Positions 1 to 64,000 are shown, counted from the first letter of the stretch. The stretch: DNA of 64,000 nucleotides from Bacteroidota bacterium (GCA_029237775.1 JAQZBR010000004.1:930001-994000), one strand, 5' to 3'. Notes: generated from the letters alone by a model not told the origin. Made by a program: numbers and translations.

Positions 1-846
1 GAGCAATTAATTAAGGGAATCAATTCAGCAAAGGCTGTATCAGAAGAGCGTATTAAAATCGCTGAAAAAAAGCAGGCACTTGGCTCGGGTTCAAATGTTG
101 AATTGCTTCAGGCAAAATTGGACCTCAACGCCCAAAAAGCCAACCTGATCATACAAAAGAATCTGCTTGAAGAGTTTAAAGGCGACCTGTTGATCCTTCT
201 GAAAAACGACCCGTTCTCAAGCTTTACAGTTGATTCGGTATTTACTTTTGGCAACATACAATCCGCTGAAGAAATAAAAACCAACATTGAAAAAACAAAC
301 ACATCTATTCTTCTTGCGCAAAAAAACATCCTCATTTCAAATCAATATATTAAAGAGCTTCGTTCGGAGCATTTACCCAAACTTGCTGTGAATGCGGCTT
401 ATCAGTATGGAAGAAATCAAACTGCAGCCGGCTTTGCATTATATAACCGTAATCAGGGAGCGAGTGCAGGATTTACTTTTACATGGAATATCTTTAACGG
501 GCTCAATACAAGCAATCAGATAAAAGCTGCTAAGCTTGAGCTTGAAAATAATAACCTGTATGCAGAAAGCACAAAATATATTTTGTTTTCAGGTGCCAAT
601 GTTGCTTACAGGCGCTGGCTTGGCGACAAAGAAATGCTGGCGCTCGAAGAAGAGAACATAAAGCTTGCGGAAGAAAGTATGCATATAACCACAGAACGAT
701 TACGCCTCGGACTTGGAAACTACCTTGAGATCAAGGAAAGCCAAAAATCCTATGAGGAGGCTATCACACGGTTGGTAAATGCACGCTACAATTTAAAGGC
801 ATCTGAAACCGGCTTAAGAAAAATGACGGGAGAGCTTTTAAAATAA
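1..846 (+). CDS. TolC-family outer membrane efflux protein (3' part)
   Basis: The reading frame is open from the first base, so the N-terminus lies outside the window; 281 residues remain. It looks like the C-terminal part of a TolC-type outer-membrane channel, which works with an inner-membrane pump and a periplasmic adaptor. Two long helical hairpins are visible. The first includes ERIKIAEKKQALGSGSNVEL, and the matching second-repeat helix ERLRLGLGNYLEIKESQKSY lies near the end. The L-G-x-G-(S/N) turn after an E-R-(I/L)-(K/R) helix in both halves is typical of the internal duplication of this family. Between them is a strand region (YQYGRNQTAAGFALYNRNQG) with alternating polar and aromatic residues. 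The partner pump and adaptor genes, if linked, would lie upstream of base 1. The substrate cannot be told. Confidence 0.85.
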   Translation, partial: EQLIKGINSAKAVSEERIKIAEKKQALGSGSNVELLQAKLDLNAQKANLIIQKNLLEEFKGDLLILLKNDPFSSFTVDSVFTFGNIQSAEEIKTNIEKTNTSILLAQKNILISNQYIKELRSEHLPKLAVNAAYQYGRNQTAAGFALYNRNQGASAGFTFTWNIFNGLNTSNQIKAAKLELENNNLYAESTKYILFSGANVAYRRWLGDKEMLALEEENIKLAEESMHITTERLRLGLGNYLEIKESQKSYEEAITRLVNARYNLKASETGLRKMTGELLK

Positions 847-2337
847 TCAAGACCATTTCCCTTTTCCCTCGCGCTTTTTATTTTCGATCCATTCAAGGAA
901 GTCAAATGTTTTGTACATGATCTCTTCGCTAGATTTTCGCTGCTGCTTTTTGGTTTCGGAGATAAGCCGTTTTAATTCCTGTTTGTTTTTATGAGTTACA
1001 TTATCTTCAAAAATAATTCTCAAAGCATCAAGAATATTTGACTGAAGCTTATAAGCACTTTCCTGCGCGAAAAATCTGCGGGTTGCATTCAGCCGGTTTT
1101 CAAGCAACCAGTCGTTCGATTCAAACAAGGCGATCAAATAAAGCAAACGTGCGTTCAACTGAAGCTCTTTCCTGATATAAATATCCTGTCCCGCATTCAG
1201 GATTCTGTTAAGCCATTTTAAAGCTGCACTATAATTATGTGCAAGAAGGTCGGCAACAGCCATAAAAAAAAGAAGATCATATAAAGCCAGGCTAAAAGAC
1301 GGCTTAATCTTTCTAACCTCTGTTTCTATTCTCTTTACCACACGCTCTCCTTCTTTAATATTACCCAACTTATAATTTAGGTAGAGTTCATTTTCGGATG
1401 TATTCAAAAAGTTAATGCTTTGAACCATTTGGTTCTTTATGCCATGAGCATCAAGGAATGAGCGTTGCTTACGGATCAAACCTTCAGCCACATCATATTT
1501 TTTCAGGATAAACATTCCGTTCACAAGATTATTGAAATTTGTATGATAAACTGCAGCCAGATCCTTAATGAACTGAGGTGCCTCATCCATGATCTTTTTA
1601 ATTTCACGGTAGCAGCTAAAACGCGCTTGTTGATCATTCCTTACTGAGCAGATCAAACCTAAGGCTGATTGATAATAATAGTCTATCCAGAAGCTTCTTT
1701 TTTCCTTCTCACGCGGATAAAGCATTTTCATGCGCTTCTCGCTTTCGGAAAGAAATTTCTGTGAAACATTTCCTTTGTCTATCCTGATCTGAATATTAAA
1801 GGCAAGCTGCATGAAAGCAGATTGTGTCCTGACAATATCAAGGACTCTCATCTCCTCATCAAAACTCTTATACAGGTTCTCCCCTTCTTCCTCCTTAATA
1901 TAAATCAACGTTTCCCATCTTAAGATCACCAGAAGGATCGAAAATTTCTCAAGGCTGTATGCTTCCTTTTTTGAGCGGTTGATGAGCCTCTTACATTGCT
2001 CGAAAAGCCCTTTGTTATAAAGGATCTCGATCTCGATAAGAATGTTGCAATACCTTGCCAGGAATGTTTTATCCTTATGGAAAAAAGTGAGACTGTCGAG
2101 AACATTGTTATATAAATAGTTTTTCTCCGAAGGGAGGTGTTTGATGAAGGTTTCACCCTCAAACATTTTCTTCAGCTGAGGCTCATCATAGCTGGACTGC
2201 TTGTCGATTGCGTCAAACAGCCTGATGTAATTATTCTTCCCACCGATCACATGCCTTGAAGAGTATATTTTAAAATACCGTTTTTCGGACATGTTCATGC
2301 TGGAAATTAACTGGTGGAGTTCCTCTGATGGAGTCAT
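847..2337 (-). CDS. conserved hypothetical protein, helical-repeat type
   Basis: A 496-residue protein with no signal peptide or membrane segment, so probably cytoplasmic. The whole chain reads as amphipathic helices with spacing like TPR-type repeats, and it is rich in Lys, Arg, Leu and Tyr. The N-terminus (LISSMNMSEKRYFKIYSSR) resembles a family I have seen as unnamed proteins in many Bacteroidota, but I cannot assign a function. It ends directly against the TolC-like gene: the two stop codons are adjacent and convergent, leaving no room for a terminator between them. The ATG is followed by a Thr-Pro-Ser-Glu-Glu start, and a good promoter lies just upstream. A scaffold or regulator role is possible but not shown. 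Confidence 0.75.
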   Translation of the reverse strand: MTPSEELHQLISSMNMSEKRYFKIYSSRHVIGGKNNYIRLFDAIDKQSSYDEPQLKKMFEGETFIKHLPSEKNYLYNNVLDSLTFFHKDKTFLARYCNILIEIEILYNKGLFEQCKRLINRSKKEAYSLEKFSILLVILRWETLIYIKEEEGENLYKSFDEEMRVLDIVRTQSAFMQLAFNIQIRIDKGNVSQKFLSESEKRMKMLYPREKEKRSFWIDYYYQSALGLICSVRNDQQARFSCYREIKKIMDEAPQFIKDLAAVYHTNFNNLVNGMFILKKYDVAEGLIRKQRSFLDAHGIKNQMVQSINFLNTSENELYLNYKLGNIKEGERVVKRIETEVRKIKPSFSLALYDLLFFMAVADLLAHNYSAALKWLNRILNAGQDIYIRKELQLNARLLYLIALFESNDWLLENRLNATRRFFAQESAYKLQSNILDALRIIFEDNVTHKNKQELKRLISETKKQQRKSSEEIMYKTFDFLEWIENKKREGKGKWS

Positions 2338-2358
2338 ACTTACAAGAATTGCATGACC

Positions 2359-2387
2359 AAAATATACTATTTATAGCAAAAGAACAA
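2359..2387 (-). promoter_or_regulatory. candidate promoter for the 496-aa hypothetical gene
   Basis: On the minus strand TTG (2385-2387) is separated by 18 bases from TATATTTT (2359-2366), followed by G. This fits the Bacteroidota pattern TTG-N17-23-TAnnTTTG with one shift or mismatch. The start codon is about 20 bases further on. Confidence 0.5.
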
Positions 2388-2453
2388 TGTTTTTATAAAA
2401 TCAGACTTCCAAGAATGTATGAATTTTTTAATTAGCCCCGGATCACGGCCGCC

Positions 2454-2461
2454 TATTTTTG
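2454..2461 (+). promoter_or_regulatory. candidate promoter -7 element for the repeat adhesin
   Basis: TATTTTTG matches the Bacteroidota -7 consensus TAnnTTTG in every fixed position. A clear TTG -33 element is not visible; only a T-rich run lies at the right distance. Transcription would begin near 2468, giving a leader of about 150 bases before the adhesin start at 2618. Confidence 0.5.
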
Positions 2462-2496
2462 AGTTACATGAACTAAATCCCCAAACAATCATTATC

Positions 2497-2585
2497 ATGA
2501 AAACAATTCAATTTATCTGCGTAATGATCTTTTAATTTAAAAAGGTCTGCAATTTAAAACAAGATCCCGGTACCACCCGGGGTCT
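2497..2585 (+). promoter_or_regulatory. leader with 12-codon mini-ORF and terminator-like hairpin
   Basis: Between the promoter and the adhesin start are a mini-ORF at 2497-2535 (MKTIQFICVMIF, then TAA) and a GC-rich hairpin. The hairpin has a 9-bp stem, AGATCCCGG (2562-2570) with CCGGGGTCT (2577-2585), including one G-T pair, a 6-base loop, and a T-rich tail (TTTATTCTGTTTTT). This can be read as a rho-independent terminator or attenuator in the leader. The mini-ORF could be a leader peptide or the stump of a lost secreted protein, because it resembles the start of a signal peptide. The hairpin is seen directly; its role is inferred. Confidence 0.5.
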
Positions 2586-2617
2586 TTATTCTGTTTTTAA
2601 TTTTTATCTCCCATAAA

Positions 2618-5600
2618 ATGAAGCTAATTAAATACTCCTTACTCTTAGCGATACTCATCGTTTCAAGCCTGACAAAAGCGGAAGATGTCAAAAACTGGAA
2701 TATTTCGGCTCAACCAGCCCGTGCCTTTATTGAGAATAAAGGACAATTTAAGCTGAAAGAAGAAGTATCCCCGGCAAACTCACAGGTTAAGTTCGCTTAT
2801 GATGGCGGTTCAACTATGATCTATTTCACCTCAACCGGAATAAGCTACAGCCTTCTTGAACGATGGAAAGAGAATGAGGATGAGGATCCCCGTGAAATGG
2901 CAAGAGAAAGAGCACGGGAACAAAGAGAAATCCGTGAGGGAAAATCGCACGCGGAAATCGAGAAAGAGGAACACAGGATGAAGTTCAAGACCGATGTGGT
3001 CAACGTGATCTGGGAGGGCGCTGATCCTAATACGCTTGTTATTCCTTCAGGCGCGACTGAAGATTATCATATATACGTTCAGAAAAACGCAAACGGACAG
3101 GAAGAAAGCATTAATAACATCAAAGCATTTACGAAGCTAACCTATAAAAATTTATATCCGAATATTGATGTCGAATATACCTTTCATCCACAGGATGGGA
3201 TCAAATATGCAATCATTCTTCATCCGGGAGCTGATCCATCTCTGATCAAAATGAAATATTCCGATAATGTTTCTATTGCCGGAAATGGTGATCTTCATAT
3301 TGATACAAAATTCGGTGACATCATTGACCATGCGCCATTAAGCTTTTATTCAGCTAACAATTCATCTGAAATCACTTCGAAGTTTATACGCAGCAATAAA
3401 ACCATTACGTTCAATCTTGGACCTTACGATGCTTCTAAAAGCGTAACGATCGACCCCTGGACTCAAACCCCTACACTTGCTGCATCTAATGGTGTGTGGG
3501 AGTGTGAGAGAGATGGAGCGGGAAATGCGTATATCATCGGTGGAGATTCACCAATGAAACTTTTGAAATATAATTCTGCAGGAACATTACAGTGGACGTA
3601 TAATACCCCTTGGGATACAGCAAACTACTGGCTTGGAACTCTTGCCACTGATCTTACAGGAAACAGCTATGTGACAGCCGGCTCTTCTGCGAAGCTTCAA
3701 AAAGTAAATAATGCCGGAGGACTCGTTTACAGCGTTTCAGGCGGATCAATGGACGAATACTGGACCATTTCATTTAATTGTGATCAGACGAAATTAATTG
3801 TCGGTGGAACCCGCTTGATGGGCATCCCTTCACCCACCGGTGCAGGAGTGATATTCGATATAAATACCGCAACAGGAGGAGTGAGCGCAATAAAGATCGT
3901 TGGCTACGCCCGAACGACATCTATTTTCGGATTACCGGTTACAGATATTGAAGAAGTGCGTGCAATGACTTCTTCGTTCAACTCAAGGTATTACTATCTT
4001 ACACTTGACACCATTGGAGCAATTGACCAGAATTTTTCAAGCTGTCCTTCAGGAAATACCATATTTGGAATTAACGATGGATTCGCATGGAGCTATAAAT
4101 GCGAGAATTATAAACCAAACAACGGAAACTCCGGAGTCAAGGCGATCCGAGCCAATAAGAATTTTGTTTATACGCATAATGGAACAACTGTTCAGAAAAG
4201 ATCATTGACGACAGGTGCTGTAATTACATCAGTAACAATTCCCGGTGGTTTGAATGTTACAAGTGCAGGTAAGAACCAGGCTGGATGTGGTGGGATTGAT
4301 ATCGACAGCTGCGGAAACGTATATGTCGGGTCCACCAATGCTGTTATAAAGTATGATGCGAATTTGGTTCAGCTAAGCACTTCGGCAACATCTTACAGAG
4401 TGTTTGATATTGCTGTAAGCTCAACAGGTAATGTGATTGCATGCGGGGCAACAGGTGATGCATCCAATACCACGAGAACAGGTTATGTTCAACAAATAAA
4501 TATGTCTTCCTGCAACCCGATGACATTGGTTTGCTGTAATACAAACGTTTGTGCTGCCGGACCTTTCTGTTCTTCAGACGCATCTGTAACTCTTACACCC
4601 GGACAAGCCGGTGGAACATGGAGCGGACCGGGAGTAAACGCTTCCGGAGTATTTAGTCCGTCAACAGCAGGGCCGGGAACGCATACTATCAATTATACTT
4701 TGGCTTGCGGAACAGGTTCAATGTCAATCATTGTAAATCCTTGTACTATTTCACCAATCACCGCGTGTCAGACTAGCTCCGGACAGATCACCGCTTCGAA
4801 TGGAGTTGGAACCTATACATGGTATCATCAAACAACTACAACCCCCTGCGTCCCGGGATTCGGTAACTGCTCCGGGTTCGGAACAGTCGCAGGAACACCC
4901 GTTACAACATGGAACAGTTTTGCGACCGGCCCAACTATAACTCCGGGAACAAATTATCCGATCTGGGTTGTCGACAGTAATGGAGATAGTTTAAAGATCA
5001 CTGCATTGAACACACTTCCGAACTGTACAAGCTGTCCTCCGTTAACCGTAACGCCTTCATCACAAGTGAATGTTTCATGCTTCGGACAATCAACCGGAAG
5101 CTTCAGTGTATCAACAAGCGGAGGAGCTTCTCCTTATGATTACACTTTAATGAACGGAGCTACAACGGTTGCCACGTTTGCCAATGTAGCAGGATCACAA
5201 GCATTCTCAAATCTTGCTGCAGGAACATACACCTTGAACGTTCTTGACAACAGTGGTTGTCCTGGAACAACAACAATCACGATCACACAACCGGCAAGCG
5301 CTGCTGCAGTGACCAGCACTTCAACAAATGCTTCCTGTGGTGCTGCAAATGGAAGCGCAACAGCAACTGCATCAGGGGGCAGCACACCTTATGATTATGT
5401 GTGGACAGGCTCTTCAGGAACCTTACAGACAACAAACAACATTACGGGTGCAAATATTTTATCCGGCTTAACCGCAGGAACATACACAGTAACAGTTACC
5501 GATAATAATAACTGTACAACTTCAACAACGGCAGTTATCACAAACAGCAGCGGAGGAACAGTAAGCATCACCTCCCAGACAAATGTTCTTTGCTTTGGTT

Positions 5601-8600
5601 CTTCGACAGGGGCGGCTACCGCATCTGTATCCGGAGGCTCTTCTCCTTATGATTATGTATGGACAGGGGCAAGCGGAACACTTCAAACAACTAACAATGT
5701 TGCAGGTCCAAACTCAATCACCGGCCTGGCAGCGGGAACATATACCGTAACAGTTACAGATAATACAGGTTGTACAAGCACGGCTCCTGTCACAATAACG
5801 CAGCCGGCTTCAGGAGTTTTGGTTGCCCTTACAAGCGCTACTGATGCTTCCTGCGGAGCAAGCAACGGTAGTGCCACCGCGACTGCATCCAGCGGATCCT
5901 CTCCTTATGATTACGTGTGGACAGGCGCTAGCGGAACATTACAAACCACAAATAATATTGCAGGAGCAAATACATTAACGGGACTTGCAGCAGGAACATA
6001 CACTGTTACTGTTACAGACAATAATAACTGTGCAACATCAACTACCGCAACTATCAATAATACAGGAGGGCCGTCCGTTAATATTAGTTCTCAAACAAAT
6101 GTTCTTTGTTTTAATGGGGTAACAGGAGACGCAACAGCAGCAGCCAGCGGTGGGTCTTCTCCATACGACTACGTGTGGACAGGCTCGAGTGGAACATTAC
6201 AGACTACCAATAATATTGCTGGCTCAAACACCCTTTCTGCAATAGCAGCAGGAACTTACACAATAACAGTTACTGACAATGCAGGATGTATCAGCGGAAC
6301 TTCTGTGACTATAACACAACCATCAAACGCTGCTGCAGTTTCAATAAGCGGATCAGTGAATGCTTCATGCGGTGGAACAAATGGAAGCGCAACGGCAACT
6401 GCAAATGGCGGAACATCGCCTTACGATTATGTTTGGACAGGTCCATCGGGAACGTTACAATCCACAAATAATATTGCAGGCCCGAATACATTAACAGGAT
6501 TGGCGGCAGGAACCTATACGGTAACGGTAACTGATGCAAACAATTGCACAACTTCTACTACTGCTGTCATCACAAGCTCAGGAGGAGCAACAACCACCAT
6601 CACCGCGCAAACAAATGTTCTGTGTTTTGGTGCAGCAACCGGAACAGCGACCGCGACAGCAAGCGGAGGCACATCGCCTTATGATTTTGTATGGGTGGGA
6701 AGTTCCGGAGTTTTACAAACAACAAGCGGTATAACAACACCAAATACATTGAGCGGACTCAGTGTAGGGACTTATACGGTAATGGTAACAGATAATGCAG
6801 GGTGTACAAGTTCATCTACTGCAACTATCACTGAGCCGGCAAGCGCAACATCTGTGAGTATAACAGCTACAACCGGAACACCATGCGGAGCAAGTACCGG
6901 GTCAACTACAGCCCAGGCCAGCGGAGGAACATCTCCATATGATTACGTTTGGACAGGCAGTGCCGGAGTATTGCAAACTACTAATAACATTACAACAGCA
7001 AATACGTTAAGCGGATTAGCGGCCGGCACATATACGATTATCATTACAGATAATAATGGCTGTAGCTCTTCGACAACTTCAACTGTTACAAGCACCGGTG
7101 GCGCAAGTGTAAGTATTACGGCACAAACCAATGTCCTTTGTTTTGGCGCTACAACCGGTGATGCAACTGCGACTGCGACAGGCGGAACATCCCCTTACGA
7201 TTATGTTTGGGCAAATGCATCGGGCACATTACAAACAACAAATAATGTTGCCGGAGCAAATACAATTTCTTCGCTTACAGCCGGCACATACACAGTTACA
7301 GTAACCGATAACTCCGGTTGTGTAAGCAACACGAACGTGACAATTACACAACCCGCAAGTGCTGCAAGCGTTGCAATCACATCTACAACCAATCCTGCAT
7401 GTGGCAGTACAAATGGCAGTGCAACTGCACAAGCAGCAGGGGGCAGCAGCCCCTATGATTATGTATGGTCGAACAGCACGGGAACATTGCAAACCAATAA
7501 CAATATTTCAGGTTCAGATGTTTTAAGCTCCCTGGCAGCAGGTACATACACCGTTACGATAACCGATAACAATGGCTGTAGCTCAACTGCAGTTGCTGCT
7601 ATACTGAATTCAGGAGGCGGGTTGACCAGCATCACCTCTTCTACTAACGTTACTTGCTTCGGAGGGACTAACGGAAGCGCAACAGCAAATACGGTCGGTG
7701 GCTCATCGCCTTATGATTATGTGTGGACGGGCAGTGCGGGAGTACTTCAAACGACTAACAACATTACAACAGCAAATACAATTACGGGATTATCAGCCGG
7801 AACATATACAGTTACTGTGACTGATAACGGTGGTTGTATAAGCAACACTTCAGTTACGATAATTCAGACGCCAGCAATGACATTAAGCACAACGGTGAAT
7901 CCAACCACATGCGGATTGAATAATGGTTCGGCATCTGTAACTGCTACAGGTGGTGCCGGGTCGCTAAGCTATTTATGGTCACCATCCGGGGGGACACTCT
8001 CTTCTGCAAGCAGCCTTTCCAGCGGTGCATATACAGTAACCGTAACGGATGGAAACAGTTGTTCAGCATCAGCATCTGTAAACATTGCTCCAAGCACGTC
8101 AGTGAGCATCGCGAGTTCCAACACAAATGTCACATGTAATGGAGGATCAAATGGATCAGCCTCCGTGACAGCATCAGGAGGATCCGGAACCTATACCTAT
8201 TCATGGACAACAGGTAACACAAGCGCAAACATCAGCAATCTTTCTGCCGGAACATACACTGTAACTGTCAATAGCGGAACCTGTTCCACCTCAACAACGG
8301 TAATCATTACACAACCATCTGGCATTACAGGCCTGATCAGCGCAACACCTGCTACTTGTTCATTTGACGATGGAACCGCTGCAATAACTATATCTTCAGG
8401 GACCGGACCATTTACTTATTTGTGGTCGAATGGCTCCACAACGAATACAGCAAACAATTTATTTGCAGGGCCGGTAACTGTGACTGTGACTTATGGAAGC
8501 GGTTGCTCTCAGATGATTGGAGGCGCAGTTTCAAGCACGGGAAGCATCACCGCCACTGTTAGTCCGGACGTAACAGTGTTATTAGGTGAAAGCACAACGC

Positions 8601-9061
8601 TTAATGCCAGCGGAGGAACCAGTTATTCATGGATCAATCCAGCCGGCTTAAGCTGCAATGCCTGCGCATCCCCGGTGGCGACTCCGGTCGAGACAACCAC
8701 ATACTGTGTTATCGCTGACAGCTTAACCTGTACAGACACAGCGTGTGTAAGAGTGAATGTGGAAATTCCTTGTCCTACAAATAAAGATCTTGCTGTTCCA
8801 AACGCCTTCTCTCCTAACGGAGACAGCCATAACGATATCTTCTGTCTTCAGGGCTGGAGTAATTGTATCCAAAGCTTTACTATATATGTTTTCGATCGTT
8901 GGGGAGAAAAAGTATTTGAATCAAATGACGCAGCATTCTGCTGGGATGGTACGTATCGTGGAAAGGCCTTAGATCCGGCAGTATTCGTTTACTTCATTAA
9001 TGCAACATTCACAAACTCCACTAAGGTGGATGCTAAAGGAAATATTTCACTTATCCGTTAA
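2618..9061 (+). CDS. giant T9SS cargo adhesin with SprB-type repeats and CHU_C C-terminal domain
   Basis: A 2147-residue secreted protein. Residues 1-21 are a signal peptide ending SSLTKA. Next comes an N-terminal domain of the type annotated DUF7948 (FIENKGQFK motif, about 30-290), interrupted by a highly charged E/R-rich segment (about 90-125). A beta-propeller-like region with repeated N-x-Y-V/G-G-x strands spans about 290-640, followed by a Cys-rich linker. About fourteen SprB-type repeats follow (about 810-1960), each with a C-F-G or S-C-G start, SPYDYVWTG and AGTYTVTVTD. The C-terminus (about 2055-2147, VPNAFSPNGDSHNDIF, FDRWGEKVF) is the gliding-motility-associated / type B T9SS sorting domain. 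Such proteins pass the outer membrane through T9SS and act as surface adhesins or gliding filaments. The PorP/SprF gene 11 bases downstream is the usual partner. The exact ligand is unknown. Confidence 0.9.
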   Translation: MKLIKYSLLLAILIVSSLTKAEDVKNWNISAQPARAFIENKGQFKLKEEVSPANSQVKFAYDGGSTMIYFTSTGISYSLLERWKENEDEDPREMARERAREQREIREGKSHAEIEKEEHRMKFKTDVVNVIWEGADPNTLVIPSGATEDYHIYVQKNANGQEESINNIKAFTKLTYKNLYPNIDVEYTFHPQDGIKYAIILHPGADPSLIKMKYSDNVSIAGNGDLHIDTKFGDIIDHAPLSFYSANNSSEITSKFIRSNKTITFNLGPYDASKSVTIDPWTQTPTLAASNGVWECERDGAGNAYIIGGDSPMKLLKYNSAGTLQWTYNTPWDTANYWLGTLATDLTGNSYVTAGSSAKLQKVNNAGGLVYSVSGGSMDEYWTISFNCDQTKLIVGGTRLMGIPSPTGAGVIFDINTATGGVSAIKIVGYARTTSIFGLPVTDIEEVRAMTSSFNSRYYYLTLDTIGAIDQNFSSCPSGNTIFGINDGFAWSYKCENYKPNNGNSGVKAIRANKNFVYTHNGTTVQKRSLTTGAVITSVTIPGGLNVTSAGKNQAGCGGIDIDSCGNVYVGSTNAVIKYDANLVQLSTSATSYRVFDIAVSSTGNVIACGATGDASNTTRTGYVQQINMSSCNPMTLVCCNTNVCAAGPFCSSDASVTLTPGQAGGTWSGPGVNASGVFSPSTAGPGTHTINYTLACGTGSMSIIVNPCTISPITACQTSSGQITASNGVGTYTWYHQTTTTPCVPGFGNCSGFGTVAGTPVTTWNSFATGPTITPGTNYPIWVVDSNGDSLKITALNTLPNCTSCPPLTVTPSSQVNVSCFGQSTGSFSVSTSGGASPYDYTLMNGATTVATFANVAGSQAFSNLAAGTYTLNVLDNSGCPGTTTITITQPASAAAVTSTSTNASCGAANGSATATASGGSTPYDYVWTGSSGTLQTTNNITGANILSGLTAGTYTVTVTDNNNCTTSTTAVITNSSGGTVSITSQTNVLCFGSSTGAATASVSGGSSPYDYVWTGASGTLQTTNNVAGPNSITGLAAGTYTVTVTDNTGCTSTAPVTITQPASGVLVALTSATDASCGASNGSATATASSGSSPYDYVWTGASGTLQTTNNIAGANTLTGLAAGTYTVTVTDNNNCATSTTATINNTGGPSVNISSQTNVLCFNGVTGDATAAASGGSSPYDYVWTGSSGTLQTTNNIAGSNTLSAIAAGTYTITVTDNAGCISGTSVTITQPSNAAAVSISGSVNASCGGTNGSATATANGGTSPYDYVWTGPSGTLQSTNNIAGPNTLTGLAAGTYTVTVTDANNCTTSTTAVITSSGGATTTITAQTNVLCFGAATGTATATASGGTSPYDFVWVGSSGVLQTTSGITTPNTLSGLSVGTYTVMVTDNAGCTSSSTATITEPASATSVSITATTGTPCGASTGSTTAQASGGTSPYDYVWTGSAGVLQTTNNITTANTLSGLAAGTYTIIITDNNGCSSSTTSTVTSTGGASVSITAQTNVLCFGATTGDATATATGGTSPYDYVWANASGTLQTTNNVAGANTISSLTAGTYTVTVTDNSGCVSNTNVTITQPASAASVAITSTTNPACGSTNGSATAQAAGGSSPYDYVWSNSTGTLQTNNNISGSDVLSSLAAGTYTVTITDNNGCSSTAVAAILNSGGGLTSITSSTNVTCFGGTNGSATANTVGGSSPYDYVWTGSAGVLQTTNNITTANTITGLSAGTYTVTVTDNGGCISNTSVTIIQTPAMTLSTTVNPTTCGLNNGSASVTATGGAGSLSYLWSPSGGTLSSASSLSSGAYTVTVTDGNSCSASASVNIAPSTSVSIASSNTNVTCNGGSNGSASVTASGGSGTYTYSWTTGNTSANISNLSAGTYTVTVNSGTCSTSTTVIITQPSGITGLISATPATCSFDDGTAAITISSGTGPFTYLWSNGSTTNTANNLFAGPVTVTVTYGSGCSQMIGGAVSSTGSITATVSPDVTVLLGESTTLNASGGTSYSWINPAGLSCNACASPVATPVETTTYCVIADSLTCTDTACVRVNVEIPCPTNKDLAVPNAFSPNGDSHNDIFCLQGWSNCIQSFTIYVFDRWGEKVFESNDAAFCWDGTYRGKALDPAVFVYFINATFTNSTKVDAKGNISLIR
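5291..7870 (+). repeat. ten alternating A/B SprB-type modules, exact 516-bp period
   Basis: Two module types alternate. Type A begins around S-C-G and ends N-N-x-C; type B begins T-N-V-L-C-F and ends D-N-x-G-C followed by I-T-(Q/E)-P. The A reference codon (before S/P-x-C-G) starts at 5327, 5843, 6359, 6875 and 7391. The B codon (Asn of T-N-V) starts at 5582, 6098, 6614, 7130 and 7646. Every step is exactly 516 bases (172 codons), with 255 bases from A to B and 261 from B to A. Synonymous codons differ between copies (TYTVTVTD is spelled several ways), so the copies are not recent. Confidence 0.9.
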
Positions 9062-9072
9062 TCAGAGAAAAC

Positions 9073-10161
9073 ATGAACATAAAAAAAACCATATTCGCTT
9101 TTTGTTTATTGTCAGGAACAAGTGCAGCACTGTTTTCTCAAGATCTTCACTTTTCACAATACAATCAGACTCCTTCACTCGTTAATCCAGCATTGACAGG
9201 AATCTCAAATGTTCTTCGTGCAAGTGTCATTTATAAGGATCAGTGGAGGAGTATCACGGTTCCGTATAAAACCTATGGAGCTTCAGTAGAATTGAAATTC
9301 AAGGGCAGCAACTGGGAAAAAGCGGGTCAGCATATGACCAAAATCTATAAAAAGGCTTTTAACAGAATGGCGGGAGGCTTGTCGTTTTACAGTGACAAGG
9401 CGGGCGATGGAAACATGGGATCAACACAGGTGAATCTCTCTCTTGCCACGTTTGTACCTTTAAATCCGAACAGTTCATTGTCGCTTGGCTTACAGGGAAG
9501 TCTTGTTCAGAAGAAAGTGGATTACTCCAAACTTGTATTTCCTGATCAATACAGCGGAACGACTTATGATCCCAACATGGATCAGGGAGAAACATACGGA
9601 GCAAACAATTTCATTTATCCGGATTTTGCGGGAGGAATTGCGTGGAGTTACGGTTATAATGAAAAATCGATCGGGGCCAACAATGAATTCCGTGCTAACG
9701 TAGGTGCATCACTTTACCATTTTAATCAGCCCAAACAAAAATTCCTTGTGGATACGCGTGAAAGACTAAGTATGAAATACGTTCTTCATGGAGATTTCCT
9801 TGTTGGTATACCAAATACTAATGTAGCACTTGCACCAAGTTATATTGCGGAAATTCAGGCGCCCTCCACCGAGATTGTAGGTGGAATGATGGTAAAATAT
9901 TATTTCAGCCAGGATTCAAAATACACCGGGTATCTGAAGAGGTCTGCGGTAGGGTTAGGTGCTTATTATCGGAACCGCGATGCAATGATATTTTCCTTTC
10001 TGCTCGAGTATCAGCAGTATGCAATCGGAGTGAGTTATGACCTCAATACATCCAAGCTAAAAACAGCAAGCACCGGAAGAGGCGGTCCTGAAGTATTTAT
10101 ACGCATTGTGACACCAAATCCTTTCCTTTATCAAAAGAAAGCAAAAGCAAGCTTTATATAA
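9073..10161 (+). CDS. PorP/SprF-family type IX secretion membrane protein
   Basis: A 362-residue outer-membrane protein with a signal peptide (about 1-23, ending ALFSQD) and the family hallmark right after it: LHFSQYNQTPSLVNPALTG. The rest alternates polar and hydrophobic residues with aromatic ends, as expected for a beta-barrel, and includes DQWRSI and AGGLSFYSDKAGDG. PorP/SprF proteins hold or help secrete the cargo encoded next to them; SprF is needed for SprB secretion in Flavobacterium johnsoniae. Only 11 bases separate this gene from the repeat adhesin, so the two are almost certainly one operon. A strong terminator follows. The length fits the family (about 300-360). Confidence 0.92.
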   Translation: MNIKKTIFAFCLLSGTSAALFSQDLHFSQYNQTPSLVNPALTGISNVLRASVIYKDQWRSITVPYKTYGASVELKFKGSNWEKAGQHMTKIYKKAFNRMAGGLSFYSDKAGDGNMGSTQVNLSLATFVPLNPNSSLSLGLQGSLVQKKVDYSKLVFPDQYSGTTYDPNMDQGETYGANNFIYPDFAGGIAWSYGYNEKSIGANNEFRANVGASLYHFNQPKQKFLVDTRERLSMKYVLHGDFLVGIPNTNVALAPSYIAEIQAPSTEIVGGMMVKYYFSQDSKYTGYLKRSAVGLGAYYRNRDAMIFSFLLEYQQYAIGVSYDLNTSKLKTASTGRGGPEVFIRIVTPNPFLYQKKAKASFI

Positions 10162-10183
10162 AAACAGTTCACACTGCAAACAC

Positions 10184-10215
10184 AAACCGCTCATAGAAAG
10201 CGGTTTTGTTTTTTA
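10184..10215 (+). terminator. rho-independent terminator after porP-like gene
   Basis: AAACCGCT (10184-10191) pairs with AGCGGTTT (10199-10206) around a 7-base loop, followed by a T-rich run (TGTTTTTT). It closes the adhesin-PorP operon. Confidence 0.85.
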
Positions 10216-10255
10216 ATCTCTTTCCTCCGATATTTCTATAAGTCCCCAAATGATT

Positions 10256-10263
10256 TATCTTTG
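10256..10263 (+). promoter_or_regulatory. promoter -7 element for the serine hydrolase gene
   Basis: TATCTTTG is a full match to TAnnTTTG. It lies 23 bases before the ATG at 10287 and directly after the preceding operon's terminator. The -33 region is only a weak TTTC. Confidence 0.65.
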
Positions 10264-10286
10264 ATCAACATTTAATATTAAAACAA

Positions 10287-11459
10287 ATGAGAATTCTGAA
10301 AGCAATTGGTAAGTGGTTTCTTATAATTCTGGTGATCTTAAATCTCGCCATCATCGTCTCCGGAAGGACATACATATACAAAGGGTTGGCTAATACTTAC
10401 CTGAAAGGCCGGTCCGGTCCAAGCATACGGGAATTCGACATCTTTGATAACCGTGAAGTGAAAGCGGGTACAGAACAAAAATGGAACAGATCTAAGAAAT
10501 ATAATTCCAAACAGATACCAGCTGATCTGATGTCACATTTTGAGCAGATGCAAACAGGCGCTTTTGTAGTTATCAAGAATGACTCTATGATCCATGAACA
10601 ATACTGGGATGGATTAGGTCCGGATACACGTTCCAATTCATTCTCTATGGCGAAATCATTTGTTGGCATGCTTACCGGAGTCGCTCTGAAAGAAGGCGCT
10701 ATTAAAAGTCTTGATCAGCCCGTATCCGATTTTTTACCTGAATTTAAAGAAGGAGATAACGCCAAGCTCACGATTCGTCATTTGCTTACTATGAGCTCCG
10801 GGATCAACTTTGATGAAGATTATGTGAGTCCCTTCGCCTACCCTGCTCAGGCCTATTATGGCAGTGATCTGCACAAGCTCACCTACGGTTATAAAGTGTC
10901 TGAAGAAGGCGGAAAAGTTTTTAAATACCTGAGTGGAAATACAGAGCTTCTCGGATTTGTGCTGCAGAAAGCCACCGGAAAGACATTGAGTGAATACATG
11001 TCGGAAAAGATCTGGAAACCTATTGGGGCTAAAAATGATGCATTGTGGAGCCTTGATGCAAAGGACGGAATGGAAAAGGCATATTGCTGCTTCAACTCAA
11101 ATGCGCCTGATTTTGCGAGATTGGGGCAACTGTATCTTGACAGCGGAAAATGGAATGGGCAGGAAATTATTCCGGCAGAGTACGTGGCACAAGCGGTAGT
11201 GCCGGCTCCGCTGAATGATGTGGACGGAAAAAAAGTTGACAACTATGGTTACCACTGGTGGATCATTCCGAACTATAAAGGACATTATGTTTTTTATGCA
11301 AGAGGAATTCTGGGTCAATACATTGCCTGTATCCCTGATCAGAATATGGTAGTTGTGAGACTTGGTTCAAAGCGTGAAAAGAAGGTGATGGGAAATCATC
11401 CGATCGATCTTGATTATTATCTGGATGCCGCGTTACAAATGTACAGTACAGATAACTAA
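10287..11459 (+). CDS. serine hydrolase of the beta-lactamase / penicillin-binding family
   Basis: A 390-residue protein anchored by one N-terminal membrane segment (about 10-27) with the rest probably periplasmic. The fold is that of class C beta-lactamases, DD-peptidases and esterases. Visible motifs are Ser120-Met-Ala-Lys123 (nucleophile and base), Tyr214 in KYLSGN, and a late G-x-x-GQ segment (ARGILGQYIACIPDQ) where the family has its third active-site strand. HWWIIP precedes it, as in the 6-aminohexanoate-dimer-hydrolase-like subgroup. The substrate cannot be predicted; peptidoglycan peptide, ester or amide cleavage are all possible. It has its own promoter and is followed by a 65-base gap. 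Confidence 0.85.
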   Translation: MRILKAIGKWFLIILVILNLAIIVSGRTYIYKGLANTYLKGRSGPSIREFDIFDNREVKAGTEQKWNRSKKYNSKQIPADLMSHFEQMQTGAFVVIKNDSMIHEQYWDGLGPDTRSNSFSMAKSFVGMLTGVALKEGAIKSLDQPVSDFLPEFKEGDNAKLTIRHLLTMSSGINFDEDYVSPFAYPAQAYYGSDLHKLTYGYKVSEEGGKVFKYLSGNTELLGFVLQKATGKTLSEYMSEKIWKPIGAKNDALWSLDAKDGMEKAYCCFNSNAPDFARLGQLYLDSGKWNGQEIIPAEYVAQAVVPAPLNDVDGKKVDNYGYHWWIIPNYKGHYVFYARGILGQYIACIPDQNMVVVRLGSKREKKVMGNHPIDLDYYLDAALQMYSTDN

Positions 11460-11524
11460 TCTTTACAAGATTACAAATCTGTGTGTGATGAGTTTTATTT
11501 ATATTCGCACGTTTTTAAAATAAG

Positions 11525-11929
11525 ATGAAGAAAGATATTACTCCGCCTGAGGTGAAAGATATAGCTGTTGCTGTGGTTCAGGAACAGAATGACCTGGCGG
11601 AAACCATCTGGAATGTCTATCTCATCAATCTGAAAAGCAATTCGATTGAAGGAGTTTTAGTTTCCTCAATGGGTTATGGCAGCTTTAATGATGAGGAGGT
11701 TAAAACATCCACATTAAGACATTTCCTGGATGAAGTGGCCGCGAAAGATTTTAAAAAGATCGAACCTATCATGGAAGCGGTCTTTGGACTCAATAATGAG
11801 TTCTGGGTCAGCTTCTATGAAAACAAAGTCATGTACGATAAAAAGTACATCTTTCTTCCCGAAACCATTAAGGAAGAGAATTTCGTACTCATCCCATACC
11901 TGAACAAAAAAGGTGTAATGATAAAATAA
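11525..11929 (+). CDS. small conserved hypothetical protein
   Basis: A 134-residue soluble protein, acidic, without signal peptide or membrane segment. It has an alternating strand/helix pattern: IWNVYLINLKSNSIEGVLVSS, then MGYGSF, then a helix (TLRHFLDEVAAKDFKKIEPI), then strands NEFWVSFYENKVMYDKKYIFL. I recall similar unnamed proteins next to housekeeping genes in Bacteroidota, but no function is known to me. A TATATTCG element (11500-11507, 7 of 8 to the -7 consensus) sits 17 bases before the ATG. The exonuclease gene follows after 44 bases and may be co-transcribed. Confidence 0.75.
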   Translation: MKKDITPPEVKDIAVAVVQEQNDLAETIWNVYLINLKSNSIEGVLVSSMGYGSFNDEEVKTSTLRHFLDEVAAKDFKKIEPIMEAVFGLNNEFWVSFYENKVMYDKKYIFLPETIKEENFVLIPYLNKKGVMIK

Positions 11930-11973
11930 GTTAACCCGCATCCTATACTCCGGGAGAGCAACAAAAACAGAAT

Positions 11974-12672
11974 ATGCTCGATAACATTAAACTTTCCAAC
12001 ATCCTGTTTCTGGATGTGGAAACGGTACCGGTAGTTTATGATTACAAGAAACTTCCAAAAAACATGAAGGTGCTTTGGGACTCCAGGTTCCGATTCGCAC
12101 AAAACGAAACCCCTGAAAGCCTCTACAAAAAAGCCGGTGTTTTTGCCGAATTCGCGAAGGTGATCTGTATCTCAGTGGGCTATTTCAACGACAAAACATT
12201 TCGTGTCAAGTCATTTTACGGACATGAGGAGAAGCAGATCCTGTCGGACTTTGCAGCGCTGCTGAATAAACACTTCAACAGAAAGGACCACCTTCTCTGT
12301 GCACATAACGGAAAAGAATTTGACTTCCCTTTCCTTTGCAGAAGAATGTTGATCAATGGAGTGAAACTACCCAAAACCCTTAATCTTGCCGGGAAAAAGC
12401 CCTGGGAGATCCCTCACCTCGACACACTGGAGCTTTGGAAATTCGGTGATTATAAAAATTACACTTCACTTAATTTACTTGCTGCGATCTTTGATATCCC
12501 CACACCGAAAGATGATATTGACGGAAGCGATGTTGCCAGAGTTTATTGGGAAGAAAAGAACCTGCAGCGTATTGTTGTTTACTGCCAGAAGGATGTGCTC
12601 ACTGTTGCGCAACTGATCTTACGCTTTAAGGGCGAGCCTCTCATTCAAAACGAAGATGTGGTGATTGCTTGA
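11974..12672 (+). CDS. DnaQ-like 3'-5' exonuclease (PolB-type exonuclease domain)
   Basis: A 232-residue protein that fits the predicted 3'-5' exonuclease family related to the proofreading domain of family B DNA polymerases. Exo I is LFLDVETVP near residue 13, with the two acidic metal ligands D-x-E. Exo II is AHNGKEFDFPFLCRR (about 110-125), with the Asp of F-D-F. Exo III is YCQKDVLTVAQL (about 208-219), with its Asp. The enzyme would remove nucleotides from 3' ends of single-stranded DNA or RNA in the cytoplasm. There is no polymerase domain, so it acts alone or in repair. The precise substrate is unknown. Confidence 0.85.
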   Translation: MLDNIKLSNILFLDVETVPVVYDYKKLPKNMKVLWDSRFRFAQNETPESLYKKAGVFAEFAKVICISVGYFNDKTFRVKSFYGHEEKQILSDFAALLNKHFNRKDHLLCAHNGKEFDFPFLCRRMLINGVKLPKTLNLAGKKPWEIPHLDTLELWKFGDYKNYTSLNLLAAIFDIPTPKDDIDGSDVARVYWEEKNLQRIVVYCQKDVLTVAQLILRFKGEPLIQNEDVVIA

Positions 12673-12776
12673 TCTGACATCTTACAATTCATCATAACTA
12701 TTATAATATTTATTAAACCATCATTAGTGAGCGGAAAGAGTACCTTTACCCATACAGTATAACTCTAAATCCGATT

Positions 12777-15700
12777 ATGAAACGTTCTTATTCCGCAGTG
12801 GCATTCACTCTTGTGACTTTTTGCTTTCTTTTATTTAACAATCTGTCCGCACAATTACCCGGGTTTAACTGGGCTCACTCTTATCAGGGAGATATTGGGA
12901 ATGTAATCGTAAACAGCAACAATGATATTTATTTCCTTGAAGGCTCTGTTTTAAGAAAGAAGTCGGCCACAGGAACTATCTTATGGAGTTCCACGCAAAC
13001 ATATTCTACAATTGCATTAGATAAAAACCAAAACGTTATTGGCACGCGGGCAACTGCGCTTGACAAGCATTCCCCCACTGGCGTGGTAACAACATATCCG
13101 ATTACATTAACCGGAGCCAATGCCTCCTTCAATTTTCTCAATTCCAGTTGTATTGATACTTTAAACAATCTATACGTATTGGCAACCTATCAGGTTCAAT
13201 CGAGCCTAAGCTATCTGAATGGAATTTCTTTGGGCACATACTTCACCTCTGGCAGTGGAGGCGGTGGCTTAATGGAAAATTACAGGGTTGGCGTTTTTAA
13301 ATTTAACGCAGCGGGTGTTTATCAGGGTCCTGTCTGGAATGATTCGCAGCAATCTATTTACAGCTACAAATTAAAAACCGGATCCAATGGTACCGTTTAT
13401 CTTGCAATCAGTTATAATACAAATCCATCAGGAAACGCCACCTACTCCAACTTTTTTGAGCTGAAGAGCCTTAATAATGGAAATGTTTGGGTGAATGAAT
13501 GGTTGACGTCTGCTAATCTAAGGGTTGGCATGTATGATATAGATATCGATTTTGACAGTTTCAATAATATCATCCTTGCTACAGATTTTTCATGCAACAC
13601 TTCATACTCTTTCGGCCCAACAAGCTTAACATCTATAGGAAGTACGGATGTTGTCCTATTAAAATATGATATAAACGGGAACCGGATCATCGCCAAGAAT
13701 TTTGGCTCCACAAGTGTGGAAAACGGGGCGGCTATAGAAATTGATAATTCTAATAATATCTATTTCTCCGGCTTTTACGGAAGTGGAAATACAAATCTTA
13801 CCATCGGAACCCAGGTACTTGCATTTCAAGGAAACGGGGACGCATTTCTTGCCAAGCTCAGCTCAAACTTCAATTTACAATGGGTTAAGCCATATGCTAA
13901 TTATGGAATTGAAAGGGTTAATGAAATTGAGATCGATGCTCTTGGAAATGTTATTGTTGCAGGAAGCTTTAATACCGGCACCTTTTCAGTTGAAACTGAA
14001 AACTTTACCAATATGGGCGGAACTGACGGAATGATGATCAAATATTGCACAGGAACACCTGCTGCAATATCATCTTTGCCCAAAGCGTGTATTAATACAA
14101 CAGCCCTGACATTAACTGGGGGAACTCCATTAGGTGGCTCATATACCGGGATCGCTGTCAGCAGCAATGTGTTTAATCCCAGTATAGTTGGATTAGGAAC
14201 TTACGCGATAACATACACCTATACGGATGGGAATGGCTGTAAGAACTTCGACATAGATTCGATAACGGTTTATCCTCAGCCAAACGTTACCCTCAGCAGC
14301 TTCCCCGATAAGTGCGCGAACGCATCTGCCTTCAGTCTAAGCGGAGGATTTCCATCCGGTGGAACGTATTCCGGAACGGGTGTTAGCTCGAATGTATTTA
14401 ACCCGGCCACTTCAGGTGTCGGAACATTTCCGGTATCTTACACATACACAAACGGTAACGGGTGCAGCAATTCTACTTCAAAACCTTTGACCGTAAATTC
14501 TTTACCTGCCATAACCTTTAATGCTTTTGCAAATGTTTGCCAGGGAACATCTACGGTAGCGTTAAACGGAGCTTTACCTTCAGGTGGAACTTATTCCGGG
14601 AACGGTGTTTTTTCGAATATTTTTTATCCCTCTGCTGCCGGTGTGGGGGTTGGTTCTCATACTATAACTTATTCATACCAGGATGCCAATAATTGTATAA
14701 ACACTGCCAGTCAACCAATCACAGTAACACCCTTGCCAGTAGCAACGCTTACTGTAACAAACGAAAGTTATGTTGGTGCCTGTGACGGATCGGTAACAAC
14801 AGTAATCTCAGGGGGCAGCGGATCTATAAACACTATCTGGACAAATTCTTCAAGCTCGGTTATCGGCTTTACCGCCTCGATCAGTAACCTTTGCCCTGGA
14901 AATTATACGCTGACATTAACCGACAATGCAGGGTGCACTAAAACATACCCCGTTAACATTGCTGCCGGTCCTCTGCCTCCGGCTGTTCCTATATGTCTTG
15001 TTACAGTTGATAGTTTTTCAAATCACAATATTGTTGTTTGGGAAAAGCCGGCATCTACACTCATCGATAGTTTCAGGATTTATAGAGAAACAGGAACAGG
15101 AATATACACGCAAATAGGTTCCGTACACTACGACTCATTGAGCCTTTATCATGATTACTTTGCCAATCCTAATGTCACCAGCTTCAAATATAAGATCTCT
15201 TCGGTGGACGCTGCATCGAATGAAAGCCCTTTAAGCCTTGCTCACAAAACCATCCATCTGATCGTGAACGGTGGAGGTACGCAACAAAATCTTCAGTGGA
15301 ATGATTATGAAGGAGCCAGCATACAATACTATCAGGTGTGGCGGGATAATTTGGGAAATGGAGCATGGCAGGTTTTAAGCAGCACTATTCCCGCAAGCAG
15401 CGGAGTGGTGACATGGAGTGACCTTACACCATCATCGAATCCTAACGCCCGATACTATCTGGATGTAATCTGGACAAACGGCTGCGATCCCACAAGAGCC
15501 ACAGTAAACACTACACGCTCTAACATTAAGAACTCATCGCTCGCAACTGCTAATGGAATTGCTGAGACAGAACAACTTTTATCCGCTGTCATTTTACCGA
15601 ATCCTGCTTCAGACCGTATCACAGTAAATGTATCCAATATGGCATCAGAATATTCTATTTCAGTTTATAGTGTCGTAGGAGAACTTGTTTATGAAGCAAA

Positions 15701-15815
15701 CAGTCTTTCGTCTCCTGAACATCTAATTAATACGGAAAGTTTTGCCAAGGGTGTTTTTATGGTTTCCGTTAAAACGCAAAATAAAACAATCTTTAAAAAA
15801 CTCGTAATTCAATAA
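12777..15815 (+). CDS. T9SS cargo protein with type A C-terminal sorting domain
   Basis: A 1012-residue secreted protein. The signal peptide is residues 1-25, ending NNLSAQ. Residues about 30-430 are propeller-like, with repeats such as DSFNNIILATDF and DALGNVIVAGSF. Three tandem 75-codon modules (about 434-655) carry GGTYSGTGVSSNVFNP and a late G-N-G-C, and one SprB-like module follows (about 660-735). Then comes a fibronectin-III-like segment (FRIYRETGTGIYTQIG). The last 80 residues (VILPNPASDRITVNV, then GELVYEA, KGVFMVSV, KKLVIQ) are the type A T9SS sorting signal, which directs secretion and anchoring at the cell surface. No enzyme domain is visible, so an adhesin or surface-layer role is likely. 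TACCTTTA at 12741-12748 is a possible -7 element. Confidence 0.88.
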   Translation: MKRSYSAVAFTLVTFCFLLFNNLSAQLPGFNWAHSYQGDIGNVIVNSNNDIYFLEGSVLRKKSATGTILWSSTQTYSTIALDKNQNVIGTRATALDKHSPTGVVTTYPITLTGANASFNFLNSSCIDTLNNLYVLATYQVQSSLSYLNGISLGTYFTSGSGGGGLMENYRVGVFKFNAAGVYQGPVWNDSQQSIYSYKLKTGSNGTVYLAISYNTNPSGNATYSNFFELKSLNNGNVWVNEWLTSANLRVGMYDIDIDFDSFNNIILATDFSCNTSYSFGPTSLTSIGSTDVVLLKYDINGNRIIAKNFGSTSVENGAAIEIDNSNNIYFSGFYGSGNTNLTIGTQVLAFQGNGDAFLAKLSSNFNLQWVKPYANYGIERVNEIEIDALGNVIVAGSFNTGTFSVETENFTNMGGTDGMMIKYCTGTPAAISSLPKACINTTALTLTGGTPLGGSYTGIAVSSNVFNPSIVGLGTYAITYTYTDGNGCKNFDIDSITVYPQPNVTLSSFPDKCANASAFSLSGGFPSGGTYSGTGVSSNVFNPATSGVGTFPVSYTYTNGNGCSNSTSKPLTVNSLPAITFNAFANVCQGTSTVALNGALPSGGTYSGNGVFSNIFYPSAAGVGVGSHTITYSYQDANNCINTASQPITVTPLPVATLTVTNESYVGACDGSVTTVISGGSGSINTIWTNSSSSVIGFTASISNLCPGNYTLTLTDNAGCTKTYPVNIAAGPLPPAVPICLVTVDSFSNHNIVVWEKPASTLIDSFRIYRETGTGIYTQIGSVHYDSLSLYHDYFANPNVTSFKYKISSVDAASNESPLSLAHKTIHLIVNGGGTQQNLQWNDYEGASIQYYQVWRDNLGNGAWQVLSSTIPASSGVVTWSDLTPSSNPNARYYLDVIWTNGCDPTRATVNTTRSNIKNSSLATANGIAETEQLLSAVILPNPASDRITVNVSNMASEYSISVYSVVGELVYEANSLSSPEHLINTESFAKGVFMVSVKTQNKTIFKKLVIQ
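14076..14745 (+). repeat. three tandem modules with an exact 225-bp period
   Basis: The codon before P/A-x-x-C (L-P-K-A-C, F-P-D-K-C, F-A-N-V-C) starts at 14076, 14301 and 14526, exactly 225 bases (75 codons) apart. Each copy has GG-(S/T)-Y-(T/S)-G, then S-N-(V/I)-F-(N/Y)-P, then a Tyr/Thr-rich strand and a Cys near the end. The third copy has a short insertion near its end. Confidence 0.8.
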
Positions 15816-15851
15816 ATCGAAACAGAGGGCTTTTTATTAATTATTGGATCA

Positions 15852-15879
15852 TTGTTTTGTTTTCAATTAATTATCTTTG
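15852..15879 (+). promoter_or_regulatory. promoter for the 16-kb lipoprotein gene
   Basis: TTG (15852-15854), 17 bases, then TATCTTTG (15872-15879), a complete match to TAnnTTTG. The ATG at 15888 is only 8 bases beyond it, so the transcript should have almost no leader. Confidence 0.7.
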
Positions 15880-15887
15880 CATTGCAA

Positions 15888-16433
15888 ATGAAAAATAATT
15901 GTTCAAAATATCTTTTCCCACTCACACTTACTATTTTGGTGCTTGTTTCCTCCTGCACCAAAAAAGAAAAAGACCCTCTTGAAAAATACGGTCCTTTCGT
16001 ACAAACTGTTATGCGCATTGATTCCGGGGCATTCCGCGGAATCAATTTTGGTGAGAGTATCACTTCCGTTATCGCCAAAGAAGGCGCTAATACCACAGAA
16101 GCTGACACCAATTACCTATATTATGAGTTCAGCATCGATACCATGGGAACATTTGATGTGACCTATGATTTCGATAATGGAGGCCTGGCTGAAGTACAAT
16201 CATTCGTATTCATTAAAAATCTTAATCAGGTAGACAGCGTTTTCGATTCATTCAAGGCTTACTTCAATGATCATTACGGTGCCGGTGATACGCAGATGGG
16301 TTATAATGTATGGACGGTTAAATCAGAAAAATACGGTGATATTAACATCAACCTTTCTGATGAAAGCGCAGATTTCACTGCGGATAAAACGCCCGGAAAG
16401 ATCTCCATTTCTATCTATCCAAGCAAAGAATAG
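15888..16433 (+). CDS. hypothetical lipoprotein
   Basis: I place the start at the ATG at 15888, not at an upstream TTG, because this gives a clean lipoprotein signal: MKNNCSKYLFPLTLTILVLV, then the lipobox S-S-C with the acylated Cys near residue 23, followed by T-K-K-E-K-D. The mature part (about 158 residues) is acidic with strand-rich segments, such as GESITSVIAKEGA and DTNYLYYEFSIDTMGTFDVT. It shows no catalytic motif I recognise. An upstream start would place the gene start inside its own promoter. It stands alone between the T9SS cargo gene and the ABC ATPase gene. Function unknown. Confidence 0.8.
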   Translation: MKNNCSKYLFPLTLTILVLVSSCTKKEKDPLEKYGPFVQTVMRIDSGAFRGINFGESITSVIAKEGANTTEADTNYLYYEFSIDTMGTFDVTYDFDNGGLAEVQSFVFIKNLNQVDSVFDSFKAYFNDHYGAGDTQMGYNVWTVKSEKYGDININLSDESADFTADKTPGKISISIYPSKE

Positions 16434-16470
16434 ATTAGTCCTCTCCTGTTGCCTGCAGGTCTTAATTTTG

Positions 16471-16501
16471 TTGCATATTTCATTTACAAAATGTATTTTT
16501 A
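16471..16501 (+). promoter_or_regulatory. candidate promoter for the ABC ATPase gene
   Basis: TTG (16471-16473; also TTTG just before), 20 bases, then TATTTTTA (16494-16501), 7 of 8 to TAnnTTTG. The start codon is 49 bases further on. Confidence 0.5.
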
Positions 16502-16550
16502 GCACTCTTTGTCCGGAGGATTCCTTCGAACGAATATCGCATAGATAAAA

Positions 16551-18359
16551 ATGGCTAAAGAAGTTTTACTCGAGATCAAAAATCTTGTTACCGAATTCCG
16601 TACGGAAGATGAAACCGTGAAAGCGGTGAATAACATTTCATTCACTCTTTCGCGCGGAGAAACTGTAGGTATTGTTGGTGAATCCGGCTCGGGAAAATCT
16701 GTTACCTCTCTTTCGGTAATGCGCCTCATTCCCAACCCTCCCGGGAAGATCACCGGTGGTGAGATCATCTATCACTCCAAAAACAAAGGTCCGATCGATA
16801 TAGTGAAGCTTTCCGAAAAGGAAATGAGAACACTTCGCGGTAACGAGATCGCGATGATCTTCCAGGAGCCGATGACCTCTTTGAATCCCGTGTACACCTG
16901 TGGCGACCAGGTGATGGAAGCTATTCTTCTTCACCAGAAATGTACAAAGAAAGAGGCGAAAGAGAAAACGATTGACCTGTTCCGAATTGTTCAGCTTCCG
17001 AGGCCTGAAAATATTTTTGACAGCTACCCGCACCAGATCTCCGGTGGACAAAAGCAACGTGTGATGATCGCTATGGCAATGAGCTGCAATCCAAGCATTC
17101 TTATTGCTGATGAGCCTACAACTGCACTTGATGTAACGGTACAGGCCACCATACTTGATCTGATGCTGAAATTACAGCGCGAGAATGACATGGGAATCAT
17201 GTTCATTACCCATGATCTTGGGGTAATTGCTGAGCTTGCAGATAAAGTTATTGTTATGTACAAGGGTAAGATCGTGGAGCAGGGAACTGTTCTGGAGATC
17301 TTCTCTAATCCGCAGCATCCATATACCAAAGGGCTTCTTGCCTGTCGTCCGCCATTGAATAAACGATTACAGTGGCTTCCGACTGTTAGTGATTTCATGA
17401 ATACAAGCGAAACAGGCGAAATGGTGGAGAGCAGCGCATCTGTTTCGGAAGTGACCAACCGTTTGGTTGTTACAACTGAGGAACGGAAAGAGGCTCATCA
17501 GATCCTCTATTCAAAGAATCCTATCCTTCAGATAAAAAATTTAAAAACATATTTCCCGATCAACAAAGGTATTTTTGGGAAACCGAAAGATTTCGTCCGT
17601 GCTGTCGATGATGTGAGTTTTGATGTTTACCCGGGTGAAACCCTCGGACTTGTTGGTGAGTCGGGTTGCGGTAAGACTACGTTGGGCAGAACAGTTCTTC
17701 GCCTAATTGAACCTACCGGTGGAGAAGTGATCTTTAACGGAAAGAACATTACGAAGATCAGTAATACTGACATGCGCGAGCTTCGCAAAGATATCCAGAT
17801 CATTTTTCAGGATCCTTATTCATCGCTGAATCCGCGAATAACTATCGGACAAGCGATCATGGAACCAATGCAGGTGCACGGCATCCTTGCAAACGATAAG
17901 GCCAGAAAAGAAAGAGTGGTAGAACTGCTTCATCGCGTTAATATGAATGAAAGCCATTTCTATCGTTATCCTCACGAATTTTCAGGTGGACAGCGTCAAC
18001 GTATCTGCATCGCGAGAGCATTGGCGCTGAAGCCTAAATTCATCATCTGTGATGAATCTGTTTCCGCTTTGGATGTTTCTGTTCAGGCGCAAGTGTTGAA
18101 CCTCTTGAATGAATTAAAACGCGAGTTCGATTTCACTTACATTTTTATCTCACATGACCTTTCTGTTGTTAAATTCATGAGCGACCGGATGGTGGTTATG
18201 AATAAAGGAAAAGTAGAAGAAATGGGTGATGCGGATGCGATCTATAATAACCCACAGACAGAATATACCAAAAATCTTATAGGTGCTATTCCGAAAGGCC
18301 AGCTGGAAGATATCAAAGCTTCCATAGAACGAAAAAAGACATTCATTTTAAACGATTAA
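16551..18359 (+). CDS. double ABC-transporter ATPase, oligopeptide/dipeptide type (DppD-DppF fusion)
   Basis: A 602-residue cytoplasmic protein with two complete nucleotide-binding domains in one chain. Domain 1: Walker A GESGSGKS at 43-50, signature SGGQKQR near 163, Walker B ILIADEP near 183, and the OppD-type C-terminal extension ([16 protein letters not shown]). Domain 2: Walker A GESGCGKT near 369, signature SGGQRQR near 478, and Walker B-like FIICDES near 497, then SALDVS. This layout is that of YejF/GsiA-type ATPases that power import of peptides, nickel or similar small solutes. No permease or binding-protein genes are next to it, so the partners are elsewhere and the substrate is open. 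The downstream lipoprotein gene starts 2 bases after the stop. Confidence 0.92.
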
Positions 18360-18361
18360 AA

Positions 18362-18910
18362 ATGCGCTTCTTTTATCTCTTATCATTCTCCGTTTTAGCT
18401 TTCACGTCATGCGTTAAGAAAAAAGCACCTGCAGAACAGGCAGGACAAAGCGATCATGGAAATACGGTTTTGTTTGAGTTCATAGATTTTGAAAGTGTAT
18501 CTGACGGTCGCGTTGACAGCACAAAAGGTGTTGCCGGAAAGATCTGCGGAAAGCTGAATGACCAGATCGAATATGGTTATGGCTTTGAACGCCAGATAGG
18601 TAAACTATCATCGTACAAAAGCATTGAGGAAGTGAATATTAATTTCAATTGCTTCATGGATAAAAAAACTGACGGAGATGTATTTGTTTTTTCTGTAGAA
18701 GACACAACCGCAAAAAAGAGTATTTACTGGGAAGCTAAAGGCATTACGCCTGAAAAGACCGGGACCTGGTCGCCAATCAACATCAATTTTAAGATCAACA
18801 AAGAGCACCTGAATCCCGCTTATATCATAAAATTGTATCCATGGAACAAAGGCAAGAACACATATTATTATGATGACCTTTCCTTTTCTTTCGAACAAGC
18901 TAAAAAATAA
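18362..18910 (+). CDS. lipoprotein with a jelly-roll-like domain
   Basis: A 182-residue lipoprotein: signal MRFFYLLSFSVLAFTSC, with the acylated Cys at about residue 17, followed by V-K-K-K. The mature domain runs from FEFIDFESVSDGRVD to YYYDDLSFSFE. A D-F-E-start, an early G-K-x-C/S-G and a final Y-x-D-D-(L/F) strand are typical of carbohydrate-binding-like beta-sandwich modules. The same pattern occurs at the C-terminus of the membrane protein ending at 25289 (YDDFEVPEEAG to VYIDDFKVEAYE), so this may be a free form of that module. The gene starts 2 bases after the ABC ATPase and lies 16 bases before a GT2 gene, so it may link both to one transcript. Binding partner unknown. Confidence 0.75.
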   Translation: MRFFYLLSFSVLAFTSCVKKKAPAEQAGQSDHGNTVLFEFIDFESVSDGRVDSTKGVAGKICGKLNDQIEYGYGFERQIGKLSSYKSIEEVNINFNCFMDKKTDGDVFVFSVEDTTAKKSIYWEAKGITPEKTGTWSPININFKINKEHLNPAYIIKLYPWNKGKNTYYYDDLSFSFEQAKK

Positions 18911-18926
18911 AAACATCTAACCTGCC

Positions 18927-19682
18927 ATGATACTTGGAAAAAAGTTAGTTGTTGTTCTTCCGGCCTACAACGCAGGTTTGACGATTGAGAAGACCTACAA
19001 TGAAATTCCTTTTGATATTGTTGATGAAGTGATCCTTGTAGATGATGCAAGCAAGGATAACACTATAGAGGTTGCACAAAAAACAGGGATCAAACACATT
19101 ATCAGGCACGAGAAGAATAAAGGGTACGGAGGTAATCAGAAAACCTGCTACGATAAAGCACTGTCTCTTGGTGCAGATATAGTGATCATGCTTCACCCCG
19201 ATTATCAGTACACTCCCAAGCTTATTCCTTCGATGGCTAACCTGATCGCACAGGATCTTTACCATGTAGTGTTCGGCTCGAGGATCCTTGGAAAAGGTGC
19301 ATTAAAAGGCGGAATGCCAAAATATAAATATCTCTTTAACCGGATGCTGACTCTTTCACAAAACATCCTGATGAATCAAAAGCTTTCCGAATATCATACC
19401 GGTTATCGCGCCTTTTCTCGTGAGGTACTTGAAAAGATCGATTATCACGCCAACTCAGATGATTTTGTTTTCGATAACCAGATGGCAGCACAAGTATGTT
19501 ACGCAGGATATGAGATCGCGGAGATCACCTGCCCGACAAAATATTTTGCAGAAGCTTCTTCCATTAATTTTAAGCGGAGCACCGTTTACGGGTTGGGAGT
19601 ATTGGGCGTATCGTTGAGTTATTTTTTGAACCGAATAAAAATTGCCGACTCGCGTATATTCAAACCTAAAAACAGGCCATAA
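18927..19682 (+). CDS. GT2 glycosyltransferase, polyprenyl-phosphate sugar synthase type
   Basis: A 251-residue GT-A-fold enzyme with no membrane segment. The N-terminus has LVVVLPAYNAG, and VDEVILVDDASKDNT is the nucleotide-sugar-binding Asp segment. MLHPDYQYTP replaces the usual Q-D-A-D-L metal motif, a variant found in one branch of DPM1-like enzymes, and FGSRILG follows. Such enzymes transfer a sugar from a nucleotide sugar to polyprenyl phosphate at the inner face of the membrane, making the donor used by GT-C enzymes. The next gene, 6 bases later, is a GT-C-like membrane protein, which fits this. The sugar is not predictable. Confidence 0.87.
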   Translation: MILGKKLVVVLPAYNAGLTIEKTYNEIPFDIVDEVILVDDASKDNTIEVAQKTGIKHIIRHEKNKGYGGNQKTCYDKALSLGADIVIMLHPDYQYTPKLIPSMANLIAQDLYHVVFGSRILGKGALKGGMPKYKYLFNRMLTLSQNILMNQKLSEYHTGYRAFSREVLEKIDYHANSDDFVFDNQMAAQVCYAGYEIAEITCPTKYFAEASSINFKRSTVYGLGVLGVSLSYFLNRIKIADSRIFKPKNRP

Positions 19683-19688
19683 AGAGCA

Positions 19689-21665
19689 ATGAACGCAAAC
19701 AAGATTGTTCGGATCTTATTACCCCTAATTCTTCTTTTAACAGGTCTTTATCTTGTTCCACTTCAGATCTTTCATGCGGATCTTTCAAAGGTCTCAGGAG
19801 ATCTGGTGGACTCTAGGTTTAACAACTATGTGCTGGAACACGGTTACCTTTTTTTTAAAGGATCTGTAAATAAATATTGGGATGCGCCTTTTATGTATCC
19901 CTTTCATAATGTTATCGCCTTTTCTGATAACCTTTTAGGGATTGTCCCGATATATTCGTTCTTCAGAATGATAGGAGCTGACCGGGAAACAGCCTATCAA
20001 TTATTATTTATCAGCTTGTTCATATTAAACTTTATCTGCTGTTACTGGGCTCTGAACAAATGGTCACAAAATGTTTTTTTGTCATCAACAGGGGCCTATA
20101 TTTTTGCATTCTCCATTTTCATCTACGTTAATATTTACCACATACAAAACTTCCCAAGGTTTATTATTCCATTGGTATTTTACTGGCTTTGGAAATACCT
20201 GACAGAAAAAAAGACCCGTTATTTTCTTTTAACGCTTCTTGGAATTGCATTTCAATTATACTGCGCTATTTACCTGGGTTTCTTTCTGATATACGGCTTA
20301 CTTTTTTTAATTCTTGCTTATATAATTGTTACAAGAGATCTGAGCTTGTTTAAACAGTTTAAAGACTGGAGAATAATAATAAAGACATCCTCAATATTGG
20401 TGCTTTTCTTTGTGTTATTACATCCGCTACTCAGTCCCTATATTGAGATCTCCCGGCTATTTGGGATGCGAAAGTTTGAGGATGCCATCAATACAATACC
20501 AACACTAAGGTCTTACTTCTTGAGTACTGAAGCTGCGGCAATATGGAATTTTTTGTCACACCACTCAAAGGAAGCCCTGCCTGAATATTGGTGTCACACA
20601 TTATTTCTAGGGCTCCTGCCATGGTTGGGCATTTTATGTTCAGTTTATTTGATCATATCTAAACGCACAAGCCCTGTAAGCAAAAAGCTTATCACTGTTC
20701 TATTTATTGGGTGGCTGCTCAGCATGCTCTTTTGTTTGAATTTTAACGGTATGACTTTATACAGGCTCGTTTTTGAGTTGCCAGGCTTCTCGTCCATGAG
20801 GGCTATTCATCGTGTTATAAATATAGAATCTGTTTTTTTCATTTTGCTTATGGTCTTTTCTGTCAAAGAACTCTCCATGAGAAATTCCTTTATGAAATAT
20901 TTTATTTATGCACTTCCTCTTATTGTAATTATTGATAATTATCCGGACATGACCACCATCATTACTCATAATAAATCTGACTCACAGAAGAGAGTTTTGA
21001 ACGTAAGAAAAACAATAGAGGATACACACATAAAAGAAGGCACCGAGGCAATAGCATATTTGACAAACGAAGAAAATTACGAAGCTGTGCTTATACACCT
21101 GGATGTTATGCTCGCCTCTCAAGAACTTGGAATACCCTGTGTCAATGGATACTCAGGCACTTGTCCGGGAGCATTCAACGATTTTTGGAGTTACCCCGGA
21201 AGTAAATCTTTAATTAAATGGCTTAATTATGCCGGAGGAGATCTAAAACAAACCCGAATAATAAACAATTCCATTGCCTTAAAGAGAATTCAACTTGAGG
21301 CAAGCAATAAGAAATTTGTTTGCGCAGACTTATCATCGAATAATATGCTTACTGCTTCACGCGATACACCAGGTTCATGGGAAACTTTTACTTTGGATAA
21401 ACTTAGAGATCAGAAATTCGCTATTAAAGCATCTGATAACAGATTCTGGAGTTCCGAGCTAACTCAGCAAGGGGTAATTACCTCGGTTAGGTCAAATGTC
21501 GGGGAATGGGAAAATTTTGAACTGGTGTTTCTATTAAAAGACACAGTTGCGATCAAAGCTATAAATAAAAAGTATCTTACATTAAATGTGAAGGACAATC
21601 AGCTTTACGCAACAGGTGATTCTATTGGGGCGTTACAAAAGTTTGTTCTCTTCCGTGTTGAGTAA
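19689..21665 (+). CDS. GT-C-like polytopic membrane protein with C-terminal fascin-like beta-trefoil
   Basis: 658 residues. About ten hydrophobic segments fill residues 8-420, starting with IVRILLPLILLLTGLYLVP and a first extracytoplasmic loop holding DLSKVSGDLVDSRFNNY, in the place where GT-C enzymes have their acidic motif. A loop domain follows (about 420-525). The last 120 residues hold three sub-repeats: IQLEASNKKFVCADL to WETFTL, FAIKASDNRFWSSEL to WENFEL, and VAIKAINKKYLTLNV to QKFVLF. This is the fascin pattern (hydrophobic-x-(L/I)-(K/R/E)-A-x-(N/D)-x-(K/R)-(F/Y), then W-E-x-F), giving one complete beta-trefoil. The GT2 gene is 6 bases upstream. Inference: a glycosyltransferase using a polyprenyl-linked donor, with a tail that binds glycan or protein outside the membrane. 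Confidence 0.75.
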   Translation: MNANKIVRILLPLILLLTGLYLVPLQIFHADLSKVSGDLVDSRFNNYVLEHGYLFFKGSVNKYWDAPFMYPFHNVIAFSDNLLGIVPIYSFFRMIGADRETAYQLLFISLFILNFICCYWALNKWSQNVFLSSTGAYIFAFSIFIYVNIYHIQNFPRFIIPLVFYWLWKYLTEKKTRYFLLTLLGIAFQLYCAIYLGFFLIYGLLFLILAYIIVTRDLSLFKQFKDWRIIIKTSSILVLFFVLLHPLLSPYIEISRLFGMRKFEDAINTIPTLRSYFLSTEAAAIWNFLSHHSKEALPEYWCHTLFLGLLPWLGILCSVYLIISKRTSPVSKKLITVLFIGWLLSMLFCLNFNGMTLYRLVFELPGFSSMRAIHRVINIESVFFILLMVFSVKELSMRNSFMKYFIYALPLIVIIDNYPDMTTIITHNKSDSQKRVLNVRKTIEDTHIKEGTEAIAYLTNEENYEAVLIHLDVMLASQELGIPCVNGYSGTCPGAFNDFWSYPGSKSLIKWLNYAGGDLKQTRIINNSIALKRIQLEASNKKFVCADLSSNNMLTASRDTPGSWETFTLDKLRDQKFAIKASDNRFWSSELTQQGVITSVRSNVGEWENFELVFLLKDTVAIKAINKKYLTLNVKDNQLYATGDSIGALQKFVLFRVE

Positions 21666-21666
21666 A

Positions 21667-23463
21667 CTACTTTTTATAACTTATATAGATCTTGAATGTT
21701 TCTCTTTTGGAAATTGATTCTCCATTTGCAACAAGCCTGCTCTCCGGCTCTTCTCCCACACTGACATATTTTTGATTATCCGCTTTTAGTGCAACCCTGT
21801 TGTTACCTAAGTAAATCAGTTCAAAAATTTCCCAACCACCTATATTCTCCCTATCAGCGACCAGCTTCCAACCTTTTTCTCTGTCACTTGATACATATTT
21901 TCCATTGTCAGCACGTAACGCGATTTTATTGCCACCGACATGTATAATAGAGAACCGCTCCCACGGTCCACGTTCGTAACGAACAGCATCTAAATCGCCC
22001 GTTGTACTCACCTCACAACTTACAGCTTTTAAATTCCATGCTTTCAGGGCGATCTTCTGCCACTCTTTTAATCCGGCAATTTCACTTTCCGATATCTTTT
22101 CTGGATAACCCTGAACCAGGCGATCGTAGTCAGGATCTTCAAGCGACTCATACCACTCCACTGTCGGAAGCTTCAAAAAGAAACCTGTGAGATATGATTT
22201 TCTTGTCATTGAATCGTAATGGATCATTCCTTCCTCAAATTGTTTTGTCTGGTACAAATTAAGAGAGATCAGGAGTATTATGATTGCAGACATCATGCTC
22301 TTTATAAGTATTCTTCCCTCAATAAACATTTTTTCGTAAAGCGCGGCCAGGGGAATGGAAAGCAAGCCATAAAAGTCGACCATTGCACGCTGACTGAAAG
22401 ATCCGCCATACCACCAGCACCACCAACTGAAAATAACATATATAGAAATTAAAAGTGGAACAGTTATGGCCGAAACAAAAACTTTCTTGTCCCTCTTTAG
22501 AAATACAATTCCTGCTAGTGCAAGGATCATAATTGGAGTATAGAGCAACCAACCCTTCCTGAAACTGAATAACCCCTCTAAAACATGAGCATCATTAAAA
22601 TAAAAGCGCTCTCCGATATAAGAAAAGAAGAACCAGCTACCTGTTACATATTTCCAATATAATAATTGTGGTAGTTGAACTAATAAGAAACAAATTATTA
22701 TTGCAAGAATGCTTTTAAGATTCTGTTTAATTCTTTCAATCTTAATAAATAACGATTTCTTATTATAAACATCATAGAATACAAAAAACAACGTACAAAT
22801 AATAAGGGTTGGCCTTACAAGCGTCATTAAACCGGCAAGCAATCCAATGAATATTGCACGTTTGACATTTGCTGAATTGTGCCATAGGATAGTGTGATAG
22901 GCAAAAGCATTGATAATACAGAATAAATATCCGTGAGACATCAAGCCATCAACCGTAGAATACCAGAGAAGATTAGTGCCAAAATAGACCGAAAGCAAAG
23001 TTATGGCAACGATACCTTCAGTAAAAAACATTAACAGGATGCGCCTTAAATAAAACAAACCCAGCAGAAGATAAAACAAGCTGCTTATGTTCAGACAAAC
23101 TTGATAAGGCATGGAAAACCCATCCTGTGGTTGATGGAACAAAGGAGCGGTAAAATGGCCAAGAAAGAAGAAAGGCGCATACAGAATGCTTAAGCCGGCA
23201 GACATCTTAATTACCTTGCCTCCGTTTGGTGCGTCTTTGGGCCAGAACTTATCCCCGAAAAACGAATTGTTCTCTACAAACTTCAAGCTTAAATCGTGAT
23301 AAATAAAAGTGGCAGGGAGATAGCTGTAGTATGACACCACATCATTGGTGATCTGGTTCTTCTTCCAGGGTTGATTCAAATACATTGCTGAAAGCCAGAA
23401 AACAGCCACAAGGACGATTGTCCATTTACTTAAAGGAAAGCTGCGCGTTATACCGGAATTCAT
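21667..23463 (-). CDS. GT-C-like membrane protein with C-terminal fascin-like domain
   Basis: 598 residues. About eleven membrane segments cover residues 13-420. The first loop has NDVVSYYSYLPATFIYHDLS, a middle loop has GLFSFRKGWLLYTP, and a later loop has FSWWCWWYGGSFSQRAMVD. These three landmarks recur in the proteins ending at 25289 and 27867, so the three are paralogues. The C-terminus has three fascin-like sub-repeats: IALKAWNLKAVSCEV to WERFSI, IALRADNGKYVSSDR to WEIFEL, and VALKADNQKYVSVGE to RETFKI. The stop codon lies one base from that of the plus-strand gene ending at 21665, so two fascin tails meet end to end. Probably an envelope glycosyltransferase; sugar and acceptor unknown. 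Confidence 0.75.
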   Translation of the reverse strand: MNSGITRSFPLSKWTIVLVAVFWLSAMYLNQPWKKNQITNDVVSYYSYLPATFIYHDLSLKFVENNSFFGDKFWPKDAPNGGKVIKMSAGLSILYAPFFFLGHFTAPLFHQPQDGFSMPYQVCLNISSLFYLLLGLFYLRRILLMFFTEGIVAITLLSVYFGTNLLWYSTVDGLMSHGYLFCIINAFAYHTILWHNSANVKRAIFIGLLAGLMTLVRPTLIICTLFFVFYDVYNKKSLFIKIERIKQNLKSILAIIICFLLVQLPQLLYWKYVTGSWFFFSYIGERFYFNDAHVLEGLFSFRKGWLLYTPIMILALAGIVFLKRDKKVFVSAITVPLLISIYVIFSWWCWWYGGSFSQRAMVDFYGLLSIPLAALYEKMFIEGRILIKSMMSAIIILLISLNLYQTKQFEEGMIHYDSMTRKSYLTGFFLKLPTVEWYESLEDPDYDRLVQGYPEKISESEIAGLKEWQKIALKAWNLKAVSCEVSTTGDLDAVRYERGPWERFSIIHVGGNKIALRADNGKYVSSDREKGWKLVADRENIGGWEIFELIYLGNNRVALKADNQKYVSVGEEPESRLVANGESISKRETFKIYISYKK

Positions 23464-23469
23464 TATGCT

Positions 23470-25269
23470 TTATCTGACAATCAATGAAAATTTACTATTG
23501 ATCCCCCACCATCTTTTGTTTTCGGAAACAATATCAACCTCTACGGAATACTCTCCTCTTTCTTTTGGAAGGATCACGGTTAAGCCTTGCAGATATGATT
23601 CTTTAATATCCACTTCCAAAGGAGTTCTCACACCATCCGCAATCAATTTCTCTCCCTTGTTATTATAAACGTGATAGCTTAACAAAACCGGATGATCACC
23701 CGAAGGTATGGAAGCAAGCTTTTTACCTGAAAGGTTTTCGATACGCAGCGGAACAACTACAAAAGAATCGGAATCAGAATAGAATTTATCCTTTACCGCT
23801 GTTAACCGGATGTTGTCTTTACCGAACACCTCTTCATGAAAGGCTGTATCCGATTGATAAGAGTTTAATTTCTCGTATCCGCTGGAAGGGAGATGAAAAT
23901 AATCGTGATTCAGATTCTGGCTTCCAAACCAGGTAATAGCCCATTTGGGGCCCAGAAAAATATTTTCCTTGTTGATCAATGAATCATGTTTATTTATGTC
24001 GTCTGTTACATACACCGTCACCACGGAATCCGGTCCCGCCAAGCCTGAAAACAAGGTTGTCTCAAATGGTACGGCCCATTCTACCCAGCTGGTCTGCCAT
24101 GGAAAATTGGTTGTACTGACAAGAAATTTTTTATGCTCTTGCTTTCTCCCATATGAAATAAGTCTGCCGAGATAGTTTGTCCGCTTCGTTAAAATATCAT
24201 GAGCGTTGTAAATTCCGACACAGTTAACAATAAGCAGGATCACAACCACGCTTAATTCTACACTCTTTGGCAAGAAGCCATCGCATGAGAATATAAAAGC
24301 TACAGCTGCAAAAAAGCCAAGAACCGTATAGTAGTTTTCATACATCAATGGTGATTCTCCCTTGTAATAGGTTATGAGTATCAGCACGAGAAAACCTAAT
24401 GAAAATGCGGGCAGAAAAAGAAAATAAAGCCAGTTGCGTGATCTGAACAGATAATACCAGGCAGCCATAAAAACCAGGAACATTGACCAGAAATGCTGCT
24501 TTGCAAAGAGTTTAAAATACACGGTGCTGGGTAGATAGCGAATATTCGGGAGCTGCTCGAGGAAAACATCCATCGTAGGGATCTTCTCATTTTCATAGGC
24601 TGTATCGGTAAGTATATATATTCGAATCAAAAACCAGGTAATAGTAATTCCCGAAATGATCCAGAGATAACGATCCTTAAACCTTTTACGACCTATGAGC
24701 TCGGTTGCTAAAACAAAAGCAATTGTGAACAATGTTAACTGATGCAAATAGGACATTATATAAATAAGAAGAAGCGAAAAGACAAAACGTAGAATACGTT
24801 TGCTTTTTGTGCTGTTTTCTTTTGGCTCAGCGATCAAAGCCCACAAAAGGACACTCAGTGCTATCCCTAGGTATAATTCCGCTGTAGTGTAATAAAAAGC
24901 GTGTCGGAAGGCGAGACAAAGAGCCAGCATCAGAGCAATAGCAGCTCTGTAATTTTTAAGCAAGATTAGCAACAGAAAAATAATAAGGTAATTGATGATC
25001 GGAGCAATAGAAAATAAATGCAGAAAAGTGGATAGATCACATCCGTTTTTTAGGGCGGCTAGTGGTAATACCTGAGAGAATACAGACCCCCATCTACCAA
25101 GCGCAATACTGTAATCCCTCTGATCGATCATTAAAAATGTAAAGAAAGACGGATCAAAAGCAAGGACACGCTCTTTGAAAAAATACCAGCCAAGAAACAG
25201 AAAGAAGCCAAAAAAAAGTAATCCGCAAAGCAGGATCAGCCTTTTATAATTTTTTTCGATGAATTCCAT
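23470..25269 (-). CDS. GT-C-like membrane protein with C-terminal Ig-like domain
   Basis: 599 residues with about ten membrane segments (12-360). The first loop contains FDPSFFTFLMIDQRDYSIAL, where acidic GT-C residues would be expected. From about residue 385 a soluble segment follows (KKFLVSTTNFPWQTSWVEW, GLAGPDSVVTVYVTDD). The last 100 residues form a beta-sandwich-like module with LLSYHVYNNKGE, DGVRTPLEVDI, PKERGEYSVEVDIV and a final WWGINSKF. I recognise the order 'W/Y-x-x-(N/D)-x-x-G, D-G-x-R-T-P-L, P-G-x-Y-x-(L/V)-x-x-D-(I/L)-V, W-(F/W)' from the C-terminal ends of other bacterial glycosyltransferases. The gene follows its neighbour by 19 bases and precedes the next by 6, so it belongs to the minus-strand operon. 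Function inferred only. Confidence 0.72.
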   Translation of the reverse strand: MEFIEKNYKRLILLCGLLFFGFFLFLGWYFFKERVLAFDPSFFTFLMIDQRDYSIALGRWGSVFSQVLPLAALKNGCDLSTFLHLFSIAPIINYLIIFLLLILLKNYRAAIALMLALCLAFRHAFYYTTAELYLGIALSVLLWALIAEPKENSTKSKRILRFVFSLLLIYIMSYLHQLTLFTIAFVLATELIGRKRFKDRYLWIISGITITWFLIRIYILTDTAYENEKIPTMDVFLEQLPNIRYLPSTVYFKLFAKQHFWSMFLVFMAAWYYLFRSRNWLYFLFLPAFSLGFLVLILITYYKGESPLMYENYYTVLGFFAAVAFIFSCDGFLPKSVELSVVVILLIVNCVGIYNAHDILTKRTNYLGRLISYGRKQEHKKFLVSTTNFPWQTSWVEWAVPFETTLFSGLAGPDSVVTVYVTDDINKHDSLINKENIFLGPKWAITWFGSQNLNHDYFHLPSSGYEKLNSYQSDTAFHEEVFGKDNIRLTAVKDKFYSDSDSFVVVPLRIENLSGKKLASIPSGDHPVLLSYHVYNNKGEKLIADGVRTPLEVDIKESYLQGLTVILPKERGEYSVEVDIVSENKRWWGINSKFSLIVR

Positions 25270-25288
25270 AGTTCTCTAAAGCAAATAT

Positions 25289-27184
25289 TTAGTTCGGAGC
25301 CTCTTCTTTTTTCTCGTACGCTTCCACTTTGAAATCATCAATATACACAGGGTCTTTACCCCTGAACCAGAAATAGATGTTTATTTTATCATTTTCATTT
25401 CTGACTTCCGGAGTCAGATAATCGAAAACGAATTTATTCCATTGCCCGAGGGTGACGTGATCTTCAGGAAGTGTTCCCACATCAACAACAGAGTATTTGT
25501 ACGCCTCCCCTTTATAGTTTGTAAACATGACTACAAGACCTAAAGGATTTTGTTTCGGATCAGCTTTGGGTAAATACCATACGGTTGTCCTGATCCAGGC
25601 GTGATCTTTTTCGGTGATCAGATTATATGACAACTCATTTTTATGGGTATAAATAAAATTGCTATTAGTCATTATCGAATATTTCCCGCTTCTTGAAATG
25701 GAATCAACGTATTGCTCTTTGCTTCCCGCCTCTTCCGGGACTTCAAAATCATCATAAAAGATCACATGCTTCTGATATTCATTGATGTTTAGAATATGCT
25801 CAACTCCAATCTGCGATCTGTCGACCATTAACAACTTCTTGTCCTGAGGTTCCGTTTTACTTTTCCCGAATATCTTTAAGTAATATTCTTTTGTCATCCT
25901 GCTCTCATCGATGATCCCATTCATGTATTGCCAGCTCTGAAAGATATTCAGTAACACAAAAAAGCCTATAAGAGAATAGATCAACCATTTAAATCCGCGC
26001 TTTAAACCTGAAGCGCTGATACCATAAATAAAATAACCTAAGGGCAGGATCAGAATGGCGTATGAGTCAATCATTGCGCGTTGACCATAGGAAGAAGCAT
26101 AATACCAACAGCTCCAGCTCGAAACCACGTATACATTCAAAATAAAAAACGCGAGCATGGGCCAAAAGATATTGCGTTGTAATTTGTATACATAATAAAA
26201 CCCGGCTACCGCGCAGAGCATCAATGGTGTGTAAACAAACCATCCTTTGCGGAAACTGAAAAGCACTTGTAAAAGATAAGGCCTCAGGAATTCAAAGCCT
26301 TCACCGGGATTATTTGTGTAGCCCGTACTTAACCATGTGTCGTTCACTGCTTTCCAGTAATTCATCTGCAAGAAGCCAACTGCAAAACAACAAACGAGAC
26401 CAACAAGCAATTTGAACTTGTGATCAGCAAAAACCGAAACTATTTTTTCTTTTAAGGACTTTAGTGATATAACGTTCCAGAGAGCCGGAACTATAACGAT
26501 AAGCCCATCGGGAGGCCTTGTCAGGATACAGAACCCGAGCGTCAGCCCTAGAAAAGCAGCTAACAGCATAGAAGGAGATTCGTGAATCCTAATGGTAAGA
26601 TAAAGGATGATAGAAAATAACGCGAACTCCATTGTATGAATGGACGGACCAATAATGGAACAGACATAATAATTGGTGCCTAAAATTATAAGAAGAAGAA
26701 GCAAAGCAGATAAGGCATCAGAAAAAAAGCGCAACAAGGCTTTTCTTAGAAAGATAAACCCTAAGATGATGTAAAAGAAATGACAAACGATCATTGCTTT
26801 TTGATAAGGTAAGGAAAAGCCATCCGCTTCATAACCCAGACCTGGCGCGAAAAAATGGGCTGCTGCAAAAAAGGGAAGCTCGAGTACAGCAGCACCCATC
26901 GTATATTTGATCATCCAGTTTCCGTTCTCCGTACGGCTACCCTGGTAAAAGGAAGATGTGCTGTTGTATTTTTTATTTATCTCCTCTACTTTCGAAAAGT
27001 CTTTCAAACCCGAATCGTCCCAAAGTACATAAGCAGGAGTGTATAGGTAATATCCGAACATGTCCCAGGAAAGGACATTGCCCCATTTGTGTGTAATAGG
27101 CATTGAACTGTACCACCCCGCGATCATCAGCATGACCATAAGTGAGTATTTGCGGACTTTAGTATTCTGAAAAATGCTTTTCAA
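25289..27184 (-). CDS. GT-C-like membrane protein with C-terminal jelly-roll-like module
   Basis: About 631 residues. I choose the TTG at 27184, which gives a basic start (KSIFQNTKVRKYSL) before the first membrane helix; ATG at 27139 is an alternative. A longer frame to GTG 27268 is unlikely because it runs through the terminator of the neighbouring gene and this gene's own promoter. Landmarks shared with its paralogues are SWDMFGYYLYTPAYVLWDD, VLFSFRKGWFVYTP and SSWSCWYYASSYGQRAMID. The C-terminus (about the last 155 residues) begins FYDDFEVPEEAG and ends PVYIDDFKVEAYE, a beta-sandwich of carbohydrate-binding type like that of the lipoprotein at 18362. It therefore shares a catalytic part with the fascin-tailed proteins but has a different tail. 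Confidence 0.72.
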   Translation of the reverse strand: MKSIFQNTKVRKYSLMVMLMIAGWYSSMPITHKWGNVLSWDMFGYYLYTPAYVLWDDSGLKDFSKVEEINKKYNSTSSFYQGSRTENGNWMIKYTMGAAVLELPFFAAAHFFAPGLGYEADGFSLPYQKAMIVCHFFYIILGFIFLRKALLRFFSDALSALLLLLIILGTNYYVCSIIGPSIHTMEFALFSIILYLTIRIHESPSMLLAAFLGLTLGFCILTRPPDGLIVIVPALWNVISLKSLKEKIVSVFADHKFKLLVGLVCCFAVGFLQMNYWKAVNDTWLSTGYTNNPGEGFEFLRPYLLQVLFSFRKGWFVYTPLMLCAVAGFYYVYKLQRNIFWPMLAFFILNVYVVSSWSCWYYASSYGQRAMIDSYAILILPLGYFIYGISASGLKRGFKWLIYSLIGFFVLLNIFQSWQYMNGIIDESRMTKEYYLKIFGKSKTEPQDKKLLMVDRSQIGVEHILNINEYQKHVIFYDDFEVPEEAGSKEQYVDSISRSGKYSIMTNSNFIYTHKNELSYNLITEKDHAWIRTTVWYLPKADPKQNPLGLVVMFTNYKGEAYKYSVVDVGTLPEDHVTLGQWNKFVFDYLTPEVRNENDKINIYFWFRGKDPVYIDDFKVEAYEKKEEAPN

Positions 27185-27205
27185 ATATTCTTGTGCTTGA
27201 GGCCT

Positions 27206-27238
27206 TAAATTTAGTTTATTATTAACATATAAAGGCAA
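27206..27238 (-). promoter_or_regulatory. candidate promoter for the jelly-roll-tailed GT-C gene
   Basis: On the minus strand TTG (27236-27238), 22 bases, then TAAATTTA (27206-27213), 7 of 8 to TAnnTTTG. A run of seven G (C on the minus strand) lies just upstream at 27242-27248. This supports a start codon at 27184 or later. Confidence 0.4.
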
Positions 27239-27256
27239 GAAGGGGGGGTATTTATA

Positions 27257-27289
27257 ACAAAAAAGCACCCTGGTTTAACCAAGGTGCTT
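27257..27289 (-). terminator. rho-independent terminator after the fascin lipoprotein gene
   Basis: On the minus strand AAGCACC (27283-27289) pairs with GGTGCTT (27263-27269). An inner TGGTTTAACCA palindrome extends the stem, and TTTTTTG follows. It sits 18 bases past the stop of the lipoprotein gene. Confidence 0.85.
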
Positions 27290-27307
27290 CTCCTAAATTT
27301 TATCTGC

Positions 27308-27799
27308 TTAATTTTGGCTGATCATTTCAAATGTTTCCCAATCCCTTCCTGTTTGTCTGTCTCCAATTAAAATATCACCCTTTCCTTTATCGGAAGTCAC
27401 GAACATCGGCTCGGTGGTTTTAATATGAACGTGCGTTTCATCTAAGGCAACAATTTCGAAGGTTTCCCACTCATTTGCCACATCTTTATCCGCGTAAAGA
27501 ACAGAGTTTCTTGATCTGTCAGCACTAACGAATTTGCCGTTAGCTGCTTTTAAGGAACACCTTCCGTTACCAAGATCAATCTTTTCAAATACGGTTGCTT
27601 TAGTTGGATCTGTTTGATTAGGAACCAACATATTGTTCTCTCCCAATGAAACGAACTGACTATTGTTTGCTTTTAAAATGAATTTTTCACTGACTGGTGC
27701 AGCTTGTTGTTCTGAAGTTTGCGTGTCAGGATTGCTCTTTTCTGAGCCGCATGCCATTATAAAAAGGGCAACAATGATTAAGCTGATTTTTGCTCTCAT
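27308..27799 (-). CDS. free-standing fascin-like beta-trefoil lipoprotein
   Basis: 163 residues. The lipoprotein signal is MRAKISLIIVALFIMACGSE, with the acylated Cys at 17. After a short Thr/Gln/Ala linker (SNPDTQTSEQQAAPVSE) almost the whole mature protein is one beta-trefoil of three sub-repeats: FILKANNSQFVSLGE to VFEKIDL, CSLKAANGKFVSADR to WETFEI, and VHIKTTEPMFVTSDK to WETFEM. These closely resemble the tails of three neighbouring membrane proteins. Eukaryotic fascin uses this fold to bundle actin; bacterial copies are mostly seen attached to secreted enzymes and are thought to bind ligands such as sugars. This gene has its own promoter and terminator inside the glycosyltransferase cluster, so it may be expressed separately. 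Role inferred: envelope glycan binding or scaffold. Confidence 0.8.
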   Translation of the reverse strand: MRAKISLIIVALFIMACGSEKSNPDTQTSEQQAAPVSEKFILKANNSQFVSLGENNMLVPNQTDPTKATVFEKIDLGNGRCSLKAANGKFVSADRSRNSVLYADKDVANEWETFEIVALDETHVHIKTTEPMFVTSDKGKGDILIGDRQTGRDWETFEMISQN

Positions 27800-27827
27800 G
27801 ATTCTATACGTTTTAAATTATTGGCGG

Positions 27828-27835
27828 TAAATATA
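27828..27835 (-). promoter_or_regulatory. candidate promoter -7 element for the fascin lipoprotein gene
   Basis: TATATTTA on the minus strand, 7 of 8 to TAnnTTTG, 28 bases before the ATG at 27799. No clear TTG element is seen at the right distance. Confidence 0.4.
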
Positions 27836-27866
27836 CATAGAATTGATATATGAATTCGATCTGGTT

Positions 27867-29603
27867 TTACTTTCGCTTTATTAAAAATTTTTCCGCTCTT
27901 TCTGGCGTTGTTTGTTGCGCAAAGAAATATTGGCCTTCTCTAACGAGAAATTTATTGTTGCATGCCTTAATTATAACCACTTCATTACTTTGCCGGATAA
28001 GCTCAAATTGTTCCCACTCCTTAACTTGAGTACCCTGATGTGTTAAAATTGAATTTAGGTCTAACCGCACAGAAAAGTAGTTACCATCATCACATCTAAA
28101 TGCAACTTTTTTATCATCAATTGAAATTAGATTAAAGCTTTCCCAAGAACGGGTTTGATCCCTGGTACCTTCTATCTTTTTATTATCATCCCGGGCTGCA
28201 CTTAAGTACTTATTCGATGATAGCGCCCGGATACTCACAATATCAGATGAAGCACCTTCAAAAAAAACATCGCATCCGGCAATTCCCTCAAGGTCCGGGG
28301 ATGTTTTCATAAAAGTGAACCAAAACTTTTTTTCGTTCATGTTGGCATAATCTAAAATATGGTTTTTGTACTGGTAAGTTAAAACCAAGGAATAGGCTAC
28401 GATAGTTATGATAGGAATACAAACAAGAATTCGTAAAGATTTTTTTCTTATTCCTAAAATTAAAAACACTAAAAGTAATGCAAGTACTGAGTACGAATCA
28501 ACAAAGGCTCGCTGACCCAGACTTCCACTGTACCACCAACACCACCAGCATGAAATAACATAGGTATTTGCAATTAAGAAACTGCTCACCATTATAAATT
28601 GAAATCTGTTCGTCCGGAATAAATATATTAATCCCGTTAAAGCAATAATAAACAGCGGTGTGTATACAAAAAGTCCTTTCCGATAACTGAAAAGTACATT
28701 GTAAATTTGAGGGCTTCCAAAGTAAAAACGTTCTTCTCCATATGACCACACTATTATATGACCCGTTTGCAGATAATAAAGTATGAACTGTGTAACAAGA
28801 ACTGATAAAAATAAGATCGCGCTAATAAAATAGTCTCTTGCGTGCAATTGGCGAAGAGAATCTGTAAATCTTCGAAAGCTTCCCGCAAAAAAGGGAAGCA
28901 TTAATATTATAATCGCATTTGTAGGCCTCAGAAGAATTATCAGGCCAAATAATAAAGCTGCGCAGTAAAGATTCTTTTTGTTCGCTGTTAATATGACAGC
29001 TCTTGAATAATATAAAAAAGCGGAAATTATACCGAATGAATAAACATGTGTAAGGACAGAATCGTATGTTGTATAAAAGAAAAGGTTGGTCCCAAATACT
29101 ATTAACAACACAACCCCTGAGTTAATAATTCTTGATGGACTATACTCGGATATTAATCTTAAGGTATACCTGCATCCCAGCCATAAGAAGATGTTAGCTG
29201 CCAGTAAAACAAATACATGATAAAGATATGAGTATCCATCGGCAGGAATCCCTGCAAGCTTTGATAAGACATGAGCAAGAAGAAAAAAAGGGGTCCAAAT
29301 AATGGCTAAACCGACAAAATATTTATTTGCTTTCCCCTGTTCTGTCTTAATCAAAAACCCATCAGAGATATCCATATCACTGTGGGTTCTTTTAGCATCT
29401 TCTAAAAAAGAATATGTATAGTCATTATAAATAAAAATGGCTGGTAAATAAGAATAATAACCCAGGCCATCGGAGCGGATAACGCCCTCGGGATTTCTAT
29501 CCTTGATCTGGAAGTGGTAAGAGGTGACAAGAGAGATTATTAATATTAACTCACAAACATATTTGGAAATAATATCGAGAATAAAAAGCTGTTTTTTTTC
29601 CAA
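27867..29603 (-). CDS. GT-C-like membrane protein with C-terminal fascin-like domain
   Basis: 578 residues, starting at TTG 29603, 4 bases after the stop of the GT2 gene upstream; no ATG is available before the first membrane segment. The membrane part (about 14-410) has the landmarks of its two paralogues: RSDGLGYYSYLPAIFIYNDY in the first loop, VLFSYRKGLFVYTP, and SCWWCWWYSGSLGQRAFVD. The C-terminus has three fascin-like sub-repeats: VSIRALSSNKYLSAA to WESFNL, VAFRCDDGNYFSVRL to WEQFEL, and VIIKACNNKFLVREG to EKFLIK. The tight spacing to the DPM1-like GT2 gene suggests that enzyme supplies a polyprenyl-phosphate sugar for this one. Acceptor unknown. Confidence 0.75.
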   Translation of the reverse strand: MEKKQLFILDIISKYVCELILIISLVTSYHFQIKDRNPEGVIRSDGLGYYSYLPAIFIYNDYTYSFLEDAKRTHSDMDISDGFLIKTEQGKANKYFVGLAIIWTPFFLLAHVLSKLAGIPADGYSYLYHVFVLLAANIFLWLGCRYTLRLISEYSPSRIINSGVVLLIVFGTNLFFYTTYDSVLTHVYSFGIISAFLYYSRAVILTANKKNLYCAALLFGLIILLRPTNAIIILMLPFFAGSFRRFTDSLRQLHARDYFISAILFLSVLVTQFILYYLQTGHIIVWSYGEERFYFGSPQIYNVLFSYRKGLFVYTPLFIIALTGLIYLFRTNRFQFIMVSSFLIANTYVISCWWCWWYSGSLGQRAFVDSYSVLALLLVFLILGIRKKSLRILVCIPIITIVAYSLVLTYQYKNHILDYANMNEKKFWFTFMKTSPDLEGIAGCDVFFEGASSDIVSIRALSSNKYLSAARDDNKKIEGTRDQTRSWESFNLISIDDKKVAFRCDDGNYFSVRLDLNSILTHQGTQVKEWEQFELIRQSNEVVIIKACNNKFLVREGQYFFAQQTTPERAEKFLIKRK

Positions 29604-29607
29604 AAGA

Positions 29608-30330
29608 CTATTTTGAAAACAGATTATACTTCAAAATACACCAAATAGCTCTAAATCCGTCTTTCCAACCGATCTTCTTCCCTTCTTCGTAGGTCCTTCC
29701 ATAATAAGAAATTCCTACTTCATAAATTCTGATGTTAGGAACACGCGCAATTTTTGCAGTTACTTCCGGTTCAAATCCGAAGCGTTTTTCTTTCAGCTTG
29801 ATCCCCTGAATTGTTTCTGTTTTAAAAACTTTATAGCATGTTTCCATATCAGATAGATTCAAATTGGTAAACATATTTGAAAGGAAGGTAAGCATTTTGT
29901 TTCCGATCGTATGCCAGAAGAACAGAATCCTGTGAGGTTCACCACCGGCAAAACGTGAACCGAATACAACATCAGCAAAGCCTGTTATGATCGGTTTTAA
30001 AAGAACATTGTATTCTTCCGGATCGTATTCAAGATCGGCATCCTGGATCACCAGAAAATCACCCGTTGCCAAAGAAATCCCCTTGTGCAATGCCGCTCCT
30101 TTACCCTGGTTATATTCCTGGTTAAACAAACGGATGTTGTGTGCACTATTATCTGCAATATATCTTTCGATCACCTCTTTGGTTGCATCCTTCGAACAAT
30201 CATTAACGATAATGATCTCCTTTTCGATGTCATTAACAAGCTTAACCGCGAGGACCTTATTTAAAATTAAATGAATGGTCCTTGCTTCATTGTATGCAGG
30301 TATTACTATTGACAGTTTTTTGATCGGCAT
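29608..30330 (-). CDS. GT2 glycosyltransferase, DPM1-like
   Basis: 240 residues with no membrane anchor. [15 protein letters not shown] is the N-terminal strand-helix, [13 protein letters not shown] carries the nucleotide-binding Asp, and [13 protein letters not shown] is the GKG-A loop. [12 protein letters not shown] is the metal-binding D-A-D motif, and [12 protein letters not shown] follows. This is the dolichyl/polyprenyl-phosphate mannose or glucose synthase family, which makes lipid-linked sugar donors for periplasmic GT-C enzymes. It is 3 bases after the SGNH-like gene and 4 bases before a GT-C-like gene, in the middle of the operon. Compared with the enzyme at 18927 it keeps the canonical QDAD motif, so the two may use different sugars. 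Confidence 0.92.
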
Positions 30331-30333
30331 TCT

Positions 30334-31380
30334 TTATTGGTTTTTATATTCTTTTAAATAAAACTTTTTTAATCCATTAGCAAGGTTATCTCCCACCGCT
30401 TTTCTTCCAATTTGATTATAGTGCTCCGTTGTCCAATGCTGATCCACGAAATCTTTTCCGTTCACCTTTTCAAGGTTGTCTACCACCAGCACTCCTTTCG
30501 AAGTATAACGCTTAACTAAAAGATCTCGGGTCTGATGCATCAAATATATTAAATCTTTTCCCACCAGCGAGTCTGCATACTGAACATTTTCCGCCAAAAG
30601 ATTGAAGACAATATTAAGATCTTTCTCCTTACATACTTCAACAATCTCATCAAAGTCTCTCAATCTTGGATTGTTCAGCGTATCGATCTGAAACGCGTAG
30701 GCTTTTATATAATGACACGCAAGATCGATCTTAGGCTGATCCCAGGAACCGTCAGCTAGTATAAAGCCACCATCAGCCATCCCTTTATCCCATTCTCTGA
30801 CATTCTTGTACTTGAAGGGATAAGGAAATTTCAGCTCATCTTTTTCCCACTGATCAAGCATATCCTGCTCTCGTTCCTTTTCGCTTTTGTTCTCAAATAC
30901 ATTCAGGGAAAATAAAAAACGGTTCACGATCGCAGGGTAAGTCTGATACATGATCTTTGTCTTAAGCAAATACGACTCGAGTGAGGAGTTGATCCAAGTG
31001 GCATCAAAAGACCTTAGGTTAAGTGTGAAAATGACTGTTTTCACTTTTGCGTTTTTTGATAAGTGCTTCACAACTGCACAGTACATCCCAGCATGCATGG
31101 CAGGCCTTGTTACTGCGCCAACCTTCAAGGTGGGAAAATGATCTGCTGCAATCCTGCTAATGGATCTTTTGTCAGTATCTAAGCTATCGGTGTGAAAGTC
31201 GGATGACTCACCGAAATACAACATGTCGCATGTGTCTTGCTTAGTCAGCAACTCATACAGCATGTCCGCATGGTTGTCGAGATCCTTCATCCAAAACGTT
31301 TTTTTGTAGATCACATTCAGGACGAGCACAATCAGCACAAGGGCTACAATTCTTATTACTATTTTCCTTAACTGCTCCAT
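30334..31380 (-). CDS. SGNH-like membrane-anchored protein paired with MBOAT
   Basis: About 348 residues from the ATG at 31380; a TTG one codon earlier is also possible. One N-terminal membrane helix (about 8-27) anchors a periplasmic domain. That domain begins MLYFGESSDFHTD, a G-x-S-like block I of SGNH hydrolases, with GES in place of GDS. It ends DQHWTTEHYNQIGRKAVGDN, where D-x-x-H and the following N-x-x-G match the catalytic block V seen in DltD- and AlgJ/AlgX-like partners of MBOAT enzymes. Its ATG overlaps the MBOAT stop codon by one base (TGATG), so translation is probably coupled. Inference: it receives an acyl group exported by the MBOAT and places it on a glycan. Confidence 0.72.
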   Translation of the reverse strand: MEQLRKIVIRIVALVLIVLVLNVIYKKTFWMKDLDNHADMLYELLTKQDTCDMLYFGESSDFHTDSLDTDKRSISRIAADHFPTLKVGAVTRPAMHAGMYCAVVKHLSKNAKVKTVIFTLNLRSFDATWINSSLESYLLKTKIMYQTYPAIVNRFLFSLNVFENKSEKEREQDMLDQWEKDELKFPYPFKYKNVREWDKGMADGGFILADGSWDQPKIDLACHYIKAYAFQIDTLNNPRLRDFDEIVEVCKEKDLNIVFNLLAENVQYADSLVGKDLIYLMHQTRDLLVKRYTSKGVLVVDNLEKVNGKDFVDQHWTTEHYNQIGRKAVGDNLANGLKKFYLKEYKNQ

Positions 31381-32786
31381 CAAAATTGAAAATATATGAA
31401 TGGAATATTTTCAGCTCCGGCCAAAGCAAGGACCCCGAATATGAACGTTGAATAGATGCTCCAGCGAAGAGCCAGAGGTTTAGCAGCCATCCATTCTTCA
31501 AGCTTTTTATTGAAGAAAAGAATGTCTGTTAAAATAAATACAAGCAATAGTACCCAAATCTTCGGATCAGTTTTTACCTTATCTGAAACATCATAATTAC
31601 TCAGCAAAGACTGAAAAACAAGCCGGGCTTTCTCAAATGATTCCGCCCTGAAAAACACCCAGGCAATACTAACGATCAGAAATGTTTTAATGATCCTGAT
31701 CGCATCATAAACCGGATTTGTTTTATTCGTCTGAAGATTCATTAACTTATTCGCACCTCTTTCTATGATATAAAACAATCCGTGCAGAGCACCCCAGATG
31801 ATGAATGTCCACCGGGGACCATGCCACAAGCCGCTGATAATAAAAACGATCATGATATTGATCACCCATCGCGCGACTTTTACTTTATTTCCACCGAGAG
31901 GAATATACAGGTAATCACGAAACCAGGTGCTAAGCGAGATGTGCCAGCGCTGCCAGAACTCAGCAATATTCTTTGATAAGTATGGTGTTTTGAAATTTTC
32001 CATCAGGTCAATTCCCATCAATTTTGCAGCGCCCATCGCGATCAGCGAGTAGCCATAAAAATCTGCATAGATCTGAAAAGAGAAGAAGACTATTCCTTTT
32101 GCAATGCTTAAGGAACCGCATTCAGCCGGATTAGCATACACAGAGTTTACAAATGGAGCAAGGTTATCCGCGATCACCATTTTTGCGAAAAAACCGAAAA
32201 GAATAAGGCGGAATCCTTTCGCGAAATTTCCATACAAAAGAACATGGTGTTTTTTCAGCTGCTCTCCAAGCCTTTGATATCGTTCGATCGGACCAGCCAC
32301 CATTTGCGGAAAGAAAAGAACATAATTAGCAAAATGACCAAGATGCTTTTCCGCTTTTTGATTTCCGCGATACACTTCAATTGTGTAAGCCATCGACTGG
32401 AAAGTATGAAAGGAAAGACCGATAGGCAGTATGATATCAAGATACGCGATAGGGTTCTCCCTTTCCAGGTGATCCAGAAGCCATGTTACATTTTCATTGA
32501 CGAAGTTGAAATATTTAAAGAAGACAAGGAGGCCAATGTTGCTGCAAAGGCTGATCACGAGTATTACTTTTTTTCTATAGCCCTGTTGTTTCTCAATAAG
32601 AATTGCTGAAAAGTAATCAAGGAGAATGATAAAAAAGAGAATCAGAATGTAATACGGAACGAGCGCCATATAGAAGTAGCAGCTTGCAACGAATATTAAC
32701 ATCCATCTGAAACGCTGTGGTAACAAATAGTAAAGGACAATTACTATCGGCAGAAAGATGAGAAAGTGAAGAGAATTGAACAGCAT
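31380..32786 (-). CDS. MBOAT-family O-acyltransferase (AlgI/DltB-like)
   Basis: 468 residues with about eleven membrane segments. The family core is clear: WQRWHISLSTWFRDYLYIPL (about 295-315), then GGNKVKVAR, and IISGLWHGPRWTFIIWG with the invariant active-site His of L-W-H-G near residue 337. LPIGLSFHTFQSMAYTIEVY and ERYQRL are also typical. MBOAT proteins carry acyl groups, usually acetyl, across the inner membrane for O-acylation of polysaccharides such as alginate, cellulose, teichoic acid or peptidoglycan. The overlapping SGNH-like gene completes the usual two-part acylation unit. The setting among GT-C-like and GT2 genes suggests the target is the glycan built by this locus. Confidence 0.92.
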   Translation of the reverse strand: MLFNSLHFLIFLPIVIVLYYLLPQRFRWMLIFVASCYFYMALVPYYILILFFIILLDYFSAILIEKQQGYRKKVILVISLCSNIGLLVFFKYFNFVNENVTWLLDHLERENPIAYLDIILPIGLSFHTFQSMAYTIEVYRGNQKAEKHLGHFANYVLFFPQMVAGPIERYQRLGEQLKKHHVLLYGNFAKGFRLILFGFFAKMVIADNLAPFVNSVYANPAECGSLSIAKGIVFFSFQIYADFYGYSLIAMGAAKLMGIDLMENFKTPYLSKNIAEFWQRWHISLSTWFRDYLYIPLGGNKVKVARWVINIMIVFIISGLWHGPRWTFIIWGALHGLFYIIERGANKLMNLQTNKTNPVYDAIRIIKTFLIVSIAWVFFRAESFEKARLVFQSLLSNYDVSDKVKTDPKIWVLLLVFILTDILFFNKKLEEWMAAKPLALRWSIYSTFIFGVLALAGAENIPFIYFQF

Positions 32787-32807
32787 TTCCTATTTATTTT
32801 CTGTCTG

Positions 32808-34709
32808 CTAACGGTAATACGAAAGCCATTTGAATTCTTGTTTCCTAATATTTAATAAGTGTTTGTCGGGGTTCCAAATATATGCTTTTATTTCATCCCC
32901 AGATTTAACTGCAGCGGGCACAACACACGTGAAATTCGCCCTGAAATAATCTGTTTCATTCCTTATAAAATCTTTTACATACGCCTTTTGCCACGAATAC
33001 AATTCTCCTTTAGAATCCTGAAATGACAAAACCATTACCAGATTATCATAATTTAGATCCGGTGCCATCACCTCAGCATAAAAAGCGATCACAGCTTCTT
33101 TATTGGGTGTAATGCTATCATTCACAATGTATGAAAATCCCGGTGCGTACTCTACATTTTCATCAACCGTGTAGTGTCCCCTCGATTCATTTCCATAATT
33201 CAACTCTTTCACGAATATCGTTTTGATCTCTTTAAAAGGATATTTCGGACGTGCCAATATATTTCCTGTTACGGGATATGTTTTAATTATTTCAATTGAA
33301 TCCCGGTTAAATTCACTCAGATCTTTTTGCGAGAGGCAATAAAAGTCGTGAAGTGGGCTGTTTGTCTCGGATCGCCACACGCTGTTCAGCCAAACTAATT
33401 GATCCTTCTCCCGATAAAAATTTATTGCGGGATCAAAGATCAGTGGAATGCCAATACTGATTGTTTCTTTTCCTTTCGGGATCGTTTTTAATACGCTAAT
33501 ATCACTCAACATCTCTTTTGTGTTCGCATCATATTTCCATTCGAGCACGTATATAAGATTCAAACATTTTGCAAAATGAAGCACCATTATTGAAGCTAAT
33601 ACACCGGCAATGTATATTGTGAGCCCTTCTTTTTTAAGTAGCTGATCATATAGGAAAACAAGAAAAATATTGAAAAGAACAACAAGAAATAAAACAGTGC
33701 GGTCAGTCAGAAAAAGAGTGTCAAGGGTATAGAATTGAACAATCGTTGAAAGGGATGTCAAGAACAGCAAGAAAACTATGGCAGCAAGAAATAAAAAGCT
33801 TTTGTCGAAGTCTTTCTTTTTAAATACATTCGTTAAAACATAAACAAACCCGAAGAAGCACGATAGCACAACGAATGCTTTTACTGCCCGCTGAACCATA
33901 TAATGAGCATATGGTTGCTCATAAAAGCTCCGATCGATTATTGTGCAAATCGTGTCCGCCCAAAAGCCTCTGCTGCCGCCAAAATACAAAGCACCAGCTG
34001 CTTTGAGGTCAAGGGCAATTGGTATGATCAAACCAAATAATGAGAGAATGACAACGACTGGAAGAGCGATGCTTTTAAGTAAATTTTTTACACTCAAAGA
34101 AGTATTCTTCTTCAGAAAATAAATATTTAGCAGGACGATCGATCCGAAAAGAACAACAAAATAATTCAGTAGCACGAAATTGGCAAGCACTGCAAACGCT
34201 GCAAAGAACATTGCAATTGTGCTGTTTTTTTTGCTTCCATCTTTCTCTATAAACACAAACAGGTAGTAAATACTTGCAATCATCAATCCAATGGAAAGTC
34301 CGTACCCACGCGCTAGTGAGAAAAAGTCGATCATGTAGGGATTCAGATTAATGATAAGAAACCCAAATACAGCGAGCCATTTGTTCCGGCACTTAAGAAC
34401 CAAGCGACCCGAATAATAAAGGAATAGGCCATGAGCAAGAAGTGAGGGTATTCTTAAAGCGAACTCATTAACACCAAAGATCTTGGAAAAGAAAGTCATT
34501 CCTGCAGCGTTCAGGATATGATTGTTTGCCGACATCATATCATACTTATCGAGGAAAACCCTCCCATTCCGAACAAACTCAATGTATGAATATGCCTCGT
34601 CCCAGGTAATGCACAAGAGCGCAGCACGGATCACAGTGTAGGCTAACAACAATAGCGCTATCACGAATATTATCGTCCGGCTCCATTTAAGCTCTTCCTT
34701 TAACATCAT
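32808..34709 (-). CDS. GT-C-like membrane protein with C-terminal jelly-roll-like domain
   Basis: 633 residues; two ATG codons in a row (34709 and 34706). The first overlaps the stop of the upstream gene by four bases (ATGA), so translation is coupled. About eleven membrane segments span residues 13-400. The first loop has LLCITWDEAYSYIEFVRNG, whose acidic W-D-E-A is the kind of motif that binds the donor or metal in GT39-type mannosyltransferases. DFFSLARGYG follows a short loop later, again as in GT-C proteins. After a soluble segment, the last 130 residues read as a beta-sandwich: GFSYIVNDSITPNKEAVIAF, NLVMVLSFQDSKGELYSW and DEIKAYIWNPDKHLLNI. This resembles the tail of the protein ending at 25289. 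Sugar and acceptor unknown. Confidence 0.75.
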   Translation of the reverse strand: MMLKEELKWSRTIIFVIALLLLAYTVIRAALLCITWDEAYSYIEFVRNGRVFLDKYDMMSANNHILNAAGMTFFSKIFGVNEFALRIPSLLAHGLFLYYSGRLVLKCRNKWLAVFGFLIINLNPYMIDFFSLARGYGLSIGLMIASIYYLFVFIEKDGSKKNSTIAMFFAAFAVLANFVLLNYFVVLFGSIVLLNIYFLKKNTSLSVKNLLKSIALPVVVILSLFGLIIPIALDLKAAGALYFGGSRGFWADTICTIIDRSFYEQPYAHYMVQRAVKAFVVLSCFFGFVYVLTNVFKKKDFDKSFLFLAAIVFLLFLTSLSTIVQFYTLDTLFLTDRTVLFLVVLFNIFLVFLYDQLLKKEGLTIYIAGVLASIMVLHFAKCLNLIYVLEWKYDANTKEMLSDISVLKTIPKGKETISIGIPLIFDPAINFYREKDQLVWLNSVWRSETNSPLHDFYCLSQKDLSEFNRDSIEIIKTYPVTGNILARPKYPFKEIKTIFVKELNYGNESRGHYTVDENVEYAPGFSYIVNDSITPNKEAVIAFYAEVMAPDLNYDNLVMVLSFQDSKGELYSWQKAYVKDFIRNETDYFRANFTCVVPAAVKSGDEIKAYIWNPDKHLLNIRKQEFKWLSYYR

Positions 34710-36283
34710 GTGTTTGGCTTCCTTTTGTACAACACCAGTTTGTTATTCTCCGACCTGTAGATCAGCTCAAATTTATTTTTGATCTCTTCTTCAACAAGAG
34801 CCGTGCAGGAGTCAGTTACATCCCCGTTAAAGCAGAATCGGCTCAGGTAATCGATGCGATGATGAGTGACATTTTCATAATTCGCAATGTTGATGCAAGG
34901 CGGATAGCGGTTGCCATACTTCAGCATAAGATCATAAACCTGCTCACCTTTTTTCCAGATCAGCGGAAAATGAGGTTTAGTGGGCTCATAATTATCAAGA
35001 TTGATAATGTTTTTATTGATCGCCATGTATCCCGCATGATTGATCTGGATCCAGTTTGCAGAATAGTTCAATGGTAAAAGCACTTTATCATCTTCCATGA
35101 ATTCTTCCGCCTTAACAAGGGTTGCTGCATCATCGCTTAATGAGGTCGTTTGTTCGTTATGATAGTTTATAAAGAACATGTGATTGATCATTAATAGCAA
35201 AACGGGAACAACAAGTATGATGGGCCGTATTCCTTTTGCTGCAATAAGAATGATCAGCATAAGAAAAAAATACAAAGCCCATCTGATGGAAATATACCCT
35301 CCGGAAACAACCCAGTCAGGAAATAAATAAAAGAAAAGTAACACCACAAACGTTGGTAGGATCCAGTAAGGCCTTGAGCCGCTGTTGTCGTGATTTCTTT
35401 TTTTGAAACATAAGGTCAAGCATATAAAAACAAGCACGCATAGTATCATTCCGATTATGCGCGCAAAAAGGATTTCATTCTCATAGCTTAATGTGATCAC
35501 CGGACTCAGATCTACTATCGTGGAAGTCAGCTTTTCTTTGGAAAGATATGTTGGCGGAGAGTGCTCGAAATTGCTGTTCGAGATCACAAACAAAAGGCTG
35601 AGAATTAAACCCGGAAGGAAAATAAAGAAAGGGGAAATGAACTTTTGCCTTAATCCCTTAAATGTTTTTGAGCTCAGGATGTATTGCATTTCAACACACG
35701 TAACGATAATGCCAAAGAGCATAAAATTGAACATGTGAGAAATGTAAAGAAGTGTAGCGAGAACAGCCAACCGGAGCGTCTTTTTCCAGTTTAAGTTATC
35801 ACGCTGAGCGATCCAGTAACCAAGCGTCCAGAACAAAACCGGAATGCCGATACAAAAATTAAAGAAGCCAATCCTGAAGGTGAAGGAATAAATAAAAGGG
35901 AATATGAGGTAAGAACATAATCGTGCAGAGTTTTTGTTGTCTGAGATCTTTTGTGCCAGATAACGGAAGGAAAAAGGCATGGCAAGCACATAAAAAAGGA
36001 GGATGCTCTTCTCCACCAGATATCCGGGAAGAAATAATCCCGCAAGCGCGAACCAGATATGGTCTACAAAATTTGAATTGAGGTGCTTGTTAAGATAGAA
36101 GAAGTTGAGAATGAAACCGTTTCCTTCAAACCAGAAATGCTTCAAAAGATTGGCATTGTGCAGATGAGCGGGGCCGTCAACAGTAGGAAAATATAAGTGC
36201 GAGATTACCGGGACAGACGTAATCAGGACGATGGCAATGAATAAAAATGGCTCCGCTTTCCACCAAAAACCTGATCTTTCCAT
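34706..36283 (-). CDS. GT-C-like polytopic membrane protein
   Basis: 525 residues with about eleven membrane segments and no extra C-terminal module. The first loop has YFPTVDGPAHLHNANLLKHF. The D-G-P-(A/S)-H-L-(H/Y)-N pattern recurs as TQDGPSHLYNSKLL in the protein ending at 58962, so the two are paralogues. AARAE-like acidic pairs of PMT enzymes are not seen. The C-terminus holds a short soluble part (CINIANYENVTHHRIDYL, LVLYKRK) as in oligosaccharyl- and glycosyltransferases of this type. It is the first gene of the long minus-strand glycan operon, starting 10 bases from the end of the CoA-transferase gene, which suggests read-through. Function by fold only. Confidence 0.75.
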   Translation of the reverse strand: MERSGFWWKAEPFLFIAIVLITSVPVISHLYFPTVDGPAHLHNANLLKHFWFEGNGFILNFFYLNKHLNSNFVDHIWFALAGLFLPGYLVEKSILLFYVLAMPFSFRYLAQKISDNKNSARLCSYLIFPFIYSFTFRIGFFNFCIGIPVLFWTLGYWIAQRDNLNWKKTLRLAVLATLLYISHMFNFMLFGIIVTCVEMQYILSSKTFKGLRQKFISPFFIFLPGLILSLLFVISNSNFEHSPPTYLSKEKLTSTIVDLSPVITLSYENEILFARIIGMILCVLVFICLTLCFKKRNHDNSGSRPYWILPTFVVLLFFYLFPDWVVSGGYISIRWALYFFLMLIILIAAKGIRPIILVVPVLLLMINHMFFINYHNEQTTSLSDDAATLVKAEEFMEDDKVLLPLNYSANWIQINHAGYMAINKNIINLDNYEPTKPHFPLIWKKGEQVYDLMLKYGNRYPPCINIANYENVTHHRIDYLSRFCFNGDVTDSCTALVEEEIKNKFELIYRSENNKLVLYKRKPNT

Positions 36284-36293
36284 GCTTAAGGAA

Positions 36294-36950
36294 TTATTCT
36301 ATTTTCATTTCAGGGATATCACCTTCAATGATCAGTCTTCCTTCCGTTGCATTTTTGATCTGCTCTACGCTTATTCCGGGAGCTCTTTCCAGCAATTTAA
36401 ATCCTTGCGCAGTTACATCCAACACAGCAAGCTCTGTTACAATTTTCTTTACGCATTTAACGCCTGTAAGTGGCAGGGTACATTTCGTAAGCAGTTTGGA
36501 CTCGTTCGCTTTATTCACATGTTGCATTGCAACGATAATGTTCTTTGCAGATGCAACAAGGTCCATCGCGCCTCCCATCCCTTTAACCATTTTTCCCGGT
36601 ATCTTCCAGTTCGCGATATCACCGTTGTCTGCCACTTCCATGGCTCCTAAAATCGTAAGGTCAACTTTCCTTGAACGGATCATTCCGAAGCTCATAGCTG
36701 AATCAAAAAATGCTGAGCCGGGAACGGTGGTGATTGTTTGTTTTCCGGCATTGATCAAATCGGGATCTTCTTCCCCTTCGAAAGGAAAAGGGCCCATGCC
36801 TAAAAGCCCGTTTTCTGACTGCAGAACAACGTTCATACCCTGAGGGATGTAGTTTGCCACCAGAGTCGGAATACCGATCCCTAAATTAACGTAATAGCCG
36901 TCTTTGATCTCTCTTGCGATGCGTTTCGCTATACCAATTTTGTCTAACAT
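36294..36950 (-). CDS. scoB: 3-oxoacid CoA-transferase subunit B
   Basis: About 218 residues from the ATG at 36950; a longer frame to 36968 adds six odd residues. The N-terminal VNLGIGIPTL is typical, and LQSENGLLGMGP holds the active-site Glu (about residue 46) that forms the acyl-glutamyl/CoA intermediate. TILGAMEVADNGDIANWKIP and KGMGGAMDLVA are subunit B signatures. Together with subunit A it moves CoA between succinyl-CoA and a 3-oxoacid such as acetoacetate, or a related pair. Subunit A is encoded 142 bases upstream on the same strand, an unusually large gap for this pair, filled by an intergenic repeat. Confidence 0.9.
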   Translation of the reverse strand: MLDKIGIAKRIAREIKDGYYVNLGIGIPTLVANYIPQGMNVVLQSENGLLGMGPFPFEGEEDPDLINAGKQTITTVPGSAFFDSAMSFGMIRSRKVDLTILGAMEVADNGDIANWKIPGKMVKGMGGAMDLVASAKNIIVAMQHVNKANESKLLTKCTLPLTGVKCVKKIVTELAVLDVTAQGFKLLERAPGISVEQIKNATEGRLIIEGDIPEMKIE

Positions 36951-36959
36951 ACTTTTTCT

Positions 36960-37091
36960 TTTTACCACTAAGGCACGGAGCCTACTAAGTTTTTGTTCGT
37001 TTTTTTTCTCGCAGAGAGTATGGGAAACCTTCGTGTGTTATTTAAGTTTTGCCCCCTCTCCCTCGGAGAGGGGATTAAGGGGTGAGGTCTC
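36960..37091. repeat. two-part dispersed intergenic repeat, copy 1
   Basis: Part one is ACTAAGGCACGGAGCC, then TAAGT-TTTTGTTCG. Part two is CTCTCCCTCGGAGAG (37056-37070), an inverted repeat, then GGGATTAAGGGGTGAGG. The same two parts in the same order lie at 47927-48020. It separates the two CoA-transferase subunits. Confidence 0.65.
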
Positions 37092-37799
37092 TTACTTTTT
37101 TCTCACAGTTCTCTGCTCAATCCGCTTCTCATATTTCTCTCCCTTGAAAACACGGTGTACGTATATTCCCGGAGTATGAATATGATCCGGATCCAACTGT
37201 CCTGCTTCAACGATTTCTTCCACCTCAGCAATGGTGATTTTACCTGCCATAGCCATCATTGGATTGAAATTACGTGCTGTTTCACGGAACACCAGATTGC
37301 CATGCGTATCCGCTTTCCATGCTTTTACGATTGCGAAATCGGAATCAAACGCCATCTCCATCAGAAATTCTTTTTCAACTCCGTCAACCATAAATTTGCG
37401 GGTTTCTTTTCCTTCTGCCACTTCAGTTCCCACTCCCGCAGGAGTGAAAATCGCTGGCATGCCATAGCCGGAAGCAAGACAACGGGTAGCGAGTGTTCCC
37501 TGCGGGATCAGCTCTACCTCAAGTTCCCCGCTTAATAATTGTCTTTCAAACTCCGCGTTTTCTCCAACATAAGATGAGATCATCTTTTTAACCTGACGGG
37601 TTTTAAGCATCAGGCCAATGCCGAAATCATCAACACCCGCATTATTCGAAATGCATGTTAATCCTTTCACTCCTTTTTTTACCAAAGCCGCAATGGTGTT
37701 TTCCGGAATACCACATAATCCGAAACCACCGAGCATTAGTGTGGCATTGTCGTTTATGTCTTTGATCGCCTCTTCAGCGCTTGCTACTACTTTATTCAT
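37092..37799 (-). CDS. scoA: 3-oxoacid CoA-transferase subunit A
   Basis: 235 residues. [19 protein letters not shown] near residue 21 is the CoA-binding glycine-rich loop of subunit [37 protein letters not shown] and [20 protein letters not shown] are family signatures, ending in [16 protein letters not shown]. With subunit B it forms the heteromeric CoA-transferase used in ketone-body, branched-chain or acetoacetate metabolism. The ATG at 37799 fits the family length. The final residues (RTVRKK) are encoded next to the intergenic repeat, whose edge lies right after the stop codon. Confidence 0.92.
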
Positions 37800-37808
37800 A
37801 TGTACGGA

Positions 37809-37836
37809 TAACGAATTTTTACGAATTTACGAATCT
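37809..37836. repeat. short ACGAATTT direct repeats before scoA
   Basis: TAACGAATTTTTACGAATTT followed by ACGAATCT contains three ACGAAT units within 28 bases, 10-12 bases apart. It lies just upstream of the scoA start. Similar strings are frequent in intergenic regions of this phylum; no function is known. Confidence 0.5.
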
Positions 37837-37973
37837 GTGTTTATTACAAATAACAAATATGGAGTTATTGCAGACAAGTATACTTTGTTGGTCTTGTCTT
37901 TAATATCTTGCTACAAGCAGAAAATCATAATTGCTGCTCGTCTCCAAACCACTTACTACAAACTACCTTCTCC

Positions 37974-40244
37974 TCAAAACCCTCCATCCTCGTTCCCGAA
38001 ATCTTCTCCTCCGCTCTTCTCGACTTCTTTATTGTATTTGCTGCAATCCATTTCAATATCAATTTTTTTAGAAGGCTTTTCAAAATCTCCCTGCGAAATC
38101 TTTATTGATTTATCTGCATAAACTTTTTGCATGTATTTCGCAAATATAGGCAATGCCATTTGAGCTCCCTGTCCCTGGTCACCATGGTCGAAATGCACCG
38201 AGCGATCCTCTGCCCCTACCCAGCATCCCGAAACAAGATCTGGTGTGATCCCCATGTACCAGCCATCTGAGTTGTTTTGTGTGGTGCCCGTTTTTCCCGC
38301 CATCGGCTGCATTAACTTATACCTGTAATGGAGCCTGATCCCCGTTCCTATCTGAACAACACCTTTCATCAACTGAAGCATTACATACGCCTTTTCTTCA
38401 CTCATCACCTCTTCAGTACGCGGTGCAAAATCAGCAAGCACTTTTCCATTCTTATCTTCAATCCTCGTTACGAACGTAGGCTCGATCCAGGTTCCTTTGT
38501 TTGCAAATGTTCCTTGTGAACCTACCATTTCAAAAACAGAAATTTCCGGTGTTCCCAGACAAATAGAAGGTGTAGGATCTATTTTTGCCACAACTCCCAT
38601 CCGATGTGCAAGATCCGCGACAGCCTGAGCCCCGAACTGCTTAATGATATATGCGGAAATATAGTTGATCGATTGTGCAAGCGCGAATTGAAGTGTGATT
38701 ATTTTACCATTATACTTTTCTTCACCTGCGGCATTATCCGGACAATACAAAGGCTGTCCTGCAGGCATATCGATACACGTTTTTACATTGGGTAACCGGT
38801 AACAAGGTGAGTAACCTTCCTGTATCGCTAAGGCATATACGAATGTCTTGAATGTTGATCCTACCTGGCGCGCATGCCCGATCTGAACGTGATCATACTG
38901 AAAATATTTATGGTTATTGCCGCCTACCCATGCTTTGATATAACCGGTCTGCGGCTCCATCGACATAAATCCTGTCTGTAAAAAACCTTTGTAATATCTT
39001 ATGGAATCCATCGGACTCATTGTAGTATCAATTTCTTTCTTCCAAGAAAAAACGGTCATCGGAATTTTTGTGTTGAATGCTTTTTCAATTGCATCCTCAC
39101 TCATTCCCGCCTTCTTCATCACGCGATAACGTTCAGAGCGCTTCATGCCCTGTCGTAAAAGATCTTTAATCTCTTCTTTGTTTACGTTCCAGGCAAAAGG
39201 AGCATTCTTCTTCTTTTTTAATTCTTTGTTGAATGATTCCTGAAGTTCTGTCAAATGTTCTTTCACAGCCGCCTCTGCGTGTTTCTGCATCCGTGAATCG
39301 ATCGTAGTGTAGATCTTCAGGCCATCCCTGTAAATATCATATTTACTTCCGTCCGGCTTACGGTTTTCTTCACACCACTTTTTCAAAAATACATCCCGCA
39401 GGTATTCTCTGAAATACGGAGCCAGCCCTTCGTTATGATCTTCGGGCCGAAATACAAGTTTCAAAGGGATTTTTTCAAGCGAATCACATTCGGATTGTTT
39501 CAGATAATTGTATTTCACCATTTGCCGCAAGACAGTATTTCTTCTACCCTCCGCTCTGTCGTGAAAACGGTTTGGGTTGAAATAAGCCGGGTTCTTGGCC
39601 ATCCCGACAAGCATTGCAGCCTGTTCAAGTTTTAATGAATCCGGTGTAGTGTTAAAGTAAATTTGCGCGGCTGACTTGATTCCAACCGCATTGTTTACGT
39701 AATCAAACTTGTTAAGATATAGCGCAATTATCTCCTCCTTAGTGTACTCTTTCTCCAGCTTGACAGCGATCACCCACTCCTTCATTTTTCGGACGATCAG
39801 ACTGAAACCATGAAGATTCTCTCTTGGGAACAGCATTTTTGCAAGCTGCTGGGTCAGCGTACTTCCTCCACCGGCAGCGGAATTCCCGGTTGCCGCACCC
39901 GAAATTGCTCTTAATAGAGCTCTTACGTCCACACCGGAATGATCAAAAAAACGTGCATCTTCCGTTGCGATAAGCGCATTGACTACATATGGAGAGATCT
40001 CTTTAAACTTAACGTTAGTACGGTTTTCAGCATAATACTTCCCTATCACTTTCATGTCGCCCGAATAAACCTCAGTAGCAAGAAGTGTTTTAGGATTCTG
40101 AAGCTCTTCTGTGTCGGGAAGGTCCGCAAACAAACGAATACCGAGCACAAACAACAATATGGCCAAAACAGGCCCTGCAAGCAAGATCCAGAACCAGATC
40201 ACATACTTCCGGAAGTCTTGTTTTTTTGCTTTCTCTGCGCCCAT
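37974..40244 (-). CDS. penicillin-binding protein 1A (class A, bifunctional)
   Basis: 756 residues. One N-terminal membrane helix (about 13-37) is followed by a GT51 transglycosylase domain with ATEDARFF (catalytic Glu95), GGSTLTQQLAKMLFP, and EKEYTKEEIIALYLNKFDY. The transpeptidase domain then has S463-T-F-K (nucleophile and base), SQSINYISAYI with S-x-N, and KTGTTQNNSDGWYMG. It polymerises and cross-links peptidoglycan at the outer face of the inner membrane. The tail is acidic and low-complexity (KSGGEDFGNEDGG). gldH lies 29 bases upstream and the two share a strand with ricT and holB, an arrangement I recall from other Bacteroidota. Confidence 0.93.
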   Translation of the reverse strand: MGAEKAKKQDFRKYVIWFWILLAGPVLAILLFVLGIRLFADLPDTEELQNPKTLLATEVYSGDMKVIGKYYAENRTNVKFKEISPYVVNALIATEDARFFDHSGVDVRALLRAISGAATGNSAAGGGSTLTQQLAKMLFPRENLHGFSLIVRKMKEWVIAVKLEKEYTKEEIIALYLNKFDYVNNAVGIKSAAQIYFNTTPDSLKLEQAAMLVGMAKNPAYFNPNRFHDRAEGRRNTVLRQMVKYNYLKQSECDSLEKIPLKLVFRPEDHNEGLAPYFREYLRDVFLKKWCEENRKPDGSKYDIYRDGLKIYTTIDSRMQKHAEAAVKEHLTELQESFNKELKKKKNAPFAWNVNKEEIKDLLRQGMKRSERYRVMKKAGMSEDAIEKAFNTKIPMTVFSWKKEIDTTMSPMDSIRYYKGFLQTGFMSMEPQTGYIKAWVGGNNHKYFQYDHVQIGHARQVGSTFKTFVYALAIQEGYSPCYRLPNVKTCIDMPAGQPLYCPDNAAGEEKYNGKIITLQFALAQSINYISAYIIKQFGAQAVADLAHRMGVVAKIDPTPSICLGTPEISVFEMVGSQGTFANKGTWIEPTFVTRIEDKNGKVLADFAPRTEEVMSEEKAYVMLQLMKGVVQIGTGIRLHYRYKLMQPMAGKTGTTQNNSDGWYMGITPDLVSGCWVGAEDRSVHFDHGDQGQGAQMALPIFAKYMQKVYADKSIKISQGDFEKPSKKIDIEMDCSKYNKEVEKSGGEDFGNEDGGF

Positions 40245-40273
40245 AAATTTGTTGATCTTGTTCTGTTAATTTG

Positions 40274-40747
40274 TTATTCTGCTTTTTCTATACGTACTCC
40301 CACATCCATTATCAGCGGCAAAGGATTAATGCGCATTCCCTGACTCAGTTCAAAAATGTAAGTTCCGGCCATGGGAAAACGAACATTTCTTTTGAATGGT
40401 ATGCGGTTATCGTAAATGTCTCCAAGCCCTTTTCCGATCCATTTTCCGTTCTCATCTGCAAGTGTGCATTCAAGCGTATCGACTGATTGTTTTCCATTCG
40501 GAAATTTTGTTTTAATAAAAAGAAACAGATTGCTGTAAGGGTATCCGTCTGCATTCCTCACATTTATATAAAAACTTGCGGGCGTTGAAGGGTCTTTGAT
40601 ATCAACATTAAAACTTACTACATTGCTTGTGTCCCAGCCCGTTTCCGGAATAGACTTGTTCTCTTCAAAAATTCCGGAATCATCGCATGAAACCCAAAAG
40701 ATTGAACAAAGCAGTATTACTGCAGAAAAATAAAATGTTCTTTTCAT
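40274..40747 (-). CDS. gldH: gliding motility lipoprotein GldH
   Basis: 157 residues from the ATG at 40747; an ATG four codons earlier is possible but gives a less clean signal. The lipoprotein signal is MKRTFYFSAVILLCSIFWVSC, followed by D-D-S. The mature domain begins FEENKSIPETGWD and contains ASFYINVRNADGYPYSNLFL, KWIGKGLGDIYDNRIPFK and FPMAGTYIFELSQGMR, all typical of GldH. In F. johnsoniae GldH is needed for gliding and full T9SS-dependent surface secretion; its exact contact is unknown. It ties in with the T9SS cargo genes at 2.6-15.8 kb. Neighbours on the same strand are pbp1A (29 bases downstream) and ricT (21 bases upstream). Confidence 0.9.
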   Translation of the reverse strand: MKRTFYFSAVILLCSIFWVSCDDSGIFEENKSIPETGWDTSNVVSFNVDIKDPSTPASFYINVRNADGYPYSNLFLFIKTKFPNGKQSVDTLECTLADENGKWIGKGLGDIYDNRIPFKRNVRFPMAGTYIFELSQGMRINPLPLIMDVGVRIEKAE

Positions 40748-40768
40748 TGATCTTAGCATACCTAGGTC

Positions 40769-42262
40769 TTATTCTGCCGGTGGTGCAGGGTTGTCATTTG
40801 GTTTAGGTCTGTTATCAGGTCTCCTGTTAGGTCTGTTTGGCCTGTTCGGACGCGCATTTGGTCCTGCCGGTTTATTTTCCGGTTTATTTGGTCCCTGACG
40901 ATTATCCGGTTTATCCCCACCTGGTGGCTTATTGGGATTAGGGTTAGGCCTCCTATTCTGATTTGGATTAGGCGTGCGGTTTGGATTTGCGTTTGGTGTT
41001 CTGTTTTGATTTGGATTTGCCGGCCTGTTTGGATTCGGTGTTCTGTTCGGATTATTATTTGGTCCCTGCGGCCTTGCAATTGCAGTTCCGGCTGCACCTT
41101 CCGGTCCGCGTTTTTTATTTTTATTTTTATTCCGTGAGTTTGGTTTTTTGCTTTTATCAAATCTCGTAAGACTATCCTGCCCTACAACATTCTCATAATC
41201 CGGTGCTTTCTCAATTACTTTTTTCTCAATATGAACGAGCAGATCAGCAGGCTTATTGCCTTCCTTGTTCATCGCCATTACTTCTTTAACGCGATCAACT
41301 GTTAACTGAATAAAATTATCCGGTTCATGTGTATAAGAGAAGAACATTCTCTTTCTGAAAATGTCTGTCTTTTGGTGAAACGCCCTTCCCTTTTCGGTCT
41401 CAAGCTTAACATTGTTCACTTCCGGAATGTCTTTCAATGCGTCCATGTAGCTGTCGAGCTCGTAATTCAAACAGCATTTGAGCTTACCACATTGTCCGGC
41501 AAGCTTAAGCGGATTTAATGATAACTGCTGATACCGCGCTGCACTTGTAGAAACGGAACGGAAATCTGTCAGCCATGTTGAACAGCACAATTCTCTTCCA
41601 CATGATCCGATGGCCCCTAAGCGGCTCGCTTCCTGCCTTGCACCGATCTGGCGCATCTCAATGCGCACTTTAAATTCTTCCGCAAGCACTTTGATCAGCT
41701 CACGAAAATCCACCCTGTCATCTGCTGTGTAATAGAAGATCGCTTTTGTACGGTCGCCCTGATATTCCACATCACTGATCTTCATTTGCAAACCAAGCTT
41801 CACAGCAAAGGTGCGCGCACGGTACATTGTTGCCTGCTCAAGTCCCTGTGCTTCCTGCCACTTTTCAATATCCGTCTGCTTCGCTTTTCTGTAAACCTTT
41901 TTGATGTCCTGTGAGTTCGGATCCACCTTTTGTTTCTTCATTTGAAGACGAACAAGCTCACCTGAAATAGAAATGATCCCGATATCATGCCCCGGAGAAG
42001 CTTCCACGGCAACAACATCTCCAACATTCAGCTGAAGAGCGTTTACATTTCTGAAGAACTCTTTCCGGCTGTTCTTAAAACGGATCTCGACAATATCGAA
42101 TTCGGGTTGTCCGCCCGGAAGCTCCATGTTTGCAAGCCAGTTGAACACATTCAATTTGTTACATCCACCTGCACCGCACGAGCCATTATTTTTGCAACCG
42201 CCCGGTAAGCCTGTACTTGCTGTACTGCATCCGCGGCCTGTTGAACATCCACTACATCCCAT
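40769..42262 (-). CDS. RicT/PSP1-family protein with Asn/Pro-rich tail
   Basis: 497 residues, cytoplasmic. The N-terminus is Cys/Gly-rich (MGCSGCSTGRGCSTAST, CKNNGSCGAGGCNK) and may bind metal or an Fe-S cluster. The PSP1 C-terminal-type domain spans about 115-200. It is followed by the hallmark Cys blocks: IGSCGRELCCSTWL and GQCGKLKCCLNYELD. In Bacillus the relative YaaT (RicT) forms an Fe-S-containing complex with two partners affecting phosphorelay and RNA maturation; the Bacteroidota role is not known to me. From about residue 375 the tail is low-complexity, with repeats of (N/T)-P-N-x-N-R and P-N-(R/K)-P. It lies between holB and gldH. Confidence 0.88.
   Translation of the reverse strand: MGCSGCSTGRGCSTASTGLPGGCKNNGSCGAGGCNKLNVFNWLANMELPGGQPEFDIVEIRFKNSRKEFFRNVNALQLNVGDVVAVEASPGHDIGIISISGELVRLQMKKQKVDPNSQDIKKVYRKAKQTDIEKWQEAQGLEQATMYRARTFAVKLGLQMKISDVEYQGDRTKAIFYYTADDRVDFRELIKVLAEEFKVRIEMRQIGARQEASRLGAIGSCGRELCCSTWLTDFRSVSTSAARYQQLSLNPLKLAGQCGKLKCCLNYELDSYMDALKDIPEVNNVKLETEKGRAFHQKTDIFRKRMFFSYTHEPDNFIQLTVDRVKEVMAMNKEGNKPADLLVHIEKKVIEKAPDYENVVGQDSLTRFDKSKKPNSRNKNKNKKRGPEGAAGTAIARPQGPNNNPNRTPNPNRPANPNQNRTPNANPNRTPNPNQNRRPNPNPNKPPGGDKPDNRQGPNKPENKPAGPNARPNRPNRPNRRPDNRPKPNDNPAPPAE
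40797..41070 (-). repeat. degenerate short repeats encoding the Asn-Pro-Arg-rich tail
   Basis: Repeated TTTGG/ATT and GGTTTATT-type units on the plus strand (AATCC-AAA on the coding strand) encode alternating Asn, Pro, Arg and Gln. Copies vary in length, so slippage could change tail length. Confidence 0.6.
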
Positions 42263-42279
42263 AATTTTTAGTTAAATAG

Positions 42280-42300
42280 TTATTGGTTATTGGTTATTGG
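42280..42300. repeat. three perfect tandem TTATTGG units
   Basis: TTATTGG occurs three times in a row at 42280, 42287 and 42294, in the spacer between holB and ricT. It is too short for a protein repeat, and its function is unknown. Confidence 0.8.
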
Positions 42301-42386
42301 GGTTCACCCGAAAAAATAACGCTCACCATTTTTAATTTTTGCTTTTTGGTTGCTGGTCCTGATAACCTAATCAACCAATCCACTAA

Positions 42387-43529
42387 TTACTTCTTAACAA
42401 GTTCCCCTTTCGGGATATTTAAAAATTCATTGAACTTAAATGCGAGATCCATAAATAAGATCTTGGCATTGGCATTTCGTTCCATGTGATAATATGCTTT
42501 ATTCAATTCTTCTGTAAACTTTTCAATATTCTCCTCATGTATGAATGGAGCGAATTTTTTAACGAAGTCCTGCTCATCAGCACCAAGCTTCACTAATGAA
42601 GGATCACCATAATTCAAGACCAGACTTTCACGAATTATGTGAAGAGAATAGCTGATAAAATTCTTTTGGCGCTCTCTCCCTGCTGCGCTCACCTCATCTA
42701 TCCACGCTAATACTGCCTGTGGGTTAAACTTTAAGCTGGCACGCATCAGCTTTTGAAAGCTTGCCAGGTTTTGAGCCGCATTTTCATTCTCACTGACAAG
42801 CATTAATGCTTCCGCATAATTTCCATCGGCAAGGTGAGCTGTTTTCTCTGCTAATTCGGGAGACATATCATGACGCTCAACAAGGGCTTTCGCCAAATCT
42901 GGATCTGATAATCGCGGAATTTTGATCAGCTGCGTTCTTGAAACAATTGTTCTTAAGAGTTGATCTTCACTTTCGCAAACCAGCAGGAACAATGTCTTAT
43001 CAGGCGGTTCTTCAAGGATCTTTAATAATTTATTCGCGGAAGCCTGATTCATTTTATCGGCCTGCCAGATGATCATGATCTTATATTCAGCTTCGTAAGT
43101 AGTAAGACTTAATTTTCTTAAGATCTCACCGCTTTCTTCAACACCGATCACCGCTTGTTTATTCTCAGCATCAAGGCTTTCGAACCAACTGAATAAAGTT
43201 AAATATGGATTGTCTAAAAATGACTCACGCCACTTCACTGCAACATCCGTGCTAACACGAACATCCTTGGAAAGCGCAACAGGATACACAAAGTGAAGAT
43301 CCGGATGGATGAGCTTGTTGTATTTGATGCAGGAAGAACATGTCCCGCATGAATCTGCAGGCTGCTTGTTCGAACATGAAATAAACTGAGCGTAAGCAAC
43401 AGCCAATGCAAGACTTCCACTTCCCTGCGGTCCAAGAAACAACTGCGCATGACTGATCCGGCCGTCCGAAACGGAACGCAAAAGTCTTTCTTTTGCTGCC
43501 TGCTGCCCTATGATCTCACTGAATAACAA
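42387..43529 (-). CDS. holB: DNA polymerase III subunit delta'
   Basis: 380 residues, starting at TTG 43529, because LLFSEIIGQQAAKERL is the normal family start. It has an AAA+ clamp-loader fold with a degenerate P-loop, LFLGPQGSGSLALAV. The zinc-binding Cys set follows (CSNKQPADSCGTCSSCIKY), then YKIMIIWQADKMNQASANKL and LLKILEEPPDKTLFLLV. The S-R-T-Q-L-I of sensor 1 follows. Delta' is part of the complex that loads the sliding clamp on DNA. The C-terminal helical domain ends near the spacer holding TTATTGG repeats. It is upstream of ricT, gldH and pbp1A on the same strand. Confidence 0.92.
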   Translation of the reverse strand: MLFSEIIGQQAAKERLLRSVSDGRISHAQLFLGPQGSGSLALAVAYAQFISCSNKQPADSCGTCSSCIKYNKLIHPDLHFVYPVALSKDVRVSTDVAVKWRESFLDNPYLTLFSWFESLDAENKQAVIGVEESGEILRKLSLTTYEAEYKIMIIWQADKMNQASANKLLKILEEPPDKTLFLLVCESEDQLLRTIVSRTQLIKIPRLSDPDLAKALVERHDMSPELAEKTAHLADGNYAEALMLVSENENAAQNLASFQKLMRASLKFNPQAVLAWIDEVSAAGRERQKNFISYSLHIIRESLVLNYGDPSLVKLGADEQDFVKKFAPFIHEENIEKFTEELNKAYYHMERNANAKILFMDLAFKFNEFLNIPKGELVKK

Positions 43530-43644
43530 TACTTGTCTGTTAACTGTTTATGATCGTTTTAAGGAATCTAAAACGCGATTTCAAAGATAGCAAATCATTC
43601 GTCAACAGCGGCTTTTCCAAAGCATAAATTTTGGTTGAGAAATT

Positions 43645-43656
43645 CCCGGATCCGGG
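43645..43656. other. 12-bp perfect palindrome CCCGGATCCGGG
   Basis: It lies in the spacer between the CPBP protease gene and holB, in AT-rich surroundings. The absence of a loop makes a hairpin poor, so a protein-binding site or chance are both possible. Confidence 0.4.
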
Positions 43657-43660
43657 TGGT

Positions 43661-44614
43661 TTATTCCTGGTTCGGGTGGGCATCTCCCAACCCGGATATA
43701 GCCACCTCCCTGGAGTAATTACGAATGGTCTTATAATCAAATATTAGAATGGCGGCCACAATCAGGAGGCAACACATTATCCCTGCTAAGCCGGCAATGC
43801 TTCCGATGAGGTCATTGTATTCATAACATAGAATCACAAGTCCGCCACCTGAAGCGTTAACCATCCCGTGAAATAGGGCTGGAGCAAGTACAGAATTTGT
43901 TTTTAATCGCATCCAGCTCATGATAAATGAAAGTGAAATGCTTAAGGGGATCATCATAAACACTCCCGCGGTCGGATGGTCTGAGTAATTGTGGCCTTGC
44001 AGAATTATTGGCGCGTGCCATAATCCCCAGATAGTTCCAATAAGAAGATTACTTTTAAAGAACCCAAGATGTTTCGTTTCATTGAACATAAATCCCCTCC
44101 AGCCTAACTCTTCCCCGAATGTAAAAACTCCGTTTACAAGGCCACCGATAACGATGGAAGAAACTATCGTAAGACCAAATAAGGCAAGGGGTGATATCGG
44201 TATTTGAGGAACATTGGGTGCTCCTGTCGCGGCAAGGATCTCGGTCATTCTTTCCTCAAACAGTACCTGATCAAAACTATAGAAGCCGAAACCTTCTATT
44301 TTCAACGCGTTCCCAAACACAAAAACTATAGCAACATAAAGGATGCAAAAGAAAAACTGGATCAAGGGTATCCAAAGAAATGCTTTCCAGCGTGTTTGTT
44401 TAAAATTCAATCCAAATTCTTTCAGAGGCTGTTTATATATTGCCTTTTGAACAATAACGGCCGAAGCAGCAGGAGCCATCATATAAAAAACCGCCACAAC
44501 AAGCATTGACCAACCTTGCCCGTAAGGAATATCACACAGATGTAATATGAGTGCGCTTGTCCAGCTAATGCCAAATGCTATCAGAATAAAAAGAAAAACC
44601 TTTTTGATATTCAT
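43661..44614 (-). CDS. CPBP-family intramembrane metalloprotease
   Basis: 317 residues from the ATG at 44614; an upstream start in the pgk promoter region is rejected. About eight membrane segments. The family motifs are visible: [12 protein letters not shown] with the E-E-x-x-x-R (about 185), then [14 protein letters not shown] with the catalytic His, and a later M-S-W-M-R helix. CPBP proteases (CaaX/Rce1-like) cut membrane substrates; in bacteria many are linked to bacteriocin self-immunity or stress, but the substrate here is unknown. The gene is divergent from pgk with 131 bases between start codons. Confidence 0.85.
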
Positions 44615-44712
44615 GTTTGCTGCTTTGTTCAACAAGTATCCAAATACTTCTTCGCCCCGCAAAATTATTTTCAGTTTTTTTTCTTGTGTGGCCTCTTATC
44701 CGTGAGAAACAT

Positions 44713-44720
44713 TATTTTTG
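44713..44720 (+). promoter_or_regulatory. promoter -7 element for pgk
   Basis: TATTTTTG, full match to TAnnTTTG, 25 bases before the ATG at 44746. No TTG is seen at the usual distance; one at 44684-44686 is 26 bases away. Confidence 0.55.
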
Positions 44721-44745
44721 CAGCTCTATCAGCAATTTAAGAATT

Positions 44746-45936
44746 ATGAAAACGGTAAACGACTTTAATTTCTCAGGACAAAAAGCTTTGATACGCGTGG
44801 ACTTTAATGTTCCCCTGGATGATAAATTCAATGTGACAGATGATACGAGAATTCGTGCAGCTTTACCTACTATCAACAAGATACTTAAAGATGGTGGAGC
44901 CGTTGTATTAATGTCGCATCTCGGAAGACCAAAAGAAGGACCGACCGATAAATATTCTTTGAAACACGTGGTGAACCATCTAAGCAAACTGCTCAACAAG
45001 CCTGTTAAATTCGCTTCTGACTGTATCGGTGATGTTGCTGCAAATGCATCGAAAGAGCTGATGGCAGGGGAAGTTCTTTTGCTTGAAAATCTTCGTTTTT
45101 ACAAGGAAGAAGAAAAGGGTGACGAAGCTTTCGCAGATAAGCTTGCAAAGAACGGAACTTTCTACGTGAATGATGCTTTTGGAACAGCACACCGCGCTCA
45201 TGCTTCCACGGCTGTAATCGCGAAGTTCTTTCCTCAAAATAAATGCTTCGGTTTTGTAATGAGCGGAGAGCTTGAATCTGTTGACAAGGTTTTAAATAAA
45301 TCAGAAAAGCCTTTTACAGCTATCATGGGTGGTGCAAAGGTGTCGGATAAAATTTTGATTCTTGAGCAGTTAATTAATAAAGCAGATAACATCATAATCG
45401 GGGGCGGGATGGCTTTCACTTTCGTTAAAGCTCAGGGCGGACAGATCGGGAAATCATTGGTAGAAGAGGATAAACTCCAGACTGCATTGAATATTCTGGA
45501 GGATGCAAAAAAGAAGGGAATAAATATTTACATTCCGGTAGATGCTGTTGTTGCAGATAATTTCGCGAATGATGCAAACAAACAAACCATGGATATCAAA
45601 TCGATTCCCAATGGCTGGATGGGCCTTGATATCGGACCGAAAACAGAAAAGATGTATGCGGATGTGATCGCGAATTCTAAAACAATTTTGTGGAACGGAC
45701 CAATGGGTGTTTTTGAAATGAGCTCTTTCGAACATGGAACAAAGTCGGTTGCTGACGCAATTGTGGTTGCTACAAAGAATGGCGCATTTTCTCTTATTGG
45801 CGGTGGCGACAGCGTTGCAGCAATCAACAAATACGAATTGGGAGAAGAGGTCTCTTATGTATCTACCGGTGGTGGCGCTTTGCTGGAATATATTGAAAGC
45901 GGGAGTTTACCGGGTGTTGATGCGATCGTGAAATAA
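44746..45936 (+). CDS. pgk: phosphoglycerate kinase
   Basis: 396 residues from the ATG at 44746, the usual family length; a longer frame upstream is not used. [11 protein letters not shown] (about 18-28), [10 protein letters not shown] with the substrate-binding His and Arg, [20 protein letters not shown] and [12 protein letters not shown] are all present. [20 protein letters not shown] and the late GGGDSVAAI complete the signatures. It transfers phosphate between 1,3-bisphosphoglycerate and ADP in glycolysis. It is the only plus-strand gene in a long minus-strand block (21.7-50.1 kb), with its own promoter. An inverted repeat follows. Confidence 0.97.
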
Positions 45937-45990
45937 ATGTCTCGCAAAGACGCAAAGGGTGCAAAGTAATATGATGTGTGCGTTGGGGTC

Positions 45991-46011
45991 ATCCTGAACT
46001 TGTTTCAGGAT
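45991..46011. repeat. ATCCTGAA inverted repeat after pgk
   Basis: ATCCTGAA (45991-45998) and TTCAGGAT (46004-46011) around a 5-base spacer form an 8-bp hairpin between the convergent pgk and ybeY genes. There is no T run. It is a common dispersed intergenic motif in this phylum and may act as a transcript end for both genes. A CGCAAAGACGCAAAG string lies just upstream, at about 45942. Confidence 0.6.
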
Positions 46012-46029
46012 CTGCGTGATAGGACTTGC

Positions 46030-46455
46030 TTAAATTACCAGTTGTTTTAAAGCCCTATCCTCTTCCTTCGTCATCTCCTCTTTCGCAGCTTTTCCCTTAT
46101 CCTTATATCCTAACAAGTGCAATGTGCCGTGGATGATCACGCGGTGCAATTCATTTTCAAACGATTTCCCGAATTTTTTTGCATTCTCCTGGACTCTATC
46201 CACACTAATAAAAATATCCCCTGCAATAGGCATTTTGACATCTTCCTTCGAATAGTCGAACGTAATAATATCGGTGTAAGTATCGTGATTTAAATACTGT
46301 TTGTTGATCGACAGCAAATGTTCGTCTGAGCAAAAAATATAATTCAGATCTCCCGGCTTTCTTTTCTTTTTTTCAACAACCGAGTTGATCCATTTTTTAA
46401 GAATAGTCTTGTTCTTAAGCGAAAATTTTATTCCTTCCGTGTGGAAACTTATCAT
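46030..46455 (-). CDS. ybeY: endoribonuclease YbeY (rRNA maturation)
   Basis: 141 residues. LNYIFCSDEHLLSINKQYLNHDTYTD is followed by ITFDY and GDIFISVDRVQENA, as in the family. The metal site HGTLHLLGYKD has two His, but the third ligand is Asp where many phyla have His; this substitution is, as I recall, common in Bacteroidota. YbeY takes part in 16S rRNA 3'-end processing and ribosome quality control. It is convergent with pgk. Confidence 0.92.
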   Translation of the reverse strand: MISFHTEGIKFSLKNKTILKKWINSVVEKKKRKPGDLNYIFCSDEHLLSINKQYLNHDTYTDIITFDYSKEDVKMPIAGDIFISVDRVQENAKKFGKSFENELHRVIIHGTLHLLGYKDKGKAAKEEMTKEEDRALKQLVI

Positions 46456-46540
46456 GAAACTATTAGCTGTTATTTTTTTACCAAAAGCTTTCTTTTTATT
46501 TGAATCATCGCCAACTCTTTTATTGCCTACTGCTAACTGG

Positions 46541-47923
46541 TTATTTCATCCCCTTTCGCTCTCTCCACATCTGGTTAAAGCTTTTAGGCGCCACCTGCGG
46601 CATATCCCTTCTGTCGCCCCACTGCTTCTTGAAGAATTGTTTGATCATAAAATTTTTAAGCTTCGCTCCGCCTTTATCCATTTTACTGCGTTTCAGCATA
46701 GCGCCCTTCCAGAAAAACCATACCCAGTTCTCTGTTTTTGTTGTGAATCCTTTTTGAATTGCATCGCTTCTGTTCAAGAGCAAAAGCTTGTGGAGGTCTA
46801 TTTTCACCGGGCAAACATCTGTACACTTTCCGCACAATGTTGATGCAAAGCTTAGATGTTTGTATTCTTCTATTCCTTTTAAATACGGAGTGATCACTGC
46901 TCCGATCGGGCCGCTGTAGGTTGTTCCGTAGGTGTGTCCACCTACTGTCTGGTATACCGGACAGGCATTCAGACAAGCTCCGCACCGGATACATGAAAGC
47001 GCCCGTCTCTGCTCTGTTTCAGCCAGTAAGTTTGTTCTTCCATTGTCCAGCAGGATCACATACATTTCTTCCGGGCCATCCGCTTCTCCCGTTTGTTTAG
47101 GCCCGCTGTAAATAGTGTTATAAACAGTCATGTTCTGGCCCGTTCCGTGAGTTGCTAAAAGCGGCCAGAAAAGATCAAGATCAACAATCGAAGGAATTAC
47201 CTTTTCAAGTCCGGCAATTACGATCTGCACCTTCGGAAATGACATTGACATTAACCCGTTCCCTTCATTTTCGGATACCGCAACCGCACCAACATCAGCA
47301 ATCACGAAATTCGCTCCGCTCACTCCAACTTCTGCTTTGCTGTATCTTTCACGCAATTGAAGGCGGACATAATTTGTAATTTGTTCAGGACTCCATTCAA
47401 GGGGAGTTCCTTTTTTCTCATGGAATGTTTTTGCAACATCCTCCTTCGAAAGGTGCATCGCAGGCGTTACAATATGATAGGGCGGCTCTTTTCTAAGCTG
47501 TACTATATATTCTCCCAGATCCGTCTCTATACTTTCTATACCATTCTTTTCAAGCTCCTCATTGAAATGCACTTCTTCGGTGGTCATCGATTTTGCCTTC
47601 ACCACGCTCTTTGCATTCACCTTTTTCATGATCTGCAGCGACTCTTTTAATGCTTCTTCTGCATCCTGCGCCCATATCACCCTACCGCCTCTTTTAATAA
47701 ATGCTGCCTCAAACTCGATCAGGTATTTTTCAAGGTTATCAATCGACTTTTGCTTGATGTTTCCTGCACGGGTACGGGCCAGCTCGTGATTTGAAAACTG
47801 CGATTTACCTTCAATTACTTTCTTATCGTATTGTTTGATGTTGTAGTTGATCGTTCTGCGGTGGTCAATGTCAAAGGCTTTTTTCTCTGATCTTTCTAAA
47901 AATAATTCTTGTTCTGACGACAT
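46541..47923 (-). CDS. LutB-like iron-sulfur lactate-utilisation protein
   Basis: 460 residues. The N-terminal two thirds are the LutB/YkgF-type domain, with VVKAKSMTTEEVHFNEELE, GANFVIADVGAVAVSENEGN and GPKQTGEADGPEEMYVILLD. Residues about 310-390 hold two 4Fe-4S clusters: CIRCGACLNACPVYQTVGGH and CGKCTDVCPVKIDLHK. In other bacteria LutA, LutB and LutC together oxidise L-lactate; neither partner is encoded nearby. The C-terminus (KQWGDRRDMPQVAPKSFNQM) is typical. Upstream lies copy 2 of the dispersed repeat, so the gene may be read from the M28 peptidase side. Confidence 0.88.
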   Translation of the reverse strand: MSSEQELFLERSEKKAFDIDHRRTINYNIKQYDKKVIEGKSQFSNHELARTRAGNIKQKSIDNLEKYLIEFEAAFIKRGGRVIWAQDAEEALKESLQIMKKVNAKSVVKAKSMTTEEVHFNEELEKNGIESIETDLGEYIVQLRKEPPYHIVTPAMHLSKEDVAKTFHEKKGTPLEWSPEQITNYVRLQLRERYSKAEVGVSGANFVIADVGAVAVSENEGNGLMSMSFPKVQIVIAGLEKVIPSIVDLDLFWPLLATHGTGQNMTVYNTIYSGPKQTGEADGPEEMYVILLDNGRTNLLAETEQRRALSCIRCGACLNACPVYQTVGGHTYGTTYSGPIGAVITPYLKGIEEYKHLSFASTLCGKCTDVCPVKIDLHKLLLLNRSDAIQKGFTTKTENWVWFFWKGAMLKRSKMDKGGAKLKNFMIKQFFKKQWGDRRDMPQVAPKSFNQMWRERKGMK

Positions 47924-47926
47924 ACT

Positions 47927-48020
47927 TTTTTAATTACAACTAAGGCACTAAGGCCAGTAAGTGTTTTGTTTGTTTCTTATAACTGTCTCTCCCCTGAGGG
48001 AGAGGATTAAGAAGAGGGGT
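47927..48020. repeat. two-part dispersed intergenic repeat, copy 2
   Basis: ACTAAGGCACTAAGGCC, GTAAGT-GTTTTGTTTG, then CTCTCCCCTGAGGGAGAG (47987-48004, an inverted repeat) and GATTAAGAAGAGGGG. It has the same order and orientation as the element at 36960-37091, and like it lies between two minus-strand genes. Confidence 0.65.
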
Positions 48021-48021
48021 T

Positions 48022-49563
48022 TTACTTCTTATTTGAATCTACAGTAATTCTTTCGTTCCTGTTCGCCAATTCCCATGCTGTAAAGAAAACAAGCCTTGAG
48101 ATCTTCTCCATCTTATTAAAATCGATCTTTTCCACTTCGTCTGTTTCTTTATGGTAGTCTGCATGCACCCCGTTAAAATAAAAGATCACCGGGATCCCAT
48201 TCTTCGCGAAATTATAATGATCTGATCTGTAATAAAAACGGTTCTTGTCTTTCTCATCGTTAAAGGTATAATCGAGCGCAAGGTTCGAATACGTTTTATT
48301 CGCAGTTTCACTGATATTATGGAGCTGTGAGCTGAGTTTATCAGACCCGATCAGATAGATGTAATCAGGGTTACCGGTATGTTTTTCATCTACCCTGCCA
48401 ATCATATCAATGTTTAGATCACAGACAGTATTTTTTAATGGGAATTCAGGATGTTCAGTATAATACGCTGATCCCAACAAGCCTTTTTCTTCACCGGAGA
48501 CTGTCATAAATAACATACTCCTGCGCGGGCCGTGGCCTTCTTTTTTTGCTTTGGAAAATGCCTTTGCAAGTTCCATCACCGCGACCGTTCCGGAGCCATC
48601 ATCATCTGCCCCGTTAAATACTACATTACCGTCTATTCCGAGGTGATCGTAATGAGCCGTAATCACTATAAGCTCGTCTTTCAGATCAGACCCTTCCACA
48701 TACCCCAGTACATTCTCGGTCATGATCGTTTGGGCTTTGTTTACAACATTGATCTTCACATCCGATTTCACATTCTTTACGAAAGGCTTTCCGGTAGTAC
48801 TTATTTTTTCTTTTATTTTCTGGACGGTTTGTTTCTTTAAAATTTGATTTCCCATTTCCTGAGAAATATAGATCACTGGCATCTGCTTCACACCTACATT
48901 CTTTATCATTGCTGGTCGTTCCAATCTGTGCTTATTGATCGTAATTTCCTTTTCAATGTCATCTACAATAATAAATAAGGCGATGGCTCCTTTATCTCTG
49001 ATCTTTTCAGATTTTGCGCGGTAATAGGTCGACCATAAAGAAGGAACCTTTGTTCCGCTGATCAGGGAAATAGAGTCTTTTGAATAAGGTTCTCCTGCGA
49101 GGATCATAACAATTTTCCCTTTTACATCTTCCTTATAATCATCGTAATTCTTTTCCTCTATTCCATACCCGAGAAACAACACATGATCAGCACCGGTAAC
49201 TTGCTCTGACAGGCCCGGATAGTTATAAAAATCCTTATTCCCTGTGAACTTTTTTCCATTGACGCTCAGGTCTGCAGGAGCAGGCAAGATCATATTTACC
49301 GGATATTCCTGATAATAGGTGTTTTCTTTATATGGTGGAATTTCAAAAGACTTGAATTGAGCGGCAATGTATTCTGCCGCCATTTTTTGTCCTTTTTTAC
49401 CCGTTTCCCGGCCCTCATACTCATCCGAAGCGAGCACATGAAGATTTTTACTCATTCCGGCAGCAGTAACATCTCTGGAATAGCGGAGGGCAATAGAATC
49501 CTTTTGCTGGGCAAAAAGAGTAGAAGGAATTAAAAATAGTAATGCGATCTTTTTTAAAAACAC
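48022..49563 (-). CDS. M28-family zinc aminopeptidase, secreted
   Basis: 513 residues from GTG 49563; no other usable start precedes the signal peptide FLKKIALLFLIPSTLFAQ. A protease-associated-type insertion (about 115-250) precedes the catalytic domain. The zinc ligands are visible as ITAHYDHLGI (His, Asp nearby), FNGADDDGSGTVAVMELAKA (bridging Asp) and MTVSGEEKGLLGS (Glu-Glu), followed by NIDMIGR and a later YRSDHYNFAKNGIPVIFYF. M28 enzymes remove N-terminal amino acids from peptides; the signal peptide places this one in the periplasm or outside. It lies 65 bases downstream of rpiB on the same strand. Confidence 0.92.
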   Translation of the reverse strand: MFLKKIALLFLIPSTLFAQQKDSIALRYSRDVTAAGMSKNLHVLASDEYEGRETGKKGQKMAAEYIAAQFKSFEIPPYKENTYYQEYPVNMILPAPADLSVNGKKFTGNKDFYNYPGLSEQVTGADHVLFLGYGIEEKNYDDYKEDVKGKIVMILAGEPYSKDSISLISGTKVPSLWSTYYRAKSEKIRDKGAIALFIIVDDIEKEITINKHRLERPAMIKNVGVKQMPVIYISQEMGNQILKKQTVQKIKEKISTTGKPFVKNVKSDVKINVVNKAQTIMTENVLGYVEGSDLKDELIVITAHYDHLGIDGNVVFNGADDDGSGTVAVMELAKAFSKAKKEGHGPRRSMLFMTVSGEEKGLLGSAYYTEHPEFPLKNTVCDLNIDMIGRVDEKHTGNPDYIYLIGSDKLSSQLHNISETANKTYSNLALDYTFNDEKDKNRFYYRSDHYNFAKNGIPVIFYFNGVHADYHKETDEVEKIDFNKMEKISRLVFFTAWELANRNERITVDSNKK

Positions 49564-49628
49564 AGATTCTGGATATTCGTTTTTTTATTCGCGTATTTTA
49601 CTGAGTTGCTTATCAGTATTTATCCGGT

Positions 49629-50063
49629 CTAACAACCTTCGGAAATTTTCTTCACTCTGTCTGTATGCCTTCCCCCTTCGAATGAGGTCGAAACGAATAT
49701 ATCAAGACATTTTATAGCTTCTTCTTCTGATATATAACGGGCAGGAAGAGTAAGTATGTTGGCATCGTTATGCTGTCTTGAAAGCTGTGCTATCTCTGAA
49801 TTCCAGCACAATGCTGAACGTATTCCTTTATGCTTGTTGGCGGTCATGTTGATGCCATTTCCGCTCCCGCATAACAACAACCCGAAATTAAACTCCTTAT
49901 TCTCAACAGCATTGGCAACAGGATGTGCAAAGTCCGGATAATCAGCACGTTCCTCTGAATGACATCCAAAATCTTTAATTTCATACCCTTTTGAGCTCAA
50001 ATGAGTCTTTAGTTTCTCTTTTAATTGAAATGCTGCGTGATCACATCCGATTGCTATCTTCAT
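49629..50063 (-). CDS. rpiB: ribose 5-phosphate isomerase B
   Basis: 144 residues, typical length. MKIAIGCDHAAFQLKEKL starts the Rossmann-type fold with the Asp-His of the active site. DFGCHSEERADYPDFAHPVA and LLLCGSGNGINMTANKHKGI, with the catalytic Cys near residue 66, follow. RSALCWNSEIAQLSRQHNDA and NILTLPARYI complete the family pattern. It interconverts ribose 5-phosphate and ribulose 5-phosphate in the pentose phosphate pathway. Upstream lies the 608-bp AT-rich region. Confidence 0.95.
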   Translation of the reverse strand: MKIAIGCDHAAFQLKEKLKTHLSSKGYEIKDFGCHSEERADYPDFAHPVANAVENKEFNFGLLLCGSGNGINMTANKHKGIRSALCWNSEIAQLSRQHNDANILTLPARYISEEEAIKCLDIFVSTSFEGGRHTDRVKKISEGC

Positions 50064-50671
50064 ACTATATTATATATGGTTGGCACAACTTTTTATTTGT
50101 TTAACTTTTAAATCCATAGCAACCAGGGCTTTAGGAAAACTTTGATGGAAAAACCAATTTCTTGAAAGTCTTAAATCTCGCTTTTCCCTTGTAATTAACA
50201 GCTTTTTGACCTTATTAACATGTTTGTAAAGTTCAACAATAATGTGCTGATAACTAACGTTCTATTTTTCTTTTTATCAACACGTTTTATGTTCATAAGA
50301 AAGTTTTATGTGTTAAAAGTGTGGAATTTTTTCCTTGTTTTAATGAAGTGGGAATCTCCTTGCACAAATTTTTTAAATTTCAAACACTTTGTTGTTAGAC
50401 TTTCACACAAAAGGATCAACATAAACGTAACATAATTAACATTAAATTTGCTGGCTAGTTGTTAGGTAACAACTATACTAACATCATGTTAATAAACCTG
50501 AACATTTCTACTAATCAGATGTTTAACTGATTATAACTTGTTAATTGATGTTGATGGGATCTTAATAACGGTATTTACAATGCTTTCGGGCTATTTTTAT
50601 ACATTACACTAACAGACCAACAACAACAACATTTTTTATAAATTTTAAAATATTTAAATATTGTTATTGTT
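50064..50671. other. 608-bp AT-rich intergenic region with DnaA-box-like words
   Basis: There is no convincing gene; a 71-codon frame at 50220-50435 has no family or start signal I can support. The stretch is very AT-rich. It holds TTATTAACA (50212-50220), TTATCAACA (50274-50282), TGTTAATAA (50487-50495, the exact inverse of the first) and CCATCAACA (minus strand, 50549-50557). TTATCAACA differs from the DnaA box TTATCCACA at one base. Several further TTAACA/TGTTAA words occur. It lies between divergent rpiB and nadA and 3.0 kb from the first parS site. A TATTTTTA element at 50592-50599 may drive nadA. Confidence 0.45.
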
Positions 50672-51658
50672 ATGGGTAACGATTTTCTCAGCAAAGGTTT
50701 TTATGATGCGCCAATAGATTTTTCCCTAGATTTGTTTTCGGAAATTGAAAAACTAAAAAAGGAAAAAAATGCGATCATTCTTGCCCATTACTACCAGGAT
50801 GCCGATATTCAGGATGTTGCCGATTACATCGGTGATAGCCTCGGACTGTCTCAGCAGGCGGCCAAGACTGAAGCTGATATCATTGTTTTTGCAGGTGTTC
50901 ATTTCATGGCAGAAACAGCAAAGATCCTCTGTCCGAATAAAAAAGTTATTCTCCCCGATCTACGTGCCGGGTGCTCTCTTGCCGATTCCTGTCCGGCAGA
51001 TAAGTTCGCGGAGTTCAAAAAACAATACCCGGATCACCTGGTAATTTCGTACATCAATTGCACTGCTGCCCTTAAAACTTTGACGGATATTGTTTGTACT
51101 TCGACTAATGCAGTTCAAATCGTTGAAAGTCTTCCGAAGGATCAGAAGATAATATTTGCTCCTGATAAGAATTTAGGTGCTTACATAAAAAAGAAAACAG
51201 GGCGTGACATGATTTTGTGGGATGGTGCCTGTATGGTACACGAGATCTTTTCGCTTGAAAAAATTATTAAGTTAAAAACTCAGCATCCAGGTGCTCAACT
51301 TTTAGCTCACCCTGAATGTGAAGCTGCTTTATTGGAAGTCGCAGATTACATCGGCAGTACGACCGGGATTCTAAATTTTGCTACAAAGTCTGAAGCTAAA
51401 GAGTTTATTGTCGCGACTGAAGCAGGGATCATTCATCAGATGCAGAAAAATAACCCGGGAAAGGTGTTTATCCCCGCACCACCGAATAATTCCTGCGCTT
51501 GTAACGATTGTCCTCACATGAAGCTGAACACGCTTGAAAAGCTCTATAATTGCCTTAAATACGAACAACCTGAAATTATACTTGAGGCTGATCTGATTGA
51601 GAAAGCAAAAAAGCCTATTTTACGTATGCTTGATCTTTCTGCTAAAATGGGGTTATAA
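50672..51658 (+). CDS. nadA: quinolinate synthase
   Basis: 328 residues. [20 protein letters not shown] (about 35-54) with the substrate His, then [15 protein letters not shown], and [19 protein letters not shown] with a cluster Cys are all present. [18 protein letters not shown] and the late [20 protein letters not shown] hold the other Cys residues. It condenses iminoaspartate with dihydroxyacetone phosphate to quinolinate, the first committed molecule of de novo NAD, with a 4Fe-4S cluster. nadB and nadC are not in the window. mnmG follows after 88 bases. Confidence 0.96.
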
Positions 51659-51719
51659 TTTAAGTTATTGATTATTAATGTGTTATAATATAAATTTAGG
51701 TTAAAGTGTGTATTATCAG

Positions 51720-51727
51720 TACTTTCG
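51720..51727 (+). promoter_or_regulatory. candidate promoter -7 element for mnmG
   Basis: TACTTTCG, 7 of 8 to TAnnTTTG, 19 bases before the mnmG ATG. The -33 region reads TTTA at 21 bases, a weak match. Confidence 0.4.
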
Positions 51728-51746
51728 CCAAATTTTATTTTGAAGA

Positions 51747-53651
51747 ATGTTTAAAGAATACGATATAATTGTTGTTGGTGCCGGACATGCCGGTTGTGAA
51801 GCTGCTGCTGCTGCAGCGAATATGGGTTCTTCTACTCTGTTGATTACGATGAACATGCAGACGATTGCTCAGATGAGTTGTAATCCTGCTATGGGCGGGA
51901 TTGCAAAAGGGCAAATTGTTAGAGAAATTGATGCTATTGGAGGATATTCCGGAATAGTAACTGACCGGACTGCTGTTCAATTTAGAATGCTGAATCGTTC
52001 TAAGGGACCAGCAATGTGGAGCCCGCGTGCTCAAAGTGATCGTCACCGTTTTGCAGAAGAATGGAGAATGATGCTCGAGAATACACCTAACCTGGATTTT
52101 TGGCAGGATATGGTGAAAGGCTTACTTATTGAAGATGGAAAATTGCGTGGTGTTGTAACCGGAATGGATGTGCAAATACGTGCAAAGGCAGTCGTACTTA
52201 CCAACGGGACTTTTTTAAATGGGGTCATCCATCTTGGCGAAAAACAGTTTGGAGGCGGTCGTGCCGGAGAAAAATCTTCGACCGGAATAACGGAACAATT
52301 GATAAGTTTAGGCTTCGAGGCTGGGAGGATGAAAACAGGAACTCCCCCACGAATTGATGGAAGAACTCTGGATTATTCTAAAATGGAAGTTCAGCATGGA
52401 GATGAAAGTCCTTCAAGATTTTCTTATCTCGATGTGGAACAGTTTGAATTTAAAAAACCGAAATCAGGTGCTTTTGGAGATGGCCCGGAAGGACAAATGC
52501 CATGCTATATAACTTATACAAATGATGAAGTTCATGAAGTTTTAAAAACGGGTTTCGAAAAGTCACCGATGTTTGCCGGAAGAATTCAGGGTTTAGGTCC
52601 GAGATATTGTCCGAGCATAGAAGATAAAATAACAAGGTTTGCCGAACGCGACAGACACCAGGTATTTGTGGAACCGGAGGGTTGGAATACAGTCGAAATT
52701 TATGTGAATGGTTTTTCTACTTCGCTGCCTGAAGATGTCCAGTATAAAGCATTAAAATTGATACCCGGATTTGAGAACGTGAAAATGTTCCGTCCGGGAT
52801 ATGCTATAGAATATGATTACTTTCCTCCTCAACAATTAGCTCTTACATTGGAGACTAAGCTAGTAGAGAATTTATATTTTGCGGGTCAGATAAATGGAAC
52901 CACCGGATACGAGGAAGCAGCTTGTCAGGGATTAATGGCCGGGATAAATGCTCACTTAAAAATAAACAATAAAGATCCTTATATCCTTCAAAGGTCAGAA
53001 GCGTACATCGGAGTTTTAATTGATGATCTTGTTACAAAAGGGACAGAAGAACCATATCGGATGTTTACCTCCCGTGCTGAATATAGGATATTATTACGTC
53101 AGGATAATGCTGATGTTAGACTAACTCCAAAATCACATGCGTTAGGATTAGCATCTAAAGAAAGACTCGACAAGGTCAATAAAAAGATCAAAAATACAAA
53201 TGAGATAATTTCTTTCTTTAAGAAGGAGAGTATAGAGCCGGAGGAAATAAATCCTGCTCTACAGGTTATAGGCTCATCCCCTATTTCTCAAAAAGTAAAG
53301 ATGTTTGGTATATTAACCAGACCAACAATTACACTGTTAGACTTTGCGTTGAACTCATCTAAGGTTAAGAATTTTATTTCGAAATATGATTTAGAGAGTA
53401 TCGAACAGGCCGAAATTTTAATGAAATATGAAGGATATATTTCAAAGGAACATGAGCTGGCGGATAAGCAAATTAAATTAGAGGATTTGGTTTTGTACGA
53501 TGATTTCGATTATAAAAGGCTGACTTCTTTGTCGGCAGAAGCCAGAGAGAAATTAACAAAAGTACGGCCGAGAACAATCGGGCAAGCGTCCAGAATATCA
53601 GGAATAACACCATCAGATATTTCTATATTAATGGTATATTTAGGAAGATAG
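51747..53651 (+). CDS. mnmG: tRNA uridine-5-carboxymethylaminomethyl modification enzyme MnmG (GidA)
   Basis: 634 residues. The FAD-binding loop is [20 protein letters not shown] (about 5-24), followed by [33 protein letters not shown], the YCPSIEDKI signature and [19 protein letters not shown] follow, and the C-terminal helical domain ends near [18 protein letters not shown]. With MnmE it builds the cmnm5 modification on U34 of several tRNAs. In many bacteria this gene sits beside the chromosome origin, and the parS-like sites starting at its stop codon fit that here. Codons are A/T-rich in the third position compared with the ABC ATPase gene. Confidence 0.97.
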
Positions 53652-53665
53652 TTTCACGTGGAACA
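53650..53665. other. parS-like site 1
   Basis: AGTTTCACGTGGAACA overlaps the last bases of the mnmG stop codon. Its reverse complement differs from the classical parS TGTTCCACGTGAAACA at one of 16 bases. Confidence 0.8.
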
Positions 53666-53702
53666 TATAATTATATAGATTAATTTTAATACAGTCAAGA
53701 AT

Positions 53703-53718
53703 AGTTCCACGTGGAACT
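53703..53718. other. parS-like site 2, within a 20-bp perfect palindrome
   Basis: AGTTCCACGTGGAACT, extended to a 20-bp perfect palindrome at 53701-53720. Ten bases later is the methyltransferase ATG at 53730. It is 13 of 16 to classical parS. Confidence 0.75.
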
Positions 53719-53729
53719 ATTTCTATTTT

Positions 53730-54611
53730 ATGGAAAAATTAGCACATTGTCCCATCTGTAATTCTGCCAAGTCTTCTCCGTTTTTGGCATGCGTTGACAA
53801 TACTGTTTCACGTGAAACATTTCAAATTGTCCGTTGTGAAGGCTGCGGTTTTAAATACACTAATCCGCGCCCTGATGTATCAGAATTGGGCAGGTATTAT
53901 AAATCCGAAGATTATGTATCTCATTCAAATTCAAACAAGGGATTTATTAATTCAACCTATCAAACAGTTCGAAAATACACGCTTTTAAAAAAGCTACAAC
54001 TGATCTCAAAATATTTCAAGACTGGAAATATTTTGGATATCGGTTGCGGGACTGGTGAGTTTTTAAATGTCTGTAAAAATGCGAAGTGGAATACGCTCGG
54101 TATAGAACCTGATGCAGATGCTCGCGAGATGGGTATAAAAAACTTTGGACTCGATTTAAGAGAAGAATCTGATTTATCAAAATTACCTTCTGAGTCTTTT
54201 GAAATAATTTCTATGTGGCACGTACTAGAACATGTGCCTCATCTCAATGAGCGACTCGTTGAAATCAAAAGACTTCTAAAATCAAACGGGTTTATTATTA
54301 TAGCTGTACCGAACTGCGAATCGTTTGATGCAAAATTTTATGGGAAGGATTGGGCTGCATATGATCTTCCCAGACATCTGTATCACTTTACGCCAAAGGA
54401 TATAGAATCTCTTTTTCGTAAGCACGAAATGAAAGTTCTACGGATATTGCCTATGATCTTTGATTCGTTTTATGTATCTATGTTAAGTGAGAAAATTCGA
54501 TCAGGGAAGACAAATTTTATGCGTTCTATCTGGAACGGTTTGAGATCTAATATGAGTGGATTAAAGTCTGGCACAACATACTCGAGTCAAATTTATTTGA
54601 TAAGAAAATAA
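53730..54611 (+). CDS. class I SAM-dependent methyltransferase with N-terminal zinc ribbon
   Basis: 293 residues. An N-terminal ribbon, CPICNSAKSSPF and CEGCGFKYTNPRP (two CxxC pairs, about 8-48), is followed by a Rossmann-type domain: NILDIGCGTGEFLNVC (SAM loop, about 105-120), LGIEPDADAREMG and IISMWHVLEHVPHLNE. Near the end is DLPRHLYHFTPKDIESLFRK. Such ribbon-plus-methyltransferase proteins often modify sugars or lipids in envelope pathways, but the substrate is not shown. The codons for V-S-R-E-T (about residues 26-30) contain a perfect palindromic parS-like site, so this part of the gene serves coding and probably ParB binding. It is in the same direction as mnmG, 78 bases downstream. 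Confidence 0.85.
   Translation: MEKLAHCPICNSAKSSPFLACVDNTVSRETFQIVRCEGCGFKYTNPRPDVSELGRYYKSEDYVSHSNSNKGFINSTYQTVRKYTLLKKLQLISKYFKTGNILDIGCGTGEFLNVCKNAKWNTLGIEPDADAREMGIKNFGLDLREESDLSKLPSESFEIISMWHVLEHVPHLNERLVEIKRLLKSNGFIIIAVPNCESFDAKFYGKDWAAYDLPRHLYHFTPKDIESLFRKHEMKVLRILPMIFDSFYVSMLSEKIRSGKTNFMRSIWNGLRSNMSGLKSGTTYSSQIYLIRK
53804..53819. other. parS-like site 3, inside the methyltransferase gene
   Basis: TGTTTCACGTGAAACA is a perfect 16-bp palindrome and differs from classical parS TGTTCCACGTGAAACA at one base. It lies in frame over the codons for T-V-S-R-E-T. Confidence 0.88.
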
Positions 54612-55421
54612 TATCAGATAGATAGAAATATTTCAAATTCATCCTGCAATTTAAGAGGGTTGAATTAACCTATAGTGTCATCTGGTCATTCGATTCTGCA
54701 TCGATTCCGATGTTTAATTTTATACTTCCTAGTATCTCTAAGTCTTCATCTAATTCCCCATTCGGGATTGTCTGCATCCTGATTATTTTATAATAGCAAG
54801 TTAATCATGCCGGCTTTTTTTTTCCGGGCTCCATCGTGAATCAAATTATACTAAAGAGAGATTTGAGTTGTCGTAACTAATTTACTCTCGGTGGAGTCGT
54901 TTCGTTCCACGTGGAACTTATGATTGATTAGCTTTAAACTACAACTCATGAGGAAATATTTTGCTCGATCTTTAAGCCCGTGTTAATGCTAGAGTTATTA
55001 TTAAGACTCTCCAATGAGGGATTGGCGTGAGCTGACAGCAATTCGCAGGACCAAATTATACGAATTTTATACTGCGATGTTTATGGCTTTTATTCCGGTT
55101 CATATTAATTGAATTGGTATTAATCTGGTGTTTTCTTATACAAAATTTAAAGTTTCACTTGAAAATGGCTACAACTGATTTCAGAATGTAAAGTACTCAT
55201 CTTGACGCGAATTCACGCCTTTATACGCTTCGAATGGCTTCTGGAGTGTATTGGCTAGTGAAACCACTAAAACGCGCTTAAATCAAATTAAAGGCACCTC
55301 CTTCGTATGCCTTTATTAGCTCGTGTTTGGTATCTTTTACGATATAATTTCATAAAAAAATTCATTGAGCTATATTCTCATAGCTTTAAAGTCTTTTTAA
55401 TTTTGTGGCAAATAATTTTTT
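54612..55421. other. 810-bp gene-free stretch with a parS-like site
   Basis: I see no gene, RNA or mobile element. An 89-codon frame from 55307 overlaps the DMT gene in another frame and is not supported. The fourth parS-like site lies at 54903-54918. A CCGG-T9-CCGG string sits at about 54810-54827. Base composition is more mixed than in the AT-rich region before nadA. No DnaA-box-like cluster was noticed here. A decayed gene cannot be excluded. Confidence 0.6.
54903..54918. other. parS-like site 4
   Basis: CGTTCCACGTGGAACT with a perfect 14-bp palindromic core (54904-54917) identical to the core of site 2. It lies in the 810-bp non-coding stretch. Confidence 0.78.
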
Positions 55422-55790
55422 ATGCGCGGCTTTTGGACAATCATTCTTCTAGTTCTTTCGAACACCTTTATGACCTTTGCTTGGTACGGTCACTTGAAAT
55501 TCAAGGAAATGAAGTGGTTCGAAAATCTCGGCCTTATCGCTGTAGTTCTGATCAGTTGGGGGATAGCACTCTTTGAATACTTTTTTCAGGTTCCTGCTAA
55601 CCGGCTTGGGTTCAAAGAAAACGGTGGACCATTTAGTTTGGTAGAACTCAAAGTAATCCAAGAGGTGATCACTCTCACAATCTTTGTATGTTTTACATTA
55701 TTGTTTTTTAAGAATGAAACTTTCAAATGGAATCATGCTGTAGGATTTATTTTCCTTATCCTCGCGGTATATTTTATCTTTAAAAAATAG
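55422..55790 (+). CDS. DMT-family (DUF486) small membrane protein
   Basis: 122 residues with four membrane helices: RGFWTIILLVLSNTFMTFAW, LIAVVLISWGIALFEYFF, ELKVIQEVITLTIFVCFTLL and NHAVGFIFLILAVYFIFK. The loop QVPANRLGF and the start FWTIILLVLSN-F-M-T-F-A-W-Y-GHL are signatures of the DUF486 family, related to small drug/metabolite transporters. The substrate is unknown. It lies 39 bases before the PLP enzyme gene and is probably co-transcribed with it. Confidence 0.88.
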   Translation: MRGFWTIILLVLSNTFMTFAWYGHLKFKEMKWFENLGLIAVVLISWGIALFEYFFQVPANRLGFKENGGPFSLVELKVIQEVITLTIFVCFTLLFFKNETFKWNHAVGFIFLILAVYFIFKK

Positions 55791-55829
55791 TTGAGTTATT
55801 AACAAATCGACCTCCGAAAAATCACACGA

Positions 55830-56987
55830 ATGGACATCTCTTACATTCTTAATCACCTTGGCGAAGAACGCGATGAATACTACGGTTCTGTAGCACCACC
55901 CATCTTTCAAACAACAAATTTTTGCTTTAAAACGGTTGCAGAAATGCGTCAAAAATTAACCCGGGAACTTGAAACGCCATTCTATACAAGAGGCTACAAC
56001 CCAACAGTAGCAATTCTCAGAAAGAAACTGGCTGCCTTGGAGAAAGCTGAGGATGCAGTGGTATTTTCAAGTGGAAGTGCGGCTGTTGCAGCTGCCGTTA
56101 TGAGTGTTGTAAAGGCCGGTGATCACGTTATCTGCATTCAGAAGCCTTACAGCTGGACCGGCAATCTGCTAACGAAATATCTCTCAAAATACGGGGTGAC
56201 AACAACGTTCGTAGAAGGGGGAGAGGCCTCCGGTTTTGAAAATGCGATCCAGCAAAACACAAAACTGATCTACCTGGAGAGTCCGAATTCATTGACTTTC
56301 GAAATGCAGGACATTGCGGCCATTACTAAGATCGCGAAAGCAAAAAATATAACTACCATAGTCGATAACAGCTACAATTCACCGTTGAATCAAAACCCGA
56401 TAGAAATGGGAGCTGACCTGGTGCTCCACTCCGGAAGCAAATACATCAACGGACACAGCGATGTGGTATGTGGCGTTGTGTGCGGTAGCAGAGAGCGCAT
56501 CATGAATATGCTTGCCGAAGAATACATGACGATTGGAGGCTGCATCTCTCCGCAGGATGCCGGCTTGATTTTAAGAGGTTTAAGAACAATTGAGCTTAGG
56601 GTGAATCAAAGTGCCGCTAGCACTAAAAAAGTGGCTGATTTCCTCGAAAATCACCCAAAAATTAAACAGTTGAACTATCCATTCTCTTCCAAAAATCCTC
56701 AGCTTGAGCTCGCAAAAAAACAGATGAAGCAGGGTGGGGGACTGCTTTCAATAGTAATTAACGCTGAAAATGAAGCAGGGGTGGAGCGGTTTTGTGATAA
56801 TCTAAAACGATTTCTGATGGCTACTTCCTGGGGTGGCTACGAATCGCTCATATTTCCTCTATGTGCATTGGCAGCAAGTAAAAGTTTTGAGAATCCGTTG
56901 CCCTGGAATATGGTGCGCTTATATATCGGACTTGAAGACGCTGATCTTTTGATCGAAGATCTTAAACAAGCTTTGGATAAGATTTAG
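55830..56987 (+). CDS. cystathionine gamma-synthase/beta-lyase family PLP enzyme
   Basis: 385 residues. VAPPIFQTTNFCF near the start, FYTRGYNPTVAILRKKLAAL with the PLP-phosphate Tyr-x-Arg, and FSSGSAAVAAAVMSVVKAGD are present. The Asp of IVDNSYNSPLNQNP and the PLP-lysine in LVLHSGSKYINGHSDVVCG (about residue 205) follow. This fold covers cystathionine gamma-synthase, cystathionine lyases, methionine gamma-lyase and O-acetylhomoserine sulfhydrylase, all in Met/Cys metabolism. The sequence does not tell which. It is convergent with the Nudix-like gene, with one base between the stop codons. Confidence 0.88.
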   Translation: MDISYILNHLGEERDEYYGSVAPPIFQTTNFCFKTVAEMRQKLTRELETPFYTRGYNPTVAILRKKLAALEKAEDAVVFSSGSAAVAAAVMSVVKAGDHVICIQKPYSWTGNLLTKYLSKYGVTTTFVEGGEASGFENAIQQNTKLIYLESPNSLTFEMQDIAAITKIAKAKNITTIVDNSYNSPLNQNPIEMGADLVLHSGSKYINGHSDVVCGVVCGSRERIMNMLAEEYMTIGGCISPQDAGLILRGLRTIELRVNQSAASTKKVADFLENHPKIKQLNYPFSSKNPQLELAKKQMKQGGGLLSIVINAENEAGVERFCDNLKRFLMATSWGGYESLIFPLCALAASKSFENPLPWNMVRLYIGLEDADLLIEDLKQALDKI

Positions 56988-56988
56988 C

Positions 56989-57540
56989 TTATTTCATTTT
57001 ATAAAAAAGATCTTTAAGCTGAACTCTCGCAAGTTTAGTAAGCGGATCTCTGTATTTGTAAAAAGTCCCGGCCCAAACGGTTTTTGGGTCTTCATAGATT
57101 TTTTCCACGATCATTCGCTGATCTTCAAAGGTCATCATCTTCAATGCTTCGTCTTTTGGGATCCAGCGAATATCTGAGCACCCTGCAGGAACACGTTGTG
57201 ACCCGGAGCTGTATGATGCGGTATAATATTGCATGATAGCGAATTTCGACTGCCCTTCGTACTGATAAGAAATGATAGCGTTTATAGCAATATCTTTAAC
57301 ACGAATCCCATCTTCCTGAGCAAGTGTATCAATGAATTTTGTCAATGAATACGGCTGATTGTAACGCGCACCGGGTAATTCCCAGTCATTATCCCATTTG
57401 AGCAAAAGTACTTTTCCTTCAGCATTTGTGATCAGCAGTTTTACATAACTGAAGTTGTCGGTATTTTTATCTTTCTTTTTCTGTGCGATTGAATTGAAGC
57501 TGATCAACAAACATAGCAGTGCAAGAAATTTGGTTCTCAT
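56989..57540 (-). CDS. secreted degenerate Nudix-fold protein
   Basis: 183 residues with a signal peptide (MRTKFLALLCLLISFNSIAQ), which is unusual for a Nudix protein. The fold is suggested by SYVKLLITNAEGKVLLLKWD, then WELPGARYNQPYSLTKFIDT, LAQEDGIRVKDI and RWIPKDEALKMM. The Nudix box should read G-x5-E-x7-R-E-x-x-E-E-x-G. Here the first Glu position is occupied by another residue, R-E is I-D and only part of E-E is kept (Q-E-D-G). The enzyme may therefore be inactive or bind rather than cleave a nucleotide-like ligand. Role unknown. Confidence 0.65.
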   Translation of the reverse strand: MRTKFLALLCLLISFNSIAQKKKDKNTDNFSYVKLLITNAEGKVLLLKWDNDWELPGARYNQPYSLTKFIDTLAQEDGIRVKDIAINAIISYQYEGQSKFAIMQYYTASYSSGSQRVPAGCSDIRWIPKDEALKMMTFEDQRMIVEKIYEDPKTVWAGTFYKYRDPLTKLARVQLKDLFYKMK

Positions 57541-57570
57541 AGATCAAAAATTTTCTAAAAATAAAAAATA

Positions 57571-58854
57571 TTATCGATTAGCATTTCTTGGTTTTCCAAA
57601 CCATTTTTTCGGGCCTTTGCTTGCGCTGTTGCCGTTTCCGGAAGAATTCGGTTTCGCTTGGCCCTGACGTGAGCGTCCTCTGTTCTGTTGTTGTGGCGCA
57701 GCTTTCACAGGATTGTGATCCATCAACGGATATGGATGATTATCGATCACAGGAATTTTTTTAGCGATAAGCTTCTCTATATCTTTTAAATACGCTTTTT
57801 CTTCAGCATCACAAAAAGAGAACGCTGTTCCGTTTGCACCTGCACGGCCCGTTCTTCCGATGCGATGCACATACGTTTCTGCGATATTTGAAATATCGTA
57901 ATTGATGACATACTCAAGCTCATCAACATCAATACCACGCGCAGCAATATCAGTTGCCACAAGCACACGGATGGTCTGATCCTTAAATCCTGAAAGCGCA
58001 CGCTGGCGGGCGTTTTGGCTCTTGTTTCCGTGGATTGCTTCAGCTTTGATATTACTCTTCACCAAAATTTTCTGAACCTTGTCAGCCCCGTGTTTTGTAC
58101 GGGTAAAGACCAGTGCAGTCTTAATGTTGTTGTTCTTCAGAATATCTACCAGTAAAGCATTCTTGTTGCCTTTATCAACAAAATAAATGAACTGTTTAAT
58201 GGTATCAGCTGTTGATGAAACCGGTGTTACTTCAACTTTCTGAGGTTCATGCAGAATAGTATTAGCAAGCTTAACAATTTCAGGCGGCATAGTCGCTGAG
58301 AAAAAAAGCGACTGGCGTTTCTTAGGTAGGGCAATAAGAAGCTTTTTTACATCATGTATAAAACCCATGTCAAGCATCCTGTCGGCTTCATCAAGAACGA
58401 AGATCTCAATGTCGCGAAGTGATACATGTCTCTGATTCATTAAATCAAGAAGCCTTCCCGGAGTTGCAATAAGAATGTCAACTCCGTTCTGTAGCGCATT
58501 TACCTGTGGGTTCTGATTAACTCCGCCAAAAATAACGCTGCATTTTAAGCCGGTATGTCTGCCGTAATTATTAAAGCTCTCCGCTATCTGGATAGCAAGT
58601 TCGCGCGTTGGGGTAACAATTAAACTTCTGATCTTTCTTTTTTTATCGTAAGATTTATTTGCGCTTAACAACTGGATAATAGGAATTGCAAAGGCGGCTG
58701 TCTTCCCGGTGCCTGTTTGAGCACAGCCTAAAAGGTCGGTACCGTTAAGAACGATTGGAATGGACTTTTGCTGGATTGGTGTTGGTGTTGTGTAACCTTC
58801 TTCCTGAAGTGCTTTCAGGATAGGCTCAATAATGTTCAATGATTGAAATTGCAT
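57571..58854 (-). CDS. DEAD-box RNA helicase, RhlE-like
   Basis: 427 residues. The Q motif is near TPIQQKSIPIVLNGTDLLGC. Motif I is AQTGTGKTAAFA, followed by PTRELAIQI (Ia) and ATPGRLLDL (Ib). Motif II is VLDEADRMLDMGF and motif III is FFSATMPPE. In the second domain come RGIDVDELEYVINYD (V) and HRIGRTGRAG (VI). The Lys/Gln/Gly/Asn-rich tail (QQQNRGRSRQGQAKP, SASKGPKKWFG) is like other RhlE proteins. It unwinds RNA duplexes in ribosome assembly or RNA decay, often at low temperature. It has a good promoter 55 bases upstream. Confidence 0.92.
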   Translation of the reverse strand: MQFQSLNIIEPILKALQEEGYTTPTPIQQKSIPIVLNGTDLLGCAQTGTGKTAAFAIPIIQLLSANKSYDKKRKIRSLIVTPTRELAIQIAESFNNYGRHTGLKCSVIFGGVNQNPQVNALQNGVDILIATPGRLLDLMNQRHVSLRDIEIFVLDEADRMLDMGFIHDVKKLLIALPKKRQSLFFSATMPPEIVKLANTILHEPQKVEVTPVSSTADTIKQFIYFVDKGNKNALLVDILKNNNIKTALVFTRTKHGADKVQKILVKSNIKAEAIHGNKSQNARQRALSGFKDQTIRVLVATDIAARGIDVDELEYVINYDISNIAETYVHRIGRTGRAGANGTAFSFCDAEEKAYLKDIEKLIAKKIPVIDNHPYPLMDHNPVKAAPQQQNRGRSRQGQAKPNSSGNGNSASKGPKKWFGKPRNANR

Positions 58855-58908
58855 TTAAGATGTTTTATCGAAAAAATTTTTGAAAAATATTCCGGAGTGA
58901 TTATTTGG

Positions 58909-58916
58909 CAAAGATA
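58909..58916 (-). promoter_or_regulatory. promoter -7 element for the RhlE-like helicase
   Basis: TATCTTTG on the minus strand, full match to TAnnTTTG, 54 bases before the ATG at 58854. The -33 region has only a T run at 23 bases. Confidence 0.6.
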
Positions 58917-58961
58917 CGGTTAATTAATGGATATGCCTAAAAACAGGCTTCTTCAGCAATT

Positions 58962-60548
58962 TCAGTTTTTGTTCTTATACAGCCTTGCGAGTCCGTCTGG
59001 AGAAGAGTTGACAAGAGTAAACTCTCTGTTAAGTTGAATGCAAAGGTCTTTGAATGAAGCTGAATCTTTGTAAGGCAGAGGATTGCCGTACAGAATAACA
59101 AAGTCAATACTTCCCTTATATGATAACAGATCGACCGATGGAGGATTGATCTCTATCCCGTCTTCTTTTCCTTTACTGATGTGCTTGTATGGATTTAATT
59201 CGGGTCTCCAGAGCAACGGAAAGTATGAAGTATTTGCCTCGTAATTATCGAAGCTTACAATGTTTTTACCGGATGCAATATACCCGCTGATATGCCTGAA
59301 TAAAGGTAGGGCCGGGCTTTCACCGACCAGAACATGCTCACCATAATTAGAAAATCCTAGCGGCAACAATGTTGAGTTATCAGGAATCTGTTTTCCCATT
59401 GGAATGTATTGCTCCATCTTTCTGCTGATCTCTAACTGGAGCGGAAGGCGGATAAGAAGTAGGCAGAACGAACCGATAAAAGCAGAAATTACAAAGAATT
59501 TTTTATAGCGAAAGTTAGCAAGCAAATGTGCTGCAAGTAATAATATCAGGAGATAAATAAAGATGAGGATGCGCGTGGAAAGGTAAGCTCCACCTGCCAG
59601 TTGATCGCTGGCAAAGAAATAAACAAAAAGACAAAAGACAATTGTCATTATTAAAGGCCCTGCACTGTTTTCTAGCTGTGCTCTCTCAGCAGAGAGAACA
59701 CAAAGACATGTTATCAGAAAAAACAGAAAACTAAAAAACAGAAAAACATATTTTTCGTTAGATGAAAAAACGCTTAGGTGTCCGACCGATAGAAGCAATT
59801 TGATGTAATGTGCATCAAATTTGAAATCATAAAGAGCTGTGTTGGAAGGAGCCTGATTTAAAAGATATTTACCAAAGAGTGCAAGAGCAGGGAAGACGAT
59901 AAAGGCGCTCTGCAACAATAGCTTACCCGGATTTTGAGACTTGTTCGCTGCTTTTATAAACGCAATAGAAAAAATCCAATCCAACCCGCTATATACGATC
60001 AAAACGATAAGGGCGACCGGGTGAGTGAAAAAAGTAATTGCAAGAATTATTGACAGCAGCAGGCAATTCGAAAAAGACCGCTCTTGTTTATAGATCTGGA
60101 AAACCCCTATAAACAGAAAGAAAAGAATAATGCTTAGCTGAAAATTATAAAATCCATAGATCAGAAAATAGCTGTTAGTGAAAATAAAGGCGAAAAGAGA
60201 AAGAAAAGCAGAATTTGGGTGTATCTGCTTAAGTGCAAACCTGAAGGTAAGCGGGAGGGCCATAAAAACAAGCGAGAGAAATAGTTTTTCGGCAATCATC
60301 GGCTTAAAGACTAATAAAAGTCCGGAAAGAATAATGTTTGCTGTCCAGTTTGGAAACAAATTGAAGTTTAGAGTATAATAATCGCGATAAATAGAACATT
60401 CGGGATCATTGAAACCGAGAAGTAATTTTGAATTGTAAAGATGACTTGGGCCGTCCTGAGTGAGGAAGACAGGAATGGTCCAGAGATAGAGAAGATGAGT
60501 GAAAAGTAAAAAATAAAAAAGATGCTTCTCGTTTATCTTCTTTAACAT
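58962..60548 (-). CDS. GT-C-like polytopic membrane protein, paralogue of the protein at 34706
   Basis: 528 residues with about eleven membrane segments. TQDGPSHLYNSKLLLGF in the first loop, then NLFPNWTANIIL, AEKLFLSLVFMALPLTFRFA and NSYFLIYGFYNFQLSIILFF match the protein encoded at 34706-36283 in order. A late soluble part follows (FDNYEANTSYFPLLWRPE, then ARLYKNK). The D-G-P-S-H acidic motif is in the loop where GT-C enzymes bind donor or metal. It starts 6 bases after the mltD stop codon on the same strand, so it is co-transcribed with a peptidoglycan hydrolase. A role in envelope glycan synthesis is inferred. Confidence 0.75.
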   Translation of the reverse strand: MLKKINEKHLFYFLLFTHLLYLWTIPVFLTQDGPSHLYNSKLLLGFNDPECSIYRDYYTLNFNLFPNWTANIILSGLLLVFKPMIAEKLFLSLVFMALPLTFRFALKQIHPNSAFLSLFAFIFTNSYFLIYGFYNFQLSIILFFLFIGVFQIYKQERSFSNCLLLSIILAITFFTHPVALIVLIVYSGLDWIFSIAFIKAANKSQNPGKLLLQSAFIVFPALALFGKYLLNQAPSNTALYDFKFDAHYIKLLLSVGHLSVFSSNEKYVFLFFSFLFFLITCLCVLSAERAQLENSAGPLIMTIVFCLFVYFFASDQLAGGAYLSTRILIFIYLLILLLAAHLLANFRYKKFFVISAFIGSFCLLLIRLPLQLEISRKMEQYIPMGKQIPDNSTLLPLGFSNYGEHVLVGESPALPLFRHISGYIASGKNIVSFDNYEANTSYFPLLWRPELNPYKHISKGKEDGIEINPPSVDLLSYKGSIDFVILYGNPLPYKDSASFKDLCIQLNREFTLVNSSPDGLARLYKNKN

Positions 60549-60554
60549 CGAAAA

Positions 60555-62036
60555 TTATAGTTTGGCAACTTTTAATTTCTTTCCCGGAACAAGCGTGTAT
60601 TTGGATCCGAATCCGTTTAGCTGTTTGATGGCTTCTACCGTGGTATTGTGCTCTTTTGCAATCTTGAAAAGTGAATCACCTTTTTTTACAGTGTAATATT
60701 TATATTTTGCTGCTCCGGGTGCGGCTGTTTCTTTTTTCTCCGGTGCAGGAGAAGCGCTTACAGTCGCAGGTTTCTTCTGATAGGTATAAATTGTCAGCTT
60801 TTTTCCGGCTTTAACAGTTGAGCTTTTTATTCCATTCCATTGCTTTAGTTCAGCAACAGTGCATCCATAACGGTTTGCAATGGTGCTTAATCGCTCTCCG
60901 TTTTTAACCGTATGGATCTTGATCATTTCCTGTGATGCAAGCACATCGCGGCTGTTGATCGTATCTTTCTTATAAAAATTGTAGATCTTATCTTCATTGT
61001 TTACGAACGCTCCGATCTTTGATGAAGGCAATGTCAGATAGCTTGTTTCATCCGGAAGTACAGGAACCACATTCTTTTTATAACTCGGGTTCATATACTG
61101 AAGATCTTCAATCGGAATCTCCAGAATGGCAGCCAGTTGTCCGAAAGAGATCTGTTTCTTTACGTGAACCGTGTCAACATTCAAAAAAGTTTTTTTAGGA
61201 ATTGCAGAGTACATGTTGTGCTCCGATGTGTAGCTCATTACATAGTTCACCGCGATAAATGCAGGGACATAACCTTGTGTTTCTTTTGGAAGATAAGGAC
61301 GGATCTCCCAATATGTTTTTTTTCCACCGCTTCTGCGAATGGCCCTGTTAACGGTTCCCGGACCACCATTGTAAGCAGCAAGCACCATTTGCCAGTCGCC
61401 AAAAAGGCCATACAAATATTTAAAATATTCACATGCCGCGATGGTTGATTTATAAGGATCACAGCGATCATCAACATAAGATGAAACTTTTAAGCCGTAC
61501 ATTTTTCCTGTAGGATACATGAACTGCCACAATCCCATTGCGCCCGCCCGGCTTTTCGCCATTGGGTTTAAGGCCGATTCACAAATAGCAAGGTACTTCA
61601 GCTCAAGAGGTAAATTGTATTTATCAAGCTGCTCTTCGAACATTGGAAAGTAAAATTGTGACAGGGCCATCATCCTGGAAACAAGTTCCCTCTTGCGGAT
61701 AGTGTACATTTCAATATACCCTTTTACAATGCTGTTATACTGAAGATCAAAAGGAGAAGCAGCATCTATTTTAGCAAGGCGCGCTTCGTATGTTTGTTCA
61801 TCGTAACGCGGAACAGAATCTTTCGGGAATTGATATTTTGGATTTTTAGTATAATTGATCTTCGCGTATCCTTTCTCAAAAAGGTCAAGCTTATACAGAC
61901 TATCAAGTACAGATGCGATTGGGTCATCCTGCATGGAACCGGTAACTTCCTGAGGTGTTTCCTGCGAGAAAGAATGACTTCCCTCAAAAATCAACAAACA
62001 GACAAACAGCCAGATTAAATTAACACCCCTTTTCAT
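60555..62036 (-). CDS. mltD: membrane-bound lytic murein transglycosylase D with two LysM domains
   Basis: 493 residues with a signal peptide (GVNLIWLFVCLLIFEGSHSF). The catalytic domain (about 115-290) has the SLT motifs: LKYLAICESALNPMAKSRAG with the catalytic Glu, GAMGLWQFMYPTGKMYGL, then VLAAYNGGPGTVNRAI. LysM 1 is at about 385-430 (HTVKNGERLSTIANRYGCTV). A low-complexity linker with Pro/Ala/Lys separates it from LysM 2 at the end (YYTVKKGDSLFKIAKEHNTT). It cleaves peptidoglycan glycan strands while LysM holds it to the wall. It heads the pair with the GT-C-like gene downstream. Confidence 0.94.
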   Translation of the reverse strand: MKRGVNLIWLFVCLLIFEGSHSFSQETPQEVTGSMQDDPIASVLDSLYKLDLFEKGYAKINYTKNPKYQFPKDSVPRYDEQTYEARLAKIDAASPFDLQYNSIVKGYIEMYTIRKRELVSRMMALSQFYFPMFEEQLDKYNLPLELKYLAICESALNPMAKSRAGAMGLWQFMYPTGKMYGLKVSSYVDDRCDPYKSTIAACEYFKYLYGLFGDWQMVLAAYNGGPGTVNRAIRRSGGKKTYWEIRPYLPKETQGYVPAFIAVNYVMSYTSEHNMYSAIPKKTFLNVDTVHVKKQISFGQLAAILEIPIEDLQYMNPSYKKNVVPVLPDETSYLTLPSSKIGAFVNNEDKIYNFYKKDTINSRDVLASQEMIKIHTVKNGERLSTIANRYGCTVAELKQWNGIKSSTVKAGKKLTIYTYQKKPATVSASPAPEKKETAAPGAAKYKYYTVKKGDSLFKIAKEHNTTVEAIKQLNGFGSKYTLVPGKKLKVAKL

Positions 62037-62142
62037 ACAATGAATTTACCGTTCCTTACAAACTTAACAATGATAATTTAAAATACCAAGAAGTTAAGGA
62101 AGCAGAAGGGCTTTTTGTTAACTAAAAAATGTTAAAGGTTTT

Positions 62143-62190
62143 AACACAGAGACCACAAAGAAGACAGAGGGCCACAGAAGAAGAGGTTGA
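62143..62190. repeat. CACAGAGACCACAAAG-type intergenic repeat
   Basis: AACACAGAGACCACAAAGAA, then GACAGAGGGCCACAGAAG. Repeated CACA(G/A)AG words are a known dispersed intergenic string in Bacteroidota. It lies between gatA and mltD. Confidence 0.5.
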
Positions 62191-62247
62191 AAAGGAACAA
62201 CCTTTAAATTCAGAAAGTAAAATATTTTTAAAAGCTAAGAAAAATTT

Positions 62248-63675
62248 CTAATACTTTTCCAGCACTTCTTTTGAAAAGGCCATCAGCTCAGCATCCGCGA
62301 AAGCTTTTGCGGTTAACTGAACACCAAAGGGCATTCCGTTGGAGTGTTTTCCTGAAGGAATAGATATAGCGGGATGGCCCGTAATATTGGCAAGGACCGT
62401 AAAGATATCTTCCAGGTACATCGCGATCGGATCCGCGCCTTTTTGTCCGAACTCAAATGCAGTTCCCGGGGTTGTAGGTGAAAGGATCATATCATAACCG
62501 TTGAGGATCTCATTCACTTTGTTCTGAAGCATTTTACGAACACGTTGTCCTTTCGAATAATACGCATCGTAATATCCGGCACTAAGGACAAATGTTCCGA
62601 GCATGATCCTGCGTTTCACTTCTTCTCCAAATCCTTCAGAACGCGATTTTTTATAGGTGGATTCGAGATCAAATGCATTCGGGCTTCTGTATCCATAGTT
62701 GATTCCGTCAAAACGGGCAAGGTTAGATGAAGCTTCTGCCGTTGTTAAAACATAATATGTTGGAACAAGGTAGTCGAGGTAAGGAAAATCAACCGCTTCA
62801 ACCGTGTGGCCATCGGCCTTAAGTTTTGTGATGATATCGGTGATCCTCGTTCTTATTTCAGAATTTAATCCCGGATTCATCAAACAATCCTTCAAATACG
62901 CGATCCTGAATTTTTTGCCTTTTGTATTTAATTCTTTGGAGTAGGAGGGAACGGGCTTTTGTGAGGCAGTGCTATCGTAATTATCGGCTCCTGCCATTAC
63001 TTCCATGATCAGTGCCGCATCTTCGACATTCTTTGTCAACGGACCAATTTGATCAAACGATGATGCGTATGCAATTGCACCATATCGTGAAACCCTCCCG
63101 TATGTTGGCTTATAACCAACAACACCACAAAAAGATGCAGGCTGGCGAATTGAGCCACCGGTGTCTGTTCCAAGCGCAGCCAGACAAAGGTCTGCAGCTA
63201 CCGCGGCAGCAGATCCACCGGAAGATCCTCCCGGAACACATTTTATATTCAAAGGATTTTTAACAGTACCGAAGGCGGAATTCTCGTTAGAGCTTCCCAT
63301 CGCGAATTCATCACAATTGGTACGGCCAATGATCACAGCATCTTCAGCAAGTAAACGTTCAACGACAGTTGCGCTATAGAGTGATTCAAATTTTTCGAGG
63401 ATCTTGGATGAAGCAGAAACCTGGTGGCCTTTGTAGCAAATATTATCCTTCAACGCGATCACCATTCCGGCAAGTTTTCCTGCTGATTTATTTTTTATTT
63501 TCTCATCAACTTCCTTTGCCTTTTCAATAGCAGAGTTGCCGAAAACTTCAAGAAAAATGTTCAGCTCCCTGTTCACTTCTATTCGCCTGATGTATTCAGA
63601 TGTTAGCTCTGCACATGTAATAGTGCCGGAGTTAAGGTCTGCCTGAATTTCTGAAAGAGAGTTGTAGTTTTTCAC
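62248..63675 (-). CDS. gatA: Asp-tRNA(Asn)/Glu-tRNA(Gln) amidotransferase subunit A
   Basis: 475 residues from GTG 63675. The amidase triad is readable: Lys76 in VIALKDNICYKG, Ser151 in PGGSSGGSAAAVAA and the nucleophile Ser175 in GTDTGGSIRQPA. GYKPTYGRVSRYGAIAYASS, SFDQIGPL and GTFVLSAGYYDAYY are GatA signatures. With GatB and GatC it uses Gln-derived ammonia to amidate misacylated tRNA. gatB and gatC are not next to it in the window. A terminator lies between this gene and tatA upstream. Confidence 0.95.
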   Translation of the reverse strand: MKNYNSLSEIQADLNSGTITCAELTSEYIRRIEVNRELNIFLEVFGNSAIEKAKEVDEKIKNKSAGKLAGMVIALKDNICYKGHQVSASSKILEKFESLYSATVVERLLAEDAVIIGRTNCDEFAMGSSNENSAFGTVKNPLNIKCVPGGSSGGSAAAVAADLCLAALGTDTGGSIRQPASFCGVVGYKPTYGRVSRYGAIAYASSFDQIGPLTKNVEDAALIMEVMAGADNYDSTASQKPVPSYSKELNTKGKKFRIAYLKDCLMNPGLNSEIRTRITDIITKLKADGHTVEAVDFPYLDYLVPTYYVLTTAEASSNLARFDGINYGYRSPNAFDLESTYKKSRSEGFGEEVKRRIMLGTFVLSAGYYDAYYSKGQRVRKMLQNKVNEILNGYDMILSPTTPGTAFEFGQKGADPIAMYLEDIFTVLANITGHPAISIPSGKHSNGMPFGVQLTAKAFADAELMAFSKEVLEKY

Positions 63676-63722
63676 AAAAAATAATTATCAGTTTGTTCGC
63701 TAAGAATATTGCCTGCAATATA

Positions 63723-63750
63723 AAAAACAAAAACCCCCTTGTGCAGGAGG
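63723..63750 (-). terminator. rho-independent terminator after tatA
   Basis: On the minus strand CCTCCT (63745-63750) pairs with AGGGGG (63734-63739), with one G-T pair and a 5-base loop, followed by TTTTTGTTTTTTA. It separates tatA from gatA. Confidence 0.8.
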
Positions 63751-63774
63751 ATTTGCTGTATGTGAAAATGATGA

Positions 63775-63969
63775 TTAATCCTTTTTTTCTACCGGGGCGC
63801 TTTCGCCTTCAGCTTTGGAAGCATCTTTGAATTCCTTAACACCTTTTCCAAGGCCCTTCATTAATTCAGGAATTTTCTTGCCTCCGAAAAGTAATAATAC
63901 GATCACTAATATGATTATCATTTCTGAGCCACCTAAGCCCATGAAACCGATCAAGACACTGTTTAACAT
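63775..63969 (-). CDS. tatA: TatA/E-family twin-arginine translocase subunit
   Basis: 64 residues: a short N-terminal part with G-L-G-G-S-E, one membrane helix ([15 protein letters not shown]), the hinge and an amphipathic helix [20 protein letters not shown], then a polar tail. This is the complete small TatA/TatE form, which forms the pore of the Tat system exporting folded proteins. tatC is not in the window. The ATG at 63969 leaves 31 bases to the window end. Confidence 0.93.
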
Positions 63970-64000
63970 TTTGTTCTGTTTTAATTAATTACGCTGCAAA

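Follow-up and report, generated by a model that had tools for sequence, protein, structure and literature searches.

Why do several membrane enzymes encoded side by side share a C-terminal domain with a neighbouring lipoprotein? The question arises from a 64,000-nucleotide stretch of DNA from a Bacteroidota bacterium (the window), in which four genes each hold three sub-repeats of the fascin type. An original prediction, made from the DNA, took these for fascin-like beta-trefoils forming a periplasmic binding or scaffolding set that couples several glycosyltransferases to one glycan. All four open reading frames and all twelve sub-repeats were found where they had been placed, in the tails of three polytopic proteins (A, B, and D) and in a lipoprotein (C). 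The cluster is laid out in Table 1.

Table 1. Features of the window cluster, with coordinates counted from the first nucleotide of the window
Feature	Position	Strand	Details and basis
Second GT2, polyprenyl-phosphate sugar synthase type	18927..19682	+	AglJ- and dolichyl-phosphate hexose transferase-like, below cut-offs
A: A-type GT-C-like polytopic protein, C-terminal CBM92	19689..21665	+	658 aa; Pfam tail match; hydropathy
CBM92 tail of A, residues 531-658	21279..21662	+	sites WETF / WENF / LQKF; Pfam
B: B-type GT-C-like protein, C-terminal CBM92	21667..23463	-	598 aa; Pfam; AlphaFold2 model; Asp41; R359-x11-P
CBM92 tail of B, residues 468-598	21670..22062	-	sites WERF / WEIF / RETF; AlphaFold2 and Foldseek
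GT-C-like polytopic protein whose soluble C-terminal region has no CBM92	23470..25269	-	hydropathy; no Pfam match
B paralogue with a different C-terminal tail	25289..27268	-	31% identical to B; tail matches that of 32808-34709
C: lipoprotein consisting of one CBM92 domain	27308..27799	-	163 aa; sites ATVF / WETF / WETF; lipobox-like N-terminus
CBM92 domain of lipoprotein C, residues 37-163	27311..27691	-	sites ATVF / WETF / WETF
D: B-type GT-C-like protein, C-terminal CBM92	27867..29603	-	578 aa, TTG start; NF047440 below cut-off
CBM92 tail of D, residues 453-578	27870..28247	-	sites WESF / WEQF / AEKF
GT2, polyprenyl-phosphate sugar synthase type; likely lipid-donor maker	29608..30330	-	PF00535, E 2.7e-33
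SGNH-like protein adjoining the MBOAT, without CBM92	30334..31383	-	GES and D..H motifs by eye
MBOAT membrane O-acyltransferase	31380..32786	-	PF03062, E 6.5e-28; DltB-like, E 3.1e-53, below cut-off
PMT_2-like GT-C candidate, same kind of tail as 25289-27268	32808..34709	-	PF13231, E 2e-4, below cut-off
Another polytopic cluster protein	34706..36283	-	8 TM by hydropathy; orthologues in relatives

Family, fold, and sugar sites of the tail domain

The Pfam matches (DUF7910, FRG1, or Fascin) coincide exactly with the three tails and the lipoprotein. For A, B, C, and D the DUF7910 E-values were 2.4e-12, 4.6e-07 (FRG1, 1.1e-10), 4.4e-12, and 2.1e-11, respectively. An HMM built from 16 tails of the window and its relatives was compared with the PDB and matched CBM92-B (7zoh, E 1.3e-26) and CBM92-A (7zoi, 1.4e-24) ahead of fascin (3.5e-22). 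The AlphaFold2 model of B (36 sequences; mean pLDDT 91.2, pTM 0.87) has 12 strands at residues 470-595. Its best PDB matches in Foldseek are CBM92, with a TM-score of up to 0.89 over the target (CBM92-B) and a probability of 1.00. The tail of B is thus modelled as the beta-trefoil that had been predicted; those of A, C, and D are assigned the same fold from their sequence similarity. On these profiles and this model, the tail domain is assigned to CBM92, formerly the "bacterial fascin-like domain", and its closest solved structures are CpCBM92A and CpCBM92B.

The predicted trefoil therefore stands, and its family is corrected. A fascin reading of the actin type was rejected because CBM92 matches better by both profile and Foldseek. 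Each protein is bacterial and has one trefoil, in contrast to the four tandem trefoils of fascin. Among fascin-type trefoils CBM92 is a branch that binds sugar, which makes sugar binding, not filament-type scaffolding, the natural reading. In the 4.08-Mb genome all four DUF7910 matches fall in the four cluster genes, which argues that the clustering of the tails is not chance. A more sensitive profile adds a fifth copy on contig C11 (G000:C11), the degenerate tail of a B-type protein. No relatives were found on viral contigs, and the significant Foldseek matches among viral proteins were trefoil or fascin-like proteins.

Each of the three subdomains of CBM92 bears a WExF motif, and binding requires its Trp; the published family includes members without some of these sites (PMC11039641). 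The original prediction gave every sub-repeat a Trp-Glu pair; the pair survives at 8 of the 12 window sites, with two in each protein. The tails of the three membrane proteins have all lost site 3, and lipoprotein C has lost site 1 (Table 1). We tallied the pair in 70 domains from the window and its relatives. B-type tails keep it at site 1 in 17/29, at site 2 in 19/29, and at site 3 in 0/29, and AlgX-type tails in 4/5, 5/5, and 0/5, respectively. In small or lipoprotein forms the pair is present at sites 2 and 3 in 9/10 each and at site 1 in 2/10. Three proteins with no predicted membrane span (L072, L074, and L147) have all three sites intact. One subclade of B-type tails, including the fifth genomic copy, has lost every Trp-Glu site; the domain can therefore persist without the known binding chemistry.

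Enzyme cores and placement of the tails

B, D, and the protein at 25289-27268 are paralogues, 28-33% identical (B and D, 32%), and A has no detectable relation to them. The three membrane proteins with CBM92 tails are thus of two types, unrelated by sequence. Profile comparisons among the A, B, PMT_2-type, and 32808-type cores gave no significant relation, and carriers are called unrelated here at the sensitivity of these comparisons.

B-type cores occur widely among Bacteroidota (78 loci); most are tail-less and about 455 aa long. The core of B has a large first loop, a large second loop, and then four helices. GT-C topology includes a four-helix C-terminal cluster with a conserved R and then P in its outer loop, and an outer C-terminus (PMC6801728). 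In the B-type family the first extracytoplasmic loop holds Asp41 after TM1, invariant in 36/36 sequences, and the outer loop of the four-helix cluster holds R359 (36/36) and P371 (29/36), spaced as R-x11-P. An acidic first-loop residue and a C-terminal cluster with this motif are both GT-C features. D also matches a putative glycosyltransferase family, NF047440, at E 3.5e-9, below its cut-off. A PMT_2 match occurs in only a few members of the family, and a sequence comparison of the B-type core with solved GT-C enzymes gave no match; the best 50 Foldseek matches listed for the B model are all trefoils. In two relatives the B-type core is fused to a GT2 (L132 and L143). A has at least 8 TM by hydropathy, and its core has no Pfam match. 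Its AlphaFold2 model (pLDDT 52, five sequences) was of low confidence and was left out of all fold claims. A-type proteins are likely GT-C as well, and for both cores the putative assignment draws on topology and motifs.

The best NCBIfam relative of the GT2 at 29608-30330 is AglJ, below cut-off. The SGNH-like protein next to the MBOAT had no Pfam or PDB match; this acyltransferase partner is without CBM92, unlike its AlgX-type counterparts in relatives. No flippase gene was identified in the window cluster.

On which side of the membrane do the tails lie? After its large second extracytoplasmic loop, B has four more helices, as in GT-C enzymes whose C-terminus lies outside. Between the two large loops the AlphaFold2 model shows one helix more than an even count allows. 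One helix there must therefore not span, and it is the last four on which the placing of the C-terminus depends. K/R counts of the B loops alternate in line with an outer C-terminus. Homologous domains also occur on proteins of the outer type: lipoprotein C, whose N-terminus MRAKISLIIVALFIMAC is lipobox-like, the C-terminus of AlgX-type proteins, and an N-terminal lipobox-CBM92 ahead of a PMT_2 GT-C. The AlgX-type tails are close kin of the GT-C tails in the domain tree. These lines agree, and the tails are predicted to be extracytoplasmic, those of A and D through their similarity and the same evidence. A cytoplasmic location would have spoken against the periplasmic set first proposed; for B the topology points to the outer face.

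Distribution and sharing of the domain

Among the genomes sampled, the domain is present in 16 of 36 from the genus and in 40 of 395 from the class (~10%), spread over 19 of 196 genera. The hosts are a group of uncultured Bacteroidota. We fetched 20 regions chosen from the matches, of which 17 hold at least one polytopic carrier. Carriers in the class are mostly glycan-building: several unrelated GT-C-like proteins, lipoproteins, and O-acetyltransferases of the AlgX type encoded next to an MBOAT. Above-cut-off PMT_2 domains are found in three carriers, with CBM92 C-terminal in one (L077) and N-terminal behind a lipobox in two (L120 and L085). An AlgX-type protein (PF16822, E 2.6e-13) with CBM92 adjoins an MBOAT in four loci (L061, L062, L065, and L079), and GH5-like proteins adjoin some related clusters. 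Fusions like those of the window thus recur in other Bacteroidota, and the claim that several enzymes of one cluster share the tail is well supported by relatives, with B-, A-, PMT_2-, and AlgX-type carriers. What needs widening is the description of the set as glycosyltransferases, since O-acetyltransferases carry the tail too.

Among homologous cores, some carry CBM92, some another tail, and some no tail. In a tree of the domain, which is limited by few alignment columns, carriers are mixed, with 21 carrier changes. A clade of 30 unites B-type, A-type, AlgX-type, and other membrane carriers (support 97/96). In one genome (G004) the tails of an AlgX-type protein and a neighbouring GT-C pair with support 100/98. 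These two tails share an identical tract of 79 nt and are ~60% identical elsewhere, which looks like gene conversion. Shorter identical tracts were seen in L062 (36 nt) and L061 (30 nt), and the longest between different genomes is 23 nt. An additional CBM92 lies nearby in 7 of 18 loci with a tailed B-type protein versus 2 of 60 with a tail-less one (Fisher p 3e-4, with kinship of the loci ignored). The two window proteins at 25289-27268 and 32808-34709 share a different tail (hhalign probability 96%, E 3.6e-9) on unrelated cores, and no solved relative of the former's tail was found. CBM92 is therefore not the only C-terminal module that unrelated membrane enzymes share.

A glycan as the proposed common ligand

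The computed results, namely a CBM92 domain of known fold and outer location, its spread, and its modular sharing across unrelated enzymes, lead us to ask what the tails do. In our view, CBM92 tails that are usually divalent and common to the enzymes probably tether an extracytoplasmic cluster for glycan assembly and acylation to the same glycan. The ligand would be the product or acceptor glycan, and tethering and coupling would be its effects; binding of a single glycan by all the tails is plausible. The extracytoplasmic assembly would comprise GT2 synthases that make lipid donors, several GT-C-like transferases, and the MBOAT/SGNH pair for acylation. Each tail probably grips glucosyl-type ends or branches of the nascent glycan through its two Trp-Glu sites. 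A grip of this kind would keep the acceptor close to where catalysis takes place, make the enzymes more processive, and bring them together on one chain, and lipoprotein C would hold or pass on the same glycan. We infer this scheme as a whole, including the order of reactions, the glycan structure, and any complex. Since acetyltransferases and lipoproteins have the module in common with GT-C enzymes, it would be the glycan that keeps the assembly line together. More tentatively, and somewhat short of an even chance, the domain may be a shared-ligand tag, a single sugar-binding module copied by recombination onto GT-C enzymes of several families, AlgX-type acetyltransferases, and lipoproteins. 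The growing glycan would then organise the complex, and through it elongation, side-chain addition, and acetylation would be coupled.

Could the tails instead be protein-protein or oligomerisation modules, with fascin-like trefoil-trefoil or trefoil-lipoprotein contacts, not sugar, holding a complex together? Fascin is a protein binder that the tail profile detects. Site 3 is gone from all B-, A-, and AlgX-type tails, and all sites from the B-type subclade described above, so selection can keep the fold without sugar sites. However, the best matches are to CBM92, and the Trp-Glu pair is kept far more at two sites per carrier type than at the third; we regard such scaffolding as unlikely. The choice of ligand raises another doubt. 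Characterised CBM92s prefer beta-1,6-linked glucans, which they bind with little regard to the substrate of the attached enzyme (PMC11039641). One known CBM92 is a carrageenan binder, and glucan specificity of the window tails is therefore not to be assumed. The indifference to enzyme substrate, together with the GH5-like neighbours of some clusters, would fit tails that bind a pre-existing envelope polysaccharide and simply anchor or position the enzymes, whose acceptor would not be bound. Against this, the enzymes are predicted in the cytoplasmic membrane, and the tails are common within a biosynthetic locus and occur with AlgX-type acetyltransferases, which points to the product of the locus. 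Anchoring of this sort seems to us improbable.

A protein O-glycosylation system, in which the tails bind glycoprotein glycans and CBM92 gives processivity as the MIR domain does in PMTs, is very unlikely. MIR sites do alter PMT processivity (PMC7759382), and some carriers are of PMT_2 type. Nevertheless, PMT_2 is a broad GT-C family that is not confined to protein substrates, and the MBOAT and AlgX partners indicate polysaccharide acylation. We favour tethering to a glycan under assembly.

Parts of this arrangement are known. The Chitinophaga pinensis domains CpCBM92A/B share family, fold, WExF motif, and a Bacteroidota host with the tails; they belong to secreted hydrolases and carry three Trp sites, whereas the window type sits on membrane biosynthetic enzymes and mostly has two or one (7zoh, 7zoi; PMC11039641). 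PMT O-mannosyltransferases likewise join a GT-C to an extracytoplasmic sugar-binding trefoil, the luminal MIR, with two conserved sugar sites (PMC7759382). They differ in being eukaryotic, with another trefoil family and protein substrates, and their trefoil is not spread among several unrelated enzymes encoded at a single locus. EmbC-type mycobacterial arabinosyltransferases are GT-C with a C-terminal lectin-like CBM that binds the acceptor via Trp (PMC3044687), but that CBM is not a CBM92 trefoil, and phylum and glycan are others. AlgX combines an SGNH domain with a C-terminal CBM in an acetylation system containing an MBOAT (PMC4148444). The proteins in the relatives are AlgX-family with CBM92, whereas AlgX's own module is not CBM92 and has no GT-C partner with it. 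Three-component periplasmic glycosylation systems (GT2, flippase, and GT-C) also pair a lipid-donor synthase with a GT-C acting outside the cytoplasm, and differ in that the available portion of their description holds no common binding tails (PMC11127046). The CBM92 domain and the joining of GT-C or AlgX-type enzymes to an extracytoplasmic binding domain are thus known already.

What seems new is that biosynthetic membrane enzymes of several families carry CBM92 and share it within one locus, an arrangement absent from the literature searched. A survey of the family found the domain attached almost only to hydrolases or lyases, a usual and non-defining trait, and the word "glycosyltransferase" does not occur in it (PMC11039641); the carriers here are polytopic GT-C-like proteins and a lipoprotein. 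The CBM92 literature searched (papers available without subscription) describes no glycosyltransferase fusions. CBM92 has hitherto been known as an accessory of polysaccharide degradation, and its spread on unrelated synthesis enzymes hints at a general means of holding a growing chain on the assembly line. The two Trp per tail offer a testable handle on how periplasmic glycosylation and acetylation are coordinated. For annotation, labelling proteins with CBM92 or fascin-like domains as degradative enzymes can mislead.

Fusions and neighbours of the probable glycan-assembly clusters

The joining of a GT2 domain to a B-type GT-C-like protein in L132 and L143 suggests that the GT2 product is the substrate used by the B-type enzyme. 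The GH5-like proteins of L065 and L068 are a possible clue to the identity of the glycan. The ricin-type lectin stretches in L067 represent a different beta-trefoil family in the same setting as the CBM92 carriers.

Coordinates of fusion, neighbouring and repeat proteins
Location	Product	Setting
L132:3745-5811	GT2 + B-type GT-C-like protein, single polypeptide	
L143:4804-6921	GT2 + B-type GT-C-like protein, single polypeptide	
L065:18152-19621	GH5-like (Cellulase Pfam), one predicted N-terminal hydrophobic stretch	Adjoins related cluster
L068:5237-6736	GH5-like (Cellulase Pfam), one predicted N-terminal hydrophobic stretch	Adjoins related cluster
L067:29-1801	Ricin-type lectin stretches, predicted membrane segments	Adjoins cluster
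Window 2618-9061	Giant protein, 2147 aa, 13 SprB repeats, CHU_C type IX secretion signal	

C-terminal tails

A second C-terminal module, common to unrelated membrane cores, lies within the last 150 residues of the proteins encoded at 25289-27268 (a B paralogue) and 32808-34709 (a PMT_2-like GT-C candidate). The two tails align to each other (hhalign probability 96%), and a Pfam search with the 25289-27268 tail gave no match.

A fifth CBM92-type tail of the window's genome (G000:C11:771556-771942; L078:8545-10332) is carried by a B-type protein. The Trp-Glu pair is missing from every site of this tail. The same degenerate tail occurs in L096, L097 and L101, where its gene is followed each time by one for a GT2-like protein of ~470 aa.

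In a relative, a 79-nt tract is identical between the tails of adjoining GT-C and AlgX-type genes (L079:7674-7752 and 10752-10830), reflecting either gene conversion or an assembly artefact.

The giant SprB-repeat protein

A PorP/SprF gene comes after the giant-protein gene.
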